64,000 nt of DNA, from NCBI RefSeq assembly GCF_026011795.1, contig NZ_BRVS01000001.1, positions 1-64,000 on the forward strand, written 5' to 3'. Positions 1 through 64,000 of the stretch are shown here, piece by piece. The stretch comes from Arthrobacter mangrovi. Lineage in GTDB: Bacteria; Actinomycetota; Actinomycetes; Actinomycetales; Micrococcaceae. The notes under the pieces were generated by a model. It was not told where the DNA came from, made no database searches, and saw only the letters and a list, made by a program, of their open reading frames with translations. Made by a program: the position numbers and the translations under genes. The stretch's first letter is position 1. Each line of letters opens with the position of its first letter.

Positions 1-1022
1 CCGCTATGGCCTTCGACGGCGGCGTCCTCGCCCTCCGCGGTGGCCGTGAGCCAGAACCAGCCCTCTTCTTCCGAGTAGCCGTACGGCTCGATCTTCTTGA
101 CGAGCTTCAGGGTCGTTTTGCAGCTGACCTCATTAACGACGACGAACTCGTTGGCGCCATGGTCCAGCTCGAAGGTTCCGACGCCCTCTTTGCTCTCGAG
201 CCAGCAGCTGTCGGGGAGGTCGGTCTCCTCCTTGATCGTCACGTCCTTGCCGCGCCGGTAGTCGGCGTAGTCGTAGCCCCACTCGGCGTCGCTGAACTGG
301 TCCTCGTCCTTCGGCTGCGAGAGCTTCAGGTCGGCGTCGAAGCCGTCGGGCTGCTCCCCCTCGGCGTAGTACTCGCCGTCGATGTACCACTTCTTGTCCA
401 CGCGGACGGAAGCCTCTTTGCCGTGGCCGCCGGACTCGTCGTCCTCGGATTCTTCCTCGTGCTCGGCCTCGTCCTCGGCTTCCTGCTCGCCTTCGGCCTC
501 AGACTCCCCCTCGGCTTGCTGCCCGAAGTCCCCGCCCTCGGGGCCGGTTCCTGCCGCGGTTTCGTCGACGGGGGCCGCCTCGGGCGCGGCCGCGGCGGGC
601 CCCGGAACCGGGCCGGCTTCCGCAGCGGGCGCCTCGGCCGCAGCCGGGTCGGCCGGCGCCGGAGCGGGAGCCGGCTCCACGGCGGCCGCTTCCGCAGGCG
701 CCTGTGCCGCCGGGGCCTCCGCCGCGGGCTCGCTCGCAGCCGTCGGCGCGGCCGGCTCTGCCGGCTCTGCTGCCGCGGCTTCGGTGACCGCGGCTCCGGC
801 CGGTGCGGCCGCCGCCTTTTTGACCAGCTCCGCCGCGCTGTCGGCGGGAGGTGAGCCCCCGCCGTCGTCCGCTAGAGCTGCCGGCATGACGCCGCCGACG
901 GTCAACGCGCACACCGCCGCAGCGCCCAGCGCCCCTCGCAGCCGCCTGCGCGCCGTGTTGCCGCCGGACCGGCTTCCACCGTCCCCGTCCGGCCGACCGT
1001 ACCAATGCATGGAATCACCCAT
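1..1022 (-). CDS. Secreted Ala/Pro/Glu-rich surface protein (5' part, runs off the left edge)
   Basis: The minus-strand frame is open from an ATG at 1022 to the window edge, about 340 codons, so the C-terminus is missing. Upstream, GAGAGGGAAC is a usable ribosome binding site. Residues 25-51 form a signal peptide (RRRLRG, a hydrophobic Ala/Val core, then ALA before DD). Residues 55-170 are an Ala/Pro/Glu linker that turns strongly acidic (EAEGEQEAEDEAEHEEE). A compact region follows with KKWYIDGEYY and, near the edge, VNEVSCKTTLKLVKK, which resembles the opening strand of prealbumin-like/Cna-B repeat domains of Gram-positive surface proteins. Export and surface display are inferred. An LPXTG signal or membrane anchor would lie outside the window. 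All longer open frames on the other strand here are shadows of this GC-rich gene. Confidence 0.75.
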   Translation of the reverse strand, partial: MGDSMHWYGRPDGDGGSRSGGNTARRRLRGALGAAAVCALTVGGVMPAALADDGGGSPPADSAAELVKKAAAAPAGAAVTEAAAAEPAEPAAPTAASEPAAEAPAAQAPAEAAAVEPAPAPAPADPAAAEAPAAEAGPVPGPAAAAPEAAPVDETAAGTGPEGGDFGQQAEGESEAEGEQEAEDEAEHEEESEDDESGGHGKEASVRVDKKWYIDGEYYAEGEQPDGFDADLKLSQPKDEDQFSDAEWGYDYADYRRGKDVTIKEETDLPDSCWLESKEGVGTFELDHGANEFVVVNEVSCKTTLKLVKKIEPYGYSEEEGWFWLTATAEGEDAAVEGHS

Positions 1023-1151
1023 ATCGAAGTTCCCTCTCGCCGGCCCGTCAGCGGGCCGTCCCAGGTGCGAATGCGCGGACCCGTTCCCCCGTCCGCCTGA
1101 CACATGAGCGCGCCGAAGCACGCTGCGGCCGCCGTCCCCGCCGGCCGCACC

Positions 1152-1176
1152 ACGCAGCCTCCCCCAGAGGCTGCGT
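1152..1176. promoter_or_regulatory. Perfect 10-bp hairpin in the 1023-1417 intergenic region
   Basis: ACGCAGCCTC and GAGGCTGCGT flank a CCCCA loop. The hairpin lies about 130 nt upstream of the minus-strand secreted-protein start and 240 nt before the plus-strand SRPBCC gene. No T-run follows on either strand, so a simple terminator is unlikely; a leader structure or operator is possible. Nothing else gene-like was found between 1023 and 1417. Confidence 0.35.
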
Positions 1177-1417
1177 CCCCAACGGCCGCCTCCGTCCGCA
1201 CTGCAGTGCGCACAGAAGCCACCGACCGCCGGCCGTCCTGACGGAGCGGATCGGGCGGTATTCGAAAGCGTAGTGGCGCACCTGCGGCGGGGCTAGGTGA
1301 ATCCATTAGTTAGTTGGCCGCGGGGCCGGTTTCCCAAGGATTCTTCAAGGTTTTTCGCCAGCCGGCCGGGGCAAAGGGCCCATGACACCCGGTGCAGTGA
1401 TTGGAATACTGGGGGCC

Positions 1418-2131
1418 ATGCAGGCGAGCGGCAAGGACCAGCGGGGCATGTCGGACCGGAACCTTGCCCTGCTGGCCGACGGCTTGCTTGCGGCCGTGGG
1501 GTACGACGCCGTGCTCCGGCCCTGGATGCGCAACTGGGGAAGCACCGCCGCCGAGCGGACGATGCGGCTGGCGGGCGACGACGTTCCCGCGGACGTGCGG
1601 GAGCACTATACGAAGGCCGTGACCATCGAGGCCGACCCGGAGGACGTCTGGCCGTGGCTGGTGCAGATCGGCGACCGGCGGGCCGGGTTCTACAGCTACG
1701 ACTGGCTCGAGCGGCTCCTCTTCCCCGGACTGATGCACTACGCGGAAAAGACGCACTCGGCGCGGCGGATCCACTCGGAACTGCAGGACCTGCGGCTGGG
1801 CGACCGGATCAATACCGGCTCCATCGGGAAGCTATCGGTCGGTGCCGACGTGACCGTCCTGGAGCCCGGCCGGGCGCTCGTGGTGGGAACGTGGGCCTTC
1901 ATCCTGCAGCCGATGCGCGGCGGCCGGACACGCCTGCTGGTCCGGGACAGGGACACCGGCTGGCTCAAGCTGCTGGTGCCGCGGCGGTTTGCGCTGGCGC
2001 GGCTGGGACTGGGCCTCATCGACTACCTGGTCGGCGATCCGCTGCACTTCGTCATGGAGCGCCGCATGATGCTGGGGCTCAAGCAGCGGGCGGAGAGCAG
2101 CCGCCGACTCGAGACCCTGCTGAGCGCGTAG
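1418..2131 (+). CDS. SRPBCC-like conserved protein
   Basis: About 237 residues from the ATG at 1418 (preceded by CTGGGGGCC). In-frame ATGs at 1382 and 1448 are alternatives, so the start is uncertain. The N-terminal 45 residues are helical and contain RPWMRNWG. The middle, HYTKAVTIEADPEDVWPWLVQIG followed by GFYSYDWLERLLF, is the typical start of a START/SRPBCC hydrophobic-pocket fold, and the 'LGVLEPGRALVVGTW'-like strand region fits that family. The C-terminal part ends in amphipathic helices with LHFVMERRMMLGLKQ. No catalytic function can be assigned. It stands alone, divergent from the secreted-protein gene and convergent with prs. Confidence 0.7.
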   Translation: MQASGKDQRGMSDRNLALLADGLLAAVGYDAVLRPWMRNWGSTAAERTMRLAGDDVPADVREHYTKAVTIEADPEDVWPWLVQIGDRRAGFYSYDWLERLLFPGLMHYAEKTHSARRIHSELQDLRLGDRINTGSIGKLSVGADVTVLEPGRALVVGTWAFILQPMRGGRTRLLVRDRDTGWLKLLVPRRFALARLGLGLIDYLVGDPLHFVMERRMMLGLKQRAESSRRLETLLSA

Positions 2132-2204
2132 CGGCGGAAGCCGCCCTTCCAGCTCGACGGCTGGGCCCATCGACGGCGCGGGGGCAAAGCCCCGACCCGC
2201 CAAT

Positions 2205-2258
2205 GACTGAACCGCTGGCACCCTTTCCAGGAAGGGAAAGGGCACCAGCGGCTCAGTC
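2205..2258. terminator. Bidirectional hairpin between SRPBCC gene and prs
   Basis: A long dyad: GACTGA, CCGCTGG and CCCTTTCC pair with GGAAAGGG, CCAGCGG and TCAGTC around an AGGAAG loop, giving 21 paired bases with two small symmetric interior mismatches. It lies between two convergent genes, where a bidirectional terminator is expected. A smaller GGGGC-AAA-GCCCC hairpin sits just before it at 2181-2193. Confidence 0.7.
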
Positions 2259-2295
2259 AATCCGAGTGGTCCGTCAGTCGGGGCCAGGGCCGGCG

Positions 2296-3276
2296 TCAGG
2301 CCTTGCCGTCGAACAGGCTGGTGACGGACCCGTCGTCGAACACTTCGCGGATGGCGCGGGCAATCAGCGGGGCGATCGACAGCACGGTCAGCTGCGGGAA
2401 CTGCTTCTCCGCCGGGATCGGCAGCGTGTCGGTCACGACGACCTCGCGCGCACCCGACTCGGCGAGGCGGCGTGCGGCCGGGTCGGAGAACACGGCGTGC
2501 GTGCAGGCGATGATGACGTCCTTGGCGCCGGCGTTCTTCAGCACCTGCACGGCACCGGAGATCGTGCCGCCGGTGTCGATCATGTCGTCGATGAGCACGC
2601 ATTCGCGGCCCTCGATCTGGCCGACGACCTGCTTGGACACGGCCTGGTTCGGCACGTTCACGTCGCGGGACTTGTGCACGAAGGCCAGCGGTGCGCCGCC
2701 GAGCCGCTCGGCCCACTGCTCGGCGACACGGACGCGGCCGGTGTCCGGGGAGACGACGGTGACGTTGTCCAGGTCCACGCGGGTCCGCATGTAGTCGGCC
2801 AGCAGCGGGATGGCCATGAGGTGGTCAACCGGGCCGTCGAAGAAGCCCTGGATCTGCGCGGTGTGCAGGTCCACCGAGATCAGCCGGTCGGCGCCGGCCG
2901 TCTTGTAGAGGTCAGCCACCAGGCGGGCGGAGATCGGCTCGCGGCCGCGGTGCTTCTTGTCCTGCCGGGCGTAGGGGTAGAACGGAGCGACCACGGTGAT
3001 GCGCTTGGCTGAGGCGCGCTTGAGCGTGTCCACCATGATCAGGTGTTCCATCAGCCATTCGTTGATCGGGGCCGGGTGCGCCTGGATCACGAAGGCGTCC
3101 GTGCCGCGCACGCTCTCTTCGAAGCGGACGTAGATCTCGCCGTTGGCAAAGTCGTAGGCGCTGGTGGGGAGCAGGTCGATCTCCAGCTCCTTCGCGATCT
3201 CCCTGGCAAGCTCCGGGTGGGCCCTGCCCGAGGCAAGGACGAGCCTCTTTTCGCCTTGGGACTTGATTCCGGTCAT
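2296..3276 (-). CDS. prs: Ribose-phosphate pyrophosphokinase
   Basis: 326 residues, full length for the family. It makes PRPP from ribose 5-phosphate and ATP for purine, pyrimidine, histidine, tryptophan and NAD synthesis, in the cytosol. Diagnostic parts are visible: the flexible-loop region YPYARQDKKHRGREPI, the Mg/ribose-5-phosphate region DLHTAQIQGFFD, and the PRPP-binding loop VLIDDMIDTGGTI. The ATG at 3276 lies inside the last codons of glmU (TCATGA overlap on the plus strand), so translation is probably coupled. The gene ends just before the bidirectional hairpin at 2205-2258. Confidence 0.97.
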   Translation of the reverse strand: MTGIKSQGEKRLVLASGRAHPELAREIAKELEIDLLPTSAYDFANGEIYVRFEESVRGTDAFVIQAHPAPINEWLMEHLIMVDTLKRASAKRITVVAPFYPYARQDKKHRGREPISARLVADLYKTAGADRLISVDLHTAQIQGFFDGPVDHLMAIPLLADYMRTRVDLDNVTVVSPDTGRVRVAEQWAERLGGAPLAFVHKSRDVNVPNQAVSKQVVGQIEGRECVLIDDMIDTGGTISGAVQVLKNAGAKDVIIACTHAVFSDPAARRLAESGAREVVVTDTLPIPAEKQFPQLTVLSIAPLIARAIREVFDDGSVTSLFDGKA

Positions 3277-4781
3277 GAATGATCACTTTCTGATGGGGTG
3301 GGGGTGGGGGAAGTCTGCTGGGCGGACTGCGCTGCCTCGGCGGCCGTCGCGGCGGCGGTTCCGGCGCGGTTCTGCTGGACCCAGCCCTCGAGGTTGCGCT
3401 GGGCGGCCACGTTCAGGGCCAGCGCGCCGGGCGGCACGTCCTTGCGGATCACGGCGCCGGCACCGGAGTAAGCGCCGTCGCCGATCTGCACGGGCGCCAC
3501 GAAGACGGTGTTGGAGCCGGTGCGCACCTCCGAGCCGATGACCGTGCGGTGCTTGTTCACGCCGTCGTAGTTCGCGGTGATGTTGCCGCAGCCGATGTTC
3601 GAGTTCTCCCCGATTTCGGCATCCCCGGCGTAACCGAGATGACTGAGCTTGGAGCCCTTGCCGATGATCACGTTCTTGGTCTCGTAGAAGGCGCCGATCT
3701 TGCCCTTCTCCCCCAGCTGCGTGCCCGGCCGCAGGTAGGTGAACGGGCCGACCTTGGCGTTCGGGCCGATCCGGCTGTCCGAGCCGTGGGTGCGGGTGAC
3801 GGTGGCGCCTTCGTCGATGACCACGTTGGTCAGCGTGCAGTCCGGACCAACGACGGCGTTGGCCGCCACGTGCGTCGCCCCGTGCAGCTGGGTGCCGGGC
3901 AGCAGCGTCACGTCCGTACCGAAGGTCACGGTGGAATCGATCCAGGTGGTGGCCGGATCCACGATGCTCACGCCGGCACGCATTGCCGCCTCGCACACGC
4001 GGCGGTTGTGCTCCGCGCCGAGCTGGGCCAGCTGGACGCGGTCGTTGGCGCCCTCGACCTGCCACCGGTCCGTGGTGACCACCGCGGCCACCCGGCCACC
4101 GGCGTCGTTGGCGATGGCCAGCACGTCCGTGAGGTACTTCTCCCCCTGCGCGTTGTCCGTGGTGATCTGCTTCAGCGCGTCGCGCAGCATCTTCGCGTCG
4201 AAGGCGTAGATGCCCGAGTTGATTTCGCGGATGGCGCGCTGTTCCTCGGTGGCGTCCTTGTGCTCGACGATCCCCTGCACGGTGCCGTCCGCGCTGCGGA
4301 TGATCCGCCCGTAGCCGGCGGCATCGTCCAGCACGGCGGTCAGCACGGTCACGGCGTTGCCGTCCCGGTCATGGGTGGCGACGAGCTCGCGCAGCAGGTC
4401 GGTAGTGAGCAGCGGCACATCGCCGTAGGTAACGACGACGGTGCCGTCCAGCTCCGCGGGCAGCGCCTCGAGGCCCACCTCCACGGCGCGTCCCGTGCCC
4501 GGAACCTCGTCCTGGTCCACGATCAGCGCGTCCGCGTCCAGGTCCTGGATGTGCTCGGCGACGCGGTCCCGTTCGTGGCGGACGACGGCGGCCAGCATCT
4601 GGGGTGCCAGCCCGCGGGCCGCGGCGAGGGCGTGGCCGACCATGGAGATGCCGCCGATTTCATGGAGGATCTTCGGCTTTCGCGACTTCATCCGGGTGCC
4701 GGCGCCTGCGGCGAGAACGATGACCGCCGCCGGATTCTGCGCCGGCGCTGGGTTGGCTGGACTGTTGTCTGTGGGGCTCAC
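3273..4781 (-). CDS. glmU: Bifunctional N-acetylglucosamine-1-phosphate uridyltransferase / glucosamine-1-phosphate acetyltransferase
   Basis: 502 residues. The N-terminal uridyltransferase domain (about residues 18-245) carries the nucleotide loop LAAGAGTRMKSRKPKILHE. The C-terminal left-handed beta-helix (about 270-470) is the acetyltransferase and contains NIGCGNITANYDGVNKH with its Asn/Tyr active-site region. It makes UDP-GlcNAc for peptidoglycan and other cell-envelope glycans. Both ends are low-complexity: a Pro/Ala/Asn N-terminal leader and an Ala/Gln/Thr/Pro tail of about 35 residues, as is common in actinobacterial GlmU. Its last codons overlap the prs start, and tRNA-Gln lies about 100 nt upstream in the same direction. 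Confidence 0.97.
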   Translation of the reverse strand: MSPTDNSPANPAPAQNPAAVIVLAAGAGTRMKSRKPKILHEIGGISMVGHALAAARGLAPQMLAAVVRHERDRVAEHIQDLDADALIVDQDEVPGTGRAVEVGLEALPAELDGTVVVTYGDVPLLTTDLLRELVATHDRDGNAVTVLTAVLDDAAGYGRIIRSADGTVQGIVEHKDATEEQRAIREINSGIYAFDAKMLRDALKQITTDNAQGEKYLTDVLAIANDAGGRVAAVVTTDRWQVEGANDRVQLAQLGAEHNRRVCEAAMRAGVSIVDPATTWIDSTVTFGTDVTLLPGTQLHGATHVAANAVVGPDCTLTNVVIDEGATVTRTHGSDSRIGPNAKVGPFTYLRPGTQLGEKGKIGAFYETKNVIIGKGSKLSHLGYAGDAEIGENSNIGCGNITANYDGVNKHRTVIGSEVRTGSNTVFVAPVQIGDGAYSGAGAVIRKDVPPGALALNVAAQRNLEGWVQQNRAGTAAATAAEAAQSAQQTSPTPTPSESDHS

Positions 4782-4885
4782 TAAGTGGCACTCCTACCCG
4801 GATGGGAATCCGTCTTGAAGCTCAGCAGGGACTAAAAGCCATGCTACTTGCCGGAAGCGGCACCGCCCGCGGCGGGCCGTCCGCG

Positions 4886-4957
4886 TTCCGCCCCTAGGAC
4901 TCGAACCTAGACTCCACGGCTCCAAAGGCCGGGGTGCTGCCATTACACCAGGGCGGA
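4886..4957 (-). tRNA. tRNA-Gln (anticodon UUG)
   Basis: The minus-strand sequence folds as a cloverleaf. The acceptor stem TCCGCCC pairs with GGGCGGA, the D-arm has GTGTAATGGCAGCAC, the anticodon loop is CTTTGGA (anticodon TTG), and the T-arm has CTAGG-TTCGAGT-CCTAG. The CCA end is not encoded. The outermost anticodon-stem pair is C opposed to U, a mismatch at the 27-43 position. The gene is a single copy, upstream of and co-oriented with glmU. Confidence 0.95.
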
Positions 4958-5085
4958 CCGTGCCGCGCTGCGCAGGGGCGGAACACCCCGTGCTGCTTGG
5001 CACAAGAAATCATTTTGCCACGTTTGCCGAGCCCGACGCGACTTGCGACCTGCGCGGCGCACAAGCCGCGCCGGCCGTATCCGGG

Positions 5086-5709
5086 TCAGTTTCCGGCGCC
5101 GGCGTCCTCGGCGAACTGCGCCGTGGCAACGGCGACGCCCTGCTCGATCTCCTCGGCCGTCGCGGTGCCCGAGGCTTCGGCGGCAGCAGCCCAGGCATCG
5201 ATCGACTGCCGCGAGGCCTCCCGGACCTCCCGTGAGTTCTCCCACTCGCTGGGATCTCCCGTGAACCGTCCGGCGAGGAACAGGCCGAGGGCCACGAGCG
5301 CCAGGTCCCAGCCCGGACCGACGAAGAGCGCGCCGGCACCGCTGCCGGCGGTTTCCAGATCCACGGTGTGTTCGAATTCCAGGGCCGTGTGGCTCCCGTG
5401 CTCGGCGAGCCTGATCTCCACCACGCTGGTCGGGCTGCCGAAGGTCAGCCGCAACAGGGCCGGCGCCTCGCACTTGAGGATGCTGCCGGCGGCGTTCCCC
5501 TCCAGCTGAAAGGTTCCGCCCGGCTCGAGCTCGCCGGAGACCGGCAGGAACCAGCGCCGCAGCATCGCGGGATCCGTCAGGGCCTTCCACACGTCCTCGG
5601 CGGCGGCCTGGTACTCACGGCGCAGCAGCAGGCCGATCCCCTCGATGCCGTCCGCCCGGACCTGGTGGACGGAACGCTGCAGGCCGTTGAGTTCGCTGGT
5701 GATATCCAT
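5086..5709 (-). CDS. SRPBCC / AHSA1-domain protein
   Basis: 207 residues from the ATG at 5709 (MDITSELNGL), chosen because GGATGGAAGC precedes it; an upstream extension in frame looks non-coding. The N-terminal 150 residues match the AHSA1 (activator of Hsp90 ATPase homologue) branch of SRPBCC: EYQAAAEDVWKALTDPAMLRRWFLPV, then FQLEGNAAGSILKCEAPALLRLTF. The C-terminal part is an Ala/Glu-rich helical tail (SIDAWAAAAEASGTATAEE). Such proteins bind hydrophobic ligands or act in stress and polyketide contexts; no specific ligand can be named. It is divergent from the small membrane protein at 5765. Confidence 0.85.
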   Translation of the reverse strand: MDITSELNGLQRSVHQVRADGIEGIGLLLRREYQAAAEDVWKALTDPAMLRRWFLPVSGELEPGGTFQLEGNAAGSILKCEAPALLRLTFGSPTSVVEIRLAEHGSHTALEFEHTVDLETAGSGAGALFVGPGWDLALVALGLFLAGRFTGDPSEWENSREVREASRQSIDAWAAAAEASGTATAEEIEQGVAVATAQFAEDAGAGN

Positions 5710-5764
5710 GCTTCCATCCAAACATGCGGCACTGACGCCAACGCCGGCAAGGCATACTGAAACC

Positions 5765-5917
5765 ATGAAGCAGCTGCTCGTCTTCCTGGCCATTGCCGCA
5801 ATCGTCCTGCTGGTCCTGGGCCTCGCGGTGCAGACGGTCCGGCTGCTGGTCTATCTCGGCACCGGCGTGCTGATCGTGGCCGGAATCCTCTATTTCCTTC
5901 GGCGGGATCGGGACTGA
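5765..5917 (+). CDS. Small membrane protein, 50 residues
   Basis: MKQLLVFLAIAAIVLLVLGL opens a 50-residue protein that is almost entirely hydrophobic: two closely spaced membrane segments (about residues 3-20 and 24-43) and a charged LRRDRD tail. The ATG at 5765 is the only sensible start. The 55-nt gap to the divergent AHSA1 gene leaves room for a shared promoter. Function unknown. Consistent high-GC coding pattern and the clean membrane topology argue for a real gene. Confidence 0.6.
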   Translation: MKQLLVFLAIAAIVLLVLGLAVQTVRLLVYLGTGVLIVAGILYFLRRDRD

Positions 5918-5949
5918 CCGGACCTGCGGCGCCAGCGGCCTGCCTTTGA

Positions 5950-6147
5950 TCACCCTGCTGCCTGCTCGTCCGCCGTGCGGTCCTGGATCAGGGAACTGGC
6001 GGCGCAATTGCGGGTGGTGTTGATGGCATCGACGGCGTCCGATTTTGACCCGTGGGGAACGGACTCGGCGACCAGGCGGCCGTCGTCGTCGAGGATCCTG
6101 AAGCGGAACTTTGCATCGGAGTCCTGATACAGCTCGAATGCGCCCAT
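5950..6147 (-). CDS. YegP-like DUF1508 protein
   Basis: 65 residues, one DUF1508 unit: FELYQDSDAKFRFRILDDDG, then ESVPHGSKSDAVDAINTTRNC, the usual layout in which a short strand pair is followed by a helix. Many YegP proteins have two copies; this one has one, which is common in Actinobacteria. Biochemical role unknown. Transcribed alone on the minus strand. Confidence 0.85.
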   Translation of the reverse strand: MGAFELYQDSDAKFRFRILDDDGRLVAESVPHGSKSDAVDAINTTRNCAASSLIQDRTADEQAAG

Positions 6148-6226
6148 GTCGGACCTTTCTTCGCGTACTCGCCGGTGAGTAGGGGAAGCCTAGCACTACC
6201 AGCCGGTAGCTCCGCCAGGGGAAGCC

Positions 6227-6970
6227 CTAGCTGGCGCCGCGCTGCCGGGTCTGCTCCACGGCGGCAGCCACCCCTCCGCTCCATGGTTCGCCATGGCCGG
6301 GCAAGGCAGCCCGGGCACCGGTCGCAGCCAGCGCCTGGAGGGATTCCAGCGCCCGGCGGGTGTCGGCCGTCGCCGCCGCGGAGACAATGTGCGGTCCCTT
6401 CGTTCCGGTGTAAGGGTCCAGGGTCACCAGGGCGTCGCCGGTCAGGACAGCGTCCCGATCCGGAAAATGCAGGGCGCAATGGCCCGCGGTATGGCCCGGC
6501 GTGTAAATGACCTGCGGCCTTCCGGGCAGGGCGCTGACGGCCCCATCCTGCAGGGAGCGCACCTTGCCGACGCCCTTGACGTTCAGCGCCCCGCCGGCCG
6601 CCATGCGCGCCAGGATGGGAATACAGCGCGGATACCTCACCGGATACAGCAGCCGGCTCTTTTCGTGCCTGTAGCGGTAAGGATGGGCGGCTATGTAGGC
6701 GTCGCCGGAATGCACATAGATGGGTATCCCGAGCTCACGCTGCAACCTGGCGGCGAACCCGACGTGGTCGAAGTGCCCGTGGGTCAGGATGAGAGCTTCT
6801 ACGTCCCGCGGCGAGCGCCCAAGATCGCGGATCGCCTGTCCGGTCATCCGCCACATAGCGGGCAGGCCGGCGTCGACGAGCAGCAGGCGGCCTCCGTCCT
6901 CCACGATGTAGCAATTGACGTCTGCATGCTCGATCAGATGGATTCCGTCGGCGACACTGCGGTGGAACAT
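6227..6970 (-). CDS. MBL-fold metallo-hydrolase
   Basis: 247 residues from the ATG at 6970, which has a good GGAG site 8 nt upstream. The metallo-beta-lactamase fold is clear: THGHFDHVG (HxHxDH metal site) near residue 75, GHTAGHC (third-motif His), TGDALV (bridging Asp) and ALPGHGEPW (last His) near the C-terminus. This is the binuclear zinc hydrolase family. Substrate unknown; glyoxalase-II-like or lactonase activity is possible. Stand-alone gene. Confidence 0.9.
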   Translation of the reverse strand: MFHRSVADGIHLIEHADVNCYIVEDGGRLLLVDAGLPAMWRMTGQAIRDLGRSPRDVEALILTHGHFDHVGFAARLQRELGIPIYVHSGDAYIAAHPYRYRHEKSRLLYPVRYPRCIPILARMAAGGALNVKGVGKVRSLQDGAVSALPGRPQVIYTPGHTAGHCALHFPDRDAVLTGDALVTLDPYTGTKGPHIVSAAATADTRRALESLQALAATGARAALPGHGEPWSGGVAAAVEQTRQRGAS

Positions 6971-7031
6971 GTGCTTCTCCTGCCTCCCGGGGTGATGCAG
7001 CCTCCTCCCCATCGTGGCAGCAGGTCGGCCT

Positions 7032-7394
7032 CTAGGGCAGGTGATCGGGCATCTCGCCCTGGAATTCGCGGACTTCCACCGGCAGCGTCGTGGCCCGGGC
7101 AAGCTTGCGGGCCCAGCCGAGGGCTTCCTTGAAGTCCCGCGCCTTCAGGATGGTCAATCCGCCGACGTGTTCGCGCCCTGGATCGTAGGGCCCCTCGGCG
7201 ATCACGACCTCGCCTTCCCGAAGGCGGGCGACGGCCGCCGCAGCGGGCGGCTGCAGGCCCCCGGCGAAGACCCAGGCGTCCGCTGCCTTCAGTTCGGCGT
7301 TGAACGTCTCGACATGCCGCATGATCGGCTCCAGCACCTCGGGCGCAGGCGGACCGCCGTCGGGCTGCTGGATGGCGAGCAAAAAGTGCTTCAT
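7032..7394 (-). CDS. YCII-related (DGPF) domain protein
   Basis: 120 residues from the ATG at 7394. Typical of the YCII/DGPF family: an N-terminal MKHFLLAI strand, WVFAGGLQP, then EGPYDPGREHVGGLTILKARDFKEALGWARKL, where the ferredoxin-like fold carries the conserved G-x-I-x-D/A pattern. Relatives are small dimers, often near ECF sigma factors, but no sigma gene is adjacent here. Possible PhnB/DGPF-like role; reaction unknown. Confidence 0.85.
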   Translation of the reverse strand: MKHFLLAIQQPDGGPPAPEVLEPIMRHVETFNAELKAADAWVFAGGLQPPAAAAVARLREGEVVIAEGPYDPGREHVGGLTILKARDFKEALGWARKLARATTLPVEVREFQGEMPDHLP

Positions 7395-7521
7395 GCGGTC
7401 AAGGTACTCCCTCTTGCTTGGAGCCACCTTAGCTCTTGGCCCAGATCCCAATGCCGCAATAGGCCTAGCTGGGACTGTGCCCCGGGAGTACGGTCGGTTG
7501 CAGATGGAAAGGGGTGTTGTC

Positions 7522-8112
7522 ATGGCAAATACATCAGGTAACGAGACTCCGAACACACCGAATGTAAGCGAGTCCGAACTGCGCGGGATGAAAGCAGATG
7601 AGCTGCGGGAGGAAGCAAAAAAGGCAGGTATCAGCGGCGTCCATGACATGCGCAAGGAAGAACTGGTGGACGCGGTCGCCCAGGCGAGGTCCGGCAGGGA
7701 TTCGGGGCAGAGGGAGGACGACGCGGGCGCCGGCCCCGACGGCGGCAAGCTGCGGACGGGACCCGGGACCTCGGATTCGCTCAAGTACTCGCAGGAGGTG
7801 ACCTCTCCGGAGGACGAGCCGGAACGCGAAGGGCGCAGTCTTGTCACCACGCACCACGAGGTAATCAAACAATGGGCGGAGGCGCGCGATGCGGTGCCGG
7901 CCACCGTTGAAGGCACGGAACACGAAGGCCATTTGGGCGTGCTGCGCTTCGACTTCGGCGGAGACAATAAGGACCTGCGGCATGTCAGCTGGGACGAGTG
8001 GTTCGCAACCTTCGACGAACGCCGGCTGAACTTCATCTACCAGGAGCAGCGAAGCGACGGCTCGGAGTCCAACTTCTTCCAGCTCGAGAATCCCGAGCGC
8101 GAAGACGCCTAA
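7522..8112 (+). CDS. Rho_N/SAP-like helical motif protein with conserved C-terminal domain
   Basis: 196 residues from the ATG at 7522 (AAAGGGG upstream); an ATG at 7504 is possible. Residues 20-55 carry MKADELREEAKKAGISGVHDMRKEELVDAV, a helix-extended-helix unit like the N-terminal domain of Rho or SAP motifs. A charged disordered linker (about 60-105) joins it to a compact domain, TTHHEVIKQWAEARDAVPATVEGT ... SWDEWFATFDERRLNFIYQE. Stand-alone versions of this last domain are common in bacteria and often carry misleading labels. Nucleic-acid binding is inferred from the N-terminal unit only. Confidence 0.7.
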   Translation: MANTSGNETPNTPNVSESELRGMKADELREEAKKAGISGVHDMRKEELVDAVAQARSGRDSGQREDDAGAGPDGGKLRTGPGTSDSLKYSQEVTSPEDEPEREGRSLVTTHHEVIKQWAEARDAVPATVEGTEHEGHLGVLRFDFGGDNKDLRHVSWDEWFATFDERRLNFIYQEQRSDGSESNFFQLENPEREDA

Positions 8113-8239
8113 GCCGGTTGGTCAGGCCAACGGCGCTCATGCGTGGGCGGCAGGACCGGCGGTGCTGGGGCAAAAGTCCCGGTCTAAAGGAGACTTCGTA
8201 CACCGCCGGCCCTGCCATCTTACGAACTGCGCGCTGCGG

Positions 8240-11137
8240 CTACCCCCTGCCGGCGCAGTCCGGAACGAGGTCGTCCGCCAGCGCCGGTGCGGGTCCTGCG
8301 AGGGCGGACTCGGCCCGGCCAACGGCAGCCGCGAGCGCCGGCGCCGGACTGCTGAGCGCGGCGGCGAGCGCCCGCCGGCTTCTGACCTGCAGCTTGTCGT
8401 AAACGCGGTAAAGGTGGCCTTCCACCGTCCGCACCGGGCTGCCGAGCTGTTGGGCGATGTCCGGGCAGCGGAACCCGCAGGCCGCGAGCGTGGCCACGGA
8501 GCGTTCCCGGACGGTGAGCCGGCCGGGAACATGGACCTCATCCAGCTGAAGCAACGAAACCACTCCGGGCAGCTGCCGGCGGAGTCTCTGCAGCAGCCGC
8601 ACCGCATCCCGGTAGCGGCCGCCCATCCCCTGCCCGGCCAGCAGCCGGGCTGCGTGCCGTGCCGCCTCTGCCGCCAGCAGCAGGTAGCCCGAGTCCGCTG
8701 CCGTCCGCGCCATCACCAGCAGCGCCTCGCCGTCCTCCGCCAGCAGGGCCTCTGCAAGGACGTGCAGGAGTTCCTGCTCCATCCCTCCTCCGCCGGCGGT
8801 GGTATCGCGCAGCCGCGGCAGGGCGTGCCCGTCCCCCAGCCGCAGGCGCAGCAGCTGGACCTCGGCCTCTTCGGTAATGCGTCCGGCCCCGGCCAGTGCC
8901 GCGGCCAGCACGGCCAGCTCCCGCCGGGAGGCGTGCTCCGCATCGGCCCGGGCCCTCTCGGGAGGTGGAGAGGCCGGCACGGCTTCGAGGGCGGAAGGAA
9001 CACCTGCCGCGGCACCGGCGGCAATAATCCGGGCCCGCGCCGTCACCGGCATCGCCGCGTGGACGTTCCGGCGGCCGTGCAGGAGCAGATCGCGGAACGC
9101 CTCTGAGCTGGCCGCCAGGATGTCCGGTTCGTCCAGCTGCCCGGCCGCATCGGCGGTCAGCCCCAACGCATACTGCAGCAGCTGGTGGGGATCCTGCAGC
9201 CGAAAGGCCTGGACGACGGCGGTCAGCATCGGGAGTGCCTCCTGCAGCCGGCCCTGCCTGAACGCAATCCAGGCGCGCAGGAATTCCACCGTGCCGCCGA
9301 AAACCCCCAGCGCCTCCAGGCGCTGGTGCTCGAACAGGTCCAGCTGTGCGGCGGCGGCCGCCAGGTGCCCGGCCCGCACCAGGCAGCGGATGTTCCGCAG
9401 CGCCAGCGAGTTGTGCAGGATCGCCTCCGTCCCGGCCGGCGCCTGGAGCCGCCGGAGGGTCTCCGCGGCCAGCTCGGCCGCGGCGGAGTGGCCTCCGATG
9501 GCGAGTTCGGCTTCGGCAAGCAGGCTGCGGGCGACCAGCACCGGATCGCCGTCGTCGTTGGCTTCCGCAGTCAGCTGCCGCAGCCCGGGGAGGCTTTCCG
9601 CGTAGCGCCCCTCCAGCTGCATGGCATGGTGGCGCAGTAGCCGCCCGATGCGGCGCTCGCCGCGCAGCTCCGGCGTGCGGGCCGCCGCGCGGGTCCATGC
9701 ATGGTCCAGCCGCTCCAGATCGACGGTGCTCCCGCCGCTGCGCACCACGGCTTCCTGGCCCAGGAGCGCCGCCCGGCGGAGCAGCTCCGGCTCCGTTGCC
9801 CGCGCCAGCACGTCCATCAGCCGCAAGGCTGCACGGCCCGCGTAGCCTTGGCGGAGGTAGAGCCGGACGATCTCGACCTCGGCGGCCGGCCTCAGCTCCG
9901 GTGCCGACACGAGCGCGGCGCTCCGCAAGGCCAGGGCGGTGTCGCGGCTCCGGTTGGCCAGGCGTGCCGTCTCGACCAGCACAGGGTCAGGCAGCGTCAG
10001 GTGAAGGTCCAAGGCCCAACGGGCCGGCCCGACACCCTGCGCAACCAGGTCCGGGGAAGCGGAGGCCGCGGCGCAGTACCGCTCGAAAAGTTCCCGGCTC
10101 AGGTCGGCGGGGACGATCCGGCGCAGCGGCGGTGCCGGGAATGCCGGCGCCAACCGCACCGCCGGTCCCCGTGCCAGCTGTGCATCGTCGTCCGCCGGCT
10201 CGAAATCCAGTACGCCTTGGGCCTGCAGCGTCTCGAACAACCGGGGCCCGGCAATCCTGGCCAGCAGCGGCAGCCGCAACGGGCCGGCCAGCGCTACGGT
10301 GTAGACGGCGCGGCGCTGGGCAGCGGTCAGCCGCTCCAGCTCACGGCGCAGCACGTCCTGCAGCACGGCGCCGGACTCCGGCAGCACTCCTGCCGGCAGC
10401 CAGCAGCCGTCGCGCTCGACCACGCGGTGCTGCCGCCGGCTTTCATCGAGCAGCGCCACGAGGTTCCGCGGCGACCCGCCGGCGGACCGGGACAGCAGCA
10501 GCGCGACGGCCGGCAGGACCGGTCCGCCCAGGACCTGCCGGCACAGCGCCAGCGCCTCCCGCTGGTCGAGCGGACCGAGCGTGTGGCGGCTGAGCAGCCC
10601 CTCGTTGGCCAGTTCCGCCAGCCCGTAGTGCAGTTGGGCACCCGGCCGGGCAGACAGCAGGATCCGGACCGCGCCGCTGCCGGCCAGCCTGGCCAGCAGC
10701 TCGGCGCTTCCCTGGTCGAGCTCCGCCGCGTCGTCGACCACCAGCACCGGCGCCTGCGGCAGCCCGGACAGGCGGGCGATCATCTGCCGAAGCGCCGCCA
10801 GCGAGGGCATCGCGTACGCGGACGTCCGGTCGCCGAGCAGCGGGGCCAGCGCATTGAACGACGGCGGGACAGGCGCGGGTCCAGCTGCATCCTTTGCCAG
10901 ACCTGTCGGACCGGCCAGACCAGCCGGACCTGCCGGCACAGGCACCAGCGCCGGCACAGGTGCGCACGTCAGGCGGATGAACCGGAACTCGCCGGCCAGC
11001 TGCCCGGCCACGTGCCGCAGCATGGTTGTCTTGCCCGCCCCGGGTGCCCCGACGATCAGCGCGCCCCGGACGGCGTCATTGTGCAGGCTCGCGGCCAGTT
11101 CCAGGACCGCGCGAGCACGCAGGATGTGCTCCCCCAT
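8240..11137 (-). CDS. LAL-type (large ATP-binding) LuxR family regulator 1
   Basis: 965 residues: a STAND-type P-loop ATPase, a long helical TPR-like middle and a C-terminal LuxR HTH. Walker A is GAPGAGKTT (residues 30-38). Walker B reads LVVDDAAELD, with Ala where the DDxH His normally sits. A sensor-like SARPG follows. The HTH (about 874-928) reads ERSVATLAACGFRCPDIAQQL ... TVEGHLYRVYDKLQVRSR, and an Ala/Pro tail follows it. LAL proteins couple inducer and ATP binding to transcription activation. It is the last of three paralogues in the same direction, separated from the second by about 770 non-coding bases, so it probably has its own promoter. Inducer and targets unknown. Confidence 0.9.
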   Translation of the reverse strand: MGEHILRARAVLELAASLHNDAVRGALIVGAPGAGKTTMLRHVAGQLAGEFRFIRLTCAPVPALVPVPAGPAGLAGPTGLAKDAAGPAPVPPSFNALAPLLGDRTSAYAMPSLAALRQMIARLSGLPQAPVLVVDDAAELDQGSAELLARLAGSGAVRILLSARPGAQLHYGLAELANEGLLSRHTLGPLDQREALALCRQVLGGPVLPAVALLLSRSAGGSPRNLVALLDESRRQHRVVERDGCWLPAGVLPESGAVLQDVLRRELERLTAAQRRAVYTVALAGPLRLPLLARIAGPRLFETLQAQGVLDFEPADDDAQLARGPAVRLAPAFPAPPLRRIVPADLSRELFERYCAAASASPDLVAQGVGPARWALDLHLTLPDPVLVETARLANRSRDTALALRSAALVSAPELRPAAEVEIVRLYLRQGYAGRAALRLMDVLARATEPELLRRAALLGQEAVVRSGGSTVDLERLDHAWTRAAARTPELRGERRIGRLLRHHAMQLEGRYAESLPGLRQLTAEANDDGDPVLVARSLLAEAELAIGGHSAAAELAAETLRRLQAPAGTEAILHNSLALRNIRCLVRAGHLAAAAAQLDLFEHQRLEALGVFGGTVEFLRAWIAFRQGRLQEALPMLTAVVQAFRLQDPHQLLQYALGLTADAAGQLDEPDILAASSEAFRDLLLHGRRNVHAAMPVTARARIIAAGAAAGVPSALEAVPASPPPERARADAEHASRRELAVLAAALAGAGRITEEAEVQLLRLRLGDGHALPRLRDTTAGGGGMEQELLHVLAEALLAEDGEALLVMARTAADSGYLLLAAEAARHAARLLAGQGMGGRYRDAVRLLQRLRRQLPGVVSLLQLDEVHVPGRLTVRERSVATLAACGFRCPDIAQQLGSPVRTVEGHLYRVYDKLQVRSRRALAAALSSPAPALAAAVGRAESALAGPAPALADDLVPDCAGRG

Positions 11138-11906
11138 GATGACTCCCCAACGTTCCCCTTCAAAGATGCTCGCCGCCCGCCGTCGTCGTCAAGAAGACGC
11201 GGCGGACGGTTTGCCTCCCCCGGATCCAGGCCGACGAGCCGGCCGAAGAAACCGGTGGTCCAGCCTGCTGTTTCCGATAGTTCCGCGGCAGCTGCCCCGC
11301 CGTGCGGGTGGACGGCTGCCACCGTGCCGCGATCTCCGCGATGCCGGAACACGCCGCAGCGGCGGCGGTTTGCCGTTCCCGTCCGCCCGGCGTGTTCCGT
11401 GTACTGCCGGCCCGCGGGGCACATTCCCGCGGCCGGCCCGACATCCTGCTAACCGCACGCCCAAGCCGGCGCGCGGAGTGGAAAAGCCGGTCCTCCTGGA
11501 ACCGGCCGATGGCCCCGTCCCGGGCTCCGGGGGTGGACGGGGCCATCGCGGCGAGGAACCGGATCCCGCGCGGGAGGCGTGAGGATCCGGGCCGCTGCGC
11601 CGGTTTCTCGGGAGAGGCCTGAACCCGCCCGCCCACCGGTAGGAGGACCGGGGGCAGGCCGGGCGGCATGGATGGTGGCTGTTGTGGGTGCGAGTGGTTG
11701 CTCAGCATCGTACGACCCCATTGGCTAAAGCTCTGTGTTTCGAGCCTAGGACCGGCGGGACACCACGTCTTGCGTATGACCTACCGGTCCTTGGAACCGA
11801 TGGAAGGACAGTACTCGGCGGTTCTTGCAAAAAGCCGGATGCCGGCGCGGGCCCGGTACTCGACCGGTTACCTGCGGTCTGGCCGCTGCGCGGGCCGGCG
11901 GGCCCC
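11138..11906. other. 770-nt non-coding interval between LAL genes 1 and 2
   Basis: No convincing gene on either strand; the open frames here have no recognisable domain and overlap one another. The interval holds several dyads, listed separately (11508-11547), plus CGGATCC/GGATCCG and GCCGGT/ACCGGC pairs nearby. On the minus strand it would be the 5' region of LAL regulator 1. Such a long gap is out of keeping with the otherwise tight packing of this window. It may hold the LAL1 promoter, operators for the LAL proteins, or a remnant of a lost gene. Confidence 0.5.
11508..11547. repeat. 13-bp perfect inverted repeat in LAL intergenic region
   Basis: GATGGCCCCGTCC and GGACGGGGCCATC are separated by 14 nt. 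The stem is strong but no T-run follows on either strand. It could be a factor-independent terminator after LAL2, an mRNA leader structure of LAL1 or a large operator. Confidence 0.5.
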
Positions 11907-14876
11907 TCAACCCAAATGGGCCACATCGAGTTCGTCCCGGCTGCCGATGTGCAGCTTGGCGAACATCCGGTAGATGTGGCCCTCCACGGTCCGCACGGAC
12001 AGGCCCAGCCGCTCGGCGATGTCGGCGTTCTGCATTCCTTCCAGCACCAGCGTGCCGATTTCGTGCTCCCGCCGGGTCAGCTTCACGGGCGGAGTCTGCG
12101 GCACGTCGACGGCGGTCCCGGCGGCCGCGGTTCCCGCGGCTCCGGCTGCAGCCGAAGTCCTCCGACCGGCCCCCGGATGCCCTGCGCCGCCGGCTCCGGC
12201 AACGCCAGTGCGCCCCCCACCGGCCGGCCGGCGACCGGGGCCGGACCGACCGGCCCCGGCGGCGGTTGCTCCCGCCGCCCCGCTTCCCGCCGGGCCGGCT
12301 GCCGCAGCAGCGCCGCCGCCAGCCTTCGCCGCGCCGCCGCCAGCTTTCGCCGCGCCGCCGACAGCTTTCGCCGCGCCGCCCTTGCGCCCGCCGCCATGAA
12401 CACCGGCCGGGCCCGCGTCAGGCTCCGCCGGCAGGGACTTCTGCAGCTGCCGCCTGGCCTGGGCCAGGAAGTCCCGCTGGCTCGGAGTCCCGCGGGCTTC
12501 CTCGGCCGCCAGCACCGGCGAGCGCAGGCTTAGCATCGTCGCGCGGAGCAACGGGCGGGATCCTGCGCCGTCGACCATCCGCAGCAGGGCGGGCATGTCC
12601 TCATCGCGCAGGGCACGAACCAGCGCGGTCAGCTGTGCCGCGGCGGCTCCCTCGGTGAACTCGGCCAGTTTGACCAGCTGATCGAGTCCGCGCAGGCTGC
12701 CCAGCCGCAGCGCCAGCACCCGCAGGTCCAGTTCCTCGCTGAAGCAGCCGCGCCGCCTGGCGTCTTCGACGAGGTCGAATAGCCGGTCCAGCTCCGCGGG
12801 CTCTTTCCGCAGCCGGAACCCGGCGGCCGCCGCAAGCCCGTCGCCCATCAGGCGCACGCGCTGCCGCGCCTCGTCTGCGACCTCCGCATAGCCCGCCAGG
12901 TATCCCTCCGCCAGCTCGCTCCGGCCGGCGGCAGCGGCGGCGTGGGCGCCGGCGGCGAGGGCCAGCGGCAGCAGGTGCTCAAGATCGAGCTGGCGCAGTC
13001 CCTCGACCGCCGCGGCCAGCAGTGCCAGCCCCGGCACCGTCCTGGACTGCATTATTTCCACCGCGGCAGAGGCCAAGGCGACCGTGCCGCTGTAGTAGAA
13101 GAGGCCGCGCAGCCCGGTGCCGGCGTAGCGTTCCAGTTCGCGGGTGGCGTCGTCGTACTCCCCCAGCCGCAGCAGCGCGGTCACGTGCGGGACCAGCACG
13201 AATTCGTAGTACCCGAGCAGCGTGCCCTCGTTCGCGTGCAGCAGCTCCAGCCCGCGCCGCGTCAGGGCGGCCGCGGAAAGCAGCCGCCCGGTGGCACCGT
13301 AGACCTCCGCCAGCAGCGTCCGCGCCACGAGCTCGATTTCGGGGCCGGGATCCGCACCCTCCAGCACCTGCAGCAGCTCCGTCTCGGCGCCGGCCAGCTG
13401 CCCGTCGTCGATCCTGCCGCGGATCCGCAGCAGCCGGCAGCCGGTGCGGGAGTGTACGACGGCGGGTGTCCCGGCCAGGCGCGGGTGTTCGGCTTCCAGC
13501 CGGTCCAGGGTGGCGGACCACTCGTCGGCGAGGGCCCCGAGCTCGGCGGCCCCTCCGCGCCGGAAGAGCAGCAGCTGCGCGCTGAGGACGGCCGCCGACT
13601 TCGCGGCCGCCAGGTCCCGGGCATGCTGAAGCACTCCGCCGAGCAGTTCTTCCGCCAAGGCGAATTCGCCGTCGTGGTAGTGCGCCCAGGCCATTTCCAC
13701 CTGCGCCGCGGGCCGGTAGCGCCCGGGCGGGACGGCGCCGGCGGCGCGAAGGGCGAAGCGCGAGTTGAACAGAGCGTTGGCCAGCCGCGCCGCCTCCACC
13801 AGCCGGCTCGCCGGGACCGGGAGGCCGCACTCGAGCGACCAGTCGACCTGCCGCAGCAGCGACTGGAGCGTAGGGGGGCCGGAAAACAGGCGTGGAGCCA
13901 GCTGCTGCCGCAGCCGCAGGCTCCGGGCGGCCGGCACCATCGCCCGCAGCACCTGCCCGTACAGCGGGTGCGCCACCCGGACCAGCCGCTCCGCGTCGTC
14001 GCCGACGGTCACCAGCCGCGACTCCACGAGCGCATCCACCAGCCCGCCGTCGGCCGATTCCAGCAGCAGCCGAAGCGGGATCGGATCGGCCAGCGCCACC
14101 GTCTCCAGCACCTGCCGCTGCTGGGGCGTGCACCCGCTGAAGTGCCCCTTGATCAGGTCGGTCAGCCGCCGGTCCGGCCGCGGCGGTTCACCGGTGAGCA
14201 GCCATACACCGTTGCGTTCGACCAGCGTTCCGTCGCGGCGTTCCTGGGCCAGCAGCGCTAGCATGAACATCGGGTTTCCGCCGGAGGCCGCAACCAGCGA
14301 CTCGCTGAGGCAGGGCAGGATCTGCCCGCCCAAGGCCTGCCGGCAGAGGTCGAGGGCCGCGCCCGAGTCCAGCGGCTGGAGCGGCCGACGAACGATCAGG
14401 CCGTCCGAGGCCAGCGACTCCAGTTCCGGCGGCACCGCCGGAACCGTCCGGCTCATCGCCAGCAGCTTCACCGCCCCGGATGCCACCAGTTGGGCGGCCA
14501 GCATGGCGCTGGACTCGTCCAGGTCGTGCGCGTCCTCGATCACCAGCAGTACCGGTCTCTGCCCCGGCGCCAGTGCGTTGATGTGCGCCAGCACCGAACG
14601 CATCGCGGCCAGCACCGAGCTGGTCTGGTCTTCCGGCAGCGAGGCCAGGTACGGCGCCAGCGCCCCGAACGGTATCCGCGACAGGGTCGGGCTCGCGTGG
14701 ATCCACAGCGGAACGACGCCGTCGCCCAATTCGGCCAGCACGGCCTTGGACACGGCGGTCTTGCCCAGGCCCTGGTCCGCCACCAGCAGCGCGCCCCCGC
14801 CCCCGGTCACCGCGTCGACGACGGCCCGGACGTCAGCGTCCCGGCCGACCAGAGAGAATCCCCCGAATCCCTCCAT
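11907..14876 (-). CDS. LAL-type LuxR family regulator 2
   Basis: 989 residues from the ATG at 14876, 5 nt after the stop of LAL3, so coupled translation is likely; no strong ribosome site is seen. Walker A is ADQGLGKT (33-40) and Walker B is LLVIEDAHDLD, the most canonical of the three. A helical TPR-like region runs to about 780. An Ala/Gly linker of roughly 120 residues follows, containing a 7-residue repeat (KAGGGAA type, encoded by 21-bp units at 12313-12375). The LuxR HTH is 933-985: REHEIGTLVLEGMQNADIAERL ... TVEGHIYRMFAKLHIGSR. Its recognition helix is nearly that of LAL1, suggesting related target sites. Confidence 0.9.
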   Translation of the reverse strand: MEGFGGFSLVGRDADVRAVVDAVTGGGGALLVADQGLGKTAVSKAVLAELGDGVVPLWIHASPTLSRIPFGALAPYLASLPEDQTSSVLAAMRSVLAHINALAPGQRPVLLVIEDAHDLDESSAMLAAQLVASGAVKLLAMSRTVPAVPPELESLASDGLIVRRPLQPLDSGAALDLCRQALGGQILPCLSESLVAASGGNPMFMLALLAQERRDGTLVERNGVWLLTGEPPRPDRRLTDLIKGHFSGCTPQQRQVLETVALADPIPLRLLLESADGGLVDALVESRLVTVGDDAERLVRVAHPLYGQVLRAMVPAARSLRLRQQLAPRLFSGPPTLQSLLRQVDWSLECGLPVPASRLVEAARLANALFNSRFALRAAGAVPPGRYRPAAQVEMAWAHYHDGEFALAEELLGGVLQHARDLAAAKSAAVLSAQLLLFRRGGAAELGALADEWSATLDRLEAEHPRLAGTPAVVHSRTGCRLLRIRGRIDDGQLAGAETELLQVLEGADPGPEIELVARTLLAEVYGATGRLLSAAALTRRGLELLHANEGTLLGYYEFVLVPHVTALLRLGEYDDATRELERYAGTGLRGLFYYSGTVALASAAVEIMQSRTVPGLALLAAAVEGLRQLDLEHLLPLALAAGAHAAAAAGRSELAEGYLAGYAEVADEARQRVRLMGDGLAAAAGFRLRKEPAELDRLFDLVEDARRRGCFSEELDLRVLALRLGSLRGLDQLVKLAEFTEGAAAAQLTALVRALRDEDMPALLRMVDGAGSRPLLRATMLSLRSPVLAAEEARGTPSQRDFLAQARRQLQKSLPAEPDAGPAGVHGGGRKGGAAKAVGGAAKAGGGAAKAGGGAAAAAGPAGSGAAGATAAGAGRSGPGRRPAGGGRTGVAGAGGAGHPGAGRRTSAAAGAAGTAAAGTAVDVPQTPPVKLTRREHEIGTLVLEGMQNADIAERLGLSVRTVEGHIYRMFAKLHIGSRDELDVAHLG
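12313..12375. repeat. Three tandem 21-bp units inside LAL2
   Basis: Units at 12313-12333, 12334-12354 and 12355-12375, each reading close to CCGCCGCCAGCTTTCGCCGCG. They encode 7-residue Lys/Ala/Gly repeats in the linker before the HTH of LAL2. Perfect or near-perfect copies suggest recent slippage expansion and possible length variation between strains. Confidence 0.75.
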
Positions 14877-14881
14877 GGCGG

Positions 14882-17686
14882 CTACGTCAGCAACTCGGCG
14901 AGTTCGGCGCGGCTGGAAACGTGCAGCTTCACGTAGATCTTGCCCAGGTGCCAGTCCACGGTGCGCGGCGAGAGGTTGAGCTCCTTGGCCAGCTCGGAAC
15001 TGCTTTTGCCGCCCGCGGCCGCCACGGCCAGCTCCTGCTCGAACCGGCCCAGCATGCCGAACCTGCGGCGCAGTCCATGCTCCGGGCGGAGCCGCCGGAA
15101 GCTGGCGTTGGCCAGCTCCCGCGCCTGCCGCGCGGCCAGCTGGTCGGCCGCATACGGCTGGGCCGCGGCCGCCGCCTGGCATGCGAACAGGTCGTTGCCC
15201 TCCGCGGAGGCGAGCCGCGCCGCCTGCAGCAGCGCGGCGCCGTCGTTGCGCAGCAGTCCCGCCGCGAAGAGCTCGCCCAGTTCGCCCGCCGGCCCGCAGT
15301 CCTGCGGCGCCTCTGCGAGCAACCGTGCTGCGGCCTCGGTGTCCCCGAGCCGGGCGGCCGCGGTCAGGAACGCGCCGCCGCTGGCGGGGAGGCCGAGCCG
15401 GGCGGCGTGTTGAGCCTCGGCCAGCAGTTTGGCCGTGAACCGGCCGGGGCCGGCGGCCTCGGTTGCCTTGGCCTGGCGGGGGCCTTCCCCCACCACGCCG
15501 AAGCCGGCGAGCGCCGCCCGCGCCAGCACCTCGAAATACCGGGTCCACGAGCGGATGCTCCACGCGAGTTCCTGCTCCGAACGTTCCAGCTCGTACAGGC
15601 AGCGCTCGGCCCGCCCGGCGTCCCCCTGGAGCGCGCTGGCGTAGGCCGCAGCGGCCAGCGCGAGCGGGGCCGTGCCCGCCGGATCCCGCCGCTTCAGCTT
15701 GGCCAACGCCGGCAGCAGCAATTCCAGCGCCTCGTCCGGATGCCCGCAGGCGGCATGCAGCAGCCCGGCCGCCAGCTCCCCGGCGGTGCCGCGGGCCGCG
15801 CCGACCCGGCCGGCGCCCGGCTGCGGGGCCAGCAGCTCCCGGCAGCGCCGCCACTGCCCGCTGGCCAGCAGCACCTCGAAAATCCGGACCAGCACCGTGT
15901 CGCGCATCGACGGCGAAAGCGAGGGGTTGGCTGCGCCTGCCTCCAGCCAGGCGACGATGGCCAGGGCGTCCCCGCACCGGCCGGTCAGCACCCACGCCTC
16001 GGCCAGCAGGCAGCCTGCATAGAGCCGCATGCCCAGCGGCAGCGACTCGTTGCCGTAGAGGTCCTCCAGTTCAGGCGGAAACTGCGCGTGCCGGCCCTCG
16101 AACGCGGCGAACTCCGCCTCGAGCAGCACGGCCTCCCAGGCCAGCGAGGCACCGCCGTCGTTATTCCCCGGGGCGGCGGCAGCGGCCCGGCGAATGGCCG
16201 CGACGGCGTCCGCGGCCTCCGGTGCCCGGCCCGGCAGCCGGCGCAGCACGCGGTGCCGTTCCACGCCCAGGCGCACCCAGAGCCGCAGGTCCGCCTCCGC
16301 ACGCGGCTGCACCGCCTCGAGCACGGCCGCGGCTTCCTCGAGCCTTCCCAGCGCGTGCAGCGCGGACGCTTCCTCCAGGACCAGTTCCGGCTCCAGCGCG
16401 TAGCCGGGCACGTTGCGCACGAACCGCAGGGCGCTGGCCGGATCCTGCAAATGCCGGGCGCGGCGGGCCGCCCGAATCGCGGTGGGGGCCGCCAGCGGCA
16501 CCCCGCACGCGATGCTCCACGCCGCAAAACCCAGCAGTGTTCCGGCGGGAATCTCCACGGCGCTAACGACGGCGGCGAGCGCCTCCCACAGTTCCCGGCT
16601 GCGGGCCGGCGGCACGGATTCGCGGACCACTTCGGCCATCAGCCGCTGGTTCAGCTGGACCGCCGGCGGGATGCTGGGCAGGACGCGCAGGTGCCCGTCC
16701 TCCTCCAGCCGGTCCAGTTCGAACGGGTCGGACAGCCGCAGCAGTACTTCCAGGGGCAGCTCACCGGCGAAGGCCAGCAGTTCGATGATCCGGCGCTGGC
16801 CCGGCTCCAGCCGTGCCACCTGCGCGCGGACCACGTCGGCGATCTCGCCCGACCGCACCATCGGCGCGACCAGGTCCCACACGCCGTCCTGCAGGACCAG
16901 CGACCCCGCCTCGCGCTGTTCGCGGACCAGCAGGCGCATGTACAGCGGGCTCCCCGCGGTATGGGCCCACAACTCCTCGGCGGCGCTGCGCGAGACCAGC
17001 CCGCCAAGCAGGCGGGAGGCCAGTGTTTCCGCCTCCGCCGGAGTGAACGGGGCAAGGTCGAACCGCTTCAGCCGCCCGTCCGACCACAGCTGCACGAACT
17101 CCTCGGCCGCGCCGGTGAGCCCGCGGGCCAGCACCAGCAGCCGGGCCTGGCCCGACAGCGCCAGTTGGATCACCGCCGTCACCGACAATGCGTCCAGTTC
17201 ATGGGCGTTGTCCACCAGCAGCAGCACCGGCCGGCCCGCGGCCTTTCGGCGCAGCAGCCGTGCCAGCCCCTGGTAGGCCAGTACCGGATGCGCCAGCGCG
17301 GGTTCCGGCAGTTCGCTGAGCAGGTAGCCGAGCGCGCCATAGGGCAGTTTCGACGACACGGCGCTGCCGCGGACGTGCACTATATGGTGGGTCTCCTGTA
17401 CGGCCTGCAACGCCTCGAGTGCCAGCACCGTCTTGCCGATGCCAGCACCGCCGAGCACCAGGGCGCCTAGCCGTGCCGGGTCGCGCAGGGCAGCAGAAAC
17501 GCCGTCGAGCTCTTCTCCGCGGCCTATGAAAACGCCGCGCGGCCGCGCGGCTCCGTGGCCCCGTCGGACGGCATCTGCGTCCGCGGCGGGATCGGCCGCG
17601 GCCCCCAAGGCACGGCTCTCCACGGATCTTTGCACTGGTTCACTGCTCACACCTGCCACACATTCCCCAACGTCGGCGCTTTGCAT
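14882..17686 (-). CDS. LAL-type LuxR family regulator 3
   Basis: About 934 residues from the ATG at 17686; in-frame GTGs slightly downstream are alternatives and no clear ribosome site decides. Walker A GGAGIGKT lies at about 79-86, so this paralogue has a longer N-terminal leader than the other two. Walker B reads LLLVDNAHELD, with Asn in place of the second acidic residue usually needed for hydrolysis. The middle is TPR-like. The C-terminal HTH reads AAAGGKSSSELAKEL, then SPRTVDWHLGKIYVKLHVSSR, and differs from LAL1 and LAL2 in the recognition helix. It is the first gene of the minus-strand series and probably drives LAL2 by read-through. Confidence 0.9.
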   Translation of the reverse strand: MQSADVGECVAGVSSEPVQRSVESRALGAAADPAADADAVRRGHGAARPRGVFIGRGEELDGVSAALRDPARLGALVLGGAGIGKTVLALEALQAVQETHHIVHVRGSAVSSKLPYGALGYLLSELPEPALAHPVLAYQGLARLLRRKAAGRPVLLLVDNAHELDALSVTAVIQLALSGQARLLVLARGLTGAAEEFVQLWSDGRLKRFDLAPFTPAEAETLASRLLGGLVSRSAAEELWAHTAGSPLYMRLLVREQREAGSLVLQDGVWDLVAPMVRSGEIADVVRAQVARLEPGQRRIIELLAFAGELPLEVLLRLSDPFELDRLEEDGHLRVLPSIPPAVQLNQRLMAEVVRESVPPARSRELWEALAAVVSAVEIPAGTLLGFAAWSIACGVPLAAPTAIRAARRARHLQDPASALRFVRNVPGYALEPELVLEEASALHALGRLEEAAAVLEAVQPRAEADLRLWVRLGVERHRVLRRLPGRAPEAADAVAAIRRAAAAAPGNNDGGASLAWEAVLLEAEFAAFEGRHAQFPPELEDLYGNESLPLGMRLYAGCLLAEAWVLTGRCGDALAIVAWLEAGAANPSLSPSMRDTVLVRIFEVLLASGQWRRCRELLAPQPGAGRVGAARGTAGELAAGLLHAACGHPDEALELLLPALAKLKRRDPAGTAPLALAAAAYASALQGDAGRAERCLYELERSEQELAWSIRSWTRYFEVLARAALAGFGVVGEGPRQAKATEAAGPGRFTAKLLAEAQHAARLGLPASGGAFLTAAARLGDTEAAARLLAEAPQDCGPAGELGELFAAGLLRNDGAALLQAARLASAEGNDLFACQAAAAAQPYAADQLAARQARELANASFRRLRPEHGLRRRFGMLGRFEQELAVAAAGGKSSSELAKELNLSPRTVDWHLGKIYVKLHVSSRAELAELLT

Positions 17687-17835
17687 CTGCGCGCTAGCAT
17701 ACTGACCGCACGTCGAAGTGGCCAGTAGTCTGCTTAAAGCTGTAACGCAATAGTGACACGGCAATCCGCCTTTGGGGAGCCCCCGCGTGCCGCCTCCGGT
17801 TCACAACCGCCGGTTGTGGCCCATAGGCTGGGCAC

Positions 17836-18330
17836 ATGTCTGATCCAGCCTCACCGACCACCGTGAACGAACGCGAAATTGCCGACCCTGCGGCCCATGC
17901 CCCGGCGGAGCCTGGCGAGGCGATCGGGAGCCCTGGCCCGGAGTCCGAGGATCCGCCCGCGGAGCCGGCCGCGGCTGCCGCCGTCATCGACGGCCGTCAC
18001 TTCGCACCCGTATCCAACACCGCCACCGGCGAGGTCGGCGCCACCACGGTCTTCCACTACCACCAGGACGGCAAAGTCATCTGGGCCGAATACTCCGGAG
18101 GGGCGGTCGTGCGCGGCTATCTGGTCGGCACCCGCAGCGGCGACCGGATGAGCTTCCGCTATTCGCACCTGAACATCGACCTGCAGACGGCCAGCGGCGT
18201 CTGCGAGACCCGCATCGCCGTGCTCGACGACGGACGGGTCCAGTTCCGCGAAACGTGGCAGTGGGAGTCCAGGCCGGAACACGGGACCAGCATCGTGGAG
18301 GAGCTAGCCGTGCCGGGAGAACGGCCGTGA
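17836..18330 (+). CDS. Conserved small protein (family often labelled 'n-acetylglutamate synthase')
   Basis: 164 residues. The first 50 are a disordered Pro/Glu/Ala leader; the conserved part starts near VIDGRHFAPVSNTATGEV and continues with TTVFHYHQDGKVIWAEYSGGAVVRGYLVG and RVQFRETWQWESR. It matches a family of beta-rich proteins of about 110 residues found in Firmicutes and Actinobacteria under a doubtful N-acetylglutamate synthase label. No acetyltransferase motif is visible, so I do not assign that activity. Divergent from LAL3, sharing a short intergenic region (17687-17835). Confidence 0.75.
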   Translation: MSDPASPTTVNEREIADPAAHAPAEPGEAIGSPGPESEDPPAEPAAAAAVIDGRHFAPVSNTATGEVGATTVFHYHQDGKVIWAEYSGGAVVRGYLVGTRSGDRMSFRYSHLNIDLQTASGVCETRIAVLDDGRVQFRETWQWESRPEHGTSIVEELAVPGERP

Positions 18331-18401
18331 GGTTCACCATAGTTGGCCCTCTGACCGGGGGTTTTGCCGCCTACGGGCTTGGCTGCCTGCGCAAACACGA
18401 T

Positions 18402-18419
18402 ACTCTACAACGGTAGAGT
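18402..18419. promoter_or_regulatory. Dyad operator candidate upstream of TetR gene
   Basis: ACTCTAC-AACG-GTAGAGT, a perfect 7-bp inverted repeat with a 4-nt spacer, about 35 nt upstream of the TTG start. TetR regulators usually repress themselves from such a site; binding by this protein is inference. Confidence 0.55.
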
Positions 18420-18452
18420 TGATCGAAGATGCCCGCACCATCAGGAGAACAC

Positions 18453-19130
18453 TTGTCCGTGGAACCTTTATTGTCCGCTGCCCAGGCGCGTGCCGCCGCC
18501 TCGGTCCCCATCCCCGCCTCCCCGGAACCGGAGCCGCGCACGGAACGGCGCACCCTGATCGCCGAGGCCGGAACCGAGATCATCGCCCATGAAGGCCTGC
18601 GCTCCCTGACCCACCGCGCCATCGACACGCATCTCGACCTGCCGACCGGCTCCACCAGCTACTACTACCGGACCCGGGACGAACTGCTGGAAGCCATCGT
18701 CAACTACCTGCGCACGCGTTCGGCCGCGGACTATGAGAGGGCCACGCTGGAGGTGCCGAACGCGATCCACGGCGGACGCGACATCGAAGACATCGCCTCG
18801 CACATCGCGCACTACCTGAACATCCAGCTCAGCACTCGGCCGCACCACATCAAGGCACGCATCGCCCTCACGCTGGAACTGTCCGAGCGCGATGAATTCG
18901 CCGGCATCATTTCCGACGTCCTGGTCTCCCAGCGCCAAATGCGCGAACTCTTCGACTCCCTCGGATCGGCCGAGCCGGACATGCTCGCCAAGGGCTTCAC
19001 GGCACTGGTCGAAGGCCTGGCCTTCCGCAGCCTGCTGGAATCGGACCACCAGGAGCCGGACGCCCGGACACGCAGGGTGGCCATCTTCCGGGAAGCCATC
19101 GCCTCCTACCTGCTCGGCGTCGGCGAGTAA
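18453..19130 (+). CDS. TetR/AcrR family transcriptional regulator
   Basis: About 225 residues if translation starts at the TTG at 18453, favoured because AGGAG lies 5 nt before it; an ATG at 18429 in the same frame lacks such a site. After an Ala/Pro leader, the HTH reads EAGTEIIAHEGLRSLTHRAIDTHLDLPTGSTSYYYRTRDELLEAI, the usual TetR DNA-binding domain. The C-terminal helical domain (about 90-225) is the ligand/dimer region. A dyad at 18402-18419 is a likely autoregulatory site. Ligand unknown. No clear target gene is adjacent; the polyol cassette begins 570 nt downstream. Confidence 0.88.
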   Translation: MSVEPLLSAAQARAAASVPIPASPEPEPRTERRTLIAEAGTEIIAHEGLRSLTHRAIDTHLDLPTGSTSYYYRTRDELLEAIVNYLRTRSAADYERATLEVPNAIHGGRDIEDIASHIAHYLNIQLSTRPHHIKARIALTLELSERDEFAGIISDVLVSQRQMRELFDSLGSAEPDMLAKGFTALVEGLAFRSLLESDHQEPDARTRRVAIFREAIASYLLGVGE

Positions 19131-19141
19131 TCACCCGCACA

Positions 19142-19168
19142 GCCGTAACAGGCCCGACCTGTTACGGC
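19142..19168. terminator. Convergent terminator hairpin (TetR / small membrane protein)
   Basis: GCCGTAACAGG-CCCGA-CCTGTTACGGC, a perfect 11-bp stem with a 5-nt loop, lies between the convergent ends at 19130 and 19197. No T-run, as is frequent in high-GC genomes. Confidence 0.65.
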
Positions 19169-19196
19169 GTCCGGCGGCGGAACCGCCCTTGGCACA

Positions 19197-19343
19197 TCAG
19201 GTCAGGGCGAGAATAATACCCCACGTCAGGGCAGCCGCCCCGAACACGATCAGCACGACACCCACGGCCAGCACCAGCCGCCGTCGGGCTTCCTGACGCT
19301 CATTCACCTGGAACTCGACCCTTTCACGCGAGTCAATCTGCAT
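19197..19343 (-). CDS. Small single-span membrane protein, 48 residues
   Basis: An ATG at 19343 with an excellent GGGGAGG site 8-10 nt upstream opens a 48-codon frame ending in TGA at 19197. The first 25 residues are charged and helical (QIDSRERVEFQVNERQEARRR), then one hydrophobic span (LVLAVGVVLIVFGAAALTWG, about 23-44) and a short end. Topology is probably N-terminus inside. No known family recognised. It is convergent with the TetR gene across a shared hairpin. Confidence 0.6.
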   Translation of the reverse strand: MQIDSRERVEFQVNERQEARRRLVLAVGVVLIVFGAAALTWGIILALT

Positions 19344-19700
19344 AACCCCGTCCTCCCCATAGTATTCCCCCGGGAAACGCGGCGCCGCGCCGCCCTTCCC
19401 CTGCCCCGAGCGTACCGGCGTTCGCGCGAAACCGCGGGACGCTTTCCACAGTGCCGCCCGGCGTGGCCGCCCGCGGTATCCGCCGCCGGCCCTTGGCCGC
19501 CATACTCCCGGGCCGCCCCTTGGAAAACCTTGCCCCGCCCGGCCGCCTGCCAGCTGTTCCTTCGCCCCGCAGAACTTTGACCTGCGGCGTTATGTAGCCG
19601 CGGCCCTGTTGCGGGGTTAGCATATGCGTGTGCATGTGCGCTGAATCACACGTGCAGGCGGGACCGCCAGGTTCCGTGACGGCTCGAAGAGGAGTCCTGG
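19344..19700. promoter_or_regulatory. Promoter/leader region of polyol cassette
   Basis: 357 nt with no supported gene. Near the cassette start there is an 8-bp palindrome GCATATGC (19620-19627) and an imperfect dyad TGCATGTGCG (19631-19640) with CACACGTGCA (19647-19656), 8 of 10 positions paired, centred about 57 nt before the dehydrogenase ATG. This is a reasonable position for a sugar-responsive operator. No regulator gene of the LacI or DeoR kind is encoded nearby. Confidence 0.4.
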
Positions 19701-20711
19701 ATGGGCAACGCCGCCGCAGTCATGACCGGCCTGAACAGCATCGAGATCCAAGAGCGCCCCGTACCTGAACCCGCTCCGGGCCAGGCCGTGATCAGGGTGG
19801 AAGCCGTGGGAGTCTGCGGCTCGGACGTTGCATATTACCGCTACGGCAAGATCGGCCCGTTCGCCGTCGACGGCCCCTTCGTCCTGGGCCACGAGGTCTC
19901 CGGACAGGTGGTGGCGGTCGGTGATGGAGTCGAAAATGTCCGCGTCGGCGACCGGGTGGCCGTCGAACCGGGCACACCGGACCGCACCTGCGACCAGTGC
20001 CGGGCCGGACGCTACCATCTCTGTCCCGATCTGGAGTTCCTGGCGACGCCGCCGTATGACGGCGCGCTGCTGCAGTACCTGGCCATGGACGCCCGCTGCT
20101 ACTTCCCGATCCCGGACTCGATGAGCTACGAGGACGGCGCGCTGATCGAGCCGCTGTCGGTGGGCCTGTGGGGCTGCCAGCGGGCGAACCTGAGGCCGGG
20201 CGATGACGTGCTGGTCACCGGCGCCGGGCCGGTGGGCCTGCTCGCCGCGGAGGCGGCCCGGGCCCTTGGGGCCGGGAGCGTCACGCTCACGGACATCTCC
20301 GACTACCGGCTCGGCGTCGCCCGCGACCACGGGTTCGGCGTGGAGAAGAGCGATCCTCCGGCCTCGCGGACCTTCGACGTGCTGCTGGAATGCTCGGGCG
20401 CCAACGGCGTCCTCGCCGCCGGCCTCGGCCGGTTGCACGAGGGGGGACGGGCAGCGGTCATCGGGCTGGCCAAGACAGACGAGGTCCAGCTGCCGCTGTC
20501 GATGCTCAATTGGAAAGAGATCACCATTTCGATGGTGAACCGCTACAACAACACCTGGCCGCTGGGCATCGCCCTGGTTTCCTCCGGCCGGATCAACCTG
20601 GACGGCCTGGTCACGCACAGCTTCCCGCTGTCCCGGACCGCGGCCGCCCTGGAAAACACCTCCACCGAACCCGAATCGCTCAAGGCGATGATCTACCCCC
20701 AGCGGCTTTGA
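19701..20711 (+). CDS. Zinc-dependent MDR polyol dehydrogenase (sorbitol/xylitol dehydrogenase type)
   Basis: 336 residues. Catalytic-zinc residues are visible: Cys39 (GVCGSD) and His64-Glu65 (GHEVSG). The structural-zinc loop reads D-R-T-C-D-Q-C-RAGRYHL-C: the first of the four usual cysteines is Asp94, as in sorbitol dehydrogenases that lack the second zinc. The Rossmann region VLVTGAGPVGLLAAEAARALGAG is followed by an Asp at the end of the second strand, favouring NAD(H). It probably oxidises a polyol to a ketose in the cytosol, feeding the FGGY kinase downstream. AGAGGAGTCC upstream of the ATG is a good ribosome site. First gene of the cassette. Confidence 0.88.
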   Translation: MGNAAAVMTGLNSIEIQERPVPEPAPGQAVIRVEAVGVCGSDVAYYRYGKIGPFAVDGPFVLGHEVSGQVVAVGDGVENVRVGDRVAVEPGTPDRTCDQCRAGRYHLCPDLEFLATPPYDGALLQYLAMDARCYFPIPDSMSYEDGALIEPLSVGLWGCQRANLRPGDDVLVTGAGPVGLLAAEAARALGAGSVTLTDISDYRLGVARDHGFGVEKSDPPASRTFDVLLECSGANGVLAAGLGRLHEGGRAAVIGLAKTDEVQLPLSMLNWKEITISMVNRYNNTWPLGIALVSSGRINLDGLVTHSFPLSRTAAALENTSTEPESLKAMIYPQRL

Positions 20712-20769
20712 CCGCAGTGCGCCACGCAGCTATCGGCAACGGGGCAACCACCAGCAAAGAGGAGTTCCG

Positions 20770-21861
20770 ATGAAGAAGCACCTACGGGGAATCCTGGGCC
20801 TCACCACCGCCCTGTTTCTGGCCGCAGGAATGACCGCCTGCGGGAACGGCGGCGGAGGCGGCAGCGGCGAGACAGGAGGAGGGGGCGGCGAAGCCTCGGG
20901 CAAGATCGCGTTCCTGATGCCGGACCGGGCCTCCACCCGCTACGAGCAGCAGGACAGCCCGCTGTTCAAGGCCAAGGTCGAGGAGCTCTGCAGCGAATGC
21001 GAGGTGCTGTACCAGAACGCCGACGGCGACGCGAACAAGCAGCAGCAGCAGGCCAACGCCATGATCACCCAGGGCGTGAAGGTCCTGGTGCTGGACGCGG
21101 TAGACAGCACCGCCGCAGCCTCGCTGGTCAGCACCGCCAAGGGCCAGGGCATCAAGGTCGTCACCTACGACCGTCCGGTCCCGGACACCCCGGCCGACTT
21201 CTACGTCTCGTTCGACAACAAGAAGATCGGCAACCTCATCGCCACGGACCTGGTCAAGAAGCTGGACGCGGACGGAGACAAGACCGGCGGCGTGCTGATG
21301 GTCAACGGCTCCCCCACCGACCGCGCGGCGCAGCTGATCAAGGAAGGCGCCCAGGAGGCCATCGATGCGAGCCAGCACCCGGTGCTGGCCTCCTATGACA
21401 CCCCGGAGTGGCAGCCGTCGAAGGCCCAGGACTGGGTCGCCGGCCAGATCACCCAGTTCGGCGACAAGATCACCGGCATCGTAGCCGCCAACGACGGCAC
21501 CGCGGGCGGCTCCATCGCGGCACTGAAGGCCGCCGGCGTCTCCCCGTTCCCGCCGGTCACCGGCAACGACGCCGAAGTCGCCGCCATCCAGCGCATCATC
21601 AGCGGCGACCAGTACAACACCATCTCCAAGCCGATCAAGATCGTGGCGGAGAAGGCCGCCGAGGTCTCGGTGCAGCTGCTGAACGGCGAGACGCCGGAGC
21701 CCGACGCGACGCTCTTCGACACCCCGTCGGCGCTGTTCGTGCCGACCGTGGTCACCAAGGACAACGTCAAGGAAGTGATTTTCGACGGCGGCATCTACAA
21801 GGCGTCGGAAGTCTGCACCGGCGAATACAAGAAGGGCTGCGACGAGCTCGGCATCAAGTAG
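20770..21861 (+). CDS. Sugar ABC transporter substrate-binding lipoprotein (XylF/ChvE-like)
   Basis: 363 residues. Signal peptide with lipobox LAAGMTAC; the lipidated Cys is residue 24, followed by a Gly/Ser/Glu-rich spacer. The mature part is a periplasmic-binding-protein type I fold (peripla_BP_4): KIAFLMPDRASTRYEQQD, NAMITQGVKVLVLDAVDS, IVAANDGTAGGSIAALKAAG, and a C-terminal PTVVTKDNVKEVIFDGG, as in XylF and ChvE. It binds a monosaccharide or polyol outside the membrane and delivers it to the permease. GAGGAG precedes the ATG. The exact ligand cannot be read from the sequence. Confidence 0.9.
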   Translation: MKKHLRGILGLTTALFLAAGMTACGNGGGGGSGETGGGGGEASGKIAFLMPDRASTRYEQQDSPLFKAKVEELCSECEVLYQNADGDANKQQQQANAMITQGVKVLVLDAVDSTAAASLVSTAKGQGIKVVTYDRPVPDTPADFYVSFDNKKIGNLIATDLVKKLDADGDKTGGVLMVNGSPTDRAAQLIKEGAQEAIDASQHPVLASYDTPEWQPSKAQDWVAGQITQFGDKITGIVAANDGTAGGSIAALKAAGVSPFPPVTGNDAEVAAIQRIISGDQYNTISKPIKIVAEKAAEVSVQLLNGETPEPDATLFDTPSALFVPTVVTKDNVKEVIFDGGIYKASEVCTGEYKKGCDELGIK

Positions 21862-21923
21862 CTCAGCGGCCGGCGGTGCCGCGCCCACCGCGGCACCGCC
21901 GTCGTTACGGGAAGGGGAAGGCA

Positions 21924-22961
21924 GTGTCCACTCTGTCAGCGGAACGGCCGGAGGCAGCCGCACCGGTGCTGTCCATGCGGGGCGTGAGCAAGCACTTCGG
22001 TGCCGTTGCCGCCCTGACCGACATCGACCTGGACGTCCACGCCGGCGAAGTCGTCGCGCTGGTCGGGGACAATGGCGCCGGGAAGTCGACCCTGGTCAAG
22101 ATCCTGGCGGGCGTGCACCCGCAGGACGCCGGGACGGTGAACTTCGACGGCAAGGACGTGACGATCCACTCGCCGGTTGATTCCATCCAGCTGGGCATCG
22201 CCACGGTCTTCCAGGACCTGGCGCTCTGCGACAACCTGACCGTCGTGGACAACCTCTTCCTGGGGCGGGAGCTGGGGCCGTGGCGGCTGAACGAGGTGGA
22301 GATGGAGGTGCAGTCGTGGAAGCTGCTGCGCCAGCTCTCGGCCAAGATTCCGTCGGTCCGGATCGCGGTCGCCTCCCTCTCCGGCGGCCAGCGGCAGACC
22401 GTCGCGATCGCCCGGTCGCTGCTCGGCAGCCCCAAGCTCATCATCCTCGACGAGCCCACCGCGGCGCTCGGCGTGGCGCAGACGGCCGAGGTGCTGAACC
22501 TCGTGGAACGGCTGCGTGAAAACGGCCTCGCGGTGATCATGATCAGCCACAACATGCAGGACGTCAAAGCCGTCTCCGACCGCGTGGCGGTGCTGCGGCT
22601 GGGCAAGAACAACGGCACCTTCCGGATGAAGGACGTCTCCACCGACGACCTGATCGCCGCCATCACCGGCGCCACCGACAACGTCGTGACGCAGCGGGCG
22701 GCACAGGCCGGAGCGGCACAGGCCGGGGCGGGAGAGACCGGGGCGGCGGGCGCGGGGGCCGCGGCCGGCTCTGATGCCCTGGCCGACGAGGGCGCGCAGG
22801 ACTCGCGCCCGGCCGACTGGCCCGGCGAACCCAACGAAGGACCGGGCGGGCAGGGGCCGGGCGGGCGCGGACCCGGCGGGGGCGGCCTTCCGCCCGGACA
22901 GGCGGGCAGCGCAGGGCAATCGGGGCCGGGGGCAGCACCGGAAGAAGGGACCGTACCATGA
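21924..22961 (+). CDS. Sugar ABC transporter ATP-binding protein, single NBD with disordered tail
   Basis: 345 residues from the GTG at 21924 (GGAAGGGGAAGG upstream). One nucleotide-binding domain: Walker A GDNGAGKST (48-56), signature LSGGQRQTVAIARSL, Walker B LIILDEPTAALG, and H-loop VIMISHNM. It thus resembles the short actinobacterial XylG/FrcA type, not the double-domain RbsA type. Odd: after about residue 255 there is a tail of about 90 residues of Ala/Gly/Pro/Gln with PGGQGPGGRGPGGGG, with no homology I recognise. The stop overlaps the permease start (ATGA), so translation is coupled. Confidence 0.9.
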   Translation: MSTLSAERPEAAAPVLSMRGVSKHFGAVAALTDIDLDVHAGEVVALVGDNGAGKSTLVKILAGVHPQDAGTVNFDGKDVTIHSPVDSIQLGIATVFQDLALCDNLTVVDNLFLGRELGPWRLNEVEMEVQSWKLLRQLSAKIPSVRIAVASLSGGQRQTVAIARSLLGSPKLIILDEPTAALGVAQTAEVLNLVERLRENGLAVIMISHNMQDVKAVSDRVAVLRLGKNNGTFRMKDVSTDDLIAAITGATDNVVTQRAAQAGAAQAGAGETGAAGAGAAAGSDALADEGAQDSRPADWPGEPNEGPGGQGPGGRGPGGGGLPPGQAGSAGQSGPGAAPEEGTVP

Positions 22962-24214
22962 CAACGAATCCAGCCAGCCCGGCCATCCCGGTGGCTACCG
23001 ACCTGCAGGACGAACGGCTGATCCGCACCGAGGGCTTCAAGGGCGCGGTCAAGGTCGGCATCAACCGGGTCCGCGGCGGCGACCTGGGCGTGCTGCCCAT
23101 CATCGTCGGCCTGCTGGTTATCTGGACCATCTTCCAGCTGCTCAACCCCTTCTTCCTTTCCAGCGCCAACCTGGTGAACCTGCTGCTGGAAAGCGCGGCC
23201 GTCGGCGTCATTGCGCTTGGCATCGTCTGCGTCCTGCTGGTCGGCGAGATCGACCTCTCCGTCGGCTCGGTCAGCGGCCTCTCGGCGGCGATCGTCGGCG
23301 TCACCTTCGTGAAACAGGACTGGCCGGTCGGGCTGGCGATCCTGGCCGCGATCGCCGTGGGCGCCGCCATCGGACTGCTCTATTCGTTTGTCTACACCAA
23401 GTTCGGGGTTCCGTCCTTCGTGATCACGCTGGCCGGCCTGCTGGGCTTCCTCGGCCTGCAGCTGTTCGTCCTCGGCGTCGAGGGCACCATCAACCTGCCG
23501 TTCGATTCCTTCCTGGTCTGGTTCGGCCAGCAGGCGTTCGTGCCGGTCTGGCTGTCCTACGTGCTGGCCGTCCTCGGCGTGGCCGGCTTCTTCCTGAGCC
23601 AGCTCTCGCTCTCCCGCCAGCGGGTCAAGGCGGGCCTCTCCGGGCGGCCGATGCGGCTGGTCGTGGTCCAGACGATCGTGCTGGCCGTGATCCTGCTCTT
23701 CGCCGTCTGGTACCTGAACCAGGCCCGCGGCGTCGGCTGGATGTTCGTCTTCTTCGCCGCCCTGGTGCTGGTGATGCACTACGCCTTCACCCGCACCAAG
23801 TGGGGCCGCTCCGTCTACGCCGTCGGCGGCAACCGCGAAGCGGCGCGCCGGGCCGGCATCAGCGTGAACCGCATCTACGTCTCCATCTTCATGCTCTGCT
23901 CGACGTTCGCGGCCGTCGGCGGCATCCTCGCCGCGGGCCGGCTGGCGGCCTCGGCGCAAAGCAGCGGCACGGGCGACGTCAACCTGAACGCCATCGCCGC
24001 CGCCGTGATCGGCGGAACCAGCCTGTTCGGCGGCCGCGGCTCCGCCTTCTCGGCGCTGCTCGGCATCCTGGTCATCCAGTCCATCTCCAGCGGCCTGACC
24101 CTGCTGAACCTCGAGTCGTCCTTCCGCTACATGATCACCGGCCTGGTCCTGCTGCTGGCCGTGATCCTCGACGCCGTTTCGCGCAAGTCCCGCACGTCGC
24201 ACGGCCGCGCCTAG
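22958..24214 (+). CDS. Sugar ABC transporter permease (XylH-like)
   Basis: 418 residues, BPD_transp_2 family with about 10-11 membrane spans. After a cytoplasmic leader the first span starts near LPIIVGLLVIWTIFQLL. The family signature region LLVGEIDLSVGSVSGLSAAIVGV and the cytoplasmic EAA-like loop GGNREAARRAGISVNRI are present, then AAVIGGTSLFGGRG. Length and the long loop after span 6 fit XylH, not the shorter RbsC. Forms the membrane channel with the preceding ATPase. Its TAG stop overlaps a GTG that could start the kinase. Confidence 0.92.
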   Translation: MTTNPASPAIPVATDLQDERLIRTEGFKGAVKVGINRVRGGDLGVLPIIVGLLVIWTIFQLLNPFFLSSANLVNLLLESAAVGVIALGIVCVLLVGEIDLSVGSVSGLSAAIVGVTFVKQDWPVGLAILAAIAVGAAIGLLYSFVYTKFGVPSFVITLAGLLGFLGLQLFVLGVEGTINLPFDSFLVWFGQQAFVPVWLSYVLAVLGVAGFFLSQLSLSRQRVKAGLSGRPMRLVVVQTIVLAVILLFAVWYLNQARGVGWMFVFFAALVLVMHYAFTRTKWGRSVYAVGGNREAARRAGISVNRIYVSIFMLCSTFAAVGGILAAGRLAASAQSSGTGDVNLNAIAAAVIGGTSLFGGRGSAFSALLGILVIQSISSGLTLLNLESSFRYMITGLVLLLAVILDAVSRKSRTSHGRA

Positions 24215-24234
24215 TGGCGGGCCGTCGCAGCGCC

Positions 24235-25719
24235 ATGTTCCTGGGCATCGACATCGGCACGGGCAGCAGCAAGGCGGTGCTGGCCGATGCCGAGGGGCGC
24301 GTCCTGGACAGCGCGACCGCCACGCATGACGTCTCCTACCCGCGCCCCGGCTGGGCTGAGTTCGACGCCGAGGGCGGAGCATGGGCGGAGGTGGTCCGGC
24401 TGTGCCGGGAGCTTTTCGCCAGGAACGACGCCGGGGCTGTCGCCGGCGTGTGCGTCAGCGCGATGGGCCCCTGCCTGGTCGTCACGGACGAGGACCTGAT
24501 GCCGCTGCGCCCGGCGATCCTGTACGGGATCGACGCGCGCGCCGTCGTCGAAATCCGCGAACTCACCGAGGAGTTCGGCGCGGAGGCGATCTTCCGGGAC
24601 GCGGGAAAGGTCCTGTCCTCGCAGGCGGTGGGGCCGAAGCTCCGCTGGCTGCGCAACCGGGAACCGGAGGTATTCGCCCGCGCCCGGAACTGGCACAGCC
24701 TCAACTCCTTCATCCTCGCCAAACTGACCGGCGAACTGGTCCTGGACCACCACACCGCCAGCCAGTGCGATCCCCTGTACGACCTGCGCGGCAACCGCTG
24801 GCACGAGCAGCGCTACGGCGCCGTCGCGGGCCACCTGCCCCCGCCCCGGCTCGCGTGGCCGGCCGACGTCGGCGGCCGCGTCCACCGCCGGGCCGCCGAA
24901 GCGACCGGGCTGCCGGAGGGCGTCCCGGTCTGCGCCGGCACCGTGGACGCGTGGGCCGAGGCCTTCAGCGCCGGTGTGCGGCGTCCCGGCGACCTCATGC
25001 TGATGTATGGCTCCACCATGTTCTTCGTCCAGGTCCTCGGCGAGTTCCGCGCCGAACCCAAGCTCTGGACCACGGCCGGGGTGGACCCGGGTTCCCTGAC
25101 GCTGGCCGCCGGCATGTCCACCTCGGGCAGCCTGACCACGTGGCTGCAGCGGCTCTTCGGCGAGGTTCCGTTCGAGCAGCTCGTCGCGGAGGCGGCCGCG
25201 GTGCCGCCGGGTTCTGACGGCCTGCTCCTGCTGCCGTATTTCGCCGGCGAGCGGACGCCTGTGTTCGACCCCGACGCCCGCGGACTCGTCACCGGCTTGT
25301 CGCTACGGCACGGCCGGGGCCATCTGTTCCGCGCCGCCTATGAGGGTATCGGTTTCGGCATCCGCCAGATCCTGGAGTACCTCGAGAACGCCGGCGAACC
25401 CATCCGTCGCGTCGTGGCTGTCGGGGGCGGCACCAAGGCACGGCTGTGGACGGAAATCGTCAGCAGCATCACCGGGCGCGCACAGCTCGTCCCGGAACAG
25501 ACCATCGGGGCCAGCTACGGAGATGCCCTGCTCGCCGCGATCGGGACCGGGGCGGTGCCGGCGGAAACCGACTGGGCTCGGACCGCGGCGGTGGTCGAGC
25601 CGGACCCGTCCACCGCGGCGCTGTACGAGAAGCTGTACGCCACGTACGGACAGCTCTACCCCTCCAACCGGGAGCATATGCACGTGCTCGCCGCCCTGCA
25701 GGAGCCCGGCGGCCCCTAG
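24235..25719 (+). CDS. FGGY-family carbohydrate kinase
   Basis: 494 residues from the ATG at 24235; an in-frame GTG at 24214 overlapping the permease stop would add seven residues and couple translation. N-terminal phosphate-1 motif FLGIDIGTGSSKAVLAD, then FDAEGGAW and DARA in the sugar-binding region, GTVDAWAEAFSAG (phosphate-2 / catalytic Asp area) and VVAVGGGTKARLWTEI (adenosine motif). The layout is xylulokinase-like. With the upstream dehydrogenase it would convert an imported polyol to a ketose phosphate; xylitol or D-arabitol to D-xylulose 5-phosphate is one testable route. Substrate not proven by sequence. Confidence 0.9.
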   Translation: MFLGIDIGTGSSKAVLADAEGRVLDSATATHDVSYPRPGWAEFDAEGGAWAEVVRLCRELFARNDAGAVAGVCVSAMGPCLVVTDEDLMPLRPAILYGIDARAVVEIRELTEEFGAEAIFRDAGKVLSSQAVGPKLRWLRNREPEVFARARNWHSLNSFILAKLTGELVLDHHTASQCDPLYDLRGNRWHEQRYGAVAGHLPPPRLAWPADVGGRVHRRAAEATGLPEGVPVCAGTVDAWAEAFSAGVRRPGDLMLMYGSTMFFVQVLGEFRAEPKLWTTAGVDPGSLTLAAGMSTSGSLTTWLQRLFGEVPFEQLVAEAAAVPPGSDGLLLLPYFAGERTPVFDPDARGLVTGLSLRHGRGHLFRAAYEGIGFGIRQILEYLENAGEPIRRVVAVGGGTKARLWTEIVSSITGRAQLVPEQTIGASYGDALLAAIGTGAVPAETDWARTAAVVEPDPSTAALYEKLYATYGQLYPSNREHMHVLAALQEPGGP

Positions 25720-25748
25720 GCACGCGGATCAAGTGGACAGGAGAGCAG

Positions 25749-26282
25749 ATGCCACCGCATTGCGACACCATGGACGGTCCCGTCGTCAGCGCCGCCAAAA
25801 CAGCCCTGGAGAAGAGGAACGTCGACCTGGTGCTTCCGTTCGTCCCGGACGCAGCGGAAGAGGAAATCCGCGGGGCCTTCGAGCGCACTATCAAGGCGCG
25901 GGTCCTCGGTCCGGAAGCCCGCGAGGTCAGCGACCTCTACCTCTTCGAGACCGTGGTGCGGACACACCGGATGGGCGAGGGCGCTCCGTACACCGGACTG
26001 AAGCCCGCGGGCCAGTCCGAAGGGCCGGCAATTCCCCTTGCCGAAGCGGCTGTTGCGGGCGGCTCCGTTGCAGAAGTCAGCGCCTTCCTCGCGCAGGAAC
26101 TGCATGCCGAGCTCGAACGGCGGCTCGAATCCGTCAGGGCCCTCGCGGGCCGGGCCGACGAGTCCGTCGCCGCTGCACGCGAATATGTCGAAGCGATGCT
26201 CGGCTTCGAGGTGTACACCCACAAGACCTACCTGGCTATCCACGCCCAAGGGCACCATCGGCCGGACGACGGCCGGCACTGA
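25749..26282 (+). CDS. DUF6448 family protein
   Basis: 177 residues. It begins HCDTMDGPVVSAAKTALE and contains EEEIRGAFERTIKARVLG, ETVVRTHRMGEGAPYTGLKPAG and REYVEAMLGFEVYTH, matching what I recall of DUF6448 almost along its length. His/Cys near the N-terminus and the scattered acidic residues suggest a metal site, but no reaction is known. GGAGAGCAG before the ATG is a good ribosome site, and it follows the kinase by 29 nt, so it is probably the last gene of the cassette. Confidence 0.72.
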   Translation: MPPHCDTMDGPVVSAAKTALEKRNVDLVLPFVPDAAEEEIRGAFERTIKARVLGPEAREVSDLYLFETVVRTHRMGEGAPYTGLKPAGQSEGPAIPLAEAAVAGGSVAEVSAFLAQELHAELERRLESVRALAGRADESVAAAREYVEAMLGFEVYTHKTYLAIHAQGHHRPDDGRH

Positions 26283-26290
26283 GCGGCGTG

Positions 26291-27706
26291 TCAGCCCGCA
26301 GCAGGCAGCGGGATGATGGTGCGGTACTTCCCGCCGACGCTCTGTTGCGGGGCTTCGGCCACCGGTTCCACGTCGACGTGGCCCAGGCCCAATTCGGCCA
26401 GCAGGGCCCTGACCGCTTCCCCTGCCGCTGCCCGGACGGTTCCCGCCTCCGAGCCCGGCGCCGGGATCACCCGAACCCGCAGCTGCGTCGGCGCGTCCTG
26501 GACGATCTGGAACAGCCCCACCCCGGGAATGCGGTCGATAACCGTGGCCAGGGCGAGGGGCGGGACCGGCACCTTGCCCTGCCCGTCCGCCGTCGGGAAC
26601 AAGAGGACATCCGATGTCCTGCCCTGCACGCGAAGGGCGGGGGCAGGATCCCCGCACGGGCAAGCATCCGGCCGGACCAGGACGCGGTCGCCGACGTCGT
26701 AGCGGATGATCGGCTGGACGCGGTTGGCCAGGTTCGAGATCAATAAGGTGTGCGAAACCGTGCCAGCCGGCACCGGGCGGTAGCTGGCATCGACGGGCTC
26801 CACGATCACCCAGTCCTCGAGCAGGTGCAGCCAGCCTTCGGTGCAGCTGCAGGCGGCGTAGCCGGACTCGGTGCACCCGTAGACTTCGCCGACGACTGCG
26901 CCGAAGGCCTGCTCCACTCGCGTCCGCTCTGCCGGCGGCAGCCCCTCGGCCGTGCTGACCACCAAAGCCGGGCGCACGTGCAGCCTCCCGGCCTGCTGCT
27001 CTGTGGCGAGCAGGCGCAGGATGCTGGCATAGCCTCCGAGCAGGGCCGGTTTGAAGGCGTTCAGCTGATCCACCAGTTGAGGAAGGGGTGTGTGGATGGA
27101 GAACACTCCCAGTCCCCGGTGACGCCGCGGCTTCTCGCGCCGCTCCCGGGTACTTGCGGCGACGGACAGGAAGTGCCCGCCGGTGGCTATGACCGCCGCC
27201 GAGCGTCCTCCGCCGCGCAGCAGGCGCACCAGGTCGCGCCAGGACAACCACTTCCGGGCGAGGATGCCCATCATCCCCGAGGTCACCGCCCAGTACCGGT
27301 CGTCGAGCACAAAAATGCCGCGCAGCCCGGTGGTGCCGGCAGTCGTTGCCACCAGGTATTTCCCCGCGAACCGGCCACCGACGCGGCCCCGGTCGGCCAC
27401 GAATTCCCGGACCGAGTCCAGGGTCACCGCCGGATCGGTGGCGACCTCGTCGAAGTGGAACATCAGCTCCCGCTTGTTCGTCACGGGCAGTTCGGCGACG
27501 TCCTCGATACGGTCCGGCAGGCCCTGGTAGAGGCGCCGGTAGTAGCCGGAGTGTTCCCGCGCGAAGGACACCTGGTCCGCGAGCCGCTCCCGCTGCCGCT
27601 GCCGGATGGCTTCCGGGCCCCGGCGGCGGATCCGGACGGCCTCCCACCACAGCCGGGCCGCGCTGCCCGCCCGATCCCCGTCCCTCGTCCGTCCTCGTGT
27701 ACGCAC
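26291..27706 (-). CDS. Phenylacetate-CoA ligase / coenzyme F390 synthetase-like adenylate-forming enzyme
   Basis: 471 residues of the PaaK/CapK branch. The N-terminal helical part has VSFAREHSGYYRRLY; the nucleotide region is TTAGTTGLRGIFVLDD; VYGCTESGYAACSC is the A5-type motif; RYDVGDRVLV carries the ribose-binding Asp. A four-Cys stretch (CSCTEG, then CPCGDP) is present, as in many F390-synthetase-like proteins. It activates a carboxylate as the acyl-adenylate; CoA or another acceptor is not determinable. It stands alone, convergent with the polyol cassette, and may act on a secondary metabolite. Confidence 0.82.
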   Translation of the reverse strand: MRTRGRTRDGDRAGSAARLWWEAVRIRRRGPEAIRQRQRERLADQVSFAREHSGYYRRLYQGLPDRIEDVAELPVTNKRELMFHFDEVATDPAVTLDSVREFVADRGRVGGRFAGKYLVATTAGTTGLRGIFVLDDRYWAVTSGMMGILARKWLSWRDLVRLLRGGGRSAAVIATGGHFLSVAASTRERREKPRRHRGLGVFSIHTPLPQLVDQLNAFKPALLGGYASILRLLATEQQAGRLHVRPALVVSTAEGLPPAERTRVEQAFGAVVGEVYGCTESGYAACSCTEGWLHLLEDWVIVEPVDASYRPVPAGTVSHTLLISNLANRVQPIIRYDVGDRVLVRPDACPCGDPAPALRVQGRTSDVLLFPTADGQGKVPVPPLALATVIDRIPGVGLFQIVQDAPTQLRVRVIPAPGSEAGTVRAAAGEAVRALLAELGLGHVDVEPVAEAPQQSVGGKYRTIIPLPAAG

Positions 27707-27745
27707 AGCACCATCGTAGGAACCGCCGGCTGCCCGGGGAACGGC

Positions 27746-27787
27746 AAAAAGCCCCGGCCATCGGACTCGTGGTCCGATGGCCGGGGC
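27746..27787 (-). terminator. Rho-independent terminator of the FMN reductase gene
   Basis: GCCCCGGCCATCGGAC-TCGTG-GTCCGATGGCCGGGGC is a perfect 16-bp stem at 27751-27787. AAAAA at 27746-27750 becomes a T-run after the stem on the minus strand, downstream of the reductase stop at 27830. This is the clearest intrinsic terminator in the window. Confidence 0.9.
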
Positions 27788-27829
27788 CTGCGGGTGCGCC
27801 GGATCTGCGGCGCCGAAGTTCCTTGGAAC

Positions 27830-28408
27830 CTAGTTGGAGGCGACGGCGGCCTCGGCGCGGACGGCCTCCATGGCGCGGGTCCACGGGATGAGCTGGTCCA
27901 GCATCGGAGCCAGGGTGCCGGCGTTCTGCTCGGTCGGCTTGAACTCGGAGAAGTTCTCGAAGTCGGTGAAGAGGGAGAACATGACCTGGTTGCGGACATG
28001 GGCGATCTGCAGCTCGGAGAGCACGTTGCGCAGGTGCTCGGCGGCGCGGGCGCCACCCATGGAGCCGTAGGAAACGATGCCGGCGGCCTTGTTATTGAAC
28101 TCGACGTTCAGGTAGGACAGGGCGTTCGCCAGGGCCGGGGTCAGCGTGTGGTTGTACTCGGCGGTCACGAAGATGAAGCCGTCGAACTCGCTGATCTTGG
28201 CGGACCATGCCTTAGTGTGGTCATTCTGGTAGTTCTGGTAAGCGGCCGGGTAGGCCTCGTCCAGCAGCGGGAGGTTGAAGTCTGCGATGTCGACAAGTTC
28301 GAATTCGGCGTCGGTACGGCCGGCGGTCTGGGACAGAACCCAGTCGGCTACGCCCTTGTTGTTGCGGCCCGGACGGGTGCTGCCGGTGACGATAGCGATC
28401 TTGGTCAT
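27830..28408 (-). CDS. NAD(P)H-dependent FMN reductase
   Basis: 192 residues from the ATG at 28408 (GAAGGGG upstream). Flavodoxin-like fold: IAIVTGSTRPGRNNKGVADW binds the FMN phosphate, FNLPLLDEAYPA and FVTAEYNHTLTPALANALSYL are the hallmark segments of the FMN_red/ArsH-ChrR family, and SYGSMGGARAAEHLRNVL follows. A cytosolic flavin or quinone reductase, likely detoxifying. Divergent from a MarR gene across three copies of a 12-bp palindromic site, so expression is probably MarR-controlled. Ends in a strong intrinsic terminator. Confidence 0.9.
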   Translation of the reverse strand: MTKIAIVTGSTRPGRNNKGVADWVLSQTAGRTDAEFELVDIADFNLPLLDEAYPAAYQNYQNDHTKAWSAKISEFDGFIFVTAEYNHTLTPALANALSYLNVEFNNKAAGIVSYGSMGGARAAEHLRNVLSELQIAHVRNQVMFSLFTDFENFSEFKPTEQNAGTLAPMLDQLIPWTRAMEAVRAEAAVASN

Positions 28409-28429
28409 GTGGTAAACCCCTTCAGGTTG

Positions 28430-28488
28430 TTGACACGTCATCGTTTGTTGACATGTCAATCATGCACGAAGGAAACTTGAAATGTCAA
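28430..28488. promoter_or_regulatory. Three MarR-type palindromic sites
   Basis: TTGACATGTCAA (28448-28459) is a perfect 12-bp palindrome. TTGACACGTCAT (28430-28441) and TTGAAATGTCAA (28477-28488) are close copies. Centres lie 18 and 29 bp apart, between the divergent reductase and MarR genes. Repression of both promoters by the MarR protein is inferred. Confidence 0.7.
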
Positions 28489-28511
28489 CCATGGAGAAAG
28501 GGAAGCCCACT

Positions 28512-29006
28512 GTGAGCTCCGACACCCGCTGGCTCAGCGAGCACGAGCAGGAGGTCTGGCGCGCCCTGCGCGAGCTGCTGTGGGGCTTCGAATCCGCCAT
28601 GGACCGCCAGCTGATTCGGGACTCCGAACTCTCCGCCGTGGAGTATTCCGTCCTCGCTGCGCTTTCGGAGGCCGACGACGGCGTCCTGCGGGCCCGCGAC
28701 CTCGCCCGGCAACTGGACTGGGAGCGCAGCCGCCTCTCCCACCTGCTCAAGCGCATGGAAACCAAGGGCCTGGTCACGCGGGCCGAGTGCCCCTCCGACC
28801 TCCGCGGCTACAACATCATGATGACCAAGGCCGGCCGCGACGCGATCGTGCAGGCTGCCCCCGGCCACGTGAGCTTCGTCCGCGAGAACGTCTTCGATCC
28901 GCTGACCGACGAAGAACGCGAGGCTCTCCTCTCCGCGGCCACCAAGATCCAGGCCTCGATCCGGGATGCGGGCCTCTGGCAGAACCCGGGCGGCCAGAAG
29001 GGCTGA
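28512..29006 (+). CDS. MarR family transcriptional regulator
   Basis: About 164 residues from the GTG at 28512 (AAGGGAAG 8 nt upstream); an ATG at 28482 with GAAGGA upstream would add ten residues and overlap the third operator copy. The winged helix is visible: LSAVEYSVLAALSEADDGVLRARDLARQL, RSRLSHLLKRMETKGLVTRAECPSDLRG, with the conserved DxRG wing. A single Cys sits in the wing region. Likely senses a reactive or phenolic compound and derepresses the divergent FMN reductase; ligand unknown. Confidence 0.88.
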   Translation: MSSDTRWLSEHEQEVWRALRELLWGFESAMDRQLIRDSELSAVEYSVLAALSEADDGVLRARDLARQLDWERSRLSHLLKRMETKGLVTRAECPSDLRGYNIMMTKAGRDAIVQAAPGHVSFVRENVFDPLTDEEREALLSAATKIQASIRDAGLWQNPGGQKG

Positions 29007-29095
29007 CCTGCCGCGTCCCTGGCGCCCGGGGTACCGCTGCGCTCCCCCGGGAGGCCGGCACCACAAGACACCGGAAACCGGACAGGTGCTGCTTG

Positions 29096-30976
29096 CTACT
29101 CGAGGACCTCTGAGGCCTCGAGCCACTCCATCTCGAGCTCTTCCTGTTCGGATGAGACATCCTGCAGCTTGGCGTTCAGGTCGGCCAGCAAGGCGAAGTC
29201 CACGTCCGCCTTGGAGCCGGCGTCGTTCATCTGTTCCTTGAGCTTGTCCGCCTGCTGGGCGAGCTTGGTCAGCTGCCGCTCGATCCGGTTCAGGTCCTTC
29301 TTGGCCTGCCGCTTCTCGGCCTCGCTGTGCGAGGACTTTGCGGACTGGGCCGGGGAGCCGCCGGCGGCAGCACCGGACTGCCCCTGGCCCGAACCTGCGC
29401 CGGTCGCCGTCGCCGTTCCTGCGACCTCCCCCGAGGCGAGCGCCTCTTCGCGCAGCTGCAGGTACTGGTCCACGCCGCCCGGCAGCCCGCGGAGCTTGCC
29501 ATCGCCGAGCAGCGCCATCTGGTGGTCGGTGACGCGCTCGAGCAGGTAGCGGTCGTGCGAGACGACGACGAGCGTGCCGGGCCAGCCGTCGAGCACATCC
29601 TCGACGGCGGCGAGGGTGTCGGTGTCCAGGTCGTTGGTCGGTTCGTCGAGCATCAGCACGTTGGGCTCGCCGACCAGCAGACGCAGCAGCTGGAGCCGCC
29701 GCCGCTCGCCGCCGGAAAGGTCCCGCACCGGCGTCCACTGCTTCTCCTTGGAGAAGCCCAGCTGTTCGACCAGCTGCCCGGCGGACACCTCGCGGCCGCC
29801 GACGCTGAAGACCTGGCGCTCGCGCTGGATGACTTCGATGACGCGCAGGTCCAGCACGTCGTCGAGCTCCCGGACGTCCTGCGTCAGGATGGCGGTCTGG
29901 ACGGTCTTGCCGCGCTTGAGCTTGCCGGAATCCGGCTGGATCTCGCCGTTGAGCAGCCGCAGCAGCGTTGTCTTGCCGGCGCCGTTCACGCCGACCAGGC
30001 CCAGCCGCTCCCCCGGCGCCAGGCGCAAGGTGATGTTGTCGAACAGGGGCGCACCGCCGTCGTTCCCGGCGTCTCCCTCGCGCGGCGGCGGCGTGTAGCT
30101 GACCTTCTCCAAATCGAGGACGTCCTTGCCGAGCCGGGCCGTGGCCATCTTGCTCAGCGCCACCGTGTCCCGGGGCTCGGGCACGTCGGAGATGAGGTCG
30201 TTGGCCGCCTCGATCCGGAACTTCGGCTTTGAGGTACGCGCGGGCGCGCCGCGGCGGAGCCAGGCCAGCTCCTTCTTCACCAGCTGCTGGCGCTTGCTTT
30301 CGACGACGGCGGCCATCTTGTCGCGTTCGGCGCGGGCCAGAACGTACGCGGCATATCCGCCCTCGAACGGATCCACGGTCCCGTCGTGGACCTCCCAGGT
30401 GCGGGTGCAGACCTCGTCGAGGAACCAGCGGTCGTGGGTGACGACCAGGAAGGCGCCCTCGTTGGAGCGCCAGCGTTCCTTCAGGTGCCGGGCCAGCCAG
30501 GCCACGCCTTCGACGTCCAGGTGGTTCGTCGGCTCGTCCAGCATGATCACGTCATGCGGCTCGATCAGCAGCTTGGCCAGGGCTACGCGGCGGCGCTGCC
30601 CGCCGGAGAGCGAGGAGATCTTGGCGTGCCACTCCACGTCCTCGACCAGGCCGGCCATGATTTCGCGGATCCTGGGGTTGGCGGCCCATTCGTGGTCCGC
30701 GGCCTCGCCGACGATCGCGACGCCGACGGGCAGGTCCCCGTCGAGGACGTCCTGCTGGTCCAGATAGCCGATGTTCACATCGCCGCGCTTGGTCACGCGG
30801 CCCTCGTCCGGCGTCGTCCTCATGGCCAGCAGGCGCATGAGGGTGGATTTGCCGTCGCCGTTGCGCCCGACCATGCCGATCCGGTCGCCCTCGTTCAGGC
30901 CAAGGGAGACCGAGTCCAGGACGGTGCGGATGCCGTAGGAGACGCTGATGTTCTCAGCGCCGAGCAGGTGGGCCAA
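29096..30976 (-). CDS. ABC-F family ATPase (Uup-like)
   Basis: 626 residues starting with a TTG at 30976 (AHLLGAENISVSYG), chosen because no ATG or GTG lies close and the reading frame upstream overlaps ispE. Two ATPase domains: GRNGDGKST with LSGGQRRR and MLDEPTNHLD, then GVNGAGKTT with LSGGERRR and MLDEPTNDLD; no membrane spans. The inter-domain linker and a C-terminal coiled coil (about 530-626, SEAEKRQAKKDLNRIERQL) fit the Uup branch. ABC-F proteins act on the ribosome or on branched DNA; this one is housekeeping-like by location, next to ispE. Confidence 0.9.
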   Translation of the reverse strand: MAHLLGAENISVSYGIRTVLDSVSLGLNEGDRIGMVGRNGDGKSTLMRLLAMRTTPDEGRVTKRGDVNIGYLDQQDVLDGDLPVGVAIVGEAADHEWAANPRIREIMAGLVEDVEWHAKISSLSGGQRRRVALAKLLIEPHDVIMLDEPTNHLDVEGVAWLARHLKERWRSNEGAFLVVTHDRWFLDEVCTRTWEVHDGTVDPFEGGYAAYVLARAERDKMAAVVESKRQQLVKKELAWLRRGAPARTSKPKFRIEAANDLISDVPEPRDTVALSKMATARLGKDVLDLEKVSYTPPPREGDAGNDGGAPLFDNITLRLAPGERLGLVGVNGAGKTTLLRLLNGEIQPDSGKLKRGKTVQTAILTQDVRELDDVLDLRVIEVIQRERQVFSVGGREVSAGQLVEQLGFSKEKQWTPVRDLSGGERRRLQLLRLLVGEPNVLMLDEPTNDLDTDTLAAVEDVLDGWPGTLVVVSHDRYLLERVTDHQMALLGDGKLRGLPGGVDQYLQLREEALASGEVAGTATATGAGSGQGQSGAAAGGSPAQSAKSSHSEAEKRQAKKDLNRIERQLTKLAQQADKLKEQMNDAGSKADVDFALLADLNAKLQDVSSEQEELEMEWLEASEVLE

Positions 30977-31007
30977 TGTCTGTCTTTCTGTTGGTGGCAG
31001 GGCCGGG

Positions 31008-31943
31008 TCAGGCCATAATGCGGGCGCCGTGCACGGGCCCATGGACCGCCAGGGCCGCGACGCCGGCCACGTCCGACAGCCGCTGGGACAACTCCTCCGC
31101 GTCCAGCCGGTCCGCGGCCAGGAACGCCAGCGTGGGGCCGGAACCGGAGACCAATCCGGCCAGCGCGCCCTCGGCGATACCAAGGTCAAGAATATCCGCC
31201 AGTTCGGGAGCGAGCTCAATCGAGGCGGCCTGCAGGTCATTGCCCAGGGCGTTGGCAAGGCTGTCCACGTCCCCGGCGTGCATGGCCTTCAGGATGCGAG
31301 GGTCCACGTTATCCGGGTCCGTCGCGGTGAAGCCGGCCTCTTCGCGCAGCCGGTCCGCGGTGGCGTAGACCTTGGGAGTGGAGAGTCCGAACGAGGCCGG
31401 CACCAGCACCCAGTGCAGGTCGCGGCGGGCCAGCGCCGGGGTCAGCTGGTCCCCCACGCCGAGGCCCACGGCCACGCCGCCGAGCAGGGCGAAGGGCACG
31501 TCGGCGCCGAGGTCCGCGGCGATGCGCACCAGCTCGTCGCGGGAGAACCCGGTGTCCCAGAGCGCACTGCAGGCGACCAGCGCCGCGGCGGCGTCCGCGG
31601 AACCGCCGCCCATGCCCCCGGCGATCGGCACGCGCTTGACGATGTCGAGATGGACGCCCGTGGATCGGGCGGTCATGGACCGCATCAGCTCCGCCGCCTT
31701 GACGGCGAGGTTGGATGAATCCAGCGGGATGTCGTCCACGTCCAGCGGCAGCGGCGAACCATTGCGGACGCTCACTGTCACCTGGTCGTCGTCGCGCCGG
31801 GTCGCCGTGACCTCCTCGTAGAGCGAGACGGCCAGGTACACGCTGGCGACCGAGTGGTAGCCGTCCGGCCGCGGCGGACCCATCCGGAAGGACACGTTGA
31901 TCTTGCCCGGGGCCATCACGCGGACGGATCGGGTCTTGCTCAT
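31008..31943 (-). CDS. ispE: 4-diphosphocytidyl-2-C-methyl-D-erythritol kinase
   Basis: 311 residues. GHMP kinase of the MEP isoprenoid pathway: ATP-dependent phosphorylation of CDP-ME. APGKINVSF at the N-terminus, the ATP loop PIAGGMGGGSADAAAALV, and the C-terminal SGSGPTLAFL GHMP motif are all present. Neighbours rsmA, rpfB and tatD upstream on the same strand and ABC-F downstream reproduce the order common in Actinobacteria. Confidence 0.96.
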   Translation of the reverse strand: MSKTRSVRVMAPGKINVSFRMGPPRPDGYHSVASVYLAVSLYEEVTATRRDDDQVTVSVRNGSPLPLDVDDIPLDSSNLAVKAAELMRSMTARSTGVHLDIVKRVPIAGGMGGGSADAAAALVACSALWDTGFSRDELVRIAADLGADVPFALLGGVAVGLGVGDQLTPALARRDLHWVLVPASFGLSTPKVYATADRLREEAGFTATDPDNVDPRILKAMHAGDVDSLANALGNDLQAASIELAPELADILDLGIAEGALAGLVSGSGPTLAFLAADRLDAEELSQRLSDVAGVAALAVHGPVHGARIMA

Positions 31944-31973
31944 CAGGCTGCCTCCACAGTGCGAATTTCCAGC

Positions 31974-32909
31974 TCAGGCCACCGGGGGCCGCTTGTATTC
32001 GGCGATCCGGGCGAAGGCTTCGACATCCAGCACCTCGCCGCGTGCACCGGGATCCACATTAGCCGCGCGCAGGGCAGCCTCCGCCTCCGCGGCGCTCCCG
32101 GCCCAGCCCGCCAGCGCCGCCCGCAGCGTCTTCCGCCGCTGGGCAAAGGCCGCGTCGATCACGGCGAAGACCTCCTGCCGCGTTGCCCGGGTGGCCGGCG
32201 GCTCGCGCCGCGTGAACCCGACCAGCCCGGAGGCGATCTTCGGCGCCGGCCAGAACACGTTCATGCCGATCACGCCGGCCTTGCGCATCTGGCTGTACCA
32301 GGCGGCTTTGACGCTCGGCACGCCGTAGATCTTCGAGCCCGGCACGGCCGCCAGCCGGTCCGCCACCTCGTCCTGCACCATCACCAGTCCGTGCCGCAGC
32401 GAGGGGAAATGTTCCAGCAGGTGCAGCACCACGGGCACCGCCACGTTGTAGGGCAGGTTGGCCACCAGCGCGGATGGCTCCCGCGGCAGTTCCGTCACCC
32501 GCATCGCATCGGCCAGGACGACGTCGAGACGTCCGTTCGCGTCGGGCCGGAACTTCTGCGCGGTGTCCGGGAGCTTCGCCGCCAGCTTGGGGTCGATCTC
32601 GACCGCCACGACGTGCGCGGCCGCATCCAGCAGGCCCAGCGTCAGCGAGCCCAGCCCGGGTCCGACCTCCAGCACCGTCTCATCCGGCTCCACGTGGGCG
32701 GCCGCGACGATCCTGCGGATGGTGTTGCCGTCGATCACGAAGTTCTGCCCCAGCGTCTTCGTCGGCCGGACGTCCAGTTCCTCCGCCAGCCGGCGGATAT
32801 CCGCAGCCCCCAGCAAAGGCATGGTCCCACGCTGCGCCCCGGCCCCGTCGTCGTGCCCGGGCTCGGACTGGGGCTGGCCAGGCAGGCCGGAGGCATTCGC
32901 ATCTGTCAC
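31974..32909 (-). CDS. rsmA: 16S rRNA (adenine(1518)-N6/adenine(1519)-N6)-dimethyltransferase
   Basis: 311 residues from a GTG at 32909; an ATG at 32822 ([12 protein letters not shown]) is a shorter alternative. KsgA motifs are clear: [18 protein letters not shown], the SAM loop [16 protein letters not shown], acidic EIDPKL, and the catalytic [10 protein letters not shown]. It dimethylates two adjacent adenines near the 3' end of 16S rRNA, a late 30S assembly step; loss gives kasugamycin resistance in known cases. Lies between rpfB and ispE. Confidence 0.96.
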
Positions 32910-33052
32910 TGTGCCATCGTAGCCATACAACCCCGCCCGCCCGTTAACCGGCCTGTAAACCCTCGGCGCCGTTCGGAGCGCCGCGGCGCGCCAACGAAGC
33001 ATCGCCTTCTAGCCCGTCCTGCCGCTCCTCCGGCTCGCACGGCCCGGTTAAA

Positions 33053-33088
33053 CGCGTCGGACCCCCGGTGTCCCGGGGATCCGACGCG
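33053..33088 (-). terminator. Terminator hairpin after rpfB
   Basis: CGCGTCGGA pairs with TCCGACGCG and CCCCGG with CCGGGG across one C/A mismatch and a TGTC loop. It lies 45 nt beyond the rpfB stop and before rsmA. Only a short TTTAA follows on the minus strand. Confidence 0.65.
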
Positions 33089-33132
33089 ACGCGGCCGGCG
33101 GGGCGGAGCAGACGCCCGCGCCCGGCGGCGGG

Positions 33133-34281
33133 CTAGAGCAGCCCGAGCTTGGCGGCGCAGGCCGGCCAGTGGCCCCAGCCGCCGTTGCTGCGGAGCACCT
33201 CGGCCGTGGCGATCTGCTCGGCAGCGCTGGCCATGTGCGGCAACGGGGCGTACTTCCCGCCGCCGGCGCCCAGCCAGGAGCTCTGGTTGAACTGCAGGCC
33301 GCCGTAGTAGCCGTTGCCGGAGTTGATGGACCAGTTGCCGCCGGATTCGCACTGGGCGAGGGCCTGCCAGGTGCCTCCGACGTTGGTGTTGTCGGTCTTG
33401 GGCTCCGGCTCCGGCCGTTCCTTGGTTCCGACGGAGACCTTCTCGCTGACCGGCTCGGTGGTGACGCGGTCCTTGACCAGCTCGCGCTCCGTTTCCTTGC
33501 CGTCGACCAGCACGAGCGCGTAGGTCTTGGTGCGCTCACCCGCAATGCCGGTGCGGGTGACGACCTTTTCGTCCTCGTACATCGAGGAGTCCTTCTTGGT
33601 CTCGGTCTCGAACGCGATCGGTTCGGTGATCTCGATCTTCTGGTCGCGGTCGATGCGCGTGATCTTGAGCTTCAGCTTCTCTTTGACCGGCGTGGACTTC
33701 GGCTTGGACAGCTCGTCGTCCTTGCCCAGCGTGATCTTCTGCTCCGTGAGCAGGTCGCCGACGGTCGCGGCGGTGGTGATCTTGTCCTTCGTCTTGCCGT
33801 CCACGGTAATGGTGACGGTCTTGGGCGTGGAGATCACCACGTTGCTGACGGAGGCCAGGTCGGCGTCCAGGGGCGCGGAGAGATCGGAGTCTTCCTCGAC
33901 GCCGAGTTCGTTGATCAGGTCCTTGACCGTGGCTGAGGTGGATTGCACTATCTTGCTGGCGCCGTCGAGGGTCAGCTTCACGGGCTTTGCGGTAATGACC
34001 TGGATGCTGCCGCCGTTGCTGATTTCGCTTGCGACGGCGGGAGTCACCTCGTCGTATCCGTCCACCTGGACGCCGGCTTCGTCGAGCACGTCCTGGACCG
34101 TGGTCCCGAAGGTGGAGACGTTGCTGGCCTGTCCGTCGACGGTCAGGGTGACGCTCTTGTTGTTGCCTACGAAGGCCACGAGGCCAAAAACGAGTGCGGT
34201 CATCACGATCACCTGCCCGGTGATTTTCACCCAGCGGTTCTTCAGTGCGTTTGCCACGGTACCCAACTTTGTCTCGAACAT
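33133..34281 (-). CDS. rpfB: Resuscitation-promoting factor RpfB
   Basis: 382 residues from the ATG at 34281 (FETKLGTVANALKNRW). A cytoplasmic Lys/Arg leader and one span (VIVMTALVFGLVAFVG) anchor it. Three DUF348 repeats follow (starting near NKSVTLTVDG, KPVKLTLDG and KTVTITVDG), then a G5 domain (EKLKLKITRID ... ETKKDSSMYEDEKVV) and the lysozyme-like RPF catalytic domain WQALAQCESGGNWSINSGNGYYGGLQF, with catalytic Glu in CESGG. It cleaves peptidoglycan to promote regrowth from dormancy. Same domain order as the mycobacterial protein. Conserved place between tatD and rsmA. Confidence 0.95.
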   Translation of the reverse strand: MFETKLGTVANALKNRWVKITGQVIVMTALVFGLVAFVGNNKSVTLTVDGQASNVSTFGTTVQDVLDEAGVQVDGYDEVTPAVASEISNGGSIQVITAKPVKLTLDGASKIVQSTSATVKDLINELGVEEDSDLSAPLDADLASVSNVVISTPKTVTITVDGKTKDKITTAATVGDLLTEQKITLGKDDELSKPKSTPVKEKLKLKITRIDRDQKIEITEPIAFETETKKDSSMYEDEKVVTRTGIAGERTKTYALVLVDGKETERELVKDRVTTEPVSEKVSVGTKERPEPEPKTDNTNVGGTWQALAQCESGGNWSINSGNGYYGGLQFNQSSWLGAGGGKYAPLPHMASAAEQIATAEVLRSNGGWGHWPACAAKLGLL

Positions 34282-34575
34282 CCGGGCACGGGGACATGAA
34301 GACACGAGCAGAAGCGCGCCGAATCCCACGGCACGATGCGTTGTGCAGGCAAACCAAACTGGAGAGTGTTTGGGCGTACGAACGGAACGTCCAACCAACC
34401 TCGGATGCGGGAGTGTACTGTCCGGATGCCTTCCCCGACCCCGGCCAATAGTCCCCTACCGTAACCGAACCGTGACTTCGCGCAAAACCGGATCCGGGCA
34501 CATGTCACGGATCGGACACGCGGCGAAGGCCCAAGTCAGCGCCGGTGAAACGCGTGAAACGCCGGGCTGACTAGG
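34282..34575. other. rpfB upstream region
   Basis: About 290 nt with no supported gene; it presumably contains the rpfB promoter. I looked for the ydaO (c-di-AMP) riboswitch that precedes some actinobacterial rpf genes and could not match its conserved core. No other structure stands out. Confidence 0.4.
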
Positions 34576-34592
34576 AAAAATACCGGCCGGTA
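34576..34592 (-). terminator. Short terminator-like element after tatD
   Basis: TACCGGCCGGTA (34581-34592) followed on the minus strand by TTTTT (34576-34580), 3 nt after the tatD stop. The stem is only 4 bp with a GGCC loop, so termination may be partial and some rpfB transcription may come from tatD. Confidence 0.5.
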
Positions 34593-34594
34593 GC

Positions 34595-35548
34595 TTAGTC
34601 GTTCCATCGTCCGTAAATTTTTTCCGTGTTGCCCGCCACTTCCTCACACAACAAGCCGAGGTCCTTGTCGAGGACCTCCGCCATCGAGCGCAAGGTGTAC
34701 GGAACCATGTAGCTGGCGTTGGGCCTGCCGCGGTACGGGTGCGGGGTCAGGAACGGCGCGTCGGTCTCCACCAGGACCAGCGCCGGATCGGCCACCAGCA
34801 GCGCATCCCGGAGGTCCTGGGCGTTCTTGAACGTGACGGTGCCGGCGAAGGACATCATCCAGCCATTCCGATTGCAGGTCCGGGCCAGCCCGGCGTCGCC
34901 CGAGAAGCAGTGGAAGACCACCTTCTCCGGGGCCCCCTCCTCGCGCAGGACCCGCACCACGTCGTCGTGCGCGTCACGGTCATGGATCTGCAGCGCCAGC
35001 CCCAGCCGCTTGGCGATGTCTATGTGCCGGCGGAACGAGTACTCCTGCGCCTTGAGACCCTCCCCCTGGGTGCGGAAGAAGTCCAAGCCGGTTTCGCCGA
35101 TGGCCCGGACCCGCGGGTGCGCGGCCAGACGTTCGATCTCGGCGAGGGCCTCCTCGAGCTGCCCGTCGGCGGCGAGCGGCGGGGCGTCGTTGGGGTGGAG
35201 CGCGACGGCGCCGAGGAGCCTCGTGTCCGCCTCCACCGCCTGCACCGTAAAGCGGGAGGACTCGAGGTCGCAGCCGACCTGGACGGCACCCTTGACCCCC
35301 AGGGCCTCGGCGGCGTCCAGCGCGTCCCGGACGGTCACGGAGACGTCGCCGTCGCCGAAGTCCAGATGGGTGTGGTTATCCATGACCGGCACCGGCAGCG
35401 GCTCGGGTGCCGGCGGATAGTCCAGGCGGCGGCGCCGGCCGCTCTTTTCCTCTTCGGGACTACGGGTGCGGCCTCCGTCCGGCGCGGCTTCCTCCGGACG
35501 GTAGGCAGCGGGTGTCTCTCCGGGCACGGCTAGGGCGTTCTCAGGCAT
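34595..35548 (-). CDS. tatD: TatD family metal-dependent hydrolase
   Basis: 317 residues. After a disordered leader of about 50 residues, the TIM-barrel metal ligands appear: NHTHLDF, AIGETGLDFF (Glu), LQIHDRDAHDD (His), VFHCFSG (His) and VETDAPFLTPHPYRG (Asp). TatD proteins are Mg-dependent 3'-5' DNases or RNases. The leader is longer than in Enterobacteria; internal starts are possible. First gene of the tatD-rpfB-rsmA-ispE-ABC-F series. Confidence 0.93.
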   Translation of the reverse strand: MPENALAVPGETPAAYRPEEAAPDGGRTRSPEEEKSGRRRRLDYPPAPEPLPVPVMDNHTHLDFGDGDVSVTVRDALDAAEALGVKGAVQVGCDLESSRFTVQAVEADTRLLGAVALHPNDAPPLAADGQLEEALAEIERLAAHPRVRAIGETGLDFFRTQGEGLKAQEYSFRRHIDIAKRLGLALQIHDRDAHDDVVRVLREEGAPEKVVFHCFSGDAGLARTCNRNGWMMSFAGTVTFKNAQDLRDALLVADPALVLVETDAPFLTPHPYRGRPNASYMVPYTLRSMAEVLDKDLGLLCEEVAGNTEKIYGRWND

Positions 35549-35675
35549 GATTCAACATTACGGCTGCCGCGCCTCCGATATGCGAAAGAGTCGTTTCAGG
35601 CTCTACCGCGGTGAAACTTCTGCCAGTACTGTGGTTACATCCCGCCTGCGGGGAAGGCGATGCGGAAGGTTCGGC

Positions 35676-36728
<1,053 letters not shown>

Positions 36729-36736
36729 GTCAGGCC

Positions 36737-38152
36737 ATGGACCGGCTCGGCTGGCTGCCCACCCGCTACATCACGCCGCGCGGCTGGGGCATGATCGCCA
36801 CCGCCGCCGCCGTCCTGTTGCTGGCGCAGGTCCTGGGCCGGCGGGACCTGCTGACGCTGGCGGTCTTCCTCGCCGCGCTACCCCTCACCGCCGCCGGGGC
36901 GATGGTCCTGCTCAAGCCGCGTTTCGCCGTCGAGCGCAGGTTCCGCCCACCGTCGGTGGAAACCGGCCTCGTGACGCAGGTCCATCTCACGCTGCGCCGG
37001 GACAAAGGCTTCGGCACGGCCTACATGGAGGAGCAGCTGCCCGTGCGCTTCGGCCGCTCGCCGTCCTTCCGTTTCCCCGCCCGCTTCCCCTCGGCCTCCG
37101 GCGAAAGCGTGTACGAATACCGGCTGCGCTCGGCCCGGCGCGGAGTGTTCGCGATCGGGCCGGTCACGGCCGACTTCCAGGATCCGTTCGGGCTGGCCCG
37201 GCATCGGCACAGCCTCGGCGCGGCCTCGCGCCTGGTGGTCACGCCGGCGCCGCTGGAACTGCCGGCCACCTCGCTCACCGCCGCCCGCGGCACCGACGGC
37301 ACGGCGACGACGCGCCGGCAGGCCAACCCGAGCGACGACGATGTGATGACGCGCGAGTACCGGCACGGCGACCCGATGCGGCGCGTCCATTGGCCGGCCA
37401 CGGCGCGGCAGGGCGAACTCATGGTCCGCCAGGAGGAGTCCGTCACCACGCCGCAGGCCACGATCATCCTGGACCAGCGAGCCTCACTCTTCGAATCCGG
37501 TTTCCTTCCCTCGCACGCCGGCGCGCATGAGGACGACGGCGATCTGCTGCACACCTCGCCGTCATTCGAATGGGCGATCACCGCCGTCGTCTCCGCCGCC
37601 CACGACTTCATCCAGCGCAACTACACCGTCCGCCTGCTGGACTGCCACGGCGAACCGGGCACCCTCCGGTCCCCGTCGGCCCCCTGGCCCGGGGACGAAA
37701 GCTTCACCGGGCTCCCGGGCTACCAGAACCTGGCCGAGGGGCTTGCGGCGTTGGGGCTGGCCGCGGAACCGCACCGGCGGACCGAGCGCCCGCACGCCGG
37801 GAACGAGGCGTTCAGCGACCGGCTGATGGACAAGCTCGCTGCGCACAAGCTCAAGGGGCCGCTGCTGGCGGTGCTGGGCGACATCGGGCCGGAGGACGCT
37901 GCACGGCTGGCGCCCGCGGCGGAGTTCGGATCACACGCCTTTGCCCTGGTTGTCTGCGACCACCCGCACGATTCGCCGGCGCTCCAGTCACTGCGCGACG
38001 CCGGTTGGCGGGCCGTCGCGGTGAGCGCCAAGGCATCGCACGCCGCGGCGTGGAGCCATTTCGACGGCGGATCCCCGGTCAGCGAGGCCACCGCCCGCGG
38101 CGGCTGGCGCCGGCACGGCGCAGCCCCCGACCCCGCCGAGGCGGGGCGATGA
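36737..38152 (+). CDS. DUF58 domain membrane protein
   Basis: 471 residues. Two N-terminal spans (about 15-33 and 37-55), an Ig-like stretch, and the DUF58 signature SDDDVMTREYRHGDPMRRVHWPATARQGELMVRQEE near residue 200, then a vWA-like alpha/beta domain (IILDQRASLFESG, VRLLDCHGEPG). Partner of the MoxR ATPase in the same operon. Exact activity unknown. Its stop overlaps the start of the transglutaminase gene (ATGA). Confidence 0.9.
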   Translation: MDRLGWLPTRYITPRGWGMIATAAAVLLLAQVLGRRDLLTLAVFLAALPLTAAGAMVLLKPRFAVERRFRPPSVETGLVTQVHLTLRRDKGFGTAYMEEQLPVRFGRSPSFRFPARFPSASGESVYEYRLRSARRGVFAIGPVTADFQDPFGLARHRHSLGAASRLVVTPAPLELPATSLTAARGTDGTATTRRQANPSDDDVMTREYRHGDPMRRVHWPATARQGELMVRQEESVTTPQATIILDQRASLFESGFLPSHAGAHEDDGDLLHTSPSFEWAITAVVSAAHDFIQRNYTVRLLDCHGEPGTLRSPSAPWPGDESFTGLPGYQNLAEGLAALGLAAEPHRRTERPHAGNEAFSDRLMDKLAAHKLKGPLLAVLGDIGPEDAARLAPAAEFGSHAFALVVCDHPHDSPALQSLRDAGWRAVAVSAKASHAAAWSHFDGGSPVSEATARGGWRRHGAAPDPAEAGR

Positions 38153-40518
38153 CTGCCATGCTGGACCGGCCCGTGGCGCCGGACCGGCCGTCCCGGGGCG
38201 GCGAACGGCGACGCGCCCCGGGATTTGCACCCTGGCTCATGTCCGGGGCGGTTGCCTTGGCCACGATCCTGGCGGCGGCGAACATCCACGGCGTGATCGA
38301 ACACTGGAGCTGGCTGTGGCCGGTGATCATTACCGTGCTGGCCGTAGAGGCAGGACCGGGCCTGGCCAGGGCGATGCGCTGGTCCCCGGTCGCCGGAACG
38401 CTGCTGGGCCTGGTTGGGCTCGCCGGCTCCGTGACGGCACTCTTCCTGTCCTCGACGAGCATCCTCCTCGTGATCCCCGGACCGGGAAGCCTGCGGGCGC
38501 TGGAGTTCCTCATCGCCGACGCGCAGGACGCGGTCATCTCCCAGGTGGCGCCGGTGCTCGCCTCGCCGGGGATCGTCATGGTCGCCTGCGTCGGCGTGGG
38601 CCTGGTCGCCCTGCTGGTGGACACCATGGCCGTGCCGCTGCAACTGCCGGCCGCATCGGGCTTCGGCCTGCTGGCCATCCTGGTGGTGCCGGCGATCATC
38701 AAGCCCCACAGCCTCGGCCCGGCGGGCTTCCTCGCCGCGGCCGCAGGCTACCTGGCGATCCTTGCGGCGGCACAATGGCTGGACGGACTGGACGAGGCGC
38801 CGCCCGGCCGGACCGCCGCCGGACAGTTCGGCCGCGCCGCCGGCATCGGCGCCGGTGCGCTCGCCCTCGCCCTGCTGCTGCCGCTGGGCATCCCCGGCTT
38901 CACCACCGGCGCCTTCCCGCAGGGTTCCCGGCTGGACTGGCTCGGCGCGCCGACGGGCCTCAACCCCATCCTGAGCCTCGGCGACAACCTGCGCCGGCCG
39001 GGCGCCTTCGGCCGGATAACCTATGCCACCGACTCGAAGACGCCGCTGTACCTTCGGACCGTCACCCTGGAGAACCTCACGGGCGCCCGCTGGAGTCCCA
39101 CGGACACCCGGGATGAGCAACGCGAAGGGGTGGAAGAGATGGGCACCCCGCGGATCCGCGAACTCCTGGACGAGGGAACGGTGACGACCACCGCCATCGA
39201 GACCCGTTCCTTCACGAGCCCGTGGCTGCCGGCCCCCTACGCCCCCGCCGAGATCATCGGCGTCGACGGCGATTGGTCCTGGGACCCGGGAACGCTGGCG
39301 GTCCAGGCGTCGCTGGGCACCAGCAGCGCCAACCAGGACTACATCGTCCGCAGTGTCACTCCGGACCTGACCCGGGAGAACCTGCAGGACGCGGATCCGC
39401 TGGACTCTCCGCGCGTGGACGGGATCTTCACCAGCCTGCCCTCGGACATGCCGGACATCATCGTCGACACCACCGAGGAGGTCCTGGACGGGCTGGAGGA
39501 TCCGTACGACCAGGCGATGGCCATCCAGAGCTATCTGCGCGGCCCCGGCTTCGTGTACTCCGAGCAGGCGCCCGTGGACGGCGGCTATGACCAGAGCGGC
39601 TTCGAGGTGGTCGCCGCCTTCCTGGAAGAGAAGGCCGGCTACTGCGTCCACTACGCCGCCACCATGGCCATCATGGCGCGCGAGGCCGGCATCCCCAGCC
39701 GCATCGCAGTCGGCTATGCTCCCGGCCGCGAAACCGGCGAGACCGTGGAAGTGGACGGCCGGGAACTGACCGAGCACGAGGTCGACTCCCGCGACGCCCA
39801 CGCCTGGCCCGAGCTCTTCTTCGAGGACATCGGGTGGGTCGCCTTCGAACCCACCCCTGGCCGCGGGGCCGTCCCCGCCTACGCGCAGCAGCCCACGGCG
39901 CCGGTCCCGGACCAGGCGGAGCGCGAAAACCTCAATCCCGGCGGCAACCGCGTTCCGAGCCAGCCCTCGCTGCCCCGGGCCGGGGGTTCCCCGGACGGTT
40001 CGGCCGCCGCGCAGGACGCCCCGGCTACCGGACCGTGGACCGCAACCGGCCTCGGCATCCTGGTGCTCGCGCTGGCCGCCCCGGCCCTCATCCGCCGCTC
40101 CCGCACCCGCCGCAGCCGTAACCAGCTGCTCACCGCCGACAGGCCCAGCCGGGACACCGCCCTCGTGGCCTGGCGCGAGGCGCGCGACGCCGCCGCCGAT
40201 TACGGCATCAGTGCCGCGCCTGAGGAGTCAGCCCGTGCCTTCGAGCGGCGGCTCGGGCAGGAGCTTGACGGTGGCGCCGCCGCGGCACTGGCGCGGCTCC
40301 GCGAAGACTACGAGATCGCGGCCTACGCCAACCCTGCCGCTCCGCGTCCAGGCTCCATTGGGGCCCGCGGCGCCGCTACGGATGCCGGGGGCGGAACCGG
40401 GAGCCAACGGCAATGGAGCGACGTCGAGTCGGTCGCGGGCGGACTGCGCAGGAACAGCACGTGGCAGCAGCGAATGCTCGGCCTGCTGTTCCCCCGCTCG
40501 CTGTTCATCCGCCGATGA
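38149..40518 (+). CDS. TgpA-like membrane transglutaminase
   Basis: 789 residues. Several N-terminal spans (about 30-260, including WPVIITVLAVEAGPGL and GIGAGALALALLLPLG), an extracytoplasmic DUF3488-type region, then the transglutaminase core: EEKAGYCVHYAATMAIMAREAGIPSRIAVGYAPG with catalytic Cys, DSRDAHAWPELFF with His, and GWVAFEPTPG with Asp. A further span (about residues 625-643) and a cytoplasmic DUF4129-like tail end the protein. Third gene of the MoxR-DUF58-TgpA operon; probably a cysteine protease or transglutaminase acting on the outer face of the membrane. Confidence 0.92.
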   Translation: MTAMLDRPVAPDRPSRGGERRRAPGFAPWLMSGAVALATILAAANIHGVIEHWSWLWPVIITVLAVEAGPGLARAMRWSPVAGTLLGLVGLAGSVTALFLSSTSILLVIPGPGSLRALEFLIADAQDAVISQVAPVLASPGIVMVACVGVGLVALLVDTMAVPLQLPAASGFGLLAILVVPAIIKPHSLGPAGFLAAAAGYLAILAAAQWLDGLDEAPPGRTAAGQFGRAAGIGAGALALALLLPLGIPGFTTGAFPQGSRLDWLGAPTGLNPILSLGDNLRRPGAFGRITYATDSKTPLYLRTVTLENLTGARWSPTDTRDEQREGVEEMGTPRIRELLDEGTVTTTAIETRSFTSPWLPAPYAPAEIIGVDGDWSWDPGTLAVQASLGTSSANQDYIVRSVTPDLTRENLQDADPLDSPRVDGIFTSLPSDMPDIIVDTTEEVLDGLEDPYDQAMAIQSYLRGPGFVYSEQAPVDGGYDQSGFEVVAAFLEEKAGYCVHYAATMAIMAREAGIPSRIAVGYAPGRETGETVEVDGRELTEHEVDSRDAHAWPELFFEDIGWVAFEPTPGRGAVPAYAQQPTAPVPDQAERENLNPGGNRVPSQPSLPRAGGSPDGSAAAQDAPATGPWTATGLGILVLALAAPALIRRSRTRRSRNQLLTADRPSRDTALVAWREARDAAADYGISAAPEESARAFERRLGQELDGGAAAALARLREDYEIAAYANPAAPRPGSIGARGAATDAGGGTGSQRQWSDVESVAGGLRRNSTWQQRMLGLLFPRSLFIRR

Positions 40519-40558
40519 TGTGCCTCTGAAGATCCGCCACGGCAGCGTCCACACCTGG

Positions 40559-41143
40559 TCAGATGCTGCGGACGATCTTGGCGGGATTGCCGACGGCAAT
40601 GACATTCGCCGGAAGGTCCTTGGTGACAACGGCCCCGGCCCCGATCACGGTGTTCTCGCCCACGGTGACTCCGGGCAGGACAATGGCCCCGCCCCCGATC
40701 CAGACGTTGTCCCCGATGACGATGGGCTTGGCCGCTTCCAGCTTCTCCCGCCGCAGCTCTGCCTGCACCGGGTGGGTGGGAGTCAGCAGCTGCACGTTCG
40801 GGCCGATCTGCACGTCGTCTCCGATGGTAATGGGCGCGACGTCCAAGGCGGTCAGGTTGTAGTTGATGAAGGTCCGGGCGCCCACGGTGATGTACTTCCC
40901 GTAGTCGACGAACAGCGGCGGCCTGATCTCCGTGCCCTCGCCGATCGAGCCGAGCAGTTCCCTCAGCAGTCCCGCCGCTTCCTCCCGGTTGCCCGGCCAG
41001 ACCCGCGCATACCGGTCCGCCAGCTCGAGGGCTCGCACGCTGTCCGCGGCCAGTTCCGGGTCGTCGGCGATGTACAGGTCGCCGGCGAGCATCCGCTCCC
41101 GCATCGACCGGTCGTCGCCATCAAAATACTCGTCCACGTCCAT
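40559..41143 (-). CDS. Maltose/sugar O-acetyltransferase (hexapeptide family)
   Basis: 194 residues from the ATG at 41143 with GGAGG 6 nt upstream. N-terminal Mac domain (MRERMLAGDLYIADDPELAAD) and a left-handed beta-helix with LLTPTHPVQAELRR (catalytic His) and IGDNVWIGGGAIVLPGVTVGENTVIGAGAVVTKDLP. Acetyl-CoA-dependent acetylation of a sugar in the Maa/NodL/LacA group; acceptor unknown. Convergent with the TgpA gene. Confidence 0.93.
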   Translation of the reverse strand: MDVDEYFDGDDRSMRERMLAGDLYIADDPELAADSVRALELADRYARVWPGNREEAAGLLRELLGSIGEGTEIRPPLFVDYGKYITVGARTFINYNLTALDVAPITIGDDVQIGPNVQLLTPTHPVQAELRREKLEAAKPIVIGDNVWIGGGAIVLPGVTVGENTVIGAGAVVTKDLPANVIAVGNPAKIVRSI

Positions 41144-41195
41144 GCGTCCTCCTGCACCTGCCGGTTCACGGGCCAGTCTACGCACCCGCAGCCTT

Positions 41196-41254
41196 CCCCG
41201 CCCGGGTGGGCAGCGCCGTCGTTCGCTCCCCGCCCGGGTGGGCACCGCCGTCGT
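41196..41254. repeat. Two direct copies of a 27-bp sequence
   Basis: Copies at 41196-41222 and 41228-41254, differing at one base (CAGCGCC versus CACCGCC), period 32 bp, in the intergenic region between gabD and the acetyltransferase gene. Each copy contains GCCCGGGTGGGC. Confidence 0.7.
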
Positions 41255-41290
41255 CAACCGTCCGCGACGGGGCCCGGAGTTAAACGGCAA

Positions 41291-41322
41291 GCGGGGCGGC
41301 AGGCCGTGGCCCGCCGCCCCGC
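41291..41322 (-). terminator. Terminator hairpin after the aldehyde dehydrogenase gene
   Basis: GCGGGGCGGC-(12 nt)-GCCGCCCCGC, a perfect 10-bp stem 14 nt beyond the gabD-like stop. No long T-run. Confidence 0.6.
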
Positions 41323-41335
41323 TAGTGCAGGTCGG

Positions 41336-42823
41336 TTACTGCTCGTCCGCGTACGGATCGGCGATGCCGACGTACTGGGTGTAGAGGTACTCCTCGATGC
41401 CCTCTTCGCCGCCCTCGCGGCCCAGGCCGGACTGCTTGACGCCGCCGAACGGTGCGGCGGCGTTGGAGATGACGCCGGCGTTCAGGCCGAGCATGCCGGT
41501 CTCCAGCTTCTCGCTCACCCGCAGGCCGCGGTTGAGGTCCTTGGTGTAGACGTAGGCGACCAGGCCGTACTCGCTCGCGTTGGCCAGCCGGACGGCGTCC
41601 TCTTCTGTGCTGAAGGTGACGATCGGGGCGACCGGGCCGAAGATCTCCTCGGCGAGGATGCGTGCCTTCGGCGAGACGTTGGTGAGCACGGTCGGCTGGT
41701 AGAAGTAGCCGGGGCCGTCCACCGGAGCGCCGCCGGTCACGGCCTTGGCGCCGTGGGAGATGGCATCCTCGACCAGTTCGTGCACGCCGTCGCGGGCCTT
41801 GCCGTCGATCAGCGGTCCGACGTTCGACTCGGGCTCGGTGCCGCGGGCCGGGGTCAGTGCGGCAATCTTGGCGGCGAACTTCTCGGCGAAGGCGTCGGCG
41901 ATGGAATCCTGCACGATGAAGCGGTTGGCCGCGGTGCAGGCCTCACCCATGTTGCGCATCTTGGCGGCCAGCGCGCCTTCAACGGCCTTGTCCAGGTCGG
42001 CGTCCTCGAAGACCAGGAACGGGGCGTTGCCGCCGAGCTCCATAGAGGTACGCAGGACGCGGTCGGCCGAGTCGCGGATCAGGGCCTGGCCCACGGGAGT
42101 GGAACCGGTGAAGGAGAGCTTGCGGAGCCGCTCGTCCTTGATCAGCGGGCCGGTGACCTTGCCGGCGGTGGAGGTCTGGATGACGTTCAGGACGCCGGCG
42201 GGCAGGCCGGCTTCCTGCATGACCTGGGCGAAGAGCAGGCTGGTCAGCGGGGTCAGAGTGGCCGGCTTGAGGATCGCGGTGCAGCCGGCGGCGACGGCGG
42301 GCGCGATCTTGCGGGTAGCCATGGCCAGCGGGAAGTTCCAGGGGGTGATGAGCAGGCAGGGGCCGACCGGCTTCTTCTGGACCAGCAGGCGGTTCTTGCC
42401 GTCGGGCGCGGTGGCGTAGCGGCCGCCGACGCGGACGGCTTCCTCGGAGAACCAGCGCAGGAACTCGGCGCCGTAGGCCACCTCGCCGCGGGCCTCGGCC
42501 AGCGGCTTGCCCATTTCCAGGGTCATCAGCAGAGCGAAGTCTTCGGCGCGCTCGGTCACGAGCTCGAAGGCACGGCGCAGGATCTCGCCGCGCTCGCGCG
42601 GAGCGGTCTTGGCCCAATCGGCCTGGGCGGCCGCGGCTGCGTCCATCGCAGCGGCACCATCTTCCGGCTGCGCGTTGGCAATGGTGAGCAGGACCTTGCC
42701 GGTGGCGGGGTCTTCGACGTCCAGCGTCTGGCCGCCGGCAGCGTCGCGCCACTCGCCGTTGATCAACAGACCGGTGGGAACCTTTGCGAGCAGTTCCGCT
42801 TCGCGGTTGGCGGTTTCAGCCAT
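41336..42823 (-). CDS. gabD: NAD(P)-dependent succinate-semialdehyde dehydrogenase-like protein
   Basis: 495 residues from the ATG at 42823 (GGAGG upstream). Aldehyde dehydrogenase fold: TPWNFPLAMATRKIAPAVAAG, SFTGSTPVGQALI, the catalytic Glu in MELGGNAPFLVF, and the catalytic Cys in NMGEACTAANRF. Closest family type is GabD, oxidising succinate semialdehyde to succinate in GABA or related catabolism. No GABA aminotransferase is in the window, so the substrate is an assignment by family only. An AGGATC/GATCCT dyad at 42958-42976 lies about 135 nt upstream. Confidence 0.85.
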   Translation of the reverse strand: MAETANREAELLAKVPTGLLINGEWRDAAGGQTLDVEDPATGKVLLTIANAQPEDGAAAMDAAAAAQADWAKTAPRERGEILRRAFELVTERAEDFALLMTLEMGKPLAEARGEVAYGAEFLRWFSEEAVRVGGRYATAPDGKNRLLVQKKPVGPCLLITPWNFPLAMATRKIAPAVAAGCTAILKPATLTPLTSLLFAQVMQEAGLPAGVLNVIQTSTAGKVTGPLIKDERLRKLSFTGSTPVGQALIRDSADRVLRTSMELGGNAPFLVFEDADLDKAVEGALAAKMRNMGEACTAANRFIVQDSIADAFAEKFAAKIAALTPARGTEPESNVGPLIDGKARDGVHELVEDAISHGAKAVTGGAPVDGPGYFYQPTVLTNVSPKARILAEEIFGPVAPIVTFSTEEDAVRLANASEYGLVAYVYTKDLNRGLRVSEKLETGMLGLNAGVISNAAAPFGGVKQSGLGREGGEEGIEEYLYTQYVGIADPYADEQ

Positions 42824-42957
42824 GGCGGTGCCTCCAATGTTGGTAAGTGATTGGTCGGGCTTCGGTGCCCTACTGCATCCACCGTAGGTGCTGAGCCTCA
42901 CGCCGGTAAATGCGGTACTGCACTACATTACATCCGAGGTGCTGTGCAGATAGACAA

Positions 42958-42976
42958 AGGATCTTTGTACGATCCT
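42958..42976. promoter_or_regulatory. Small inverted repeat upstream of gabD-like gene
   Basis: AGGATC-TTTGTAC-GATCCT, 6-bp arms in an AT-richer patch (42900-42990) between rsmI and the dehydrogenase gene. The patch looks like a promoter zone; the binding factor is unknown. Confidence 0.35.
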
Positions 42977-43029
42977 GTATGACGAAACGGCCCTCCGCCC
43001 GGGCCCCGCGCCGGGGAAACCCGAGGTGC

Positions 43030-43896
43030 TCAGGCCTTGGGCGGCCGCGCGGCAAGGACCGCGGAGTAGAGCTCCCGCTTGCTGATCCGGGCGTCGGCGG
43101 CGACCGCTGCGACGGCGTCCTTCAACCGCGAGCCTTGGCCGATCAGTTCGTTGACCTCCGCGACGTGGTCCTTCGCCTGCTCGGGCGGGGCCTCCGGGGC
43201 TCCCGCTACGACGACGGCGATCTCGCCGCGGACCTCGGAGGCCTCGGCCCATTCCAGCAGCTCGCGGACGGGGCCGCGCAGGACCTCCTCGTGCAGCTTG
43301 GTCAGCTCCCGGCACACGGCGGCGCGCCGCTCCGGGCCGAAGGCCGTGTCCAGGGCCCGCAGCATCGGCTCGAGGCGGTGCGGGGCTTCGAAGAACACCA
43401 TCGTGCGCTTCTCGGCGGCGAGTTCGGACAGCCGGGCCTGCCGCTCGCCCTGCTTGCGCGGCAGGAACCCTTCGAAGGTGAAGCGGTCGGTCGGCAGGCC
43501 GGACAGCGCGAGGGCGGTCAGCACGGCGGACGGCCCGGGGACGGCCGTCACCACCAGGCCGTCGGTGACCGCGGCCTCCACCAGGCGGAAACCCGGGTCG
43601 GAGACGGCGGGCATGCCGGCGTCCGTCACCATGACCAGGGTGCTGCCTCCGCGGACCAGGTCGAGCAGCTCGGCCGTACGCGTGGCTTCATTGTGCTCGT
43701 GGTAGCTGATGATGCGCCCGCTGGCCGTGATGCCCAGGGCGTGCAGGAGCTTGTGCAGGCGACGGGTGTCCTCGGCCGCCACGACGTGCGCGGTCTGCAG
43801 CAGTTCAACCAGCCGCGGCGAGGCGTCGCCGATGTTGCCGATCGGCGTTCCCGCCAGGACGATCTGGCCGGGGCCGCCGGCTGCCTGCTCATTCAC
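43030..43896 (-). CDS. rsmI: 16S rRNA (cytidine(1402)-2'-O)-methyltransferase
   Basis: 288 residues. Tetrapyrrole-methylase fold: LAGTPIGNIGDASPR at the N-terminus, AAEDTRRLHKLL, LVMVTDAGMPAVSDPGFRLV, VTAVPGPSAVLTALALSGLPTDRFTFEGFLPRK, and a C-terminal helical domain (ARISKRELYSAVL). It adds the 2'-O-methyl group at C1402 of 16S rRNA using SAM. In many Actinobacteria it is directly divergent from the PMT gene; here a class A PBP gene lies between them. Confidence 0.95.
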   Translation of the reverse strand: MNEQAAGGPGQIVLAGTPIGNIGDASPRLVELLQTAHVVAAEDTRRLHKLLHALGITASGRIISYHEHNEATRTAELLDLVRGGSTLVMVTDAGMPAVSDPGFRLVEAAVTDGLVVTAVPGPSAVLTALALSGLPTDRFTFEGFLPRKQGERQARLSELAAEKRTMVFFEAPHRLEPMLRALDTAFGPERRAAVCRELTKLHEEVLRGPVRELLEWAEASEVRGEIAVVVAGAPEAPPEQAKDHVAEVNELIGQGSRLKDAVAAVAADARISKRELYSAVLAARPPKA

Positions 43897-44007
43897 AGCA
43901 TCAACCCTACCGGGCCGCGCACCGGACCCGGAGCCTGCGGCGACACAGCCCGCGGCGGGACAGCCCGCGACCTAAGCCGGCGGACAGAGCGGCTACGCGT
44001 AGAGCTC

Positions 44008-46149
44008 CTACGGGTAGAGCAGGTCCGCGGGGACGCTGCCGAAGCCGCCGGTGTCGTAGTACTTCGCCACCTTCTCCATGTAGCCCGTCCACTGCGCGCC
44101 GGCGATCGAGGAGCCGTCCACGAACTCGCGGGCCACGCCGTTGACGGGCACGTAGTTCAGCGAGGAGTAGGACTGCCAGGTGCCGACCCAGGACGCCGTC
44201 GAAATGCCCTGCGTGTAGCCGACGGTCCAAGTCTGTTCGGAGAGGTCGGTGGTGCCCGTCTTCGCGGCCGCCGGCACACCGATCGGCTCGATGCTCCCGG
44301 GCGCGTTTTCCACGAGCTTCTGCAGTGGCTTGCTGATGGCGGCCGCGACCTCCTTGGAGATGGCCTGGCTGCACTTCTGGTCCGGTACGTCGTAGTTGGT
44401 GCCCTGTGAGTCCGTGACTTCCAGCAGCGCGATCGGCTCGCAGTAGCGGCCGCCGGAGGCGAACGTGGCATAGGCTGCGGCCATGGTCATCGGCGCAACC
44501 TCCTGGCCGCCGATGATGAAGGACGGGCTGGCGACCGACAGCGGCTTGCCGTCGACGGCCCGGTGCACACCCATCCGGGTGGCGGCGTCCTGGATGTCGC
44601 AGAGGTCAAGCTGGGCCGCCTGCGCCGCGGTGGCGGAGTTGACCGAATCCGTCAGGCCCTCGCTGACCGTCATGGGCCGGGCATAACCGGGCAGCGCGTT
44701 CTTGAAGCTCCACTGGCTGAACACGGTGTTCTTCGGGGCGCAACTGGCCTTCCAGTCATAGCCTTCCGGGTAGAAGGTCCGGCTGGCGTCAACCACCTCG
44801 TTCAGCGCCCGCCCCGCTTCCAGCCAGGCCACCGTCGTGAACGGCTTCATGGTCGAACCGGGCTGGAAGCCGTAGGGGGTTCCGCCCTTGGAGGCGTCCA
44901 CGTTGAAGTTCAGCTCGGTGTTGGAGGCCGCGGGTTCCGGGCTGTAGTTCGTGTTCTGCGCCATCGCCAGGATCTTGCCGGTGCCGGGCTCCACCGAGAC
45001 CATCGAGGAACCGGCCCCGGACTCGTCGCCCATCGGGACCTGCTTCTCGATCTGTGCCTGGGCCTCCTTCTGCAGCCGCGAGTCGAGCGTGGTCTTGATG
45101 GTCAGTCCACCGCGGGCCAACAGCCTCGCCCGCTCGGTGGCGTCCTTGCCGAACACGTCCGACTGCAGCACGAGGTTCTCCACGTAATTGCAGAAGTAGT
45201 CGCCCATCGTCGCGGCCGTGCAGCCGGAATGGATCGGCTGCGGGTCCAGGTCCAGCCCGGACGCCTTGGCCTCCTTGTATTCGGCCTCGGTGATCTTGCC
45301 GTTCTTCAGCATCGCCGCCAGGACCATGTTGCGGCGTTCCTTGGTCACGTCCGGGTTGGTCACCGGGTCGAAGTAGTTCGGCGACTGCACCATGCCGGCG
45401 AGCATGGCCGACTGGGCGATGTTGAGTTCTTTGGCGGGAATCCCGAAGAACGACTGGGAGGCCGCTTCCACCCCGTAGGTCTGGCGGTTGAACAGCACGA
45501 TGTTCAGGTAGCCCTGCAGGATCTCGTCCTTGGAGTACTCGCGTTCCACTGTGACGGCCAGCTTCGCCTCGCGCACCTTGTCCGCTATTGACTTGGTGCC
45601 GCTGATCGTCAGCTCCTCGACCGGCTTGCCCGCCTGTACGCCCGCGTCGATCAGGACGTTGTTGACGTACTGCATGGTGATCGTCGACGCGCCCTGCAGC
45701 CCGCCGCCCGCTGCGTTGTTCACCAGCGCCCGTGCCATGCCCTGCAGGTCCACGCCGCCATGGTCGTAGAACCGGGCGTCCTCGATCGAAATGATCGCAT
45801 CCTGCATGTGCTGCGAGACATCCTCCAGCTTCACCGGTTCGCGGTTCTCGGCGTAGAAGGACGCGATCAGCTTCCCGTCCGCGCTGTAGATTTTCGACGG
45901 CGCGTCGAGCGGCGCGCGCTCCAGCTCGCCGGGAAGGTGCTCGAAGAGTTCCGCGATCTGGCTGCCTCCCGACGCCGCCACCGCCGTGGCCGGAACCAGC
46001 AGTCCGGCAGTGAGGACGCCGCACAGCATGCTGACCGCCAGGAACAGGGCGATCTTCCCGCGCTTGGTGAGGGAATCCGGCAAGGACAGACGAGGCTTAG
46101 GCACCCTGTAAACGTTATGGCAACCGGCTGAGAGGATTCTGGAAGCCAC
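44008..46149 (-). CDS. Class A penicillin-binding protein (transglycosylase/transpeptidase)
   Basis: 713 residues. One N-terminal span (FLAVSMLCGVLTAGLLVPATAVA). GT51 domain: AIISIEDARFYDHGGVDLQGMARALVNN (catalytic Glu), QGASTITMQYVNN and NRQTYGVEAASQSFFG. Transpeptidase domain: PGSTMKPFT (active-site Ser), SVNSAT (SxN) and AAKTGTT (KTG). No PASTA repeats, unlike PonA relatives. Polymerises and cross-links peptidoglycan. The ATG at 46149 may be preceded by few signals; a start nearer the span is possible. Confidence 0.93.
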   Translation of the reverse strand: MASRILSAGCHNVYRVPKPRLSLPDSLTKRGKIALFLAVSMLCGVLTAGLLVPATAVAASGGSQIAELFEHLPGELERAPLDAPSKIYSADGKLIASFYAENREPVKLEDVSQHMQDAIISIEDARFYDHGGVDLQGMARALVNNAAGGGLQGASTITMQYVNNVLIDAGVQAGKPVEELTISGTKSIADKVREAKLAVTVEREYSKDEILQGYLNIVLFNRQTYGVEAASQSFFGIPAKELNIAQSAMLAGMVQSPNYFDPVTNPDVTKERRNMVLAAMLKNGKITEAEYKEAKASGLDLDPQPIHSGCTAATMGDYFCNYVENLVLQSDVFGKDATERARLLARGGLTIKTTLDSRLQKEAQAQIEKQVPMGDESGAGSSMVSVEPGTGKILAMAQNTNYSPEPAASNTELNFNVDASKGGTPYGFQPGSTMKPFTTVAWLEAGRALNEVVDASRTFYPEGYDWKASCAPKNTVFSQWSFKNALPGYARPMTVSEGLTDSVNSATAAQAAQLDLCDIQDAATRMGVHRAVDGKPLSVASPSFIIGGQEVAPMTMAAAYATFASGGRYCEPIALLEVTDSQGTNYDVPDQKCSQAISKEVAAAISKPLQKLVENAPGSIEPIGVPAAAKTGTTDLSEQTWTVGYTQGISTASWVGTWQSYSSLNYVPVNGVAREFVDGSSIAGAQWTGYMEKVAKYYDTGGFGSVPADLLYP

Positions 46150-46288
46150 GCCACCCCCGAAACGCGGCGTGCCGGCGCGGGCCGGCAGATGCCCTAGAGT
46201 CGGAGGGTGGCTTCATGCGTCCCCGGGTCGATCCGCCGCCCAGACGGCGGCTCCCCGCGGCGCACTCCCGAGGTTACCGGCGGGTAGG

Positions 46289-47923
46289 ATGGCGGACGTG
46301 AATTACGCCACCGGCGCCGCGCGGGCCCCCGAACGGCGCTGGATCGAATCCCCCGCCCGCGCGTTCTCCGAAGCGGTGCTGACGCGGCGCCTGCTCGGTT
46401 CCCCCGCGTTCTTCGGGAAGTGGGGCTGGCTTGTCCCCCTGCTCGTCGCGGCCATCGGCGGCGTCCTCCGCTTCTACCGGCTCGGCGAACCGGGCTCCCT
46501 GGTCTTCGACGAAACCTACTACGTCAAGGACGCCTACTCCTACCTCCATTTCGGCTACGAGCGGGAGTGGCCGGACGACGCCAACGATGCTTTCAACGCC
46601 GGCAGCCCCGGACAGCCCCGGGACGAGCCCGAATACGTGGTGCATCCCCCCGTCGGCAAGTGGATGATCGCCTTCGGCATGGCGCTCTTCGGCACCGACA
46701 ACGCCTTCGGCTGGCGGTTCGGCGCGGCCCTGACCGGAACCGTCTCGATCCTGCTCATCGCCTTGATCGCGCAGAAGCTGTTCAAATCGACGGCGCTCGG
46801 CGGCGTCGCGGGGCTGCTGACCGCCATCGACGGCCACCACCTGGTGCACTCGCGCACCTCCCTGCTCGACATTTTCCTCAGCTTCTGGATCGTGGCCGCG
46901 TTCGGCGCCTTGCTGCTGGACCGGGAACACGGACGACGGCGGCTGGCCGCCAAGGTGGCGGCCCTCGCCCGGGGCGAGGGTACTCCCCGGGAGTCGGACC
47001 TGCTGTATGGGCCGCCGGTGCTGTGGCGCCCCTGGCGGCTTTCGGCCGCGGTGTGCCTGGGCCTGGCTGTGGGCACCAAATGGTCGGCGCTGGCCTTCCT
47101 CGCGGCCTTCGGACTGATGGCGGTGCTGTGGGACATGAACGCGCGCCGCGTCGCCGGCATCCGGCACTGGTTCGCCGCCGGCGTGGTGCGGGACGGGCTG
47201 CCCGCGTTCTTCACCATGATTCCGCTCGCCGCGGCCACCTACCTCGCCACATGGACCGGCTGGTTCCTCTCGAAGGACGGCTATGACCGGCAGTGGGCCC
47301 GCGACCACGGCGGCGGCATCTGGGGCTGGGTCCCCGACCCGCTCCGCTCGCTGGCCGAATACCACCGCAGCGCCTACACCTTCCACAGCGGCCTGGATTC
47401 CTCCCACCCGTACGAATCCAGCCCGTGGTCCTGGTTGTTCATGGGACGGCCGACATCCTTCTACTACCAGGGCGAAGAGCAGGGCGTGAACGGCTGCCCC
47501 GTGGCGGACTGCTCCACCGCGGTCACCGTGGTGGGCAACCCGATCATCTGGTGGGCGGCCGCACTGGCGCTGATCGCCGTCGTCTTCGCCTGGCTGGGAC
47601 GGCGCGACTGGCGGGCCGGCGCCATCCTCTCGGGCATCGCCGCCGGATACCTGGTCTGGTTCCTCTACCCGGAGCGGACCATGTTCTTCTTCTACGCCAT
47701 CGCCTTCCAGCCCTTCCTCATCCTCGCGCTGACCTACGTGCTGGGGCTGGTGCTGGGGCGGAGCACCGACCCGCCATGGAGGCGACGGCAGGGCCTGGTC
47801 ATCGTGGGCCTGTACCTGGTCACCGCGCTGCTGGTGGCTGCGTTCTTCCTGCCCGTCTGGACCGCGGAACAGATTCCGTACCAGGACTGGCGGTGGCGGA
47901 TGTGGATGCCAAGCTGGGTATGA
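46289..47923 (+). CDS. Dolichyl-phosphate-mannose--protein mannosyltransferase (PMT family)
   Basis: 544 residues from the ATG at 46289 (GGTAGG upstream). Polytopic GT39 enzyme: the first luminal loop has FDETYYVKDAYSY with the catalytic Asp-Glu pair and YVVHPPVGKWMIAFG; about ten further spans and a C-terminal region ending WRWRMWMPSW. It transfers mannose from polyprenyl-phosphate mannose to secreted proteins during Sec export. Substrates may include the Pro/Ala-rich exported proteins of this genome (inference). Divergent from the PBP gene. Confidence 0.93.
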   Translation: MADVNYATGAARAPERRWIESPARAFSEAVLTRRLLGSPAFFGKWGWLVPLLVAAIGGVLRFYRLGEPGSLVFDETYYVKDAYSYLHFGYEREWPDDANDAFNAGSPGQPRDEPEYVVHPPVGKWMIAFGMALFGTDNAFGWRFGAALTGTVSILLIALIAQKLFKSTALGGVAGLLTAIDGHHLVHSRTSLLDIFLSFWIVAAFGALLLDREHGRRRLAAKVAALARGEGTPRESDLLYGPPVLWRPWRLSAAVCLGLAVGTKWSALAFLAAFGLMAVLWDMNARRVAGIRHWFAAGVVRDGLPAFFTMIPLAAATYLATWTGWFLSKDGYDRQWARDHGGGIWGWVPDPLRSLAEYHRSAYTFHSGLDSSHPYESSPWSWLFMGRPTSFYYQGEEQGVNGCPVADCSTAVTVVGNPIIWWAAALALIAVVFAWLGRRDWRAGAILSGIAAGYLVWFLYPERTMFFFYAIAFQPFLILALTYVLGLVLGRSTDPPWRRRQGLVIVGLYLVTALLVAAFFLPVWTAEQIPYQDWRWRMWMPSWV

Positions 47924-47965
47924 CGGGCGCACGAGACCAACTCCTCAACGACGAAAGGCGCGCAG

Positions 47966-49783
47966 ATGCGGGAAGCAGCGACTGAACTTCTGGCCCGGAT
48001 GCCCGAGGGCACCAATATCACCGATCTGCTGGTGTCCCGGCAGCGGCGGGAGCCCGGACGCGCCCTCTACGCGGTCAAGCGGAACGGGGCCTGGACCGAC
48101 GTCTCGGCGGCCGAGCTGCACGGCCAGGTAAGCGCGCTGGCGAAGGGCCTGATCAACGCCGGCGTCGAGCCAGGCGACCGGATCGCCGTCATGTCCAAGA
48201 CCCGCTACGAGTGGACGCTGGTGGACCTGGCCAGCTGGTACGCCGGCGCCGTCGTCGTTCCCATCTACGAGACCTCCTCGCCGCACCAGGTCCAGTGGAT
48301 CCTCGCCGACTCCGGCGCCAAGCTGGTCTTCGCAGAGGACGCCGCCCGGGCCGGGACGGTGCAGAGGTCGATGCAGGAGCTGCCCGAGCCGCTGCCGGTG
48401 TGGACGATGACCGGGCCCGGTTCCGGGCTGCTGGAGCTGCAGGCCAAGGGCGCGGACGTCACGGATGACGAGCTGGAGCAGGCCCGGACGTCGCGCACTT
48501 TGGAGGACCCGGCGTCGTTGGTGTACACCTCCGGTACGACGGGCCGGCCCAAGGGCTGCATCATCACCCACGGCAATTTCGCCGAACTCGCCGTCAACAC
48601 CACCGAGTTCCTCGCCGAGATCCTCAAGGAACCCGGCGCCAAGTCGCTCATGTTCCTGCCGCTGGCCCACGTGCTGGCGCGAGCCGTGCAGGTCATCTGC
48701 CTCGCCGCCGGCGTCAAGATGGGGCACACGGGCAACATGGGCGAGCTGATCGAGGACCTGGGCACCTACAATCCGACGTTCCTGCTAGTGGTGCCGCGCG
48801 TGTTCGAAAAGGTCTATGCCACCGCGCGGCAGAAGGCCGAGGACGGGGGCAAGGTCAGGATCTTCGACGCCGCCGCAGCCACCGCGATCGCCTGGTCCAA
48901 GGCGGTGGACGCCGAATCGCGCGGCGAGGGTGTGGGCCCCTCGCTGCTGCTCAAGGCCAAGCGGGTCGTGTTCAACAAGCTGGTCTATGCCAGGCTCCGC
49001 GCGGCCTTCGGCGGACAGGTGGGCTTCACCGTCTCCGGCGCAAGTGCGCTGAGCCCGGAGCTGGCGCACTTCTTCACCGGCATCGGCATCCCGGTGCTGG
49101 AGGGCTACGGACTCACCGAATCCACCGCCCCGGCCACGGTCAACCTGCCGAACCGCAATAAGATCGGCACCGTCGGCCTCCCGCTGCCCGGCACCACCGT
49201 CCGGATCGCCGACGACGGCGAGGTCCTGATCAAAGGCATCGGCATCACCCGCGGCTACCACCACAATGACGAGGCCAACGCCGCCGGTTTCGCCGACGGG
49301 TTCTTCCGCACCGGCGATCTCGGCCGGCTGGACGACGACGGCTTCCTCACCATCACCGGCCGCAAGAAGGACCTGCTGGTCACCGCCGGCGGCAAGAACG
49401 TGGCGCCCGGTCCGCTCGAAGATGCCCTGCGCGAGCATCTGCTGGTGGCGCAGGGCGTGGTCATCGGCGAAGGCCGGCCCTTCGTCGCCGCCCTGCTCGG
49501 CCTGGACCCCGAGGGCCTGGCCCGCTGGTGCCGCACCCACGGCAAGCTGCAGCTGGACATCGGCGCCGCAGCCACGGATCCCGACGTCCTCGCCGAGCTG
49601 CAGCGGGCCGTGGACCATGCCAACCGCCTCGTCTCCCGCGCCGAGCAGATCCGCAAGTTCAGCGTGCTGCGGCAGGAGCTGACCGAAGCCTCGGGCCACA
49701 TGACCCCGTCCCTCAAGCTCAAGCGGAACCAAGTGATCGAGGACTTCGCGACCGAGGTCGAGAGGCTCTACGGGAAGCCTTAG
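47966..49783 (+). CDS. AMP-dependent long-chain acyl-CoA synthetase (FadD15-like)
   Basis: 605 residues. ANL-family motifs: YTSGTTGRPKGCIITHGN (P-loop), GYGLTESTAPATVN, FFRTGDLGRLDDDGFL, and GRKKDLLVTAGGKNVAPGP near the C-terminal hinge. Length and motif wording match the FadD15 group of fatty acyl-CoA ligases. Cytoplasmic or membrane-associated; activates fatty acids for degradation or lipid synthesis. It follows the PMT gene by 42 nt with GAAAGG as ribosome site, so the two may be co-transcribed. Convergent with the TIGR01906 gene. Confidence 0.92.
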   Translation: MREAATELLARMPEGTNITDLLVSRQRREPGRALYAVKRNGAWTDVSAAELHGQVSALAKGLINAGVEPGDRIAVMSKTRYEWTLVDLASWYAGAVVVPIYETSSPHQVQWILADSGAKLVFAEDAARAGTVQRSMQELPEPLPVWTMTGPGSGLLELQAKGADVTDDELEQARTSRTLEDPASLVYTSGTTGRPKGCIITHGNFAELAVNTTEFLAEILKEPGAKSLMFLPLAHVLARAVQVICLAAGVKMGHTGNMGELIEDLGTYNPTFLLVVPRVFEKVYATARQKAEDGGKVRIFDAAAATAIAWSKAVDAESRGEGVGPSLLLKAKRVVFNKLVYARLRAAFGGQVGFTVSGASALSPELAHFFTGIGIPVLEGYGLTESTAPATVNLPNRNKIGTVGLPLPGTTVRIADDGEVLIKGIGITRGYHHNDEANAAGFADGFFRTGDLGRLDDDGFLTITGRKKDLLVTAGGKNVAPGPLEDALREHLLVAQGVVIGEGRPFVAALLGLDPEGLARWCRTHGKLQLDIGAAATDPDVLAELQRAVDHANRLVSRAEQIRKFSVLRQELTEASGHMTPSLKLKRNQVIEDFATEVERLYGKP

Positions 49784-49816
49784 CCGCCTTGGGGGACGCC
49801 GGTACGCCGGGCCGGG

Positions 49817-51832
49817 TTACCGGGCCTGCTCCGGCTCCCCCATGTACCGGGCCCGGGTGGCCTCGAGCTTCTCCGAGCTGCGCACGCGCCGGGACTTGGT
49901 CGGCCAGGTGAAGGCCATGACCAGCGACGACATCAGGAAGACCAGCACCCCGATTACGATCCCGGCGTCCATCCAAAACTGCCCCGGGAACAGCCGGATC
50001 AGCGTGTCGTTCGTGAAGAACGTCCAGGTTCCCTCGGCGAAGAAGATCCTGTGAAACTCAGTGAAGAACAGCTGCCAGTTCAGCGCGCCCAGCACGCCGA
50101 GGACCACGATTAGCAGCACCGTCGCCACTGACCCGGCGAACAGCCCGCGCCGGATCCCTCCGGGGTAGTGCCGCGCCAGGTAGATCGCGCACAGGATGGC
50201 CAGCACCAGCAGCACGGCGCCGCCGATCCAGGCCCCCATGATGACGGCCTTTACGTCCGCCATGTGTCCCACTTCGGTGTCGAGGAAGAGCTGCCGCCCG
50301 TCCGTTCCGACGAGGTCGCCGAGGTACCGCGGCCCGGACCAGTTCAGCAGGTAGTCGACGGCGTACGAGCCGTAGGTCATCCGGTCATCGGTGCTGAAGC
50401 CGAAGCCGTCCGCGGGGAAACCCGGGCGGTTGTACTCGGCCCACAGGAACAGCGGAGTGCATACGAGCCGGATCGCACCGATCAGCAGCAGGAACGGGAA
50501 GCAGACGGCGAGCACAACCTGCAGGATCCGCCCCGCCACCGGCTTGGCCCGCAGCGCCTCCTCACGCTGGTTGGCCCGTTTGATGACCTCCGAGCGCGGC
50601 GGGCTGGTGGGCAACGAGCCGGTGTCCGGATTTGTCTCGTCGGAGGGGGCGCCCCCGGCGGGCCGGGCGGGACGGCCGGTCCGGGCCCGGTCACCGGTCT
50701 CTGCCGCATTCCGGGCTCCACCGGTTTCGTCGGCCGTGCGCGGCTCTTCGTCCCGGGGCGGCTCACCGGCTTCGCCCGGTTTTCCGGCGGTTCCCCGCTT
50801 GGCGGCCTGTGCGGCTACGGCCGCAGCGCCGGCGACGCCAACTGCGGCGGCGCCCACCGCCACACCAGACGGCTTCGTAGCGGACGACGACGGCGTTCCA
50901 CCCGCGGGTGTGCCGTCGCCCTTGGTTTCGGGGCGGACTTCTATGCCGGCCTTCTCTTTCCCGGCCCGGGTTTCGGGACGGCCTTCGCTGCCCGGCTTCA
51001 CTTCCTCGGCCCGGATTTCGGGACGGCCCTCGCTGGCCGGCTTCTCGCCGTCGGCCGGTGTCTCGAGCCCGCCCTCGCTGGCCGGTTTCGCTTCCCCGGC
51101 CCGGGCCGGGGTAGCAGGAGGCGTCGAAGCACGGGTGAAAGCCGCTCCCCCGGCCGCGAGACGGGCAGCCTTCTTCAGGTCGGCATCACGCGATTCCTCC
51201 CGCGCGGCAGAGGACGGGGCACTTGGCTGGCCCGGCCGCCCCTGGTCGGCTTGATCGGCCTGCCGCTCCTGGTCGGCCTGCCGCTCCTGATCGGCCTGCC
51301 GCTCCTGGCCGCCCCGATCGGCCTGTCCTTCCTGCCCGGCCTGGTCGACCGGCCGCTCCCGGGCCCCTGCGTCGCTTGGCAGTTCGGCATTGCCACCGCC
51401 GTTCTGGCGACCGTGGCGTTCGGCTTTGGCCTGTTCCCGGCCTGCCCCGAACATTCCGCTGAGGAAGCGGATCTTGTCGGCACGGTTCGATCCGGTGGAG
51501 GCCGCGGGCTCTTCATTCCGACCGGGGGCTCCCCCGGCTTCCGGACCGCCCGCGGCAGCGGCAGTGCCTGCTGTTGCTCCTGCCGCCATTCCGGGAGGGG
51601 TCGGCTCGCCCCAGCCGGGAACGGCGTCCGGGCGGAAGCCTTCAAAAGACCTGCCGCTCCGCGGTGCCTCGCCCAGCCCGGCCTTCACCCCTTCGTTCGC
51701 CCCGCCGGTCCGCCCGGTGGACTCCGGCGGGACTGGAGTGGACCCGGCGCTGCCTTCGGACAGCCGTCCCGTGTTCCGGTCCGACCCGCGGTTCACCTCG
51801 AACCTGTCGGCATTCCTGTCCTCGCGCGCCAC
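49817..51832 (-). CDS. TIGR01906 (DUF1461) membrane protein with repeat-rich N-terminal extension
   Basis: 671 residues from a GTG at 51832 with AAAGAGGAC upstream. The last 220 residues form the TIGR01906 core: a span at AVCFPFLLLIGAIRLV, the extracytoplasmic FSTDDRMTYGSYAVDYLLNW, HMADVKAVIMGAW, and three more spans. The first about 430 residues are charged and disordered. They contain three QERQAD units (18-bp repeats 51253-51306) and four 15-residue repeats of the KPASEGRPETRA type (45-bp repeats 50909-51088). Such a long extension is unusual for this family. Function unknown. Confidence 0.82.
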   Translation of the reverse strand: MAREDRNADRFEVNRGSDRNTGRLSEGSAGSTPVPPESTGRTGGANEGVKAGLGEAPRSGRSFEGFRPDAVPGWGEPTPPGMAAGATAGTAAAAGGPEAGGAPGRNEEPAASTGSNRADKIRFLSGMFGAGREQAKAERHGRQNGGGNAELPSDAGARERPVDQAGQEGQADRGGQERQADQERQADQERQADQADQGRPGQPSAPSSAAREESRDADLKKAARLAAGGAAFTRASTPPATPARAGEAKPASEGGLETPADGEKPASEGRPEIRAEEVKPGSEGRPETRAGKEKAGIEVRPETKGDGTPAGGTPSSSATKPSGVAVGAAAVGVAGAAAVAAQAAKRGTAGKPGEAGEPPRDEEPRTADETGGARNAAETGDRARTGRPARPAGGAPSDETNPDTGSLPTSPPRSEVIKRANQREEALRAKPVAGRILQVVLAVCFPFLLLIGAIRLVCTPLFLWAEYNRPGFPADGFGFSTDDRMTYGSYAVDYLLNWSGPRYLGDLVGTDGRQLFLDTEVGHMADVKAVIMGAWIGGAVLLVLAILCAIYLARHYPGGIRRGLFAGSVATVLLIVVLGVLGALNWQLFFTEFHRIFFAEGTWTFFTNDTLIRLFPGQFWMDAGIVIGVLVFLMSSLVMAFTWPTKSRRVRSSEKLEATRARYMGEPEQAR
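50909..51088. repeat. Four tandem 45-bp units in the TIGR01906 gene
   Basis: Units at 51044-51088, 50999-51043, 50954-50998 and 50909-50953. They encode KPASEGGLETPADGE, KPASEGRPEIRAEEV, KPGSEGRPETRAGKE and KAGIEVRPETKGDGT. Increasing divergence towards one end suggests an old expansion. Confidence 0.75.
51253..51306. repeat. Three tandem 18-bp units in the TIGR01906 gene
   Basis: Each unit reads G(A/G)TCGGCCTGCCGCTCCT and encodes QERQAD on the minus strand. Near-identity suggests recent slippage. Confidence 0.75.
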
Positions 51833-51901
51833 GTTGTCCTCTTTCCTGGAATAGCTCTGCTGACCCTCACTATCGACAGTACCCGCGTCACCCTCGGCGG
51901 C

Positions 51902-51933
51902 TGCGGAATGCCACGGATGCGGAATGCCACGGA
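51902..51933. repeat. Tandem 16-bp direct repeat upstream of TIGR01906 gene
   Basis: TGCGGAATGCCACGGA occurs at 51902-51917 and again at 51918-51933, about 75-100 nt upstream of the GTG start, between it and the SpoIIM-like gene. It could be an iteron-like binding site or simple duplication. Confidence 0.55.
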
Positions 51934-52027
51934 ACCGCCGAGCCGTTCTGCGGGACGCGCAGCACCGCCGTCGTTCCGGCTGCAAGGGAAATCCGCCGCC
52001 GCAGGCTCCGGAACACCGGGCACTGCG

Positions 52028-53020
52028 TCAGCTGGTCCGGACGACCTCACCGGCGTCGAAACGGCCCAAGTCCCCGCGTTCGCCCGCCGCATACGCGCGC
52101 CGGCCAAGCACCAGCGTGTACACCCAGTACCCGGCAAGCACCAGCGCGCCGATCCCCAGCCGCGCCCAGTGCGGCAGCCCGCTCGGCGTCACGAAACCCT
52201 CGACCAGCCCGGACACGAAGAGCACCAGCACCAGGCCGAGCGCCACCGTGATCAGCGAGCGGCCCTCCCGGGCAAGCGACGCCGACCGCTTCATCCGTCC
52301 CGGCGACACCCACGCCCAGAAAATCCGCAGCCCCGCTGCGCCGGCGATAAAGATCGCGGTGATCTCCATCAGGCCGTGCGGCAGGATGTACAGGAAGAAG
52401 GTGTCCAGCTCGCCGTAGGCCGCCATCATGCCGCCTGACATGCCGACACCCTGGGCGTTCATCCACAGGATGAGCGGCACCCATACGCCGGTCACGCCGA
52501 AGGCCACGCACTGGGCCGCGATCCAGGCGTTGTTGGTCCACACCATCCCGGCGAAGGACGCCTGCGGGTTCTCCGAGTAGTAGTTGACGAAGTCCTGCTC
52601 CACGTAGCGGCGCAGCTCGGCGTCCGAGCCCATTGCCTTGATGACCTCGGGGTTGCCGGCCACCCAGGCTCCGAACAGCCAGGCGACCAGGATGAAGGCG
52701 GCACCGATGATGACCGTGAGCCAACGCAGCCGGTAGAACGCCGCGGGCAGCGCGAAGACGAAGAAGTTGGCGACGTCCTCGGTGAAGTTTGAGCGCGCGC
52801 CCGTGAACCGGGTACGGGCGCGGGAAATCCGGGTGGAGAGCGCAGCAGAGAGCTGGCTTTCGGGCGCGATGGAGCGGATCATCGACAGGTGCGTCGAGGC
52901 ACGCTGGTAGAGGACCAGCAGCTCGTCCGCCTCCGCGCCGGTCAGCCGGCGTTTGGCGCTGAGCTCATCCAGGCGCTTCCAGTCATGCTGGTGCACCGCT
53001 GTGAAGGCATCGATATCCAC
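52028..53020 (-). CDS. SpoIIM-like stage II sporulation protein M family
   Basis: 330 residues. A cytoplasmic helical N-terminus (DAFTAVHQHDWKRLDELSAKRR ... VLYQRASTHLSMIRS) precedes a DUF95/SpoIIM membrane domain with five or six spans (LRWLTVIIGAAFILVAWLFG, NAWIAAQCVAFGVTGVWVPL, LHGLME-type HGLMEITAIFIAGAAGLRI). The family is widespread in non-sporulating Actinobacteria next to RDD proteins, as here. Function outside sporulation unknown. Confidence 0.9.
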   Translation of the reverse strand: MDIDAFTAVHQHDWKRLDELSAKRRLTGAEADELLVLYQRASTHLSMIRSIAPESQLSAALSTRISRARTRFTGARSNFTEDVANFFVFALPAAFYRLRWLTVIIGAAFILVAWLFGAWVAGNPEVIKAMGSDAELRRYVEQDFVNYYSENPQASFAGMVWTNNAWIAAQCVAFGVTGVWVPLILWMNAQGVGMSGGMMAAYGELDTFFLYILPHGLMEITAIFIAGAAGLRIFWAWVSPGRMKRSASLAREGRSLITVALGLVLVLFVSGLVEGFVTPSGLPHWARLGIGALVLAGYWVYTLVLGRRAYAAGERGDLGRFDAGEVVRTS

Positions 53021-53137
53021 GATCCCAGCCTATCGGCAGCAGTGCCGCCCGAGGTGCGCGGCCGCCCGCGGCCGCCGCGCGCCGTCGTCGTTGTTTTGAG
53101 GCAGTGCACGCACGCGGAGCGCCGCTAGAGTGAAGGT

Positions 53138-53941
53138 ATGAGCAACATCGTCACGGGCGAGGCCGTTGTCCTGGAGCTGCGGCCGGCGTCCTTCGGGGTG
53201 CGCGCGGTGAGCTCGATCATCGACTGCGGCACGAACTTCCTGCTGCTGGTACTGGCCATCGCGTTCTTCGCCGAGACGCTGCAGCTGAACTTCGACGCGG
53301 CCGCGGCGCAGGCCCTGAGTTTGACGCTGTTCGTGTTCTTCCTGGTGATCGTGCCGGTGGGCGTCGAGACACTGACGCGGGGGAAGTCGCTCGGACGGCT
53401 GATCATGGGGCTGCGGATCGTGCGCGACGACGGCGGTGCCATCCGCTTCCGGCATGCCCTGATCCGGGGGCTCGTAGGGGTGTTCGAGCTCTACCTGCTG
53501 CTCGGGTCCGTCGCGTTCCTGGCGGCCCTGTTCAATGACAGGTCCAAGCGGGTCGGGGACCTGCTGGCCGGCACGTACAGCATGCGGGAGCGGGTCGGCG
53601 TCATCCACCAGCAGCTGCCGCACACCCCGCCGCAGCTGGTGCCGTGGGTCAAGCTGGCGGACATGGGCCGGCTGCCGGAATCGCTGGCGCGCCGGGTCTC
53701 GCAGTTCATCACGCAGGCGCCGAAGATGATCCCGGCCTCGCGGCAGCACCTGGCCGTAGACCTGGCCACGGAGACGGCCCAGTATGTGTCGCCGGCCCCG
53801 CCGCCGGGCACCGCGCCGGAGATGTTCCTGATCGCGGTGATGGCCGAGCGGCGCGAACGCGACTTCGCCCGGCTGACCCGGCAGTACGAAAGCTCCCAGC
53901 AGCGCAGCCAGCGGCTCCACTCGCTGCCCTTCCGGGACTAG
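53138..53941 (+). CDS. RDD family membrane protein
   Basis: 267 residues. RDD domain in the first 170: FGVRAVSSIIDCGTNFLLLVLAIAFF (with the Arg and Asp that name the family), GKSLGRLIMGLRIVRDDGG, and RSKRVGDLLAGTYSM. The cytoplasmic C-terminal 95 residues are helical and Arg/Gln-rich. Divergent from the SpoIIM-like gene across 117 nt; the pair occurs together in related genomes and may form one complex (inference). Confidence 0.92.
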   Translation: MSNIVTGEAVVLELRPASFGVRAVSSIIDCGTNFLLLVLAIAFFAETLQLNFDAAAAQALSLTLFVFFLVIVPVGVETLTRGKSLGRLIMGLRIVRDDGGAIRFRHALIRGLVGVFELYLLLGSVAFLAALFNDRSKRVGDLLAGTYSMRERVGVIHQQLPHTPPQLVPWVKLADMGRLPESLARRVSQFITQAPKMIPASRQHLAVDLATETAQYVSPAPPPGTAPEMFLIAVMAERRERDFARLTRQYESSQQRSQRLHSLPFRD

Positions 53942-54291
53942 CCCGCGGGCCGAGCCGGGCGGTGCACCCTACGGCTGCAGTGCTGTCTCCGCCTGGACGA
54001 GGCCGAGGCCACCGAGCTGTCCACGTTTGAAAGGGCCCCTCGGCATCGCCGCAGGTCAGCGCGTTGCTTGAAGCTGAAAGTTGGACAGTTAGGCCTAAAC
54101 GTGGACCGGAAGGCGGCGGCGCAGGCAGGGGCCAGCCGGACGGGACGCGAACGGCGGGCAAATGCGCAGCGTCGCGACGGACGCACGGCGGCCACGGGAG
54201 CCACACCGACCGGACGCGAACGGCGGGCCGGCCACGCGAAGGTGGCCGGCCCGCCGTCGTAAGCGGAAACCCGGAGGCGGAGCGCCTCGGC
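53942..54291. other. 350-nt convergent intergenic region with repeats and hairpin
   Basis: Lies between the convergent ends of the RDD gene and ahcY. No convincing gene; one short plus-strand frame exists but only because of a repeated TGRERRA-type segment. It contains a 17-bp direct repeat (GGACGCGAACGGCGGGC at 54143-54159 and 54212-54228) and the hairpin listed at 54221-54256. A small RNA cannot be excluded. Confidence 0.45.
54221..54256. terminator. 15-bp perfect hairpin between RDD gene and ahcY
   Basis: CGGCGGGCCGGCCAC-GCGAAG-GTGGCCGGCCCGCCG, 36 nt beyond the ahcY stop. Position and strength fit a bidirectional terminator despite the lack of a T-run. One copy of the 17-bp direct repeat runs into its left arm. 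Confidence 0.7.
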
Positions 54292-55785
<1,494 letters not shown>

Positions 55786-55830
55786 GTGGGCTCCTGGGTA
55801 GTGGTGCGGAAAGTCAGGCGTAGTCGGTGT

Positions 55831-56046
55831 TCAGGCGCTGTGCGAGGTGCGCGGATTCGCCTCGCGGGCAGCAGCCAGCAAATCCGGCGGAAGCAGCAGC
55901 GGGATGCCCTGGTCGATCGGATACCGCCGCTTCTGCCCGTCTGCGCCGACGCCGGTGGTCACGAGTTCGCTGCCCTCCTGCACGAGCGAACTGCCCGTGA
56001 CGGGACAGCGCAGGATGGCGATCAGTTCCGGGGAAAGGTTGGCCAT
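55831..56046 (-). CDS. Trm112-like protein
   Basis: 71 residues. ELIAILRCPVTGSSLVQEGSELV and YPIDQGIPLLLPPD are the hallmark of the bacterial Trm112/YcaR family, small partners of methyltransferases and other enzymes. Only one Cys of the usual zinc pair in the N-terminal knuckle is retained. Adjacent to ahcY in the same direction, which fits a methylation-related context by inference. Confidence 0.9.
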   Translation of the reverse strand: MANLSPELIAILRCPVTGSSLVQEGSELVTTGVGADGQKRRYPIDQGIPLLLPPDLLAAAREANPRTSHSA

Positions 56047-56074
56047 GGGGGTCCGTTCTTGTTGGTCTTGGCGC

Positions 56075-56464
56075 CTACTGCGGCTCGCGCAGGATGCGCA
56101 GGTGCCCGCGCCGTGCGCCGCCCGGTTCTGCCGGCGGTTCCAGCGGTTCGCGGTGGCCGCGCTGCGCGGGCGGCTCTTCCACGGGCGCCGGCTCCGAGCC
56201 CGCCTCGCGGACGGCCTTGGCCAGCGCCATCAGGTCATCCGTGTTGGGCACCGGGGCCTGGTCCGGCAGCGCCAGCCGCAGCACCTCCCAGCCCCGCGGG
56301 ACGGTCAGCCGCTGCGCGTGGTCGGCGCACAGGTCGTAGCTGTGCGGCTCGGCATAAGTGGCCAGCGGCCCCAGCACTGCGGTGGAATCGGCATAGACGT
56401 ACGTCAGAGTTGCGATGGCCGAACGCTGGCAGGCCGAGCGTGAACATTGACGTATGGATCCCAC
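56075..56464 (-). CDS. DUF3499 family protein
   Basis: About 129 residues from a GTG at 56464, just before the conserved RQCSRSACQRSAIATLTYVYADSTAVLGPLATYAEPHSYDLCADHAQRL. The Cys and His spacing in CSRSAC and CADH suggests a zinc site. The family is confined to Actinobacteria and sits next to WhiB and a metallopeptidase gene in many of them. The Pro/Glu/Arg tail is variable. Function unknown. Confidence 0.87.
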   Translation of the reverse strand: MGSIRQCSRSACQRSAIATLTYVYADSTAVLGPLATYAEPHSYDLCADHAQRLTVPRGWEVLRLALPDQAPVPNTDDLMALAKAVREAGSEPAPVEEPPAQRGHREPLEPPAEPGGARRGHLRILREPQ

Positions 56465-56653
56465 GACTAAGCATCTTACCTGCCAATCCAGCCGGGTCGG
56501 GAAAGCGGCACGGCCGAGGCTGGAATACGCCCCGGGCTCCACGCGGGCTTGTTCCGTGCGGGGGCCGTGCGGACGGCAGCGGCTCCACGTTGACGACGCC
56601 GGTCCCTCCCCTGCCGTCGTGCGTTCGGCGGGGTGCGGGGCTAAAGTCGGTAT

Positions 56654-57139
56654 ATGGAAAACGGACCTTCACTCAGCATCAGAGTGGGCGATTCGGCGGA
56701 ACCAGCAGCCACGCCGCGTTCGTTTGGGGAACGACGGCGGAACCGCCATGGGCGCGGACTGCGCGGTCCCCTGCTGCCCGCCCATCTGCCGGGCAACCTC
56801 AGCCGGGCCGAACGGTTCGAGGGCTGGGTCTCCGATTCCGCGGAACGGCTGCACTATTTCTGGGGCGATCCGATCGAAGCCGCGCAGTTCGTGGTGGCGG
56901 ACATCCCGCCGGATCTGGAAGTCCTCGTCGCGCGGGGCGATCCTGCCCCGCTCGGAAGCTTCACGCCGGCCGGCCCGGGGCGGCCGGCCGTGGTCACCGT
57001 GTACCGCAGGCCGGTGGAGATCGCCGCCCACAGCCGGGAGGAACTGCCGGAACTGGTGCACGACGTCGTCGTCGAACAGACCGCTCACCTGCTCGGGATG
57101 TCTCCTGAAGCTGTCGATCCCGGCTACGGCCACTCCTGA
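56654..57139 (+). CDS. Metallopeptidase family protein (DUF1025-like)
   Basis: 161 residues. Conserved core: RAERFEGWVSDSAERLHYFWG, VPDIPPDLE-like AQFVVADIPPDLEV, VTVYRRPVEIAAHSREEL and LVHDVVVEQTAHLLGMSPEAVDP. The last is the place of the HExxH zincin motif in the family; here the first His-Glu pair is not in canonical form, as in other actinobacterial members, so catalytic activity is uncertain. It is the only plus-strand gene in this cluster, divergent from DUF3499. Confidence 0.85.
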   Translation: MENGPSLSIRVGDSAEPAATPRSFGERRRNRHGRGLRGPLLPAHLPGNLSRAERFEGWVSDSAERLHYFWGDPIEAAQFVVADIPPDLEVLVARGDPAPLGSFTPAGPGRPAVVTVYRRPVEIAAHSREELPELVHDVVVEQTAHLLGMSPEAVDPGYGHS

Positions 57140-57155
57140 CCCTTCAGGACTTCGG

Positions 57156-59204
57156 TCAGTAGCCGATGACGACCGGCACGCTCTGCTGGCCCTGGGTGCC
57201 CTGCGGGATCGGCAGCACCGAAATGTCCGGCTTCGATCCGTTGGTGACGACCTGCGAACCGTAGACCGCATCGCCCGTGGCACTGACCAGGAGCGCGGCA
57301 GGATCGCCTCCGTCCTTGGCATCGGCCGTCACTGTGGTCCCGGCGGGCACCGAAATCTTCCGCTCCGCCCCGATATTGCCCTTCACGTCCACCGGGCGCA
57401 GGCTGATTTGGGCATCGCCGTCCGGCGCGGTGAAGGACAGCTTGGAGCTTCCGGCCGGCGGCAGCACGGCCAGGTGCTCGCTTCCGAGCCTCCCAGACGA
57501 GGGCGCCCAGCCGAAGTCCACCGGCTTATCGGTGCCCGTGCCGCGGCTGACGCGGGCAGCAGCGTTGATCGAGACGTTGGACGAGATGTCCGCCGAGTAC
57601 GTTCCGGCCGGCAGCGAGTCCAGCGGGATGGAGAGCACGCTGCCCCCCGCGGCCGTCAGCACGCCACCGCCCGGCAGCTCAACCTGGCCCTTGGGACCGA
57701 ACAGGCGGACCTCGAGCGTGGCATCGCCGCTGCCCGGGACCACCACTTCAAGGGCCGGCGCCGCCTTCTCGTAGCCGCTCTGGCCGCGGATCTGCCGGGC
57801 CACCTTCGCGTCCTGGACCTCGATGCCCGTGACCACCTCGCGCAGGCCCGGGCCGTTGCCCGGCTGCAGCAGTTCGACGCCGCCCGGGGTCAGCCCGCGC
57901 AGCACGCTCTGCTGGATGGTTCCCGCGACCGCCCCGCCCGAGGAACTGACGTGCACGGCCAGCGATTCCTGGCCCGCGGCGAGCCCGGCAAGCACCCAGG
58001 AACGGCTCTCCCCCGGTGCCAGCAGCAGCCCGCGGCTTCCCGCGGCCTGGATAGGGCCCTTGGATCCGATCAGTTCAAGGTCAACGGTCGACGGCGTTTC
58101 GCTTGCGTTGTAGAGGTTCAGCACGGAACTGGCACCCACGGTTGTGGAGGCGCCGAGCAGCCAAAAGTCATTCGATGGGGTAAGGCAGTTGGCTGCCGCC
58201 AGGCCGCGCAGGTCGCCGTCAGAAGCGGTGTAGCTCATGGCGGCTCCGGCGCGCGCGTGCTGTTCGCCCAGCGGTTCCACCGACAGTACCGTCGGCGCCG
58301 TAATGTCCTGCCCGGCCACCACCTTGGCCACAACCTTCGTCTCTCCGGCCTCATTGCTTCCGCTGGAGCCGGCCTTCCCCGTGAAGTCAGCGATCTCGAT
58401 CAGTGGCGAATCCGCACCGAGTTCGGTGAGGGCGCTGCCCGGGATGGTGCCGCCGAGGTCGCTGAAGACGGTGGCGCGAGCCTTCGTGACGGCCGTCTTC
58501 GAGACCGGGCTGAATTCGGGGTCCACTTCGTCGGCGGCGCTGTCCAGCAGCTTCAGCGGCTCCGGGCACACGGCGGTGAGGTTGCCGGCAGGGACTGCTG
58601 CGGAGATGGGATCAAGCTGCGCGGCGCCGCGCGGCGGCTCGAAAAAGCTGCCCGCTGCAACCGCGCCGACGCCCAGCAAGAGAACTCCGACGCCGGCCGC
58701 GGCCCCGAGCAGGGGACCTTTCCGCCGGGCGTTCCGGGGTTCGCCTCCGGCCCCCGGGATTGCGGAAGAACCGGAGGAATCGGGGGCCGATGCCGGGACC
58801 GGATCGGATCCCGCGGAACCCGCCGGCGGGACAGTCGCGGCTGAGGCGGAAGCATCCATGTCCGGAGGCCCGGCGGCTGCCGCGGTGGCAGCCGCCCCGG
58901 CAGCCGTGGCCTCGCCAGCCTGCCCGGCGGCCGTCGCCTGGTCAGCCTGCCCGGCGACCGTCGACTGGTCGGCCTGCGCGGCAGCCGCGGCCTTGTCGGT
59001 CTTGCCGGTCTTGCGCGCCTTCTTCGCTGCCTTGGCTTCCTTGGCGGCCTGCGCCTTATCCGCTGCCTTGGCGGCTTTGTCCCGGGTAGCTTCCCGCGCT
59101 GCCCGGGCCTTCTCGGCTTCCCGCGTGGCCTTCCGTGCCTGGCGCCCCTGCGCCGGGGCAACGTCCGGCTCCGGCAGTTGCTCTTCTCCTGGCTTGTCCG
59201 CCAT
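57156..59204 (-). CDS. DUF5719 family membrane-anchored protein
   Basis: 682 residues. The first 75 residues are Lys/Ala/Arg-rich and histone-H1-like (AAKAADKAQAAKEAKAAKKARK), followed by Ala/Gln/Gly repeats (GQADQATAAGQAG). One span (GPLLGAAAGVGVLLLGVGAVAAG, about 165-187) anchors a large extracytoplasmic beta-rich DUF5719 region in repeats. Type II topology. Always encoded near the GT2/WhiB genes in Actinobacteria; only 2 nt separate its ATG from the GT2 stop. Probably an envelope protein acting with the glycosyltransferase. Confidence 0.85.
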   Translation of the reverse strand: MADKPGEEQLPEPDVAPAQGRQARKATREAEKARAAREATRDKAAKAADKAQAAKEAKAAKKARKTGKTDKAAAAAQADQSTVAGQADQATAAGQAGEATAAGAAATAAAAGPPDMDASASAATVPPAGSAGSDPVPASAPDSSGSSAIPGAGGEPRNARRKGPLLGAAAGVGVLLLGVGAVAAGSFFEPPRGAAQLDPISAAVPAGNLTAVCPEPLKLLDSAADEVDPEFSPVSKTAVTKARATVFSDLGGTIPGSALTELGADSPLIEIADFTGKAGSSGSNEAGETKVVAKVVAGQDITAPTVLSVEPLGEQHARAGAAMSYTASDGDLRGLAAANCLTPSNDFWLLGASTTVGASSVLNLYNASETPSTVDLELIGSKGPIQAAGSRGLLLAPGESRSWVLAGLAAGQESLAVHVSSSGGAVAGTIQQSVLRGLTPGGVELLQPGNGPGLREVVTGIEVQDAKVARQIRGQSGYEKAAPALEVVVPGSGDATLEVRLFGPKGQVELPGGGVLTAAGGSVLSIPLDSLPAGTYSADISSNVSINAAARVSRGTGTDKPVDFGWAPSSGRLGSEHLAVLPPAGSSKLSFTAPDGDAQISLRPVDVKGNIGAERKISVPAGTTVTADAKDGGDPAALLVSATGDAVYGSQVVTNGSKPDISVLPIPQGTQGQQSVPVVIGY

Positions 59205-59206
59205 GG

Positions 59207-62200
59207 CTATGTGTCCTTCCCGGCCGTGGCAGGCACGGAGTCGTCCCGGCGGTCATCGTCAGCGCGGGCGCTGTCCGGCTCCGGTCCGGCTCCAGCCCCG
59301 GCGGCCGGACTCTCCTGCCGGTCCTTTCCTAGGCCCTCTGTCAGGCCATCGTCCGGACCTTCCGCCAGGCCTTCCGCCTGGCCTTCGCCCCGGTAGTCCT
59401 CGATGCGGTCGATCTCGTGCGCCGCCACCTGCAGTTCGCCCGGGCTGCTGTCCGAGCCCGTGGTCTTCACATGGTCGATCCGCCGCGGGACGAACCGCCG
59501 GCGTGCAGGGATCGGCACTGCCAGCAGCACGGTGACTCCGATCAGCAGCACCTGTACGGTCCCGATCCAGACTCCCCAGGGGTTGCTCAGCCAGATCCTC
59601 AGCTCGCCACCGGCATTCTCGGGAATCCTGAACCCCTGGGCCCACCCGTTGTCCGCCACCTCCAGCGGCTGGCCGTCCAGCGTGGCCCGCCAGCCTGGGT
59701 TGATCCTTTCCGCAAGCATGACGGTGCGCCCCGATGGACCTTCCGGAACGGTGGCCCCGGCCGAAACCCAGGATGAGTCGATCGTCTGCAGCAGCTTGCC
59801 GTTCGCGTCGACAACCCGCACCCGGCTGGTCGATGTCCCGGCCGCGGGATCCTCCTCCGTGCCTTCCGGAACCACGCGCCAAAGCCAGCCCGCGTCCGTG
59901 CGCCCCACGGCGGCCAGGCCGGGGACGGAGTCGATCTTGTGGGCCAGCAATTCGGCAGCGGTATCCGACTGCTGCAGCACGACGAAACCTACTCCGAGGC
60001 GTGCGAGCTCTTCACGCGGATCGGCGCCGCTGGCAGCGGCCAGGATCGCGACCGTATCCCGCGTCGCCGCCGCCGCACCGTCGTCTTCGCGCCGGACCGC
60101 ATCCAGCAGGCCTCCGGTGATGGGCCGGGCGGCGTAAATGCTGGACAGTTGGTCCATGGTCGTGCCGCCGCTGTGCATCACGGCCGCCGAAATTTCCCCG
60201 CCCTCGGTTCCCAGTACCAGCGTGCGGGTTCGCTCCGCCGACATGCCGCGGTCCGTCGCGGTCGCCGGCAGGATCCGTTCGCCGCCGGGGGCAACGAGCA
60301 TTCGCGTGCCGAAGTCCGTGAGCGTCCGGCCCTCGGCCGCTACCGCCTCCTCCTGGATCAGCTGCGGAAGCAGCCAGTGTGCCAGGTTGAGGACCGGCCC
60401 CGCGGCCAGGACAACGACGGCGATGGTTGCGATCGCGCGGTAGGCGCCTTGCCGTGTGCGGCCCAGGCCTTCCACGCGCGCCAGCCAGCGGTCCGCTCCG
60501 ACCAGCGCGGCGACGGCCAGCAGGAAGAGCGCGAGCGAGACGAACGGCCCGGTAAAAGGGGTGACCATGGTGCCCGGAGCGATGCCGGTGGCCACCATGG
60601 CGGAAACCCAGCTGGCGGCCAAGGTGGCTGCGGCACCCAGCCAGGCCACACGTGCCACGCCGCGCCCTGGACCCGGCAGCAGTGCCCCGGCCGCCGACAG
60701 CACGAGCATGGGCACCGCAGTCAGCAGCGCGAAAACCAGCGCCCAGGGCGCCGCGGCCCACGACTCCAGGAGACCGAAGGCACCCAGTCCGGCACTGGCG
60801 TCGAACTCCACGGGGAAGCCCATCACCTGCTGCCAGAGCGGAGCGGCGTCGAAGCCCAGCGGCACGCCCGGGTCCCCCAGCAGCGCGCGCGGCGTGTCCA
60901 GCGCGGAAATGACCATCGGCAGCGCGAGGGCCAGAGGGGGCACGAGCGCCCACCAGACGGTGCGGGCGCGCCGGCCCAGCGACAGGCTGATGACGCCGAC
61001 GAAGACAATGATGACCGGCAGCAGCGCCGGGGCGGAAGCGGTGATGACAGCGAAGGCCAGGCCGCCCGCCGCCGCGGCAGTCCAGGACGGGATGCCGTTG
61101 ATGCCGGGCTTGTGCACGATCTCGGGGCGCGGCTTCAGCGGGTCCGGATTCTGCCGCTGGAGGGCCGACCCCGTCGCGCGCGCCAGGCCGAGTACAGCCC
61201 ACGGGATCATCAGGTGGGCAATGAGGGCTCCGAGACGCCCGGAGCCGAGCGCCACCTGGAGCGCGGGCAGCGCAGCCCAGAAGAACGCAGCCCATAAGCG
61301 CAGGGCGCGCCGCTGGGTGAAGGCACCGGCGGCCATCCATGCCGCGACACCGGCCAGCGGCATCGCCAGCAGGACCAGCGCCAGGACTGCGGCCGACCCG
61401 TTGCCCAGCCCGAGCAGGGCAAGCAGCCACAGCACATAGCCGAACGGGTCGCCGTGGCCGGGAAGGCCCGAGCCCAAGCTGATCCACCACGTTGAGGCGT
61501 TGTTCCAGATTTCGCCCAGGTCCGCGGAGACGGGCCGCAGGGCACCGCCGGCCAGCGCGGGCACGCCGAGGAAACCGAACATTCCAATGATGGACACCAG
61601 GGCAAGGACCAATGCGGCAACCACGGCGCCGGTGCCTACCCAGGAGCGCAGCGGCGCCGCGAGGGCGGCGAAATCGTCCGAGCCGCCGGTCGGCTCGTGG
61701 CTCCCGGCGGAGTCCGTGCCGGTGCCGTCCCCCACCACGTGCTCGGCGCTCAGCGACTCCATCAGCGACCGGCGGTAGGCGAAGACGTCCTGCCGCCGGA
61801 CCATCAGCGGGCGCACGATGTTGCGCGAGGTTGCACGGGTCCGCGCGGCCTGCTTGCGGGACTGGAGGAAGTCCATCGGCCGGAACAGCGCCTGTAACGT
61901 CGCAATCAGCTGACGCAAGCCGTGTCCGGGATCCTTGGCCACCGTGCTGGCGACGAAGCTGAACAGCCCGCCCAGCAGGCTTCCGGCCCACAGGAACGGC
62001 AGCTTCCACAGCGGAGCGTGCTTCAGGCGGAGGTGGACCTGGGCCCGGCGGGCGGCCATGGCGGACGAATGGTGGTTGGCCCGGGCCGCCGTCGCGTGCC
62101 GGACGATCGCCGTCGGAACGACCACTACCCGGTGCCCGGCGAGCCTGTTGCGCCAGCAGAGGTCCACGTCGTCGCCGATCCCGGGAAGCCCCGGGTCGAA

Positions 62201-62812
62201 GCCGTCCAGCTGGTCGAACACGTCGCGCCGGATGAGCATGCCGGCGGAATTCACGGCAAAGAAGTCGCTGCGGCCGTCGTACTGGCCCTGGTCGAGTTCG
62301 TCCAGGTCGATCATGGTGAGCCGCTCGGCGCCGCGGCTGATGGTCAAGCCGGCATCGATCAGCTTGCGCGGGTTGTCCCAGTCCACCTGCTTGCAGCCGG
62401 CAATGGTCACCGACGGCGCGGTTTCGACGGCGAGCAGGAGTTCTTCCAGAGCCTGGGGTTCCGGAGCGGAATCGTCATGCAGCAGCCACAGCCATTCCTG
62501 CACCTTGCCGCCCGGGCCGGCCTCCCCGCCGGCCATGTCCGCCTGCTCAAAGGGATGCCTGCCGAGTTCCTCCACCGCAACGCGGACCGCGGCGCCGAAA
62601 CCGTTCCGGTCCGGCGCCGTCGCCACCGGGCTACCCTGCGGCAGGGCCGAGCGCAGCACGTGGCCGGACGCGTCGGTCGAACCGGCGTCCACGCCGATGT
62701 GGAAGTCGGCCTTGCGGGTCTGTGCGTCGAGGGCTTTGAGGGTGCGGGGCAGGTAGCCGGCGCCGTTATGGGCTACGACGACGGCCGTTACGCGAACTTG
62801 CTGGTGAATCAG
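59207..62812 (-). CDS. Giant GT2 glycosyltransferase with membrane C-terminus
   Basis: About 1200 residues. N-terminal GT-A domain: VTAVVVAHNGAGYLPRTLKAL, LLHDDSAPEPQAL (DxD-like) and GIGDDVDLCWRNR. From about residue 390 on, some twelve spans alternate with an extracytoplasmic domain before a final span (VWIGTVQVLLIGVTVLLAVPI) and an acidic tail. The start is unclear: no ATG or GTG precedes the domain in frame. A CTG at 62812 or ATT at 62809 overlapping the whiB stop has GGAAGAG upstream; a TTG at 62863 inside whiB lacks a ribosome site. Probably makes a cell-wall or exported glycan. Confidence 0.87.
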   Translation of the reverse strand: MIHQQVRVTAVVVAHNGAGYLPRTLKALDAQTRKADFHIGVDAGSTDASGHVLRSALPQGSPVATAPDRNGFGAAVRVAVEELGRHPFEQADMAGGEAGPGGKVQEWLWLLHDDSAPEPQALEELLLAVETAPSVTIAGCKQVDWDNPRKLIDAGLTISRGAERLTMIDLDELDQGQYDGRSDFFAVNSAGMLIRRDVFDQLDGFDPGLPGIGDDVDLCWRNRLAGHRVVVVPTAIVRHATAARANHHSSAMAARRAQVHLRLKHAPLWKLPFLWAGSLLGGLFSFVASTVAKDPGHGLRQLIATLQALFRPMDFLQSRKQAARTRATSRNIVRPLMVRRQDVFAYRRSLMESLSAEHVVGDGTGTDSAGSHEPTGGSDDFAALAAPLRSWVGTGAVVAALVLALVSIIGMFGFLGVPALAGGALRPVSADLGEIWNNASTWWISLGSGLPGHGDPFGYVLWLLALLGLGNGSAAVLALVLLAMPLAGVAAWMAAGAFTQRRALRLWAAFFWAALPALQVALGSGRLGALIAHLMIPWAVLGLARATGSALQRQNPDPLKPRPEIVHKPGINGIPSWTAAAAGGLAFAVITASAPALLPVIIVFVGVISLSLGRRARTVWWALVPPLALALPMVISALDTPRALLGDPGVPLGFDAAPLWQQVMGFPVEFDASAGLGAFGLLESWAAAPWALVFALLTAVPMLVLSAAGALLPGPGRGVARVAWLGAAATLAASWVSAMVATGIAPGTMVTPFTGPFVSLALFLLAVAALVGADRWLARVEGLGRTRQGAYRAIATIAVVVLAAGPVLNLAHWLLPQLIQEEAVAAEGRTLTDFGTRMLVAPGGERILPATATDRGMSAERTRTLVLGTEGGEISAAVMHSGGTTMDQLSSIYAARPITGGLLDAVRREDDGAAAATRDTVAILAAASGADPREELARLGVGFVVLQQSDTAAELLAHKIDSVPGLAAVGRTDAGWLWRVVPEGTEEDPAAGTSTSRVRVVDANGKLLQTIDSSWVSAGATVPEGPSGRTVMLAERINPGWRATLDGQPLEVADNGWAQGFRIPENAGGELRIWLSNPWGVWIGTVQVLLIGVTVLLAVPIPARRRFVPRRIDHVKTTGSDSSPGELQVAAHEIDRIEDYRGEGQAEGLAEGPDDGLTEGLGKDRQESPAAGAGAGPEPDSARADDDRRDDSVPATAGKDT

Positions 62813-63357
62813 ACTGCTCTCTTCCGTAAGCGGCGGCGCTCGCGCTCCGAGAGCCCGCCCCAAATGCCGAACCGTTCGTCGTGTTCCAGCGCATACTCCA
62901 GGCATTGCGCCCGCACGGTGCAGGAACCGCAAACCTTCTTGGCGTCCCGGGTGGAACCGCCCTTTTCCGGGAAGAACGCTTCCGGGTCAGTCTGGGCGCA
63001 CAGGGCGTCCGCCTGCCAGGCCAGTTCCCCTTCGTCCGCCGGATCCAGGCCGGGCAGGCCGATCCAGACAGCCTGCTCCTTGCGCTCCGGTGCCTCGCGC
63101 AACCGGCGGCCCGGCTCCTGCAGCCCCTCGGCTTCCTCCGGAGCGTCGCCTGCGCCGGCGTCCAGCGCCTCGTGCGCGGCCAGGAAGGCGGTCGCCGCGT
63201 CGTCCAGGGAGGGCCGGCTAGCCTCCCGGTAGCGGTCCGCGGCGGACGGGTCGGCCGGATCGACATACCAGTCTGCAGGTACGCCGCGGGAACCGTAGCT
63301 GACTGAAGCCTGCGCTTCCAAGTCTTCACGGTATTGAATTCGCTCTGCCTGCCCCAT
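62809..63357 (-). CDS. whiB: WhiB family iron-sulfur regulator (WhiB/WhiB2-like)
   Basis: 182 residues from the ATG at 63357 with GGGAGG upstream. Four Cys in the family pattern: ALCAQTD, then KKVCGSC and AQC, ligating a 4Fe-4S cluster; GIWGGLSERERRRLRKR is the conserved turn and basic DNA-binding tail. It matches the WhiB2/WhmD group by its neighbours (GT2, DUF5719, metallopeptidase, DUF3499), known to control septation. Odd: an N-terminal extension of about 110 residues rich in Ala/Glu/Asp/Arg, where WhiB proteins usually have about 20-40. Its stop overlaps the GT2 start region. Confidence 0.85.
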   Translation of the reverse strand: MGQAERIQYREDLEAQASVSYGSRGVPADWYVDPADPSAADRYREASRPSLDDAATAFLAAHEALDAGAGDAPEEAEGLQEPGRRLREAPERKEQAVWIGLPGLDPADEGELAWQADALCAQTDPEAFFPEKGGSTRDAKKVCGSCTVRAQCLEYALEHDERFGIWGGLSERERRRLRKRAV

Positions 63358-63446
63358 GAGCCCTCCCGGTTCTGATGTACCAGCCTGATGCCAAGATGCG
63401 CTTCTGCCCGTTCGCAGACGCCGCGGCCGTTGCTGTTCCACCCATA

Positions 63447-63462
63447 ATTACATTGGTGTAAT
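63447..63462. promoter_or_regulatory. Dyad upstream of whiB
   Basis: ATTACA-TTGG-TGTAAT, 6-bp arms in an AT-rich patch about 90 nt upstream of the whiB ATG. Likely within the whiB promoter; could bind WhiA or WhiB-type regulators, which is not shown by sequence. Confidence 0.4.
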
Positions 63463-63657
63463 ACGGCTAAGTCAAGCGAAGGCGGGAATCTTAGCCATTG
63501 GCCATCGCAATTTGCGTGTACGCCACGCCCGGGCGCGTGGGATGCTTTGTGGCAACAGGCCGACCGAAGCCCGCCGATCCTTGACGATAGCTTTAACCGA
63601 GTACAGCTGCCACCGCCTGTGTCCTTCCGCACAGGCCGATTTTCCACAGGAGAAACC

Positions 63658-64000
63658 GTGAGCCAAGCCCGCACCATCGACCAACTGCTTGCCCTGCTGC
63701 GCCCGGACTCCTCCCCCGCGCTCGTCTGGTACGGCCCGGACGGCGAACGCGTGGAACTCTCCGGCCGCGTGCTGGACAACTGGGTGGCGAAGACGGCGAA
63801 CCTGCTGGCCGAGGAACTGGACGCCGAACCGGGCGCGGTGGTCAGGCTGGCCATGGCACCGCACTGGCGGTCGGTCGTCTGGGCGCTGGCGAGCTGGCAG
63901 GTGGGCGCGACGGTGGATGTGGCCCCCGGAGGCAACGCCCGCGCGGAAGGCGCGGACGTCGTCGTCAGTTCCGATCCCGCGGCGCTGGGTGCGGGTCCCG
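63658..64000 (+). CDS. TIGR03089 family protein (5' part, runs off the right edge)
   Basis: The GTG at 63658 has AGGAG 5-6 nt upstream and opens a frame to the window edge, about 114 residues seen. SQARTIDQLLALLRPDSSPALVWYGPDGERVELSGRVLDNWVAKTANLL and RLAMAPHWRSVVWALASWQVGATVDV match the N-terminal part of TIGR03089, an actinobacterial family related to AMP-dependent ligases but lacking their full length. Divergent from whiB, as in related genomes. Confidence 0.85.
   Translation, partial: MSQARTIDQLLALLRPDSSPALVWYGPDGERVELSGRVLDNWVAKTANLLAEELDAEPGAVVRLAMAPHWRSVVWALASWQVGATVDVAPGGNARAEGADVVVSSDPAALGAGP

Follow-up and report, generated by a model that had tools for sequence, protein, structure and literature searches.

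A 64,000-nucleotide stretch of Arthrobacter mangrovi DNA (hereafter the window) carries three large LAL regulators in tandem, LAL3, LAL2 and LAL1, raising the question of whether such arrays hold equal copies, separate regulators or parts of one switch. In the literature surveyed, each LAL is considered by itself, as a pathway-specific or a pleiotropic regulator. The original prediction called them usually single genes, which is too strong: the available text of PMC9942304 lists several LALs per polyene pathway (NysRI-III, FscRII-IV, TtmRI-III), a likeness to the window's array by description and not by sequence.

Three LAL regulators of unequal type

The three homologous giant genes were recovered as minus-strand open reading frames (Table 1), with 5 nt between the LAL3 stop and the LAL2 ATG, as predicted, and 769 nt (first given as 770) between LAL2 and LAL1. 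By Pfam, AAA_16 and GerE scored above their gathering cut-offs in all three proteins, confirming the P-loop ATPase and LuxR helix-turn-helix (HTH) proposed for each. The ATPase, with its Walker A motif (GAPGAGKT in LAL1, ADQGLGKT in LAL2), is N-terminal and the HTH C-terminal, and at 934/960 (LAL3), 989 and 965 aa the proteins have the size of LALs (~900 aa, with a middle of helical repeats). LAL3 is 960 aa long if a TTG at 17764 is its start and 934 aa with the ATG of the original prediction (17686); its coordinates and length depend on the choice between these or a start further in. The helical middle was modelled for LAL3, which is all-helical beyond residue 371, with much of 648–823 at low confidence.

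In a search of its own genome, LAL2 matched LAL1 (34% identity, E 3.6e-52) and LAL3 (31%, E 6.7e-40), well past what chance would give, the other matches covering just the HTH end at its C-terminus (from query residue 819). The aligned segments noticed originally were also found: LDLCRQALGG of LAL2 aligns to LALCRQVLGG of LAL1 and, more weakly, to ETLASRLLGG of LAL3. A tandem repeat in the LAL2 linker was considered as a phase-variable element and dropped, the unit being 21 nt and in frame.

Table 1. Features of the LAL locus, in window coordinates
Feature	Position	Strand	Remarks
LAL3, A-type STAND/LuxR regulator	14882..17764	(-)	AAA_16 + GerE; A side of tree; first gene of pair
LAL3 Walker A, GGAGIGKT	17429..17452	(-)	residues 105-112 of P0003
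LAL3 Walker B end, D185-N186 (LLLVDNAHELD)	17207..17212	(-)	Asn at catalytic acid position
LAL3 LuxR HTH, RTVDWHL variant	14894..15022	(-)	best GerE stretch, residues 915-957
LAL2, B-type STAND/LuxR regulator, 989 aa	11907..14876	(-)	AAA_16 + GerE; placed by tree; second gene of pair
LAL2 Walker B end, E114-D115 (LLVIEDAHDLD)	14532..14537	(-)	catalytic acid kept
LAL2 Gly/Ala-rich linker ahead of HTH	12100..12400 (approximate limits)	(-)
LAL2 linker, in-frame 21-nt tandem repeat	12310-12380 (approximate limits)	(-)
LAL2 LuxR HTH (RTVEGHIYRMF)	11928..12083	(-)	GerE match
Open stretch P0004, relic of the decayed A-type gene C	11160..11708	(-)	in LAL2-LAL1 gap
LAL1, B-type regulator, 965 aa	8240..11137	(-)	orthologue of D in quartets; A-type partner gone
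LAL1 LuxR HTH (RTVEGHLYRVY)	8363..8518	(-)	GerE match

The window's proteins share domain order, Walker A, helical middle and C-terminal LuxR HTH with MalT-type LALs. By Foldseek, the LAL3 model ranked the MalT structure 8bob second (E 3.5e-5, 16% identity), with TM scores of only 0.17/0.33. Against the NCBIfam MalT equivalog (NF003420, cut-off 537), LAL1 and LAL2 scored 13.6 and 22.8 bits, and LAL3 was not listed. The best-scoring NCBIfam model for all three was that of AbsR2/SCO6993 of Streptomyces coelicolor (NF050132), which matched over the ATPase region (E between 1.7e-22 and 9.2e-29) with 79.9 (LAL1), 100.6 (LAL2) and 88.7 bits (LAL3), below its cut-off of 850; SCO6993 differs in being 606 aa long and lying next to a non-LAL gene. 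According to the available part of PMC10427625, MalT is a monomer while bound to ADP and becomes, with ATP bound, an oligomer of a single protein. Unlike MalT, the window's LALs include a fixed gene pair of two diverged types, one of which lacks the catalytic acid.

A fixed gene pair

This group of regulators is common in the family (84 of 149 genomes); with six and three candidates scored per genome in the two listings of the survey, copy numbers are lower bounds. All ten genomes of the genus that were searched gave matches, so the array is not private to A. mangrovi. For comparison we picked two sets of 20 stretches by hand, and thus non-randomly, among the best matches listed, the second comprising ten with pairs or a pair remnant and ten with LALs outside pairs; from family f6, eight of the 11 matching genomes were taken. 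Incomplete sequences were set aside before counting: 11 among the 108 LAL matches of the first set and two fragments of the second.

The last tree held 46 of the 49 close pairs, one pair each from loci L056, L061 and L102 being left out, two of which had been placed in the earlier 40-pair tree. In all 46, which come from two families of the order, a LAL3-like (A-type) gene precedes a LAL2-like (B-type) gene and the two fall on opposite sides of the tree. LAL3 and LAL2 are one of these pairs. We define an A-B paired LAL module as an A-side gene with a B-side gene directly after it on the same strand. In the first set, the order was A then B in 40 of 40 close pairs, and 10,000 within-locus shuffles gave at most 30. 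Paired genes nearly touch or overlap, distance being taken from the first gene's stop to the start of the second gene's profile match, its start codon unproven. The trees are quick searches with SH-aLRT support; no branch of the last tree has the outgroup as one of its sides.

The split persisted when the Walker motifs were left out (1 of 92 pair members misplaced) and when the helical middle was used (none of 92); trees of the HTH only misplaced 18 of 91. Distances between partners correlate (r 0.865; mean r 0.654 in within-genome partner shuffles, which reached 0.865 once in 2000), a mirror-tree signal that linkage and block duplication alone would give too.

Asymmetry at the Walker B motif

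The catalytic role given here to the second Walker B acid is taken from MalT and plant NB-ARC proteins. Judged by sequence, the acid pair is complete in LAL2 (ED) and LAL1 (DD; VLVVDDAAELD) and incomplete in LAL3 (DN), where residue 185 ends a predicted strand (180–185) of the model. The window's pair fits a wider pattern. A-type proteins kept Walker A in 54 of 56 cases and the catalytic acid in eight, mostly carrying Asn instead (40 of 56, in families f1, f6 and f11). The acid was present in 49 of 52 B-type proteins and in 21 of 22 LALs outside pairs.

Exactly one partner appeared complete in 39 of 46 pairs, both in two and neither in five. The arrangement in which A lacks the acid, B has it and both Walker A motifs are intact was found in 34 of 46 pairs and is therefore usual, not universal; the asymmetry is not absolute, given the eight A-type proteins with the acid and seven of 52 B-type proteins without a normal Walker A. 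Roles are apparently swapped in four related pairs, where A has the acid and B carries Ala for the Walker A Lys (Fisher p 0.009, a test that ignores relatedness, the four being one lineage).

Block duplication and a decayed gene C

Tandem duplication, as originally proposed, is supported, but the history is another one. By sequence comparison, duplication of an old A-B pair in one block gave rise to A-B-C-D, and C then decayed. The three proteins are homologous to each other and are not equal copies, the tree giving A, B and D; three equal tandem copies are thereby ruled out. The 769-nt gap is likewise more than a promoter, since it holds the relic of C, homologous at 11229-11420 (HTH end) and weakly at 11502-11566. 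The relic matched C of two other genomes, G005 by tblastn (45% identity, E 2e-10) and G002 by blastn (69% over 121 nt). Its dN/dS of 0.62 and its mismatches per codon position (10/20/21), with positions 2 and 3 changed alike, rule out a conserved small protein. The corresponding dN/dS was 0.18 for LAL3 (against G003) and 0.33 for LAL1, LAL3 being the slowest of the three in this one comparison. Because C, its A-type partner, decayed, LAL1 is an orphan D, a B-type protein by its place in the tree.

A proposed mixed switch and its alternatives

In STAND proteins, ATP hydrolysis leads to the resting state and ATP sits between protomers, according to the available text of PMC4381067. From the comparisons above, we give even chances to LAL3 and LAL2 forming a STAND switch that mixes A and B subunits, one of them poor at hydrolysis, with surface polysaccharide as its probable target. 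The two would be subunits of one switch, produced together from genes that almost touch, and the co-translation originally suggested for them fits the conserved close spacing. With its ATP-binding loop kept, LAL3 would bind ATP, which it should hydrolyse poorly because Asn replaces the catalytic acid; LAL2, with the acid kept, would provide an ATP-dependent reset. Each protein has a LuxR HTH and, because the two HTHs differ, a mixed complex would recognise a composite operator, presumably in response to an inducer. LAL1 probably either substitutes for LAL2 as the B subunit with LAL3 or acts alone. The hetero-oligomer, one of the possibilities in the original prediction, appears better motivated by the invariant pairing, the unequal Walker B motifs and a B-type protein without an HTH that is retained in two related genomes.

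Alternatively, A and B could be separate homo-oligomeric regulators, inherited as an operon, merely co-expressed and acting in a hierarchy or at different promoters. The differing HTHs and mirror trees explicable by linkage speak for this, as does SCO6993, a dimer by gel filtration and a homodimer by itself in the available text of PMC9628970. However, order and pairing are unbroken in every close pair even though identities between the sequences fall to about 25-35%, a single partner is complete in most pairs, and two related genomes keep the HTH-less B-type protein; we regard this alternative as possible but on the unlikely side.

The A-type protein might also be an inhibitor or decoy, ATP-locked or signal-deaf, that keeps B inactive until an inducer arrives, by analogy with sensor NLRs repressing helper NLRs in certain plant pairs. 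Its poor hydrolysis site beside a retained Walker A would suit such a role, and in RGA4/RGA5 and RRS1/RPS4 one partner represses, as far as the available part of PMC9528088 describes them. The complete LAL3 HTH argues against it, as does the slow evolution of LAL3, which equally fits an active part, and we hold it improbable. That the array is three ordinary, functionally unpaired paralogues, produced by simple tandem duplication and diverging to different pathways, with the Walker B change as drift, is very improbable: copy number varies from two to four within the genus and some copies decay, but Asn recurs in three families and the tree records duplication of the pair as a block, not of single copies.

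Extending the mixed A/B switch beyond the window, we tentatively propose, at rather less than even chances, a Micrococcales family of STAND switches that always need two subunits, comparable among bacteria to paired NLRs: one subunit would be a hydrolysis-dead ATP holder, the other a reset ATPase. The roles would have changed sides in one sublineage, the switch would control surface polysaccharide, and amplification would be by whole pairs. The likeness to plant pairs (RGA4/RGA5, RRS1/RPS4, Pik-1/Pik-2) is functional only, both being two linked, co-inherited STAND proteins; by the available part of PMC9528088, RGA4/RGA5 and RRS1/RPS4 need the P-loop in one partner only. Pik needs both P-loops, and plant pairs are mostly head-to-head immune receptors, whereas LAL pairs are head-to-tail with an HTH on both partners. 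With a fixed unequal STAND pair, ordinary bacterial genetics can address two matters: whether a STAND switch may combine a subunit that holds ATP with one that resets it, and how sensing and output are shared between paired STAND proteins.

Candidate operators and target genes

The motif CGTTGGGGA[AG] occurs exactly in the window only at the LAL3 and LAL1 starts; with up to one mismatch it was found nine times against 10.9 expected, as by chance. Across 46 upstream regions, the best 7-mer came to 14, where shuffles gave 13 at most; no shared operator emerged. A promoter scan of 7000-19000 gave no sigma-70-like sites, and a related-locus search with LAL2 gave a single weak match.

The original prediction saw no adjacent operon that would explain the array, which holds within the window; relatives, however, point to polysaccharide genes. 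Of 39 genomes selected for having LAL arrays in the locus set, 24 have a polysaccharide-priming sugar transferase (PF02397) no farther than 10.5 kb away, almost always on the downstream side, against about 0.4 expected; the limit was chosen after the distances had been seen, and at 5 kb the count is 16 of 39. In the window's own genus the count within 10.5 kb is one of nine genomes, and in A. mangrovi the sugar transferase is on another contig than the LAL genes, at G000:C14:37240-37803. From this linkage in relatives, the A/B switch probably controls surface polysaccharide synthesis, here in trans. Polysaccharide priming genes are thus a concrete candidate target for a regulator group widespread in the family.

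Three LAL genes comprise one conserved pair and an orphan

The three giant STAND/LuxR regulators LAL3, LAL2 and LAL1 are minus-strand ORFs, each carrying AAA_16 and GerE above the Pfam gathering scores. With LAL2 as query, LAL1 is found at 34% (E 3.6e-52) and LAL3 at 31% (E 6.7e-40), and the other matches in the genome are confined to the C-terminal, HTH end. These results bear out the original prediction of three homologous LAL genes on one strand. The description as a plain tandem triplet did not hold, since the genes are one A-B pair, in which A-type and B-type denote the first and second genes of a close pair, plus an orphan B-type gene.

Coordinates of LAL features in the window and in compared loci
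Feature	Locus	Position	Strand	Remarks
LAL3	window	14882-17764	minus	start uncertain
LAL2	window	11907-14876	minus	
LAL1	window	8240-11137	minus	
Relic of C	window	11229-11420		match to HTH end of C of G005; 45%, E 2e-10
B-type LAL without HTH	L014	21025-23469		one of two related genomes
B-type LAL without HTH	L076	12365-14929		one of two related genomes
B-type LAL with natural Walker A Lys-to-Ala (GLGAS)	L071_2, L077_2, L082_2, L069_2			one lineage

To define the pairs, we used 33 loci (the window, a record of Arthrobacter sp. StoSoilB13 and 31 genome stretches) with 108 LAL matches, of which 11 incomplete ones were dropped and 97 kept. Same-strand LAL neighbours fell into two distance classes: 40 pairs were close, at -1 to 102 nt, and 25 neighbours were far, at 174-2611 nt. 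A tree that included 10 outgroup proteins put all 40 first members into a single 50-member clade (support 100) and all 40 second members into another, of 47 (support 92). When types were shuffled among genes within loci, at most 30 of 40 pairs were A-B, and 0 of 10,000 shuffles reached 40. Far neighbours were mixed (B-A 16, B-B 4, A-B 3, A-A 2). A 130-row tree, with stretches of further genera and families added and three loci left out, again placed every close pair as A-B (46/46), with support of 96 on both sides. Pairs occur in f1, the window's family, and in eight fetched genomes of family f6, seven of which are in this tree; in f11, one A-type gene has a partial second LAL after it. The fetched LALs of f8, f9, f13, f18 and f19, like two further f6 LALs and the 10 outgroup proteins, belong to neither the A nor the B side. 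The ATPase part stripped of its Walker motifs keeps the split (1/92 pair members misplaced), as does the helical middle (0/92); a tree of the HTH alone does not (18/91). Comparison of sequences across these loci thus shows an ordered A-B pairing. The accessible text of a census of actinobacterial LuxR proteins (PMC3466318) nowhere contains the word 'tandem', and in the literature searched, seen in part and with subscription papers mostly outside its scope, we found neither LALs described as A-B pairs nor a LAL partner described as hydrolysis-poor.

A block duplication and a lost C gene

Some genomes of the genus carry a quartet, A-B-C-D. In the genus tree C falls within the A group and D within the B group, and therefore the whole pair was duplicated as a block. 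LAL3 and LAL2 correspond to A and B, and LAL1 joins the D proteins of G002, G004 and G005 (support 100); the orphan B-type gene thus comes from a second, decayed pair. C is absent as a gene in the window, and the 769-nt gap holds its relic. By blastn, the gap matches the 3' end of C of G002 (69% over 121 nt). The gap scored 45.1 bits, and the same gap of G003 57.8; among 20 shuffled gaps the maximum was 37.7 bits, from a low-complexity LAL2 query, and with C queries 32.7 bits among the eight best matches listed. Between the window's genome and G003, A has a dN/dS of 0.18, D of 0.33 and B of 0.375; the relic reaches 0.62, and its changes by codon position (10/20/21) are as a pseudogene would show. 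Elsewhere in the genus, C appears full-length in G009. In G002, G004 and G005 it is shorter, at 715-751 aa, and has an internal gap; in G001 it is split over two frames, as is D. The G003 orthologue of LAL2 (L055 8425-12461) has its HTH and body in different frames, with indels within a GC-rich linker; the gene is broken or the assembly is in error.

Distribution among relatives

The array is not confined to the window's genome: whole-genome searches with alignment gave LAL matches in 10/10 genomes of the genus. G000 (the window's genome) and G003 have three LAL genes each, G001, G002, G004, G005 and G009 four each, some shortened or split between frames, and G007 and G008 two each; G006 has a LAL fragment at a contig end. 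G005 has one additional A-type gene apart from its quartet; this lone gene (L058 4043-6730) is divergent from a PF02397 gene about 1.6 kb away. Matches extend to 84/149 genomes and 20/32 genera of the family (E <= 1e-40), and to 45/297 genomes and 22/95 genera of the order (E <= 1e-50). A tblastn search of a plasmid collection with LAL2 found the StoSoilB13 triplet, adjoining glmU and prs. The LAL regulators change fast, since its best LAL matches to the window are 27-34% identical, against 74% for GlmU and 88% for Prs. The 11-kb Arthrobacter alpinus plasmid pRK01 has a LAL-like stretch, probably decayed, amid several short annotated pieces. Accessible text on Arthrobacter sp. UMCV2 describes large LuxR proteins (489-926 aa) and reports that DMHDA induces several luxR-related genes (PMC9659744), and that on S. 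coelicolor describes SCO0877 and SCO7173 as pleiotropic LALs (PMC3282765).

Walker motifs differ between the partners

Walker motifs were read from an alignment of 56 A-type, 52 B-type and 22 other LALs. The Walker A Lys-Thr/Ser is retained in 54/56 A-type and 45/52 B-type proteins. The second acid of Walker B, which we take as the catalytic residue of STAND proteins (MalT D129; plant I-2 D283), occurs in 49/52 B-type and 21/22 other LALs and in 8/56 A-type proteins (A-type versus other LALs, Fisher p 1.5e-11, relatedness ignored), the A-type motif ending in Asp-Asn in 35 and Glu-Asn in 5. A regular-expression reading agrees, with Asn in 40 A-type proteins; it overlooked 17 B-type Walker A motifs and was unusable for B. 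In the seven f6 pairs of the alignment, A has Asn in 7/7 and B has Asp in 5/7. In 34/46 pairs B has Walker A and the acid, and A has Walker A alone. Exactly one partner appears complete in 39/46, both in 2 and neither in 5. These comparisons show a Walker B asymmetry between the partners.

Four related pairs (G042, G132, G038 and G065) have the acid in A and GLGAS in B, where Ala replaces the Lys of Walker A; A and B look as if they had exchanged roles. Each foursome, on the A side and on the B side, is a clade at 100. The G109 pair shows the usual state; its B-type member is sister to the B foursome, and its A-type member branches at the base of the 15-row group that holds the A foursome.

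LAL3 was modelled with AlphaFold from three sequences (mean pLDDT 67.8, pTM 0.43, residues 81-250 mostly 77-92); in this model a strand ends at D185, with N186 adjacent. In a Foldseek search the MalT structure 8bob ranked second, with E 3.5e-5 and a low TM-score; the remaining top matches were SAMD9 and many AAA+ proteins. According to the accessible parts of the sources, a Walker B acid generally positions the attacking water (PMC9633759), and STAND proteins go back to rest through ATP hydrolysis and have ATP sandwiched between protomers (PMC4381067).

B-type proteins without a HTH

The third LAL of StoSoilB13 terminates without a HTH, and none was seen by eye in the frames downstream of it. 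Its sister in G075 (branch support 100) likewise has no HTH match at its end, and both retain Walker A and Asp-Asp. A B-type protein kept without its own DNA-binding domain would need another protein in order to act, a point in favour of mixed assemblies; we infer that A and B may hetero-assemble.

Neighbouring genes suggest polysaccharide control

Near f1 pairs, mostly upstream and on the same strand, lie glmU (12 loci) and prs (11), together with rplY (14) and pth (15), the latter two named by eye. A sugar transferase is often downstream, and PF02397, the polysaccharide-priming family, was found in 7/7 such proteins tested; of three other neighbour proteins tested, two had no family and one was a UDP-sugar dehydrogenase. 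PF02397 occurs at 51 places in 37 of 39 genomes. It lies within 10.5 kb of a LAL array in 24/39 genomes (within 5 kb in 16/39), against a chance expectation of about 0.4 genomes for random places in 4-Mb genomes. Of these 24, 22 are downstream on the same strand, one is downstream on the opposite strand and one is inside. By group, the proportions are 8/8 for f6, 15/21 for other f1, 1/9 for the window's genus and 0/1 for f11. A shared chromosomal address does not explain this linkage, because f6 pairs lie among different genes (by eye, pheS/pheT in L063 and purA in L085). Polysaccharide synthesis is thus the likely target of the LAL pair.

The window's genome has its sugar transferase gene on contig C14, next to rplY and pth (names by eye). 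Between pth and a sufS-like gene on C14 there is no LAL; StoSoilB13 has LALs at that site. The LALs appear to have moved away from the rplY-pth site in this genus, and any control would therefore be in trans. On C14 (L104 8274-13260), a Wzz-like gene (by eye) accompanies the sugar transferase adjoining rplY-pth.

A tRNA-Gln (TTG) lies at 4885-4957 of the window, between glmU and the LAL region. About 2 kb from LAL3, 19701-24214 on the plus strand is likely an uptake locus, with zinc-type dehydrogenase, sugar-binding-type protein and ABC permease genes (Pfam). Its genes are not among the neighbours recurring near LAL arrays, except for an overlapping ORF at 21408-22961, which the window shares with eight loci.
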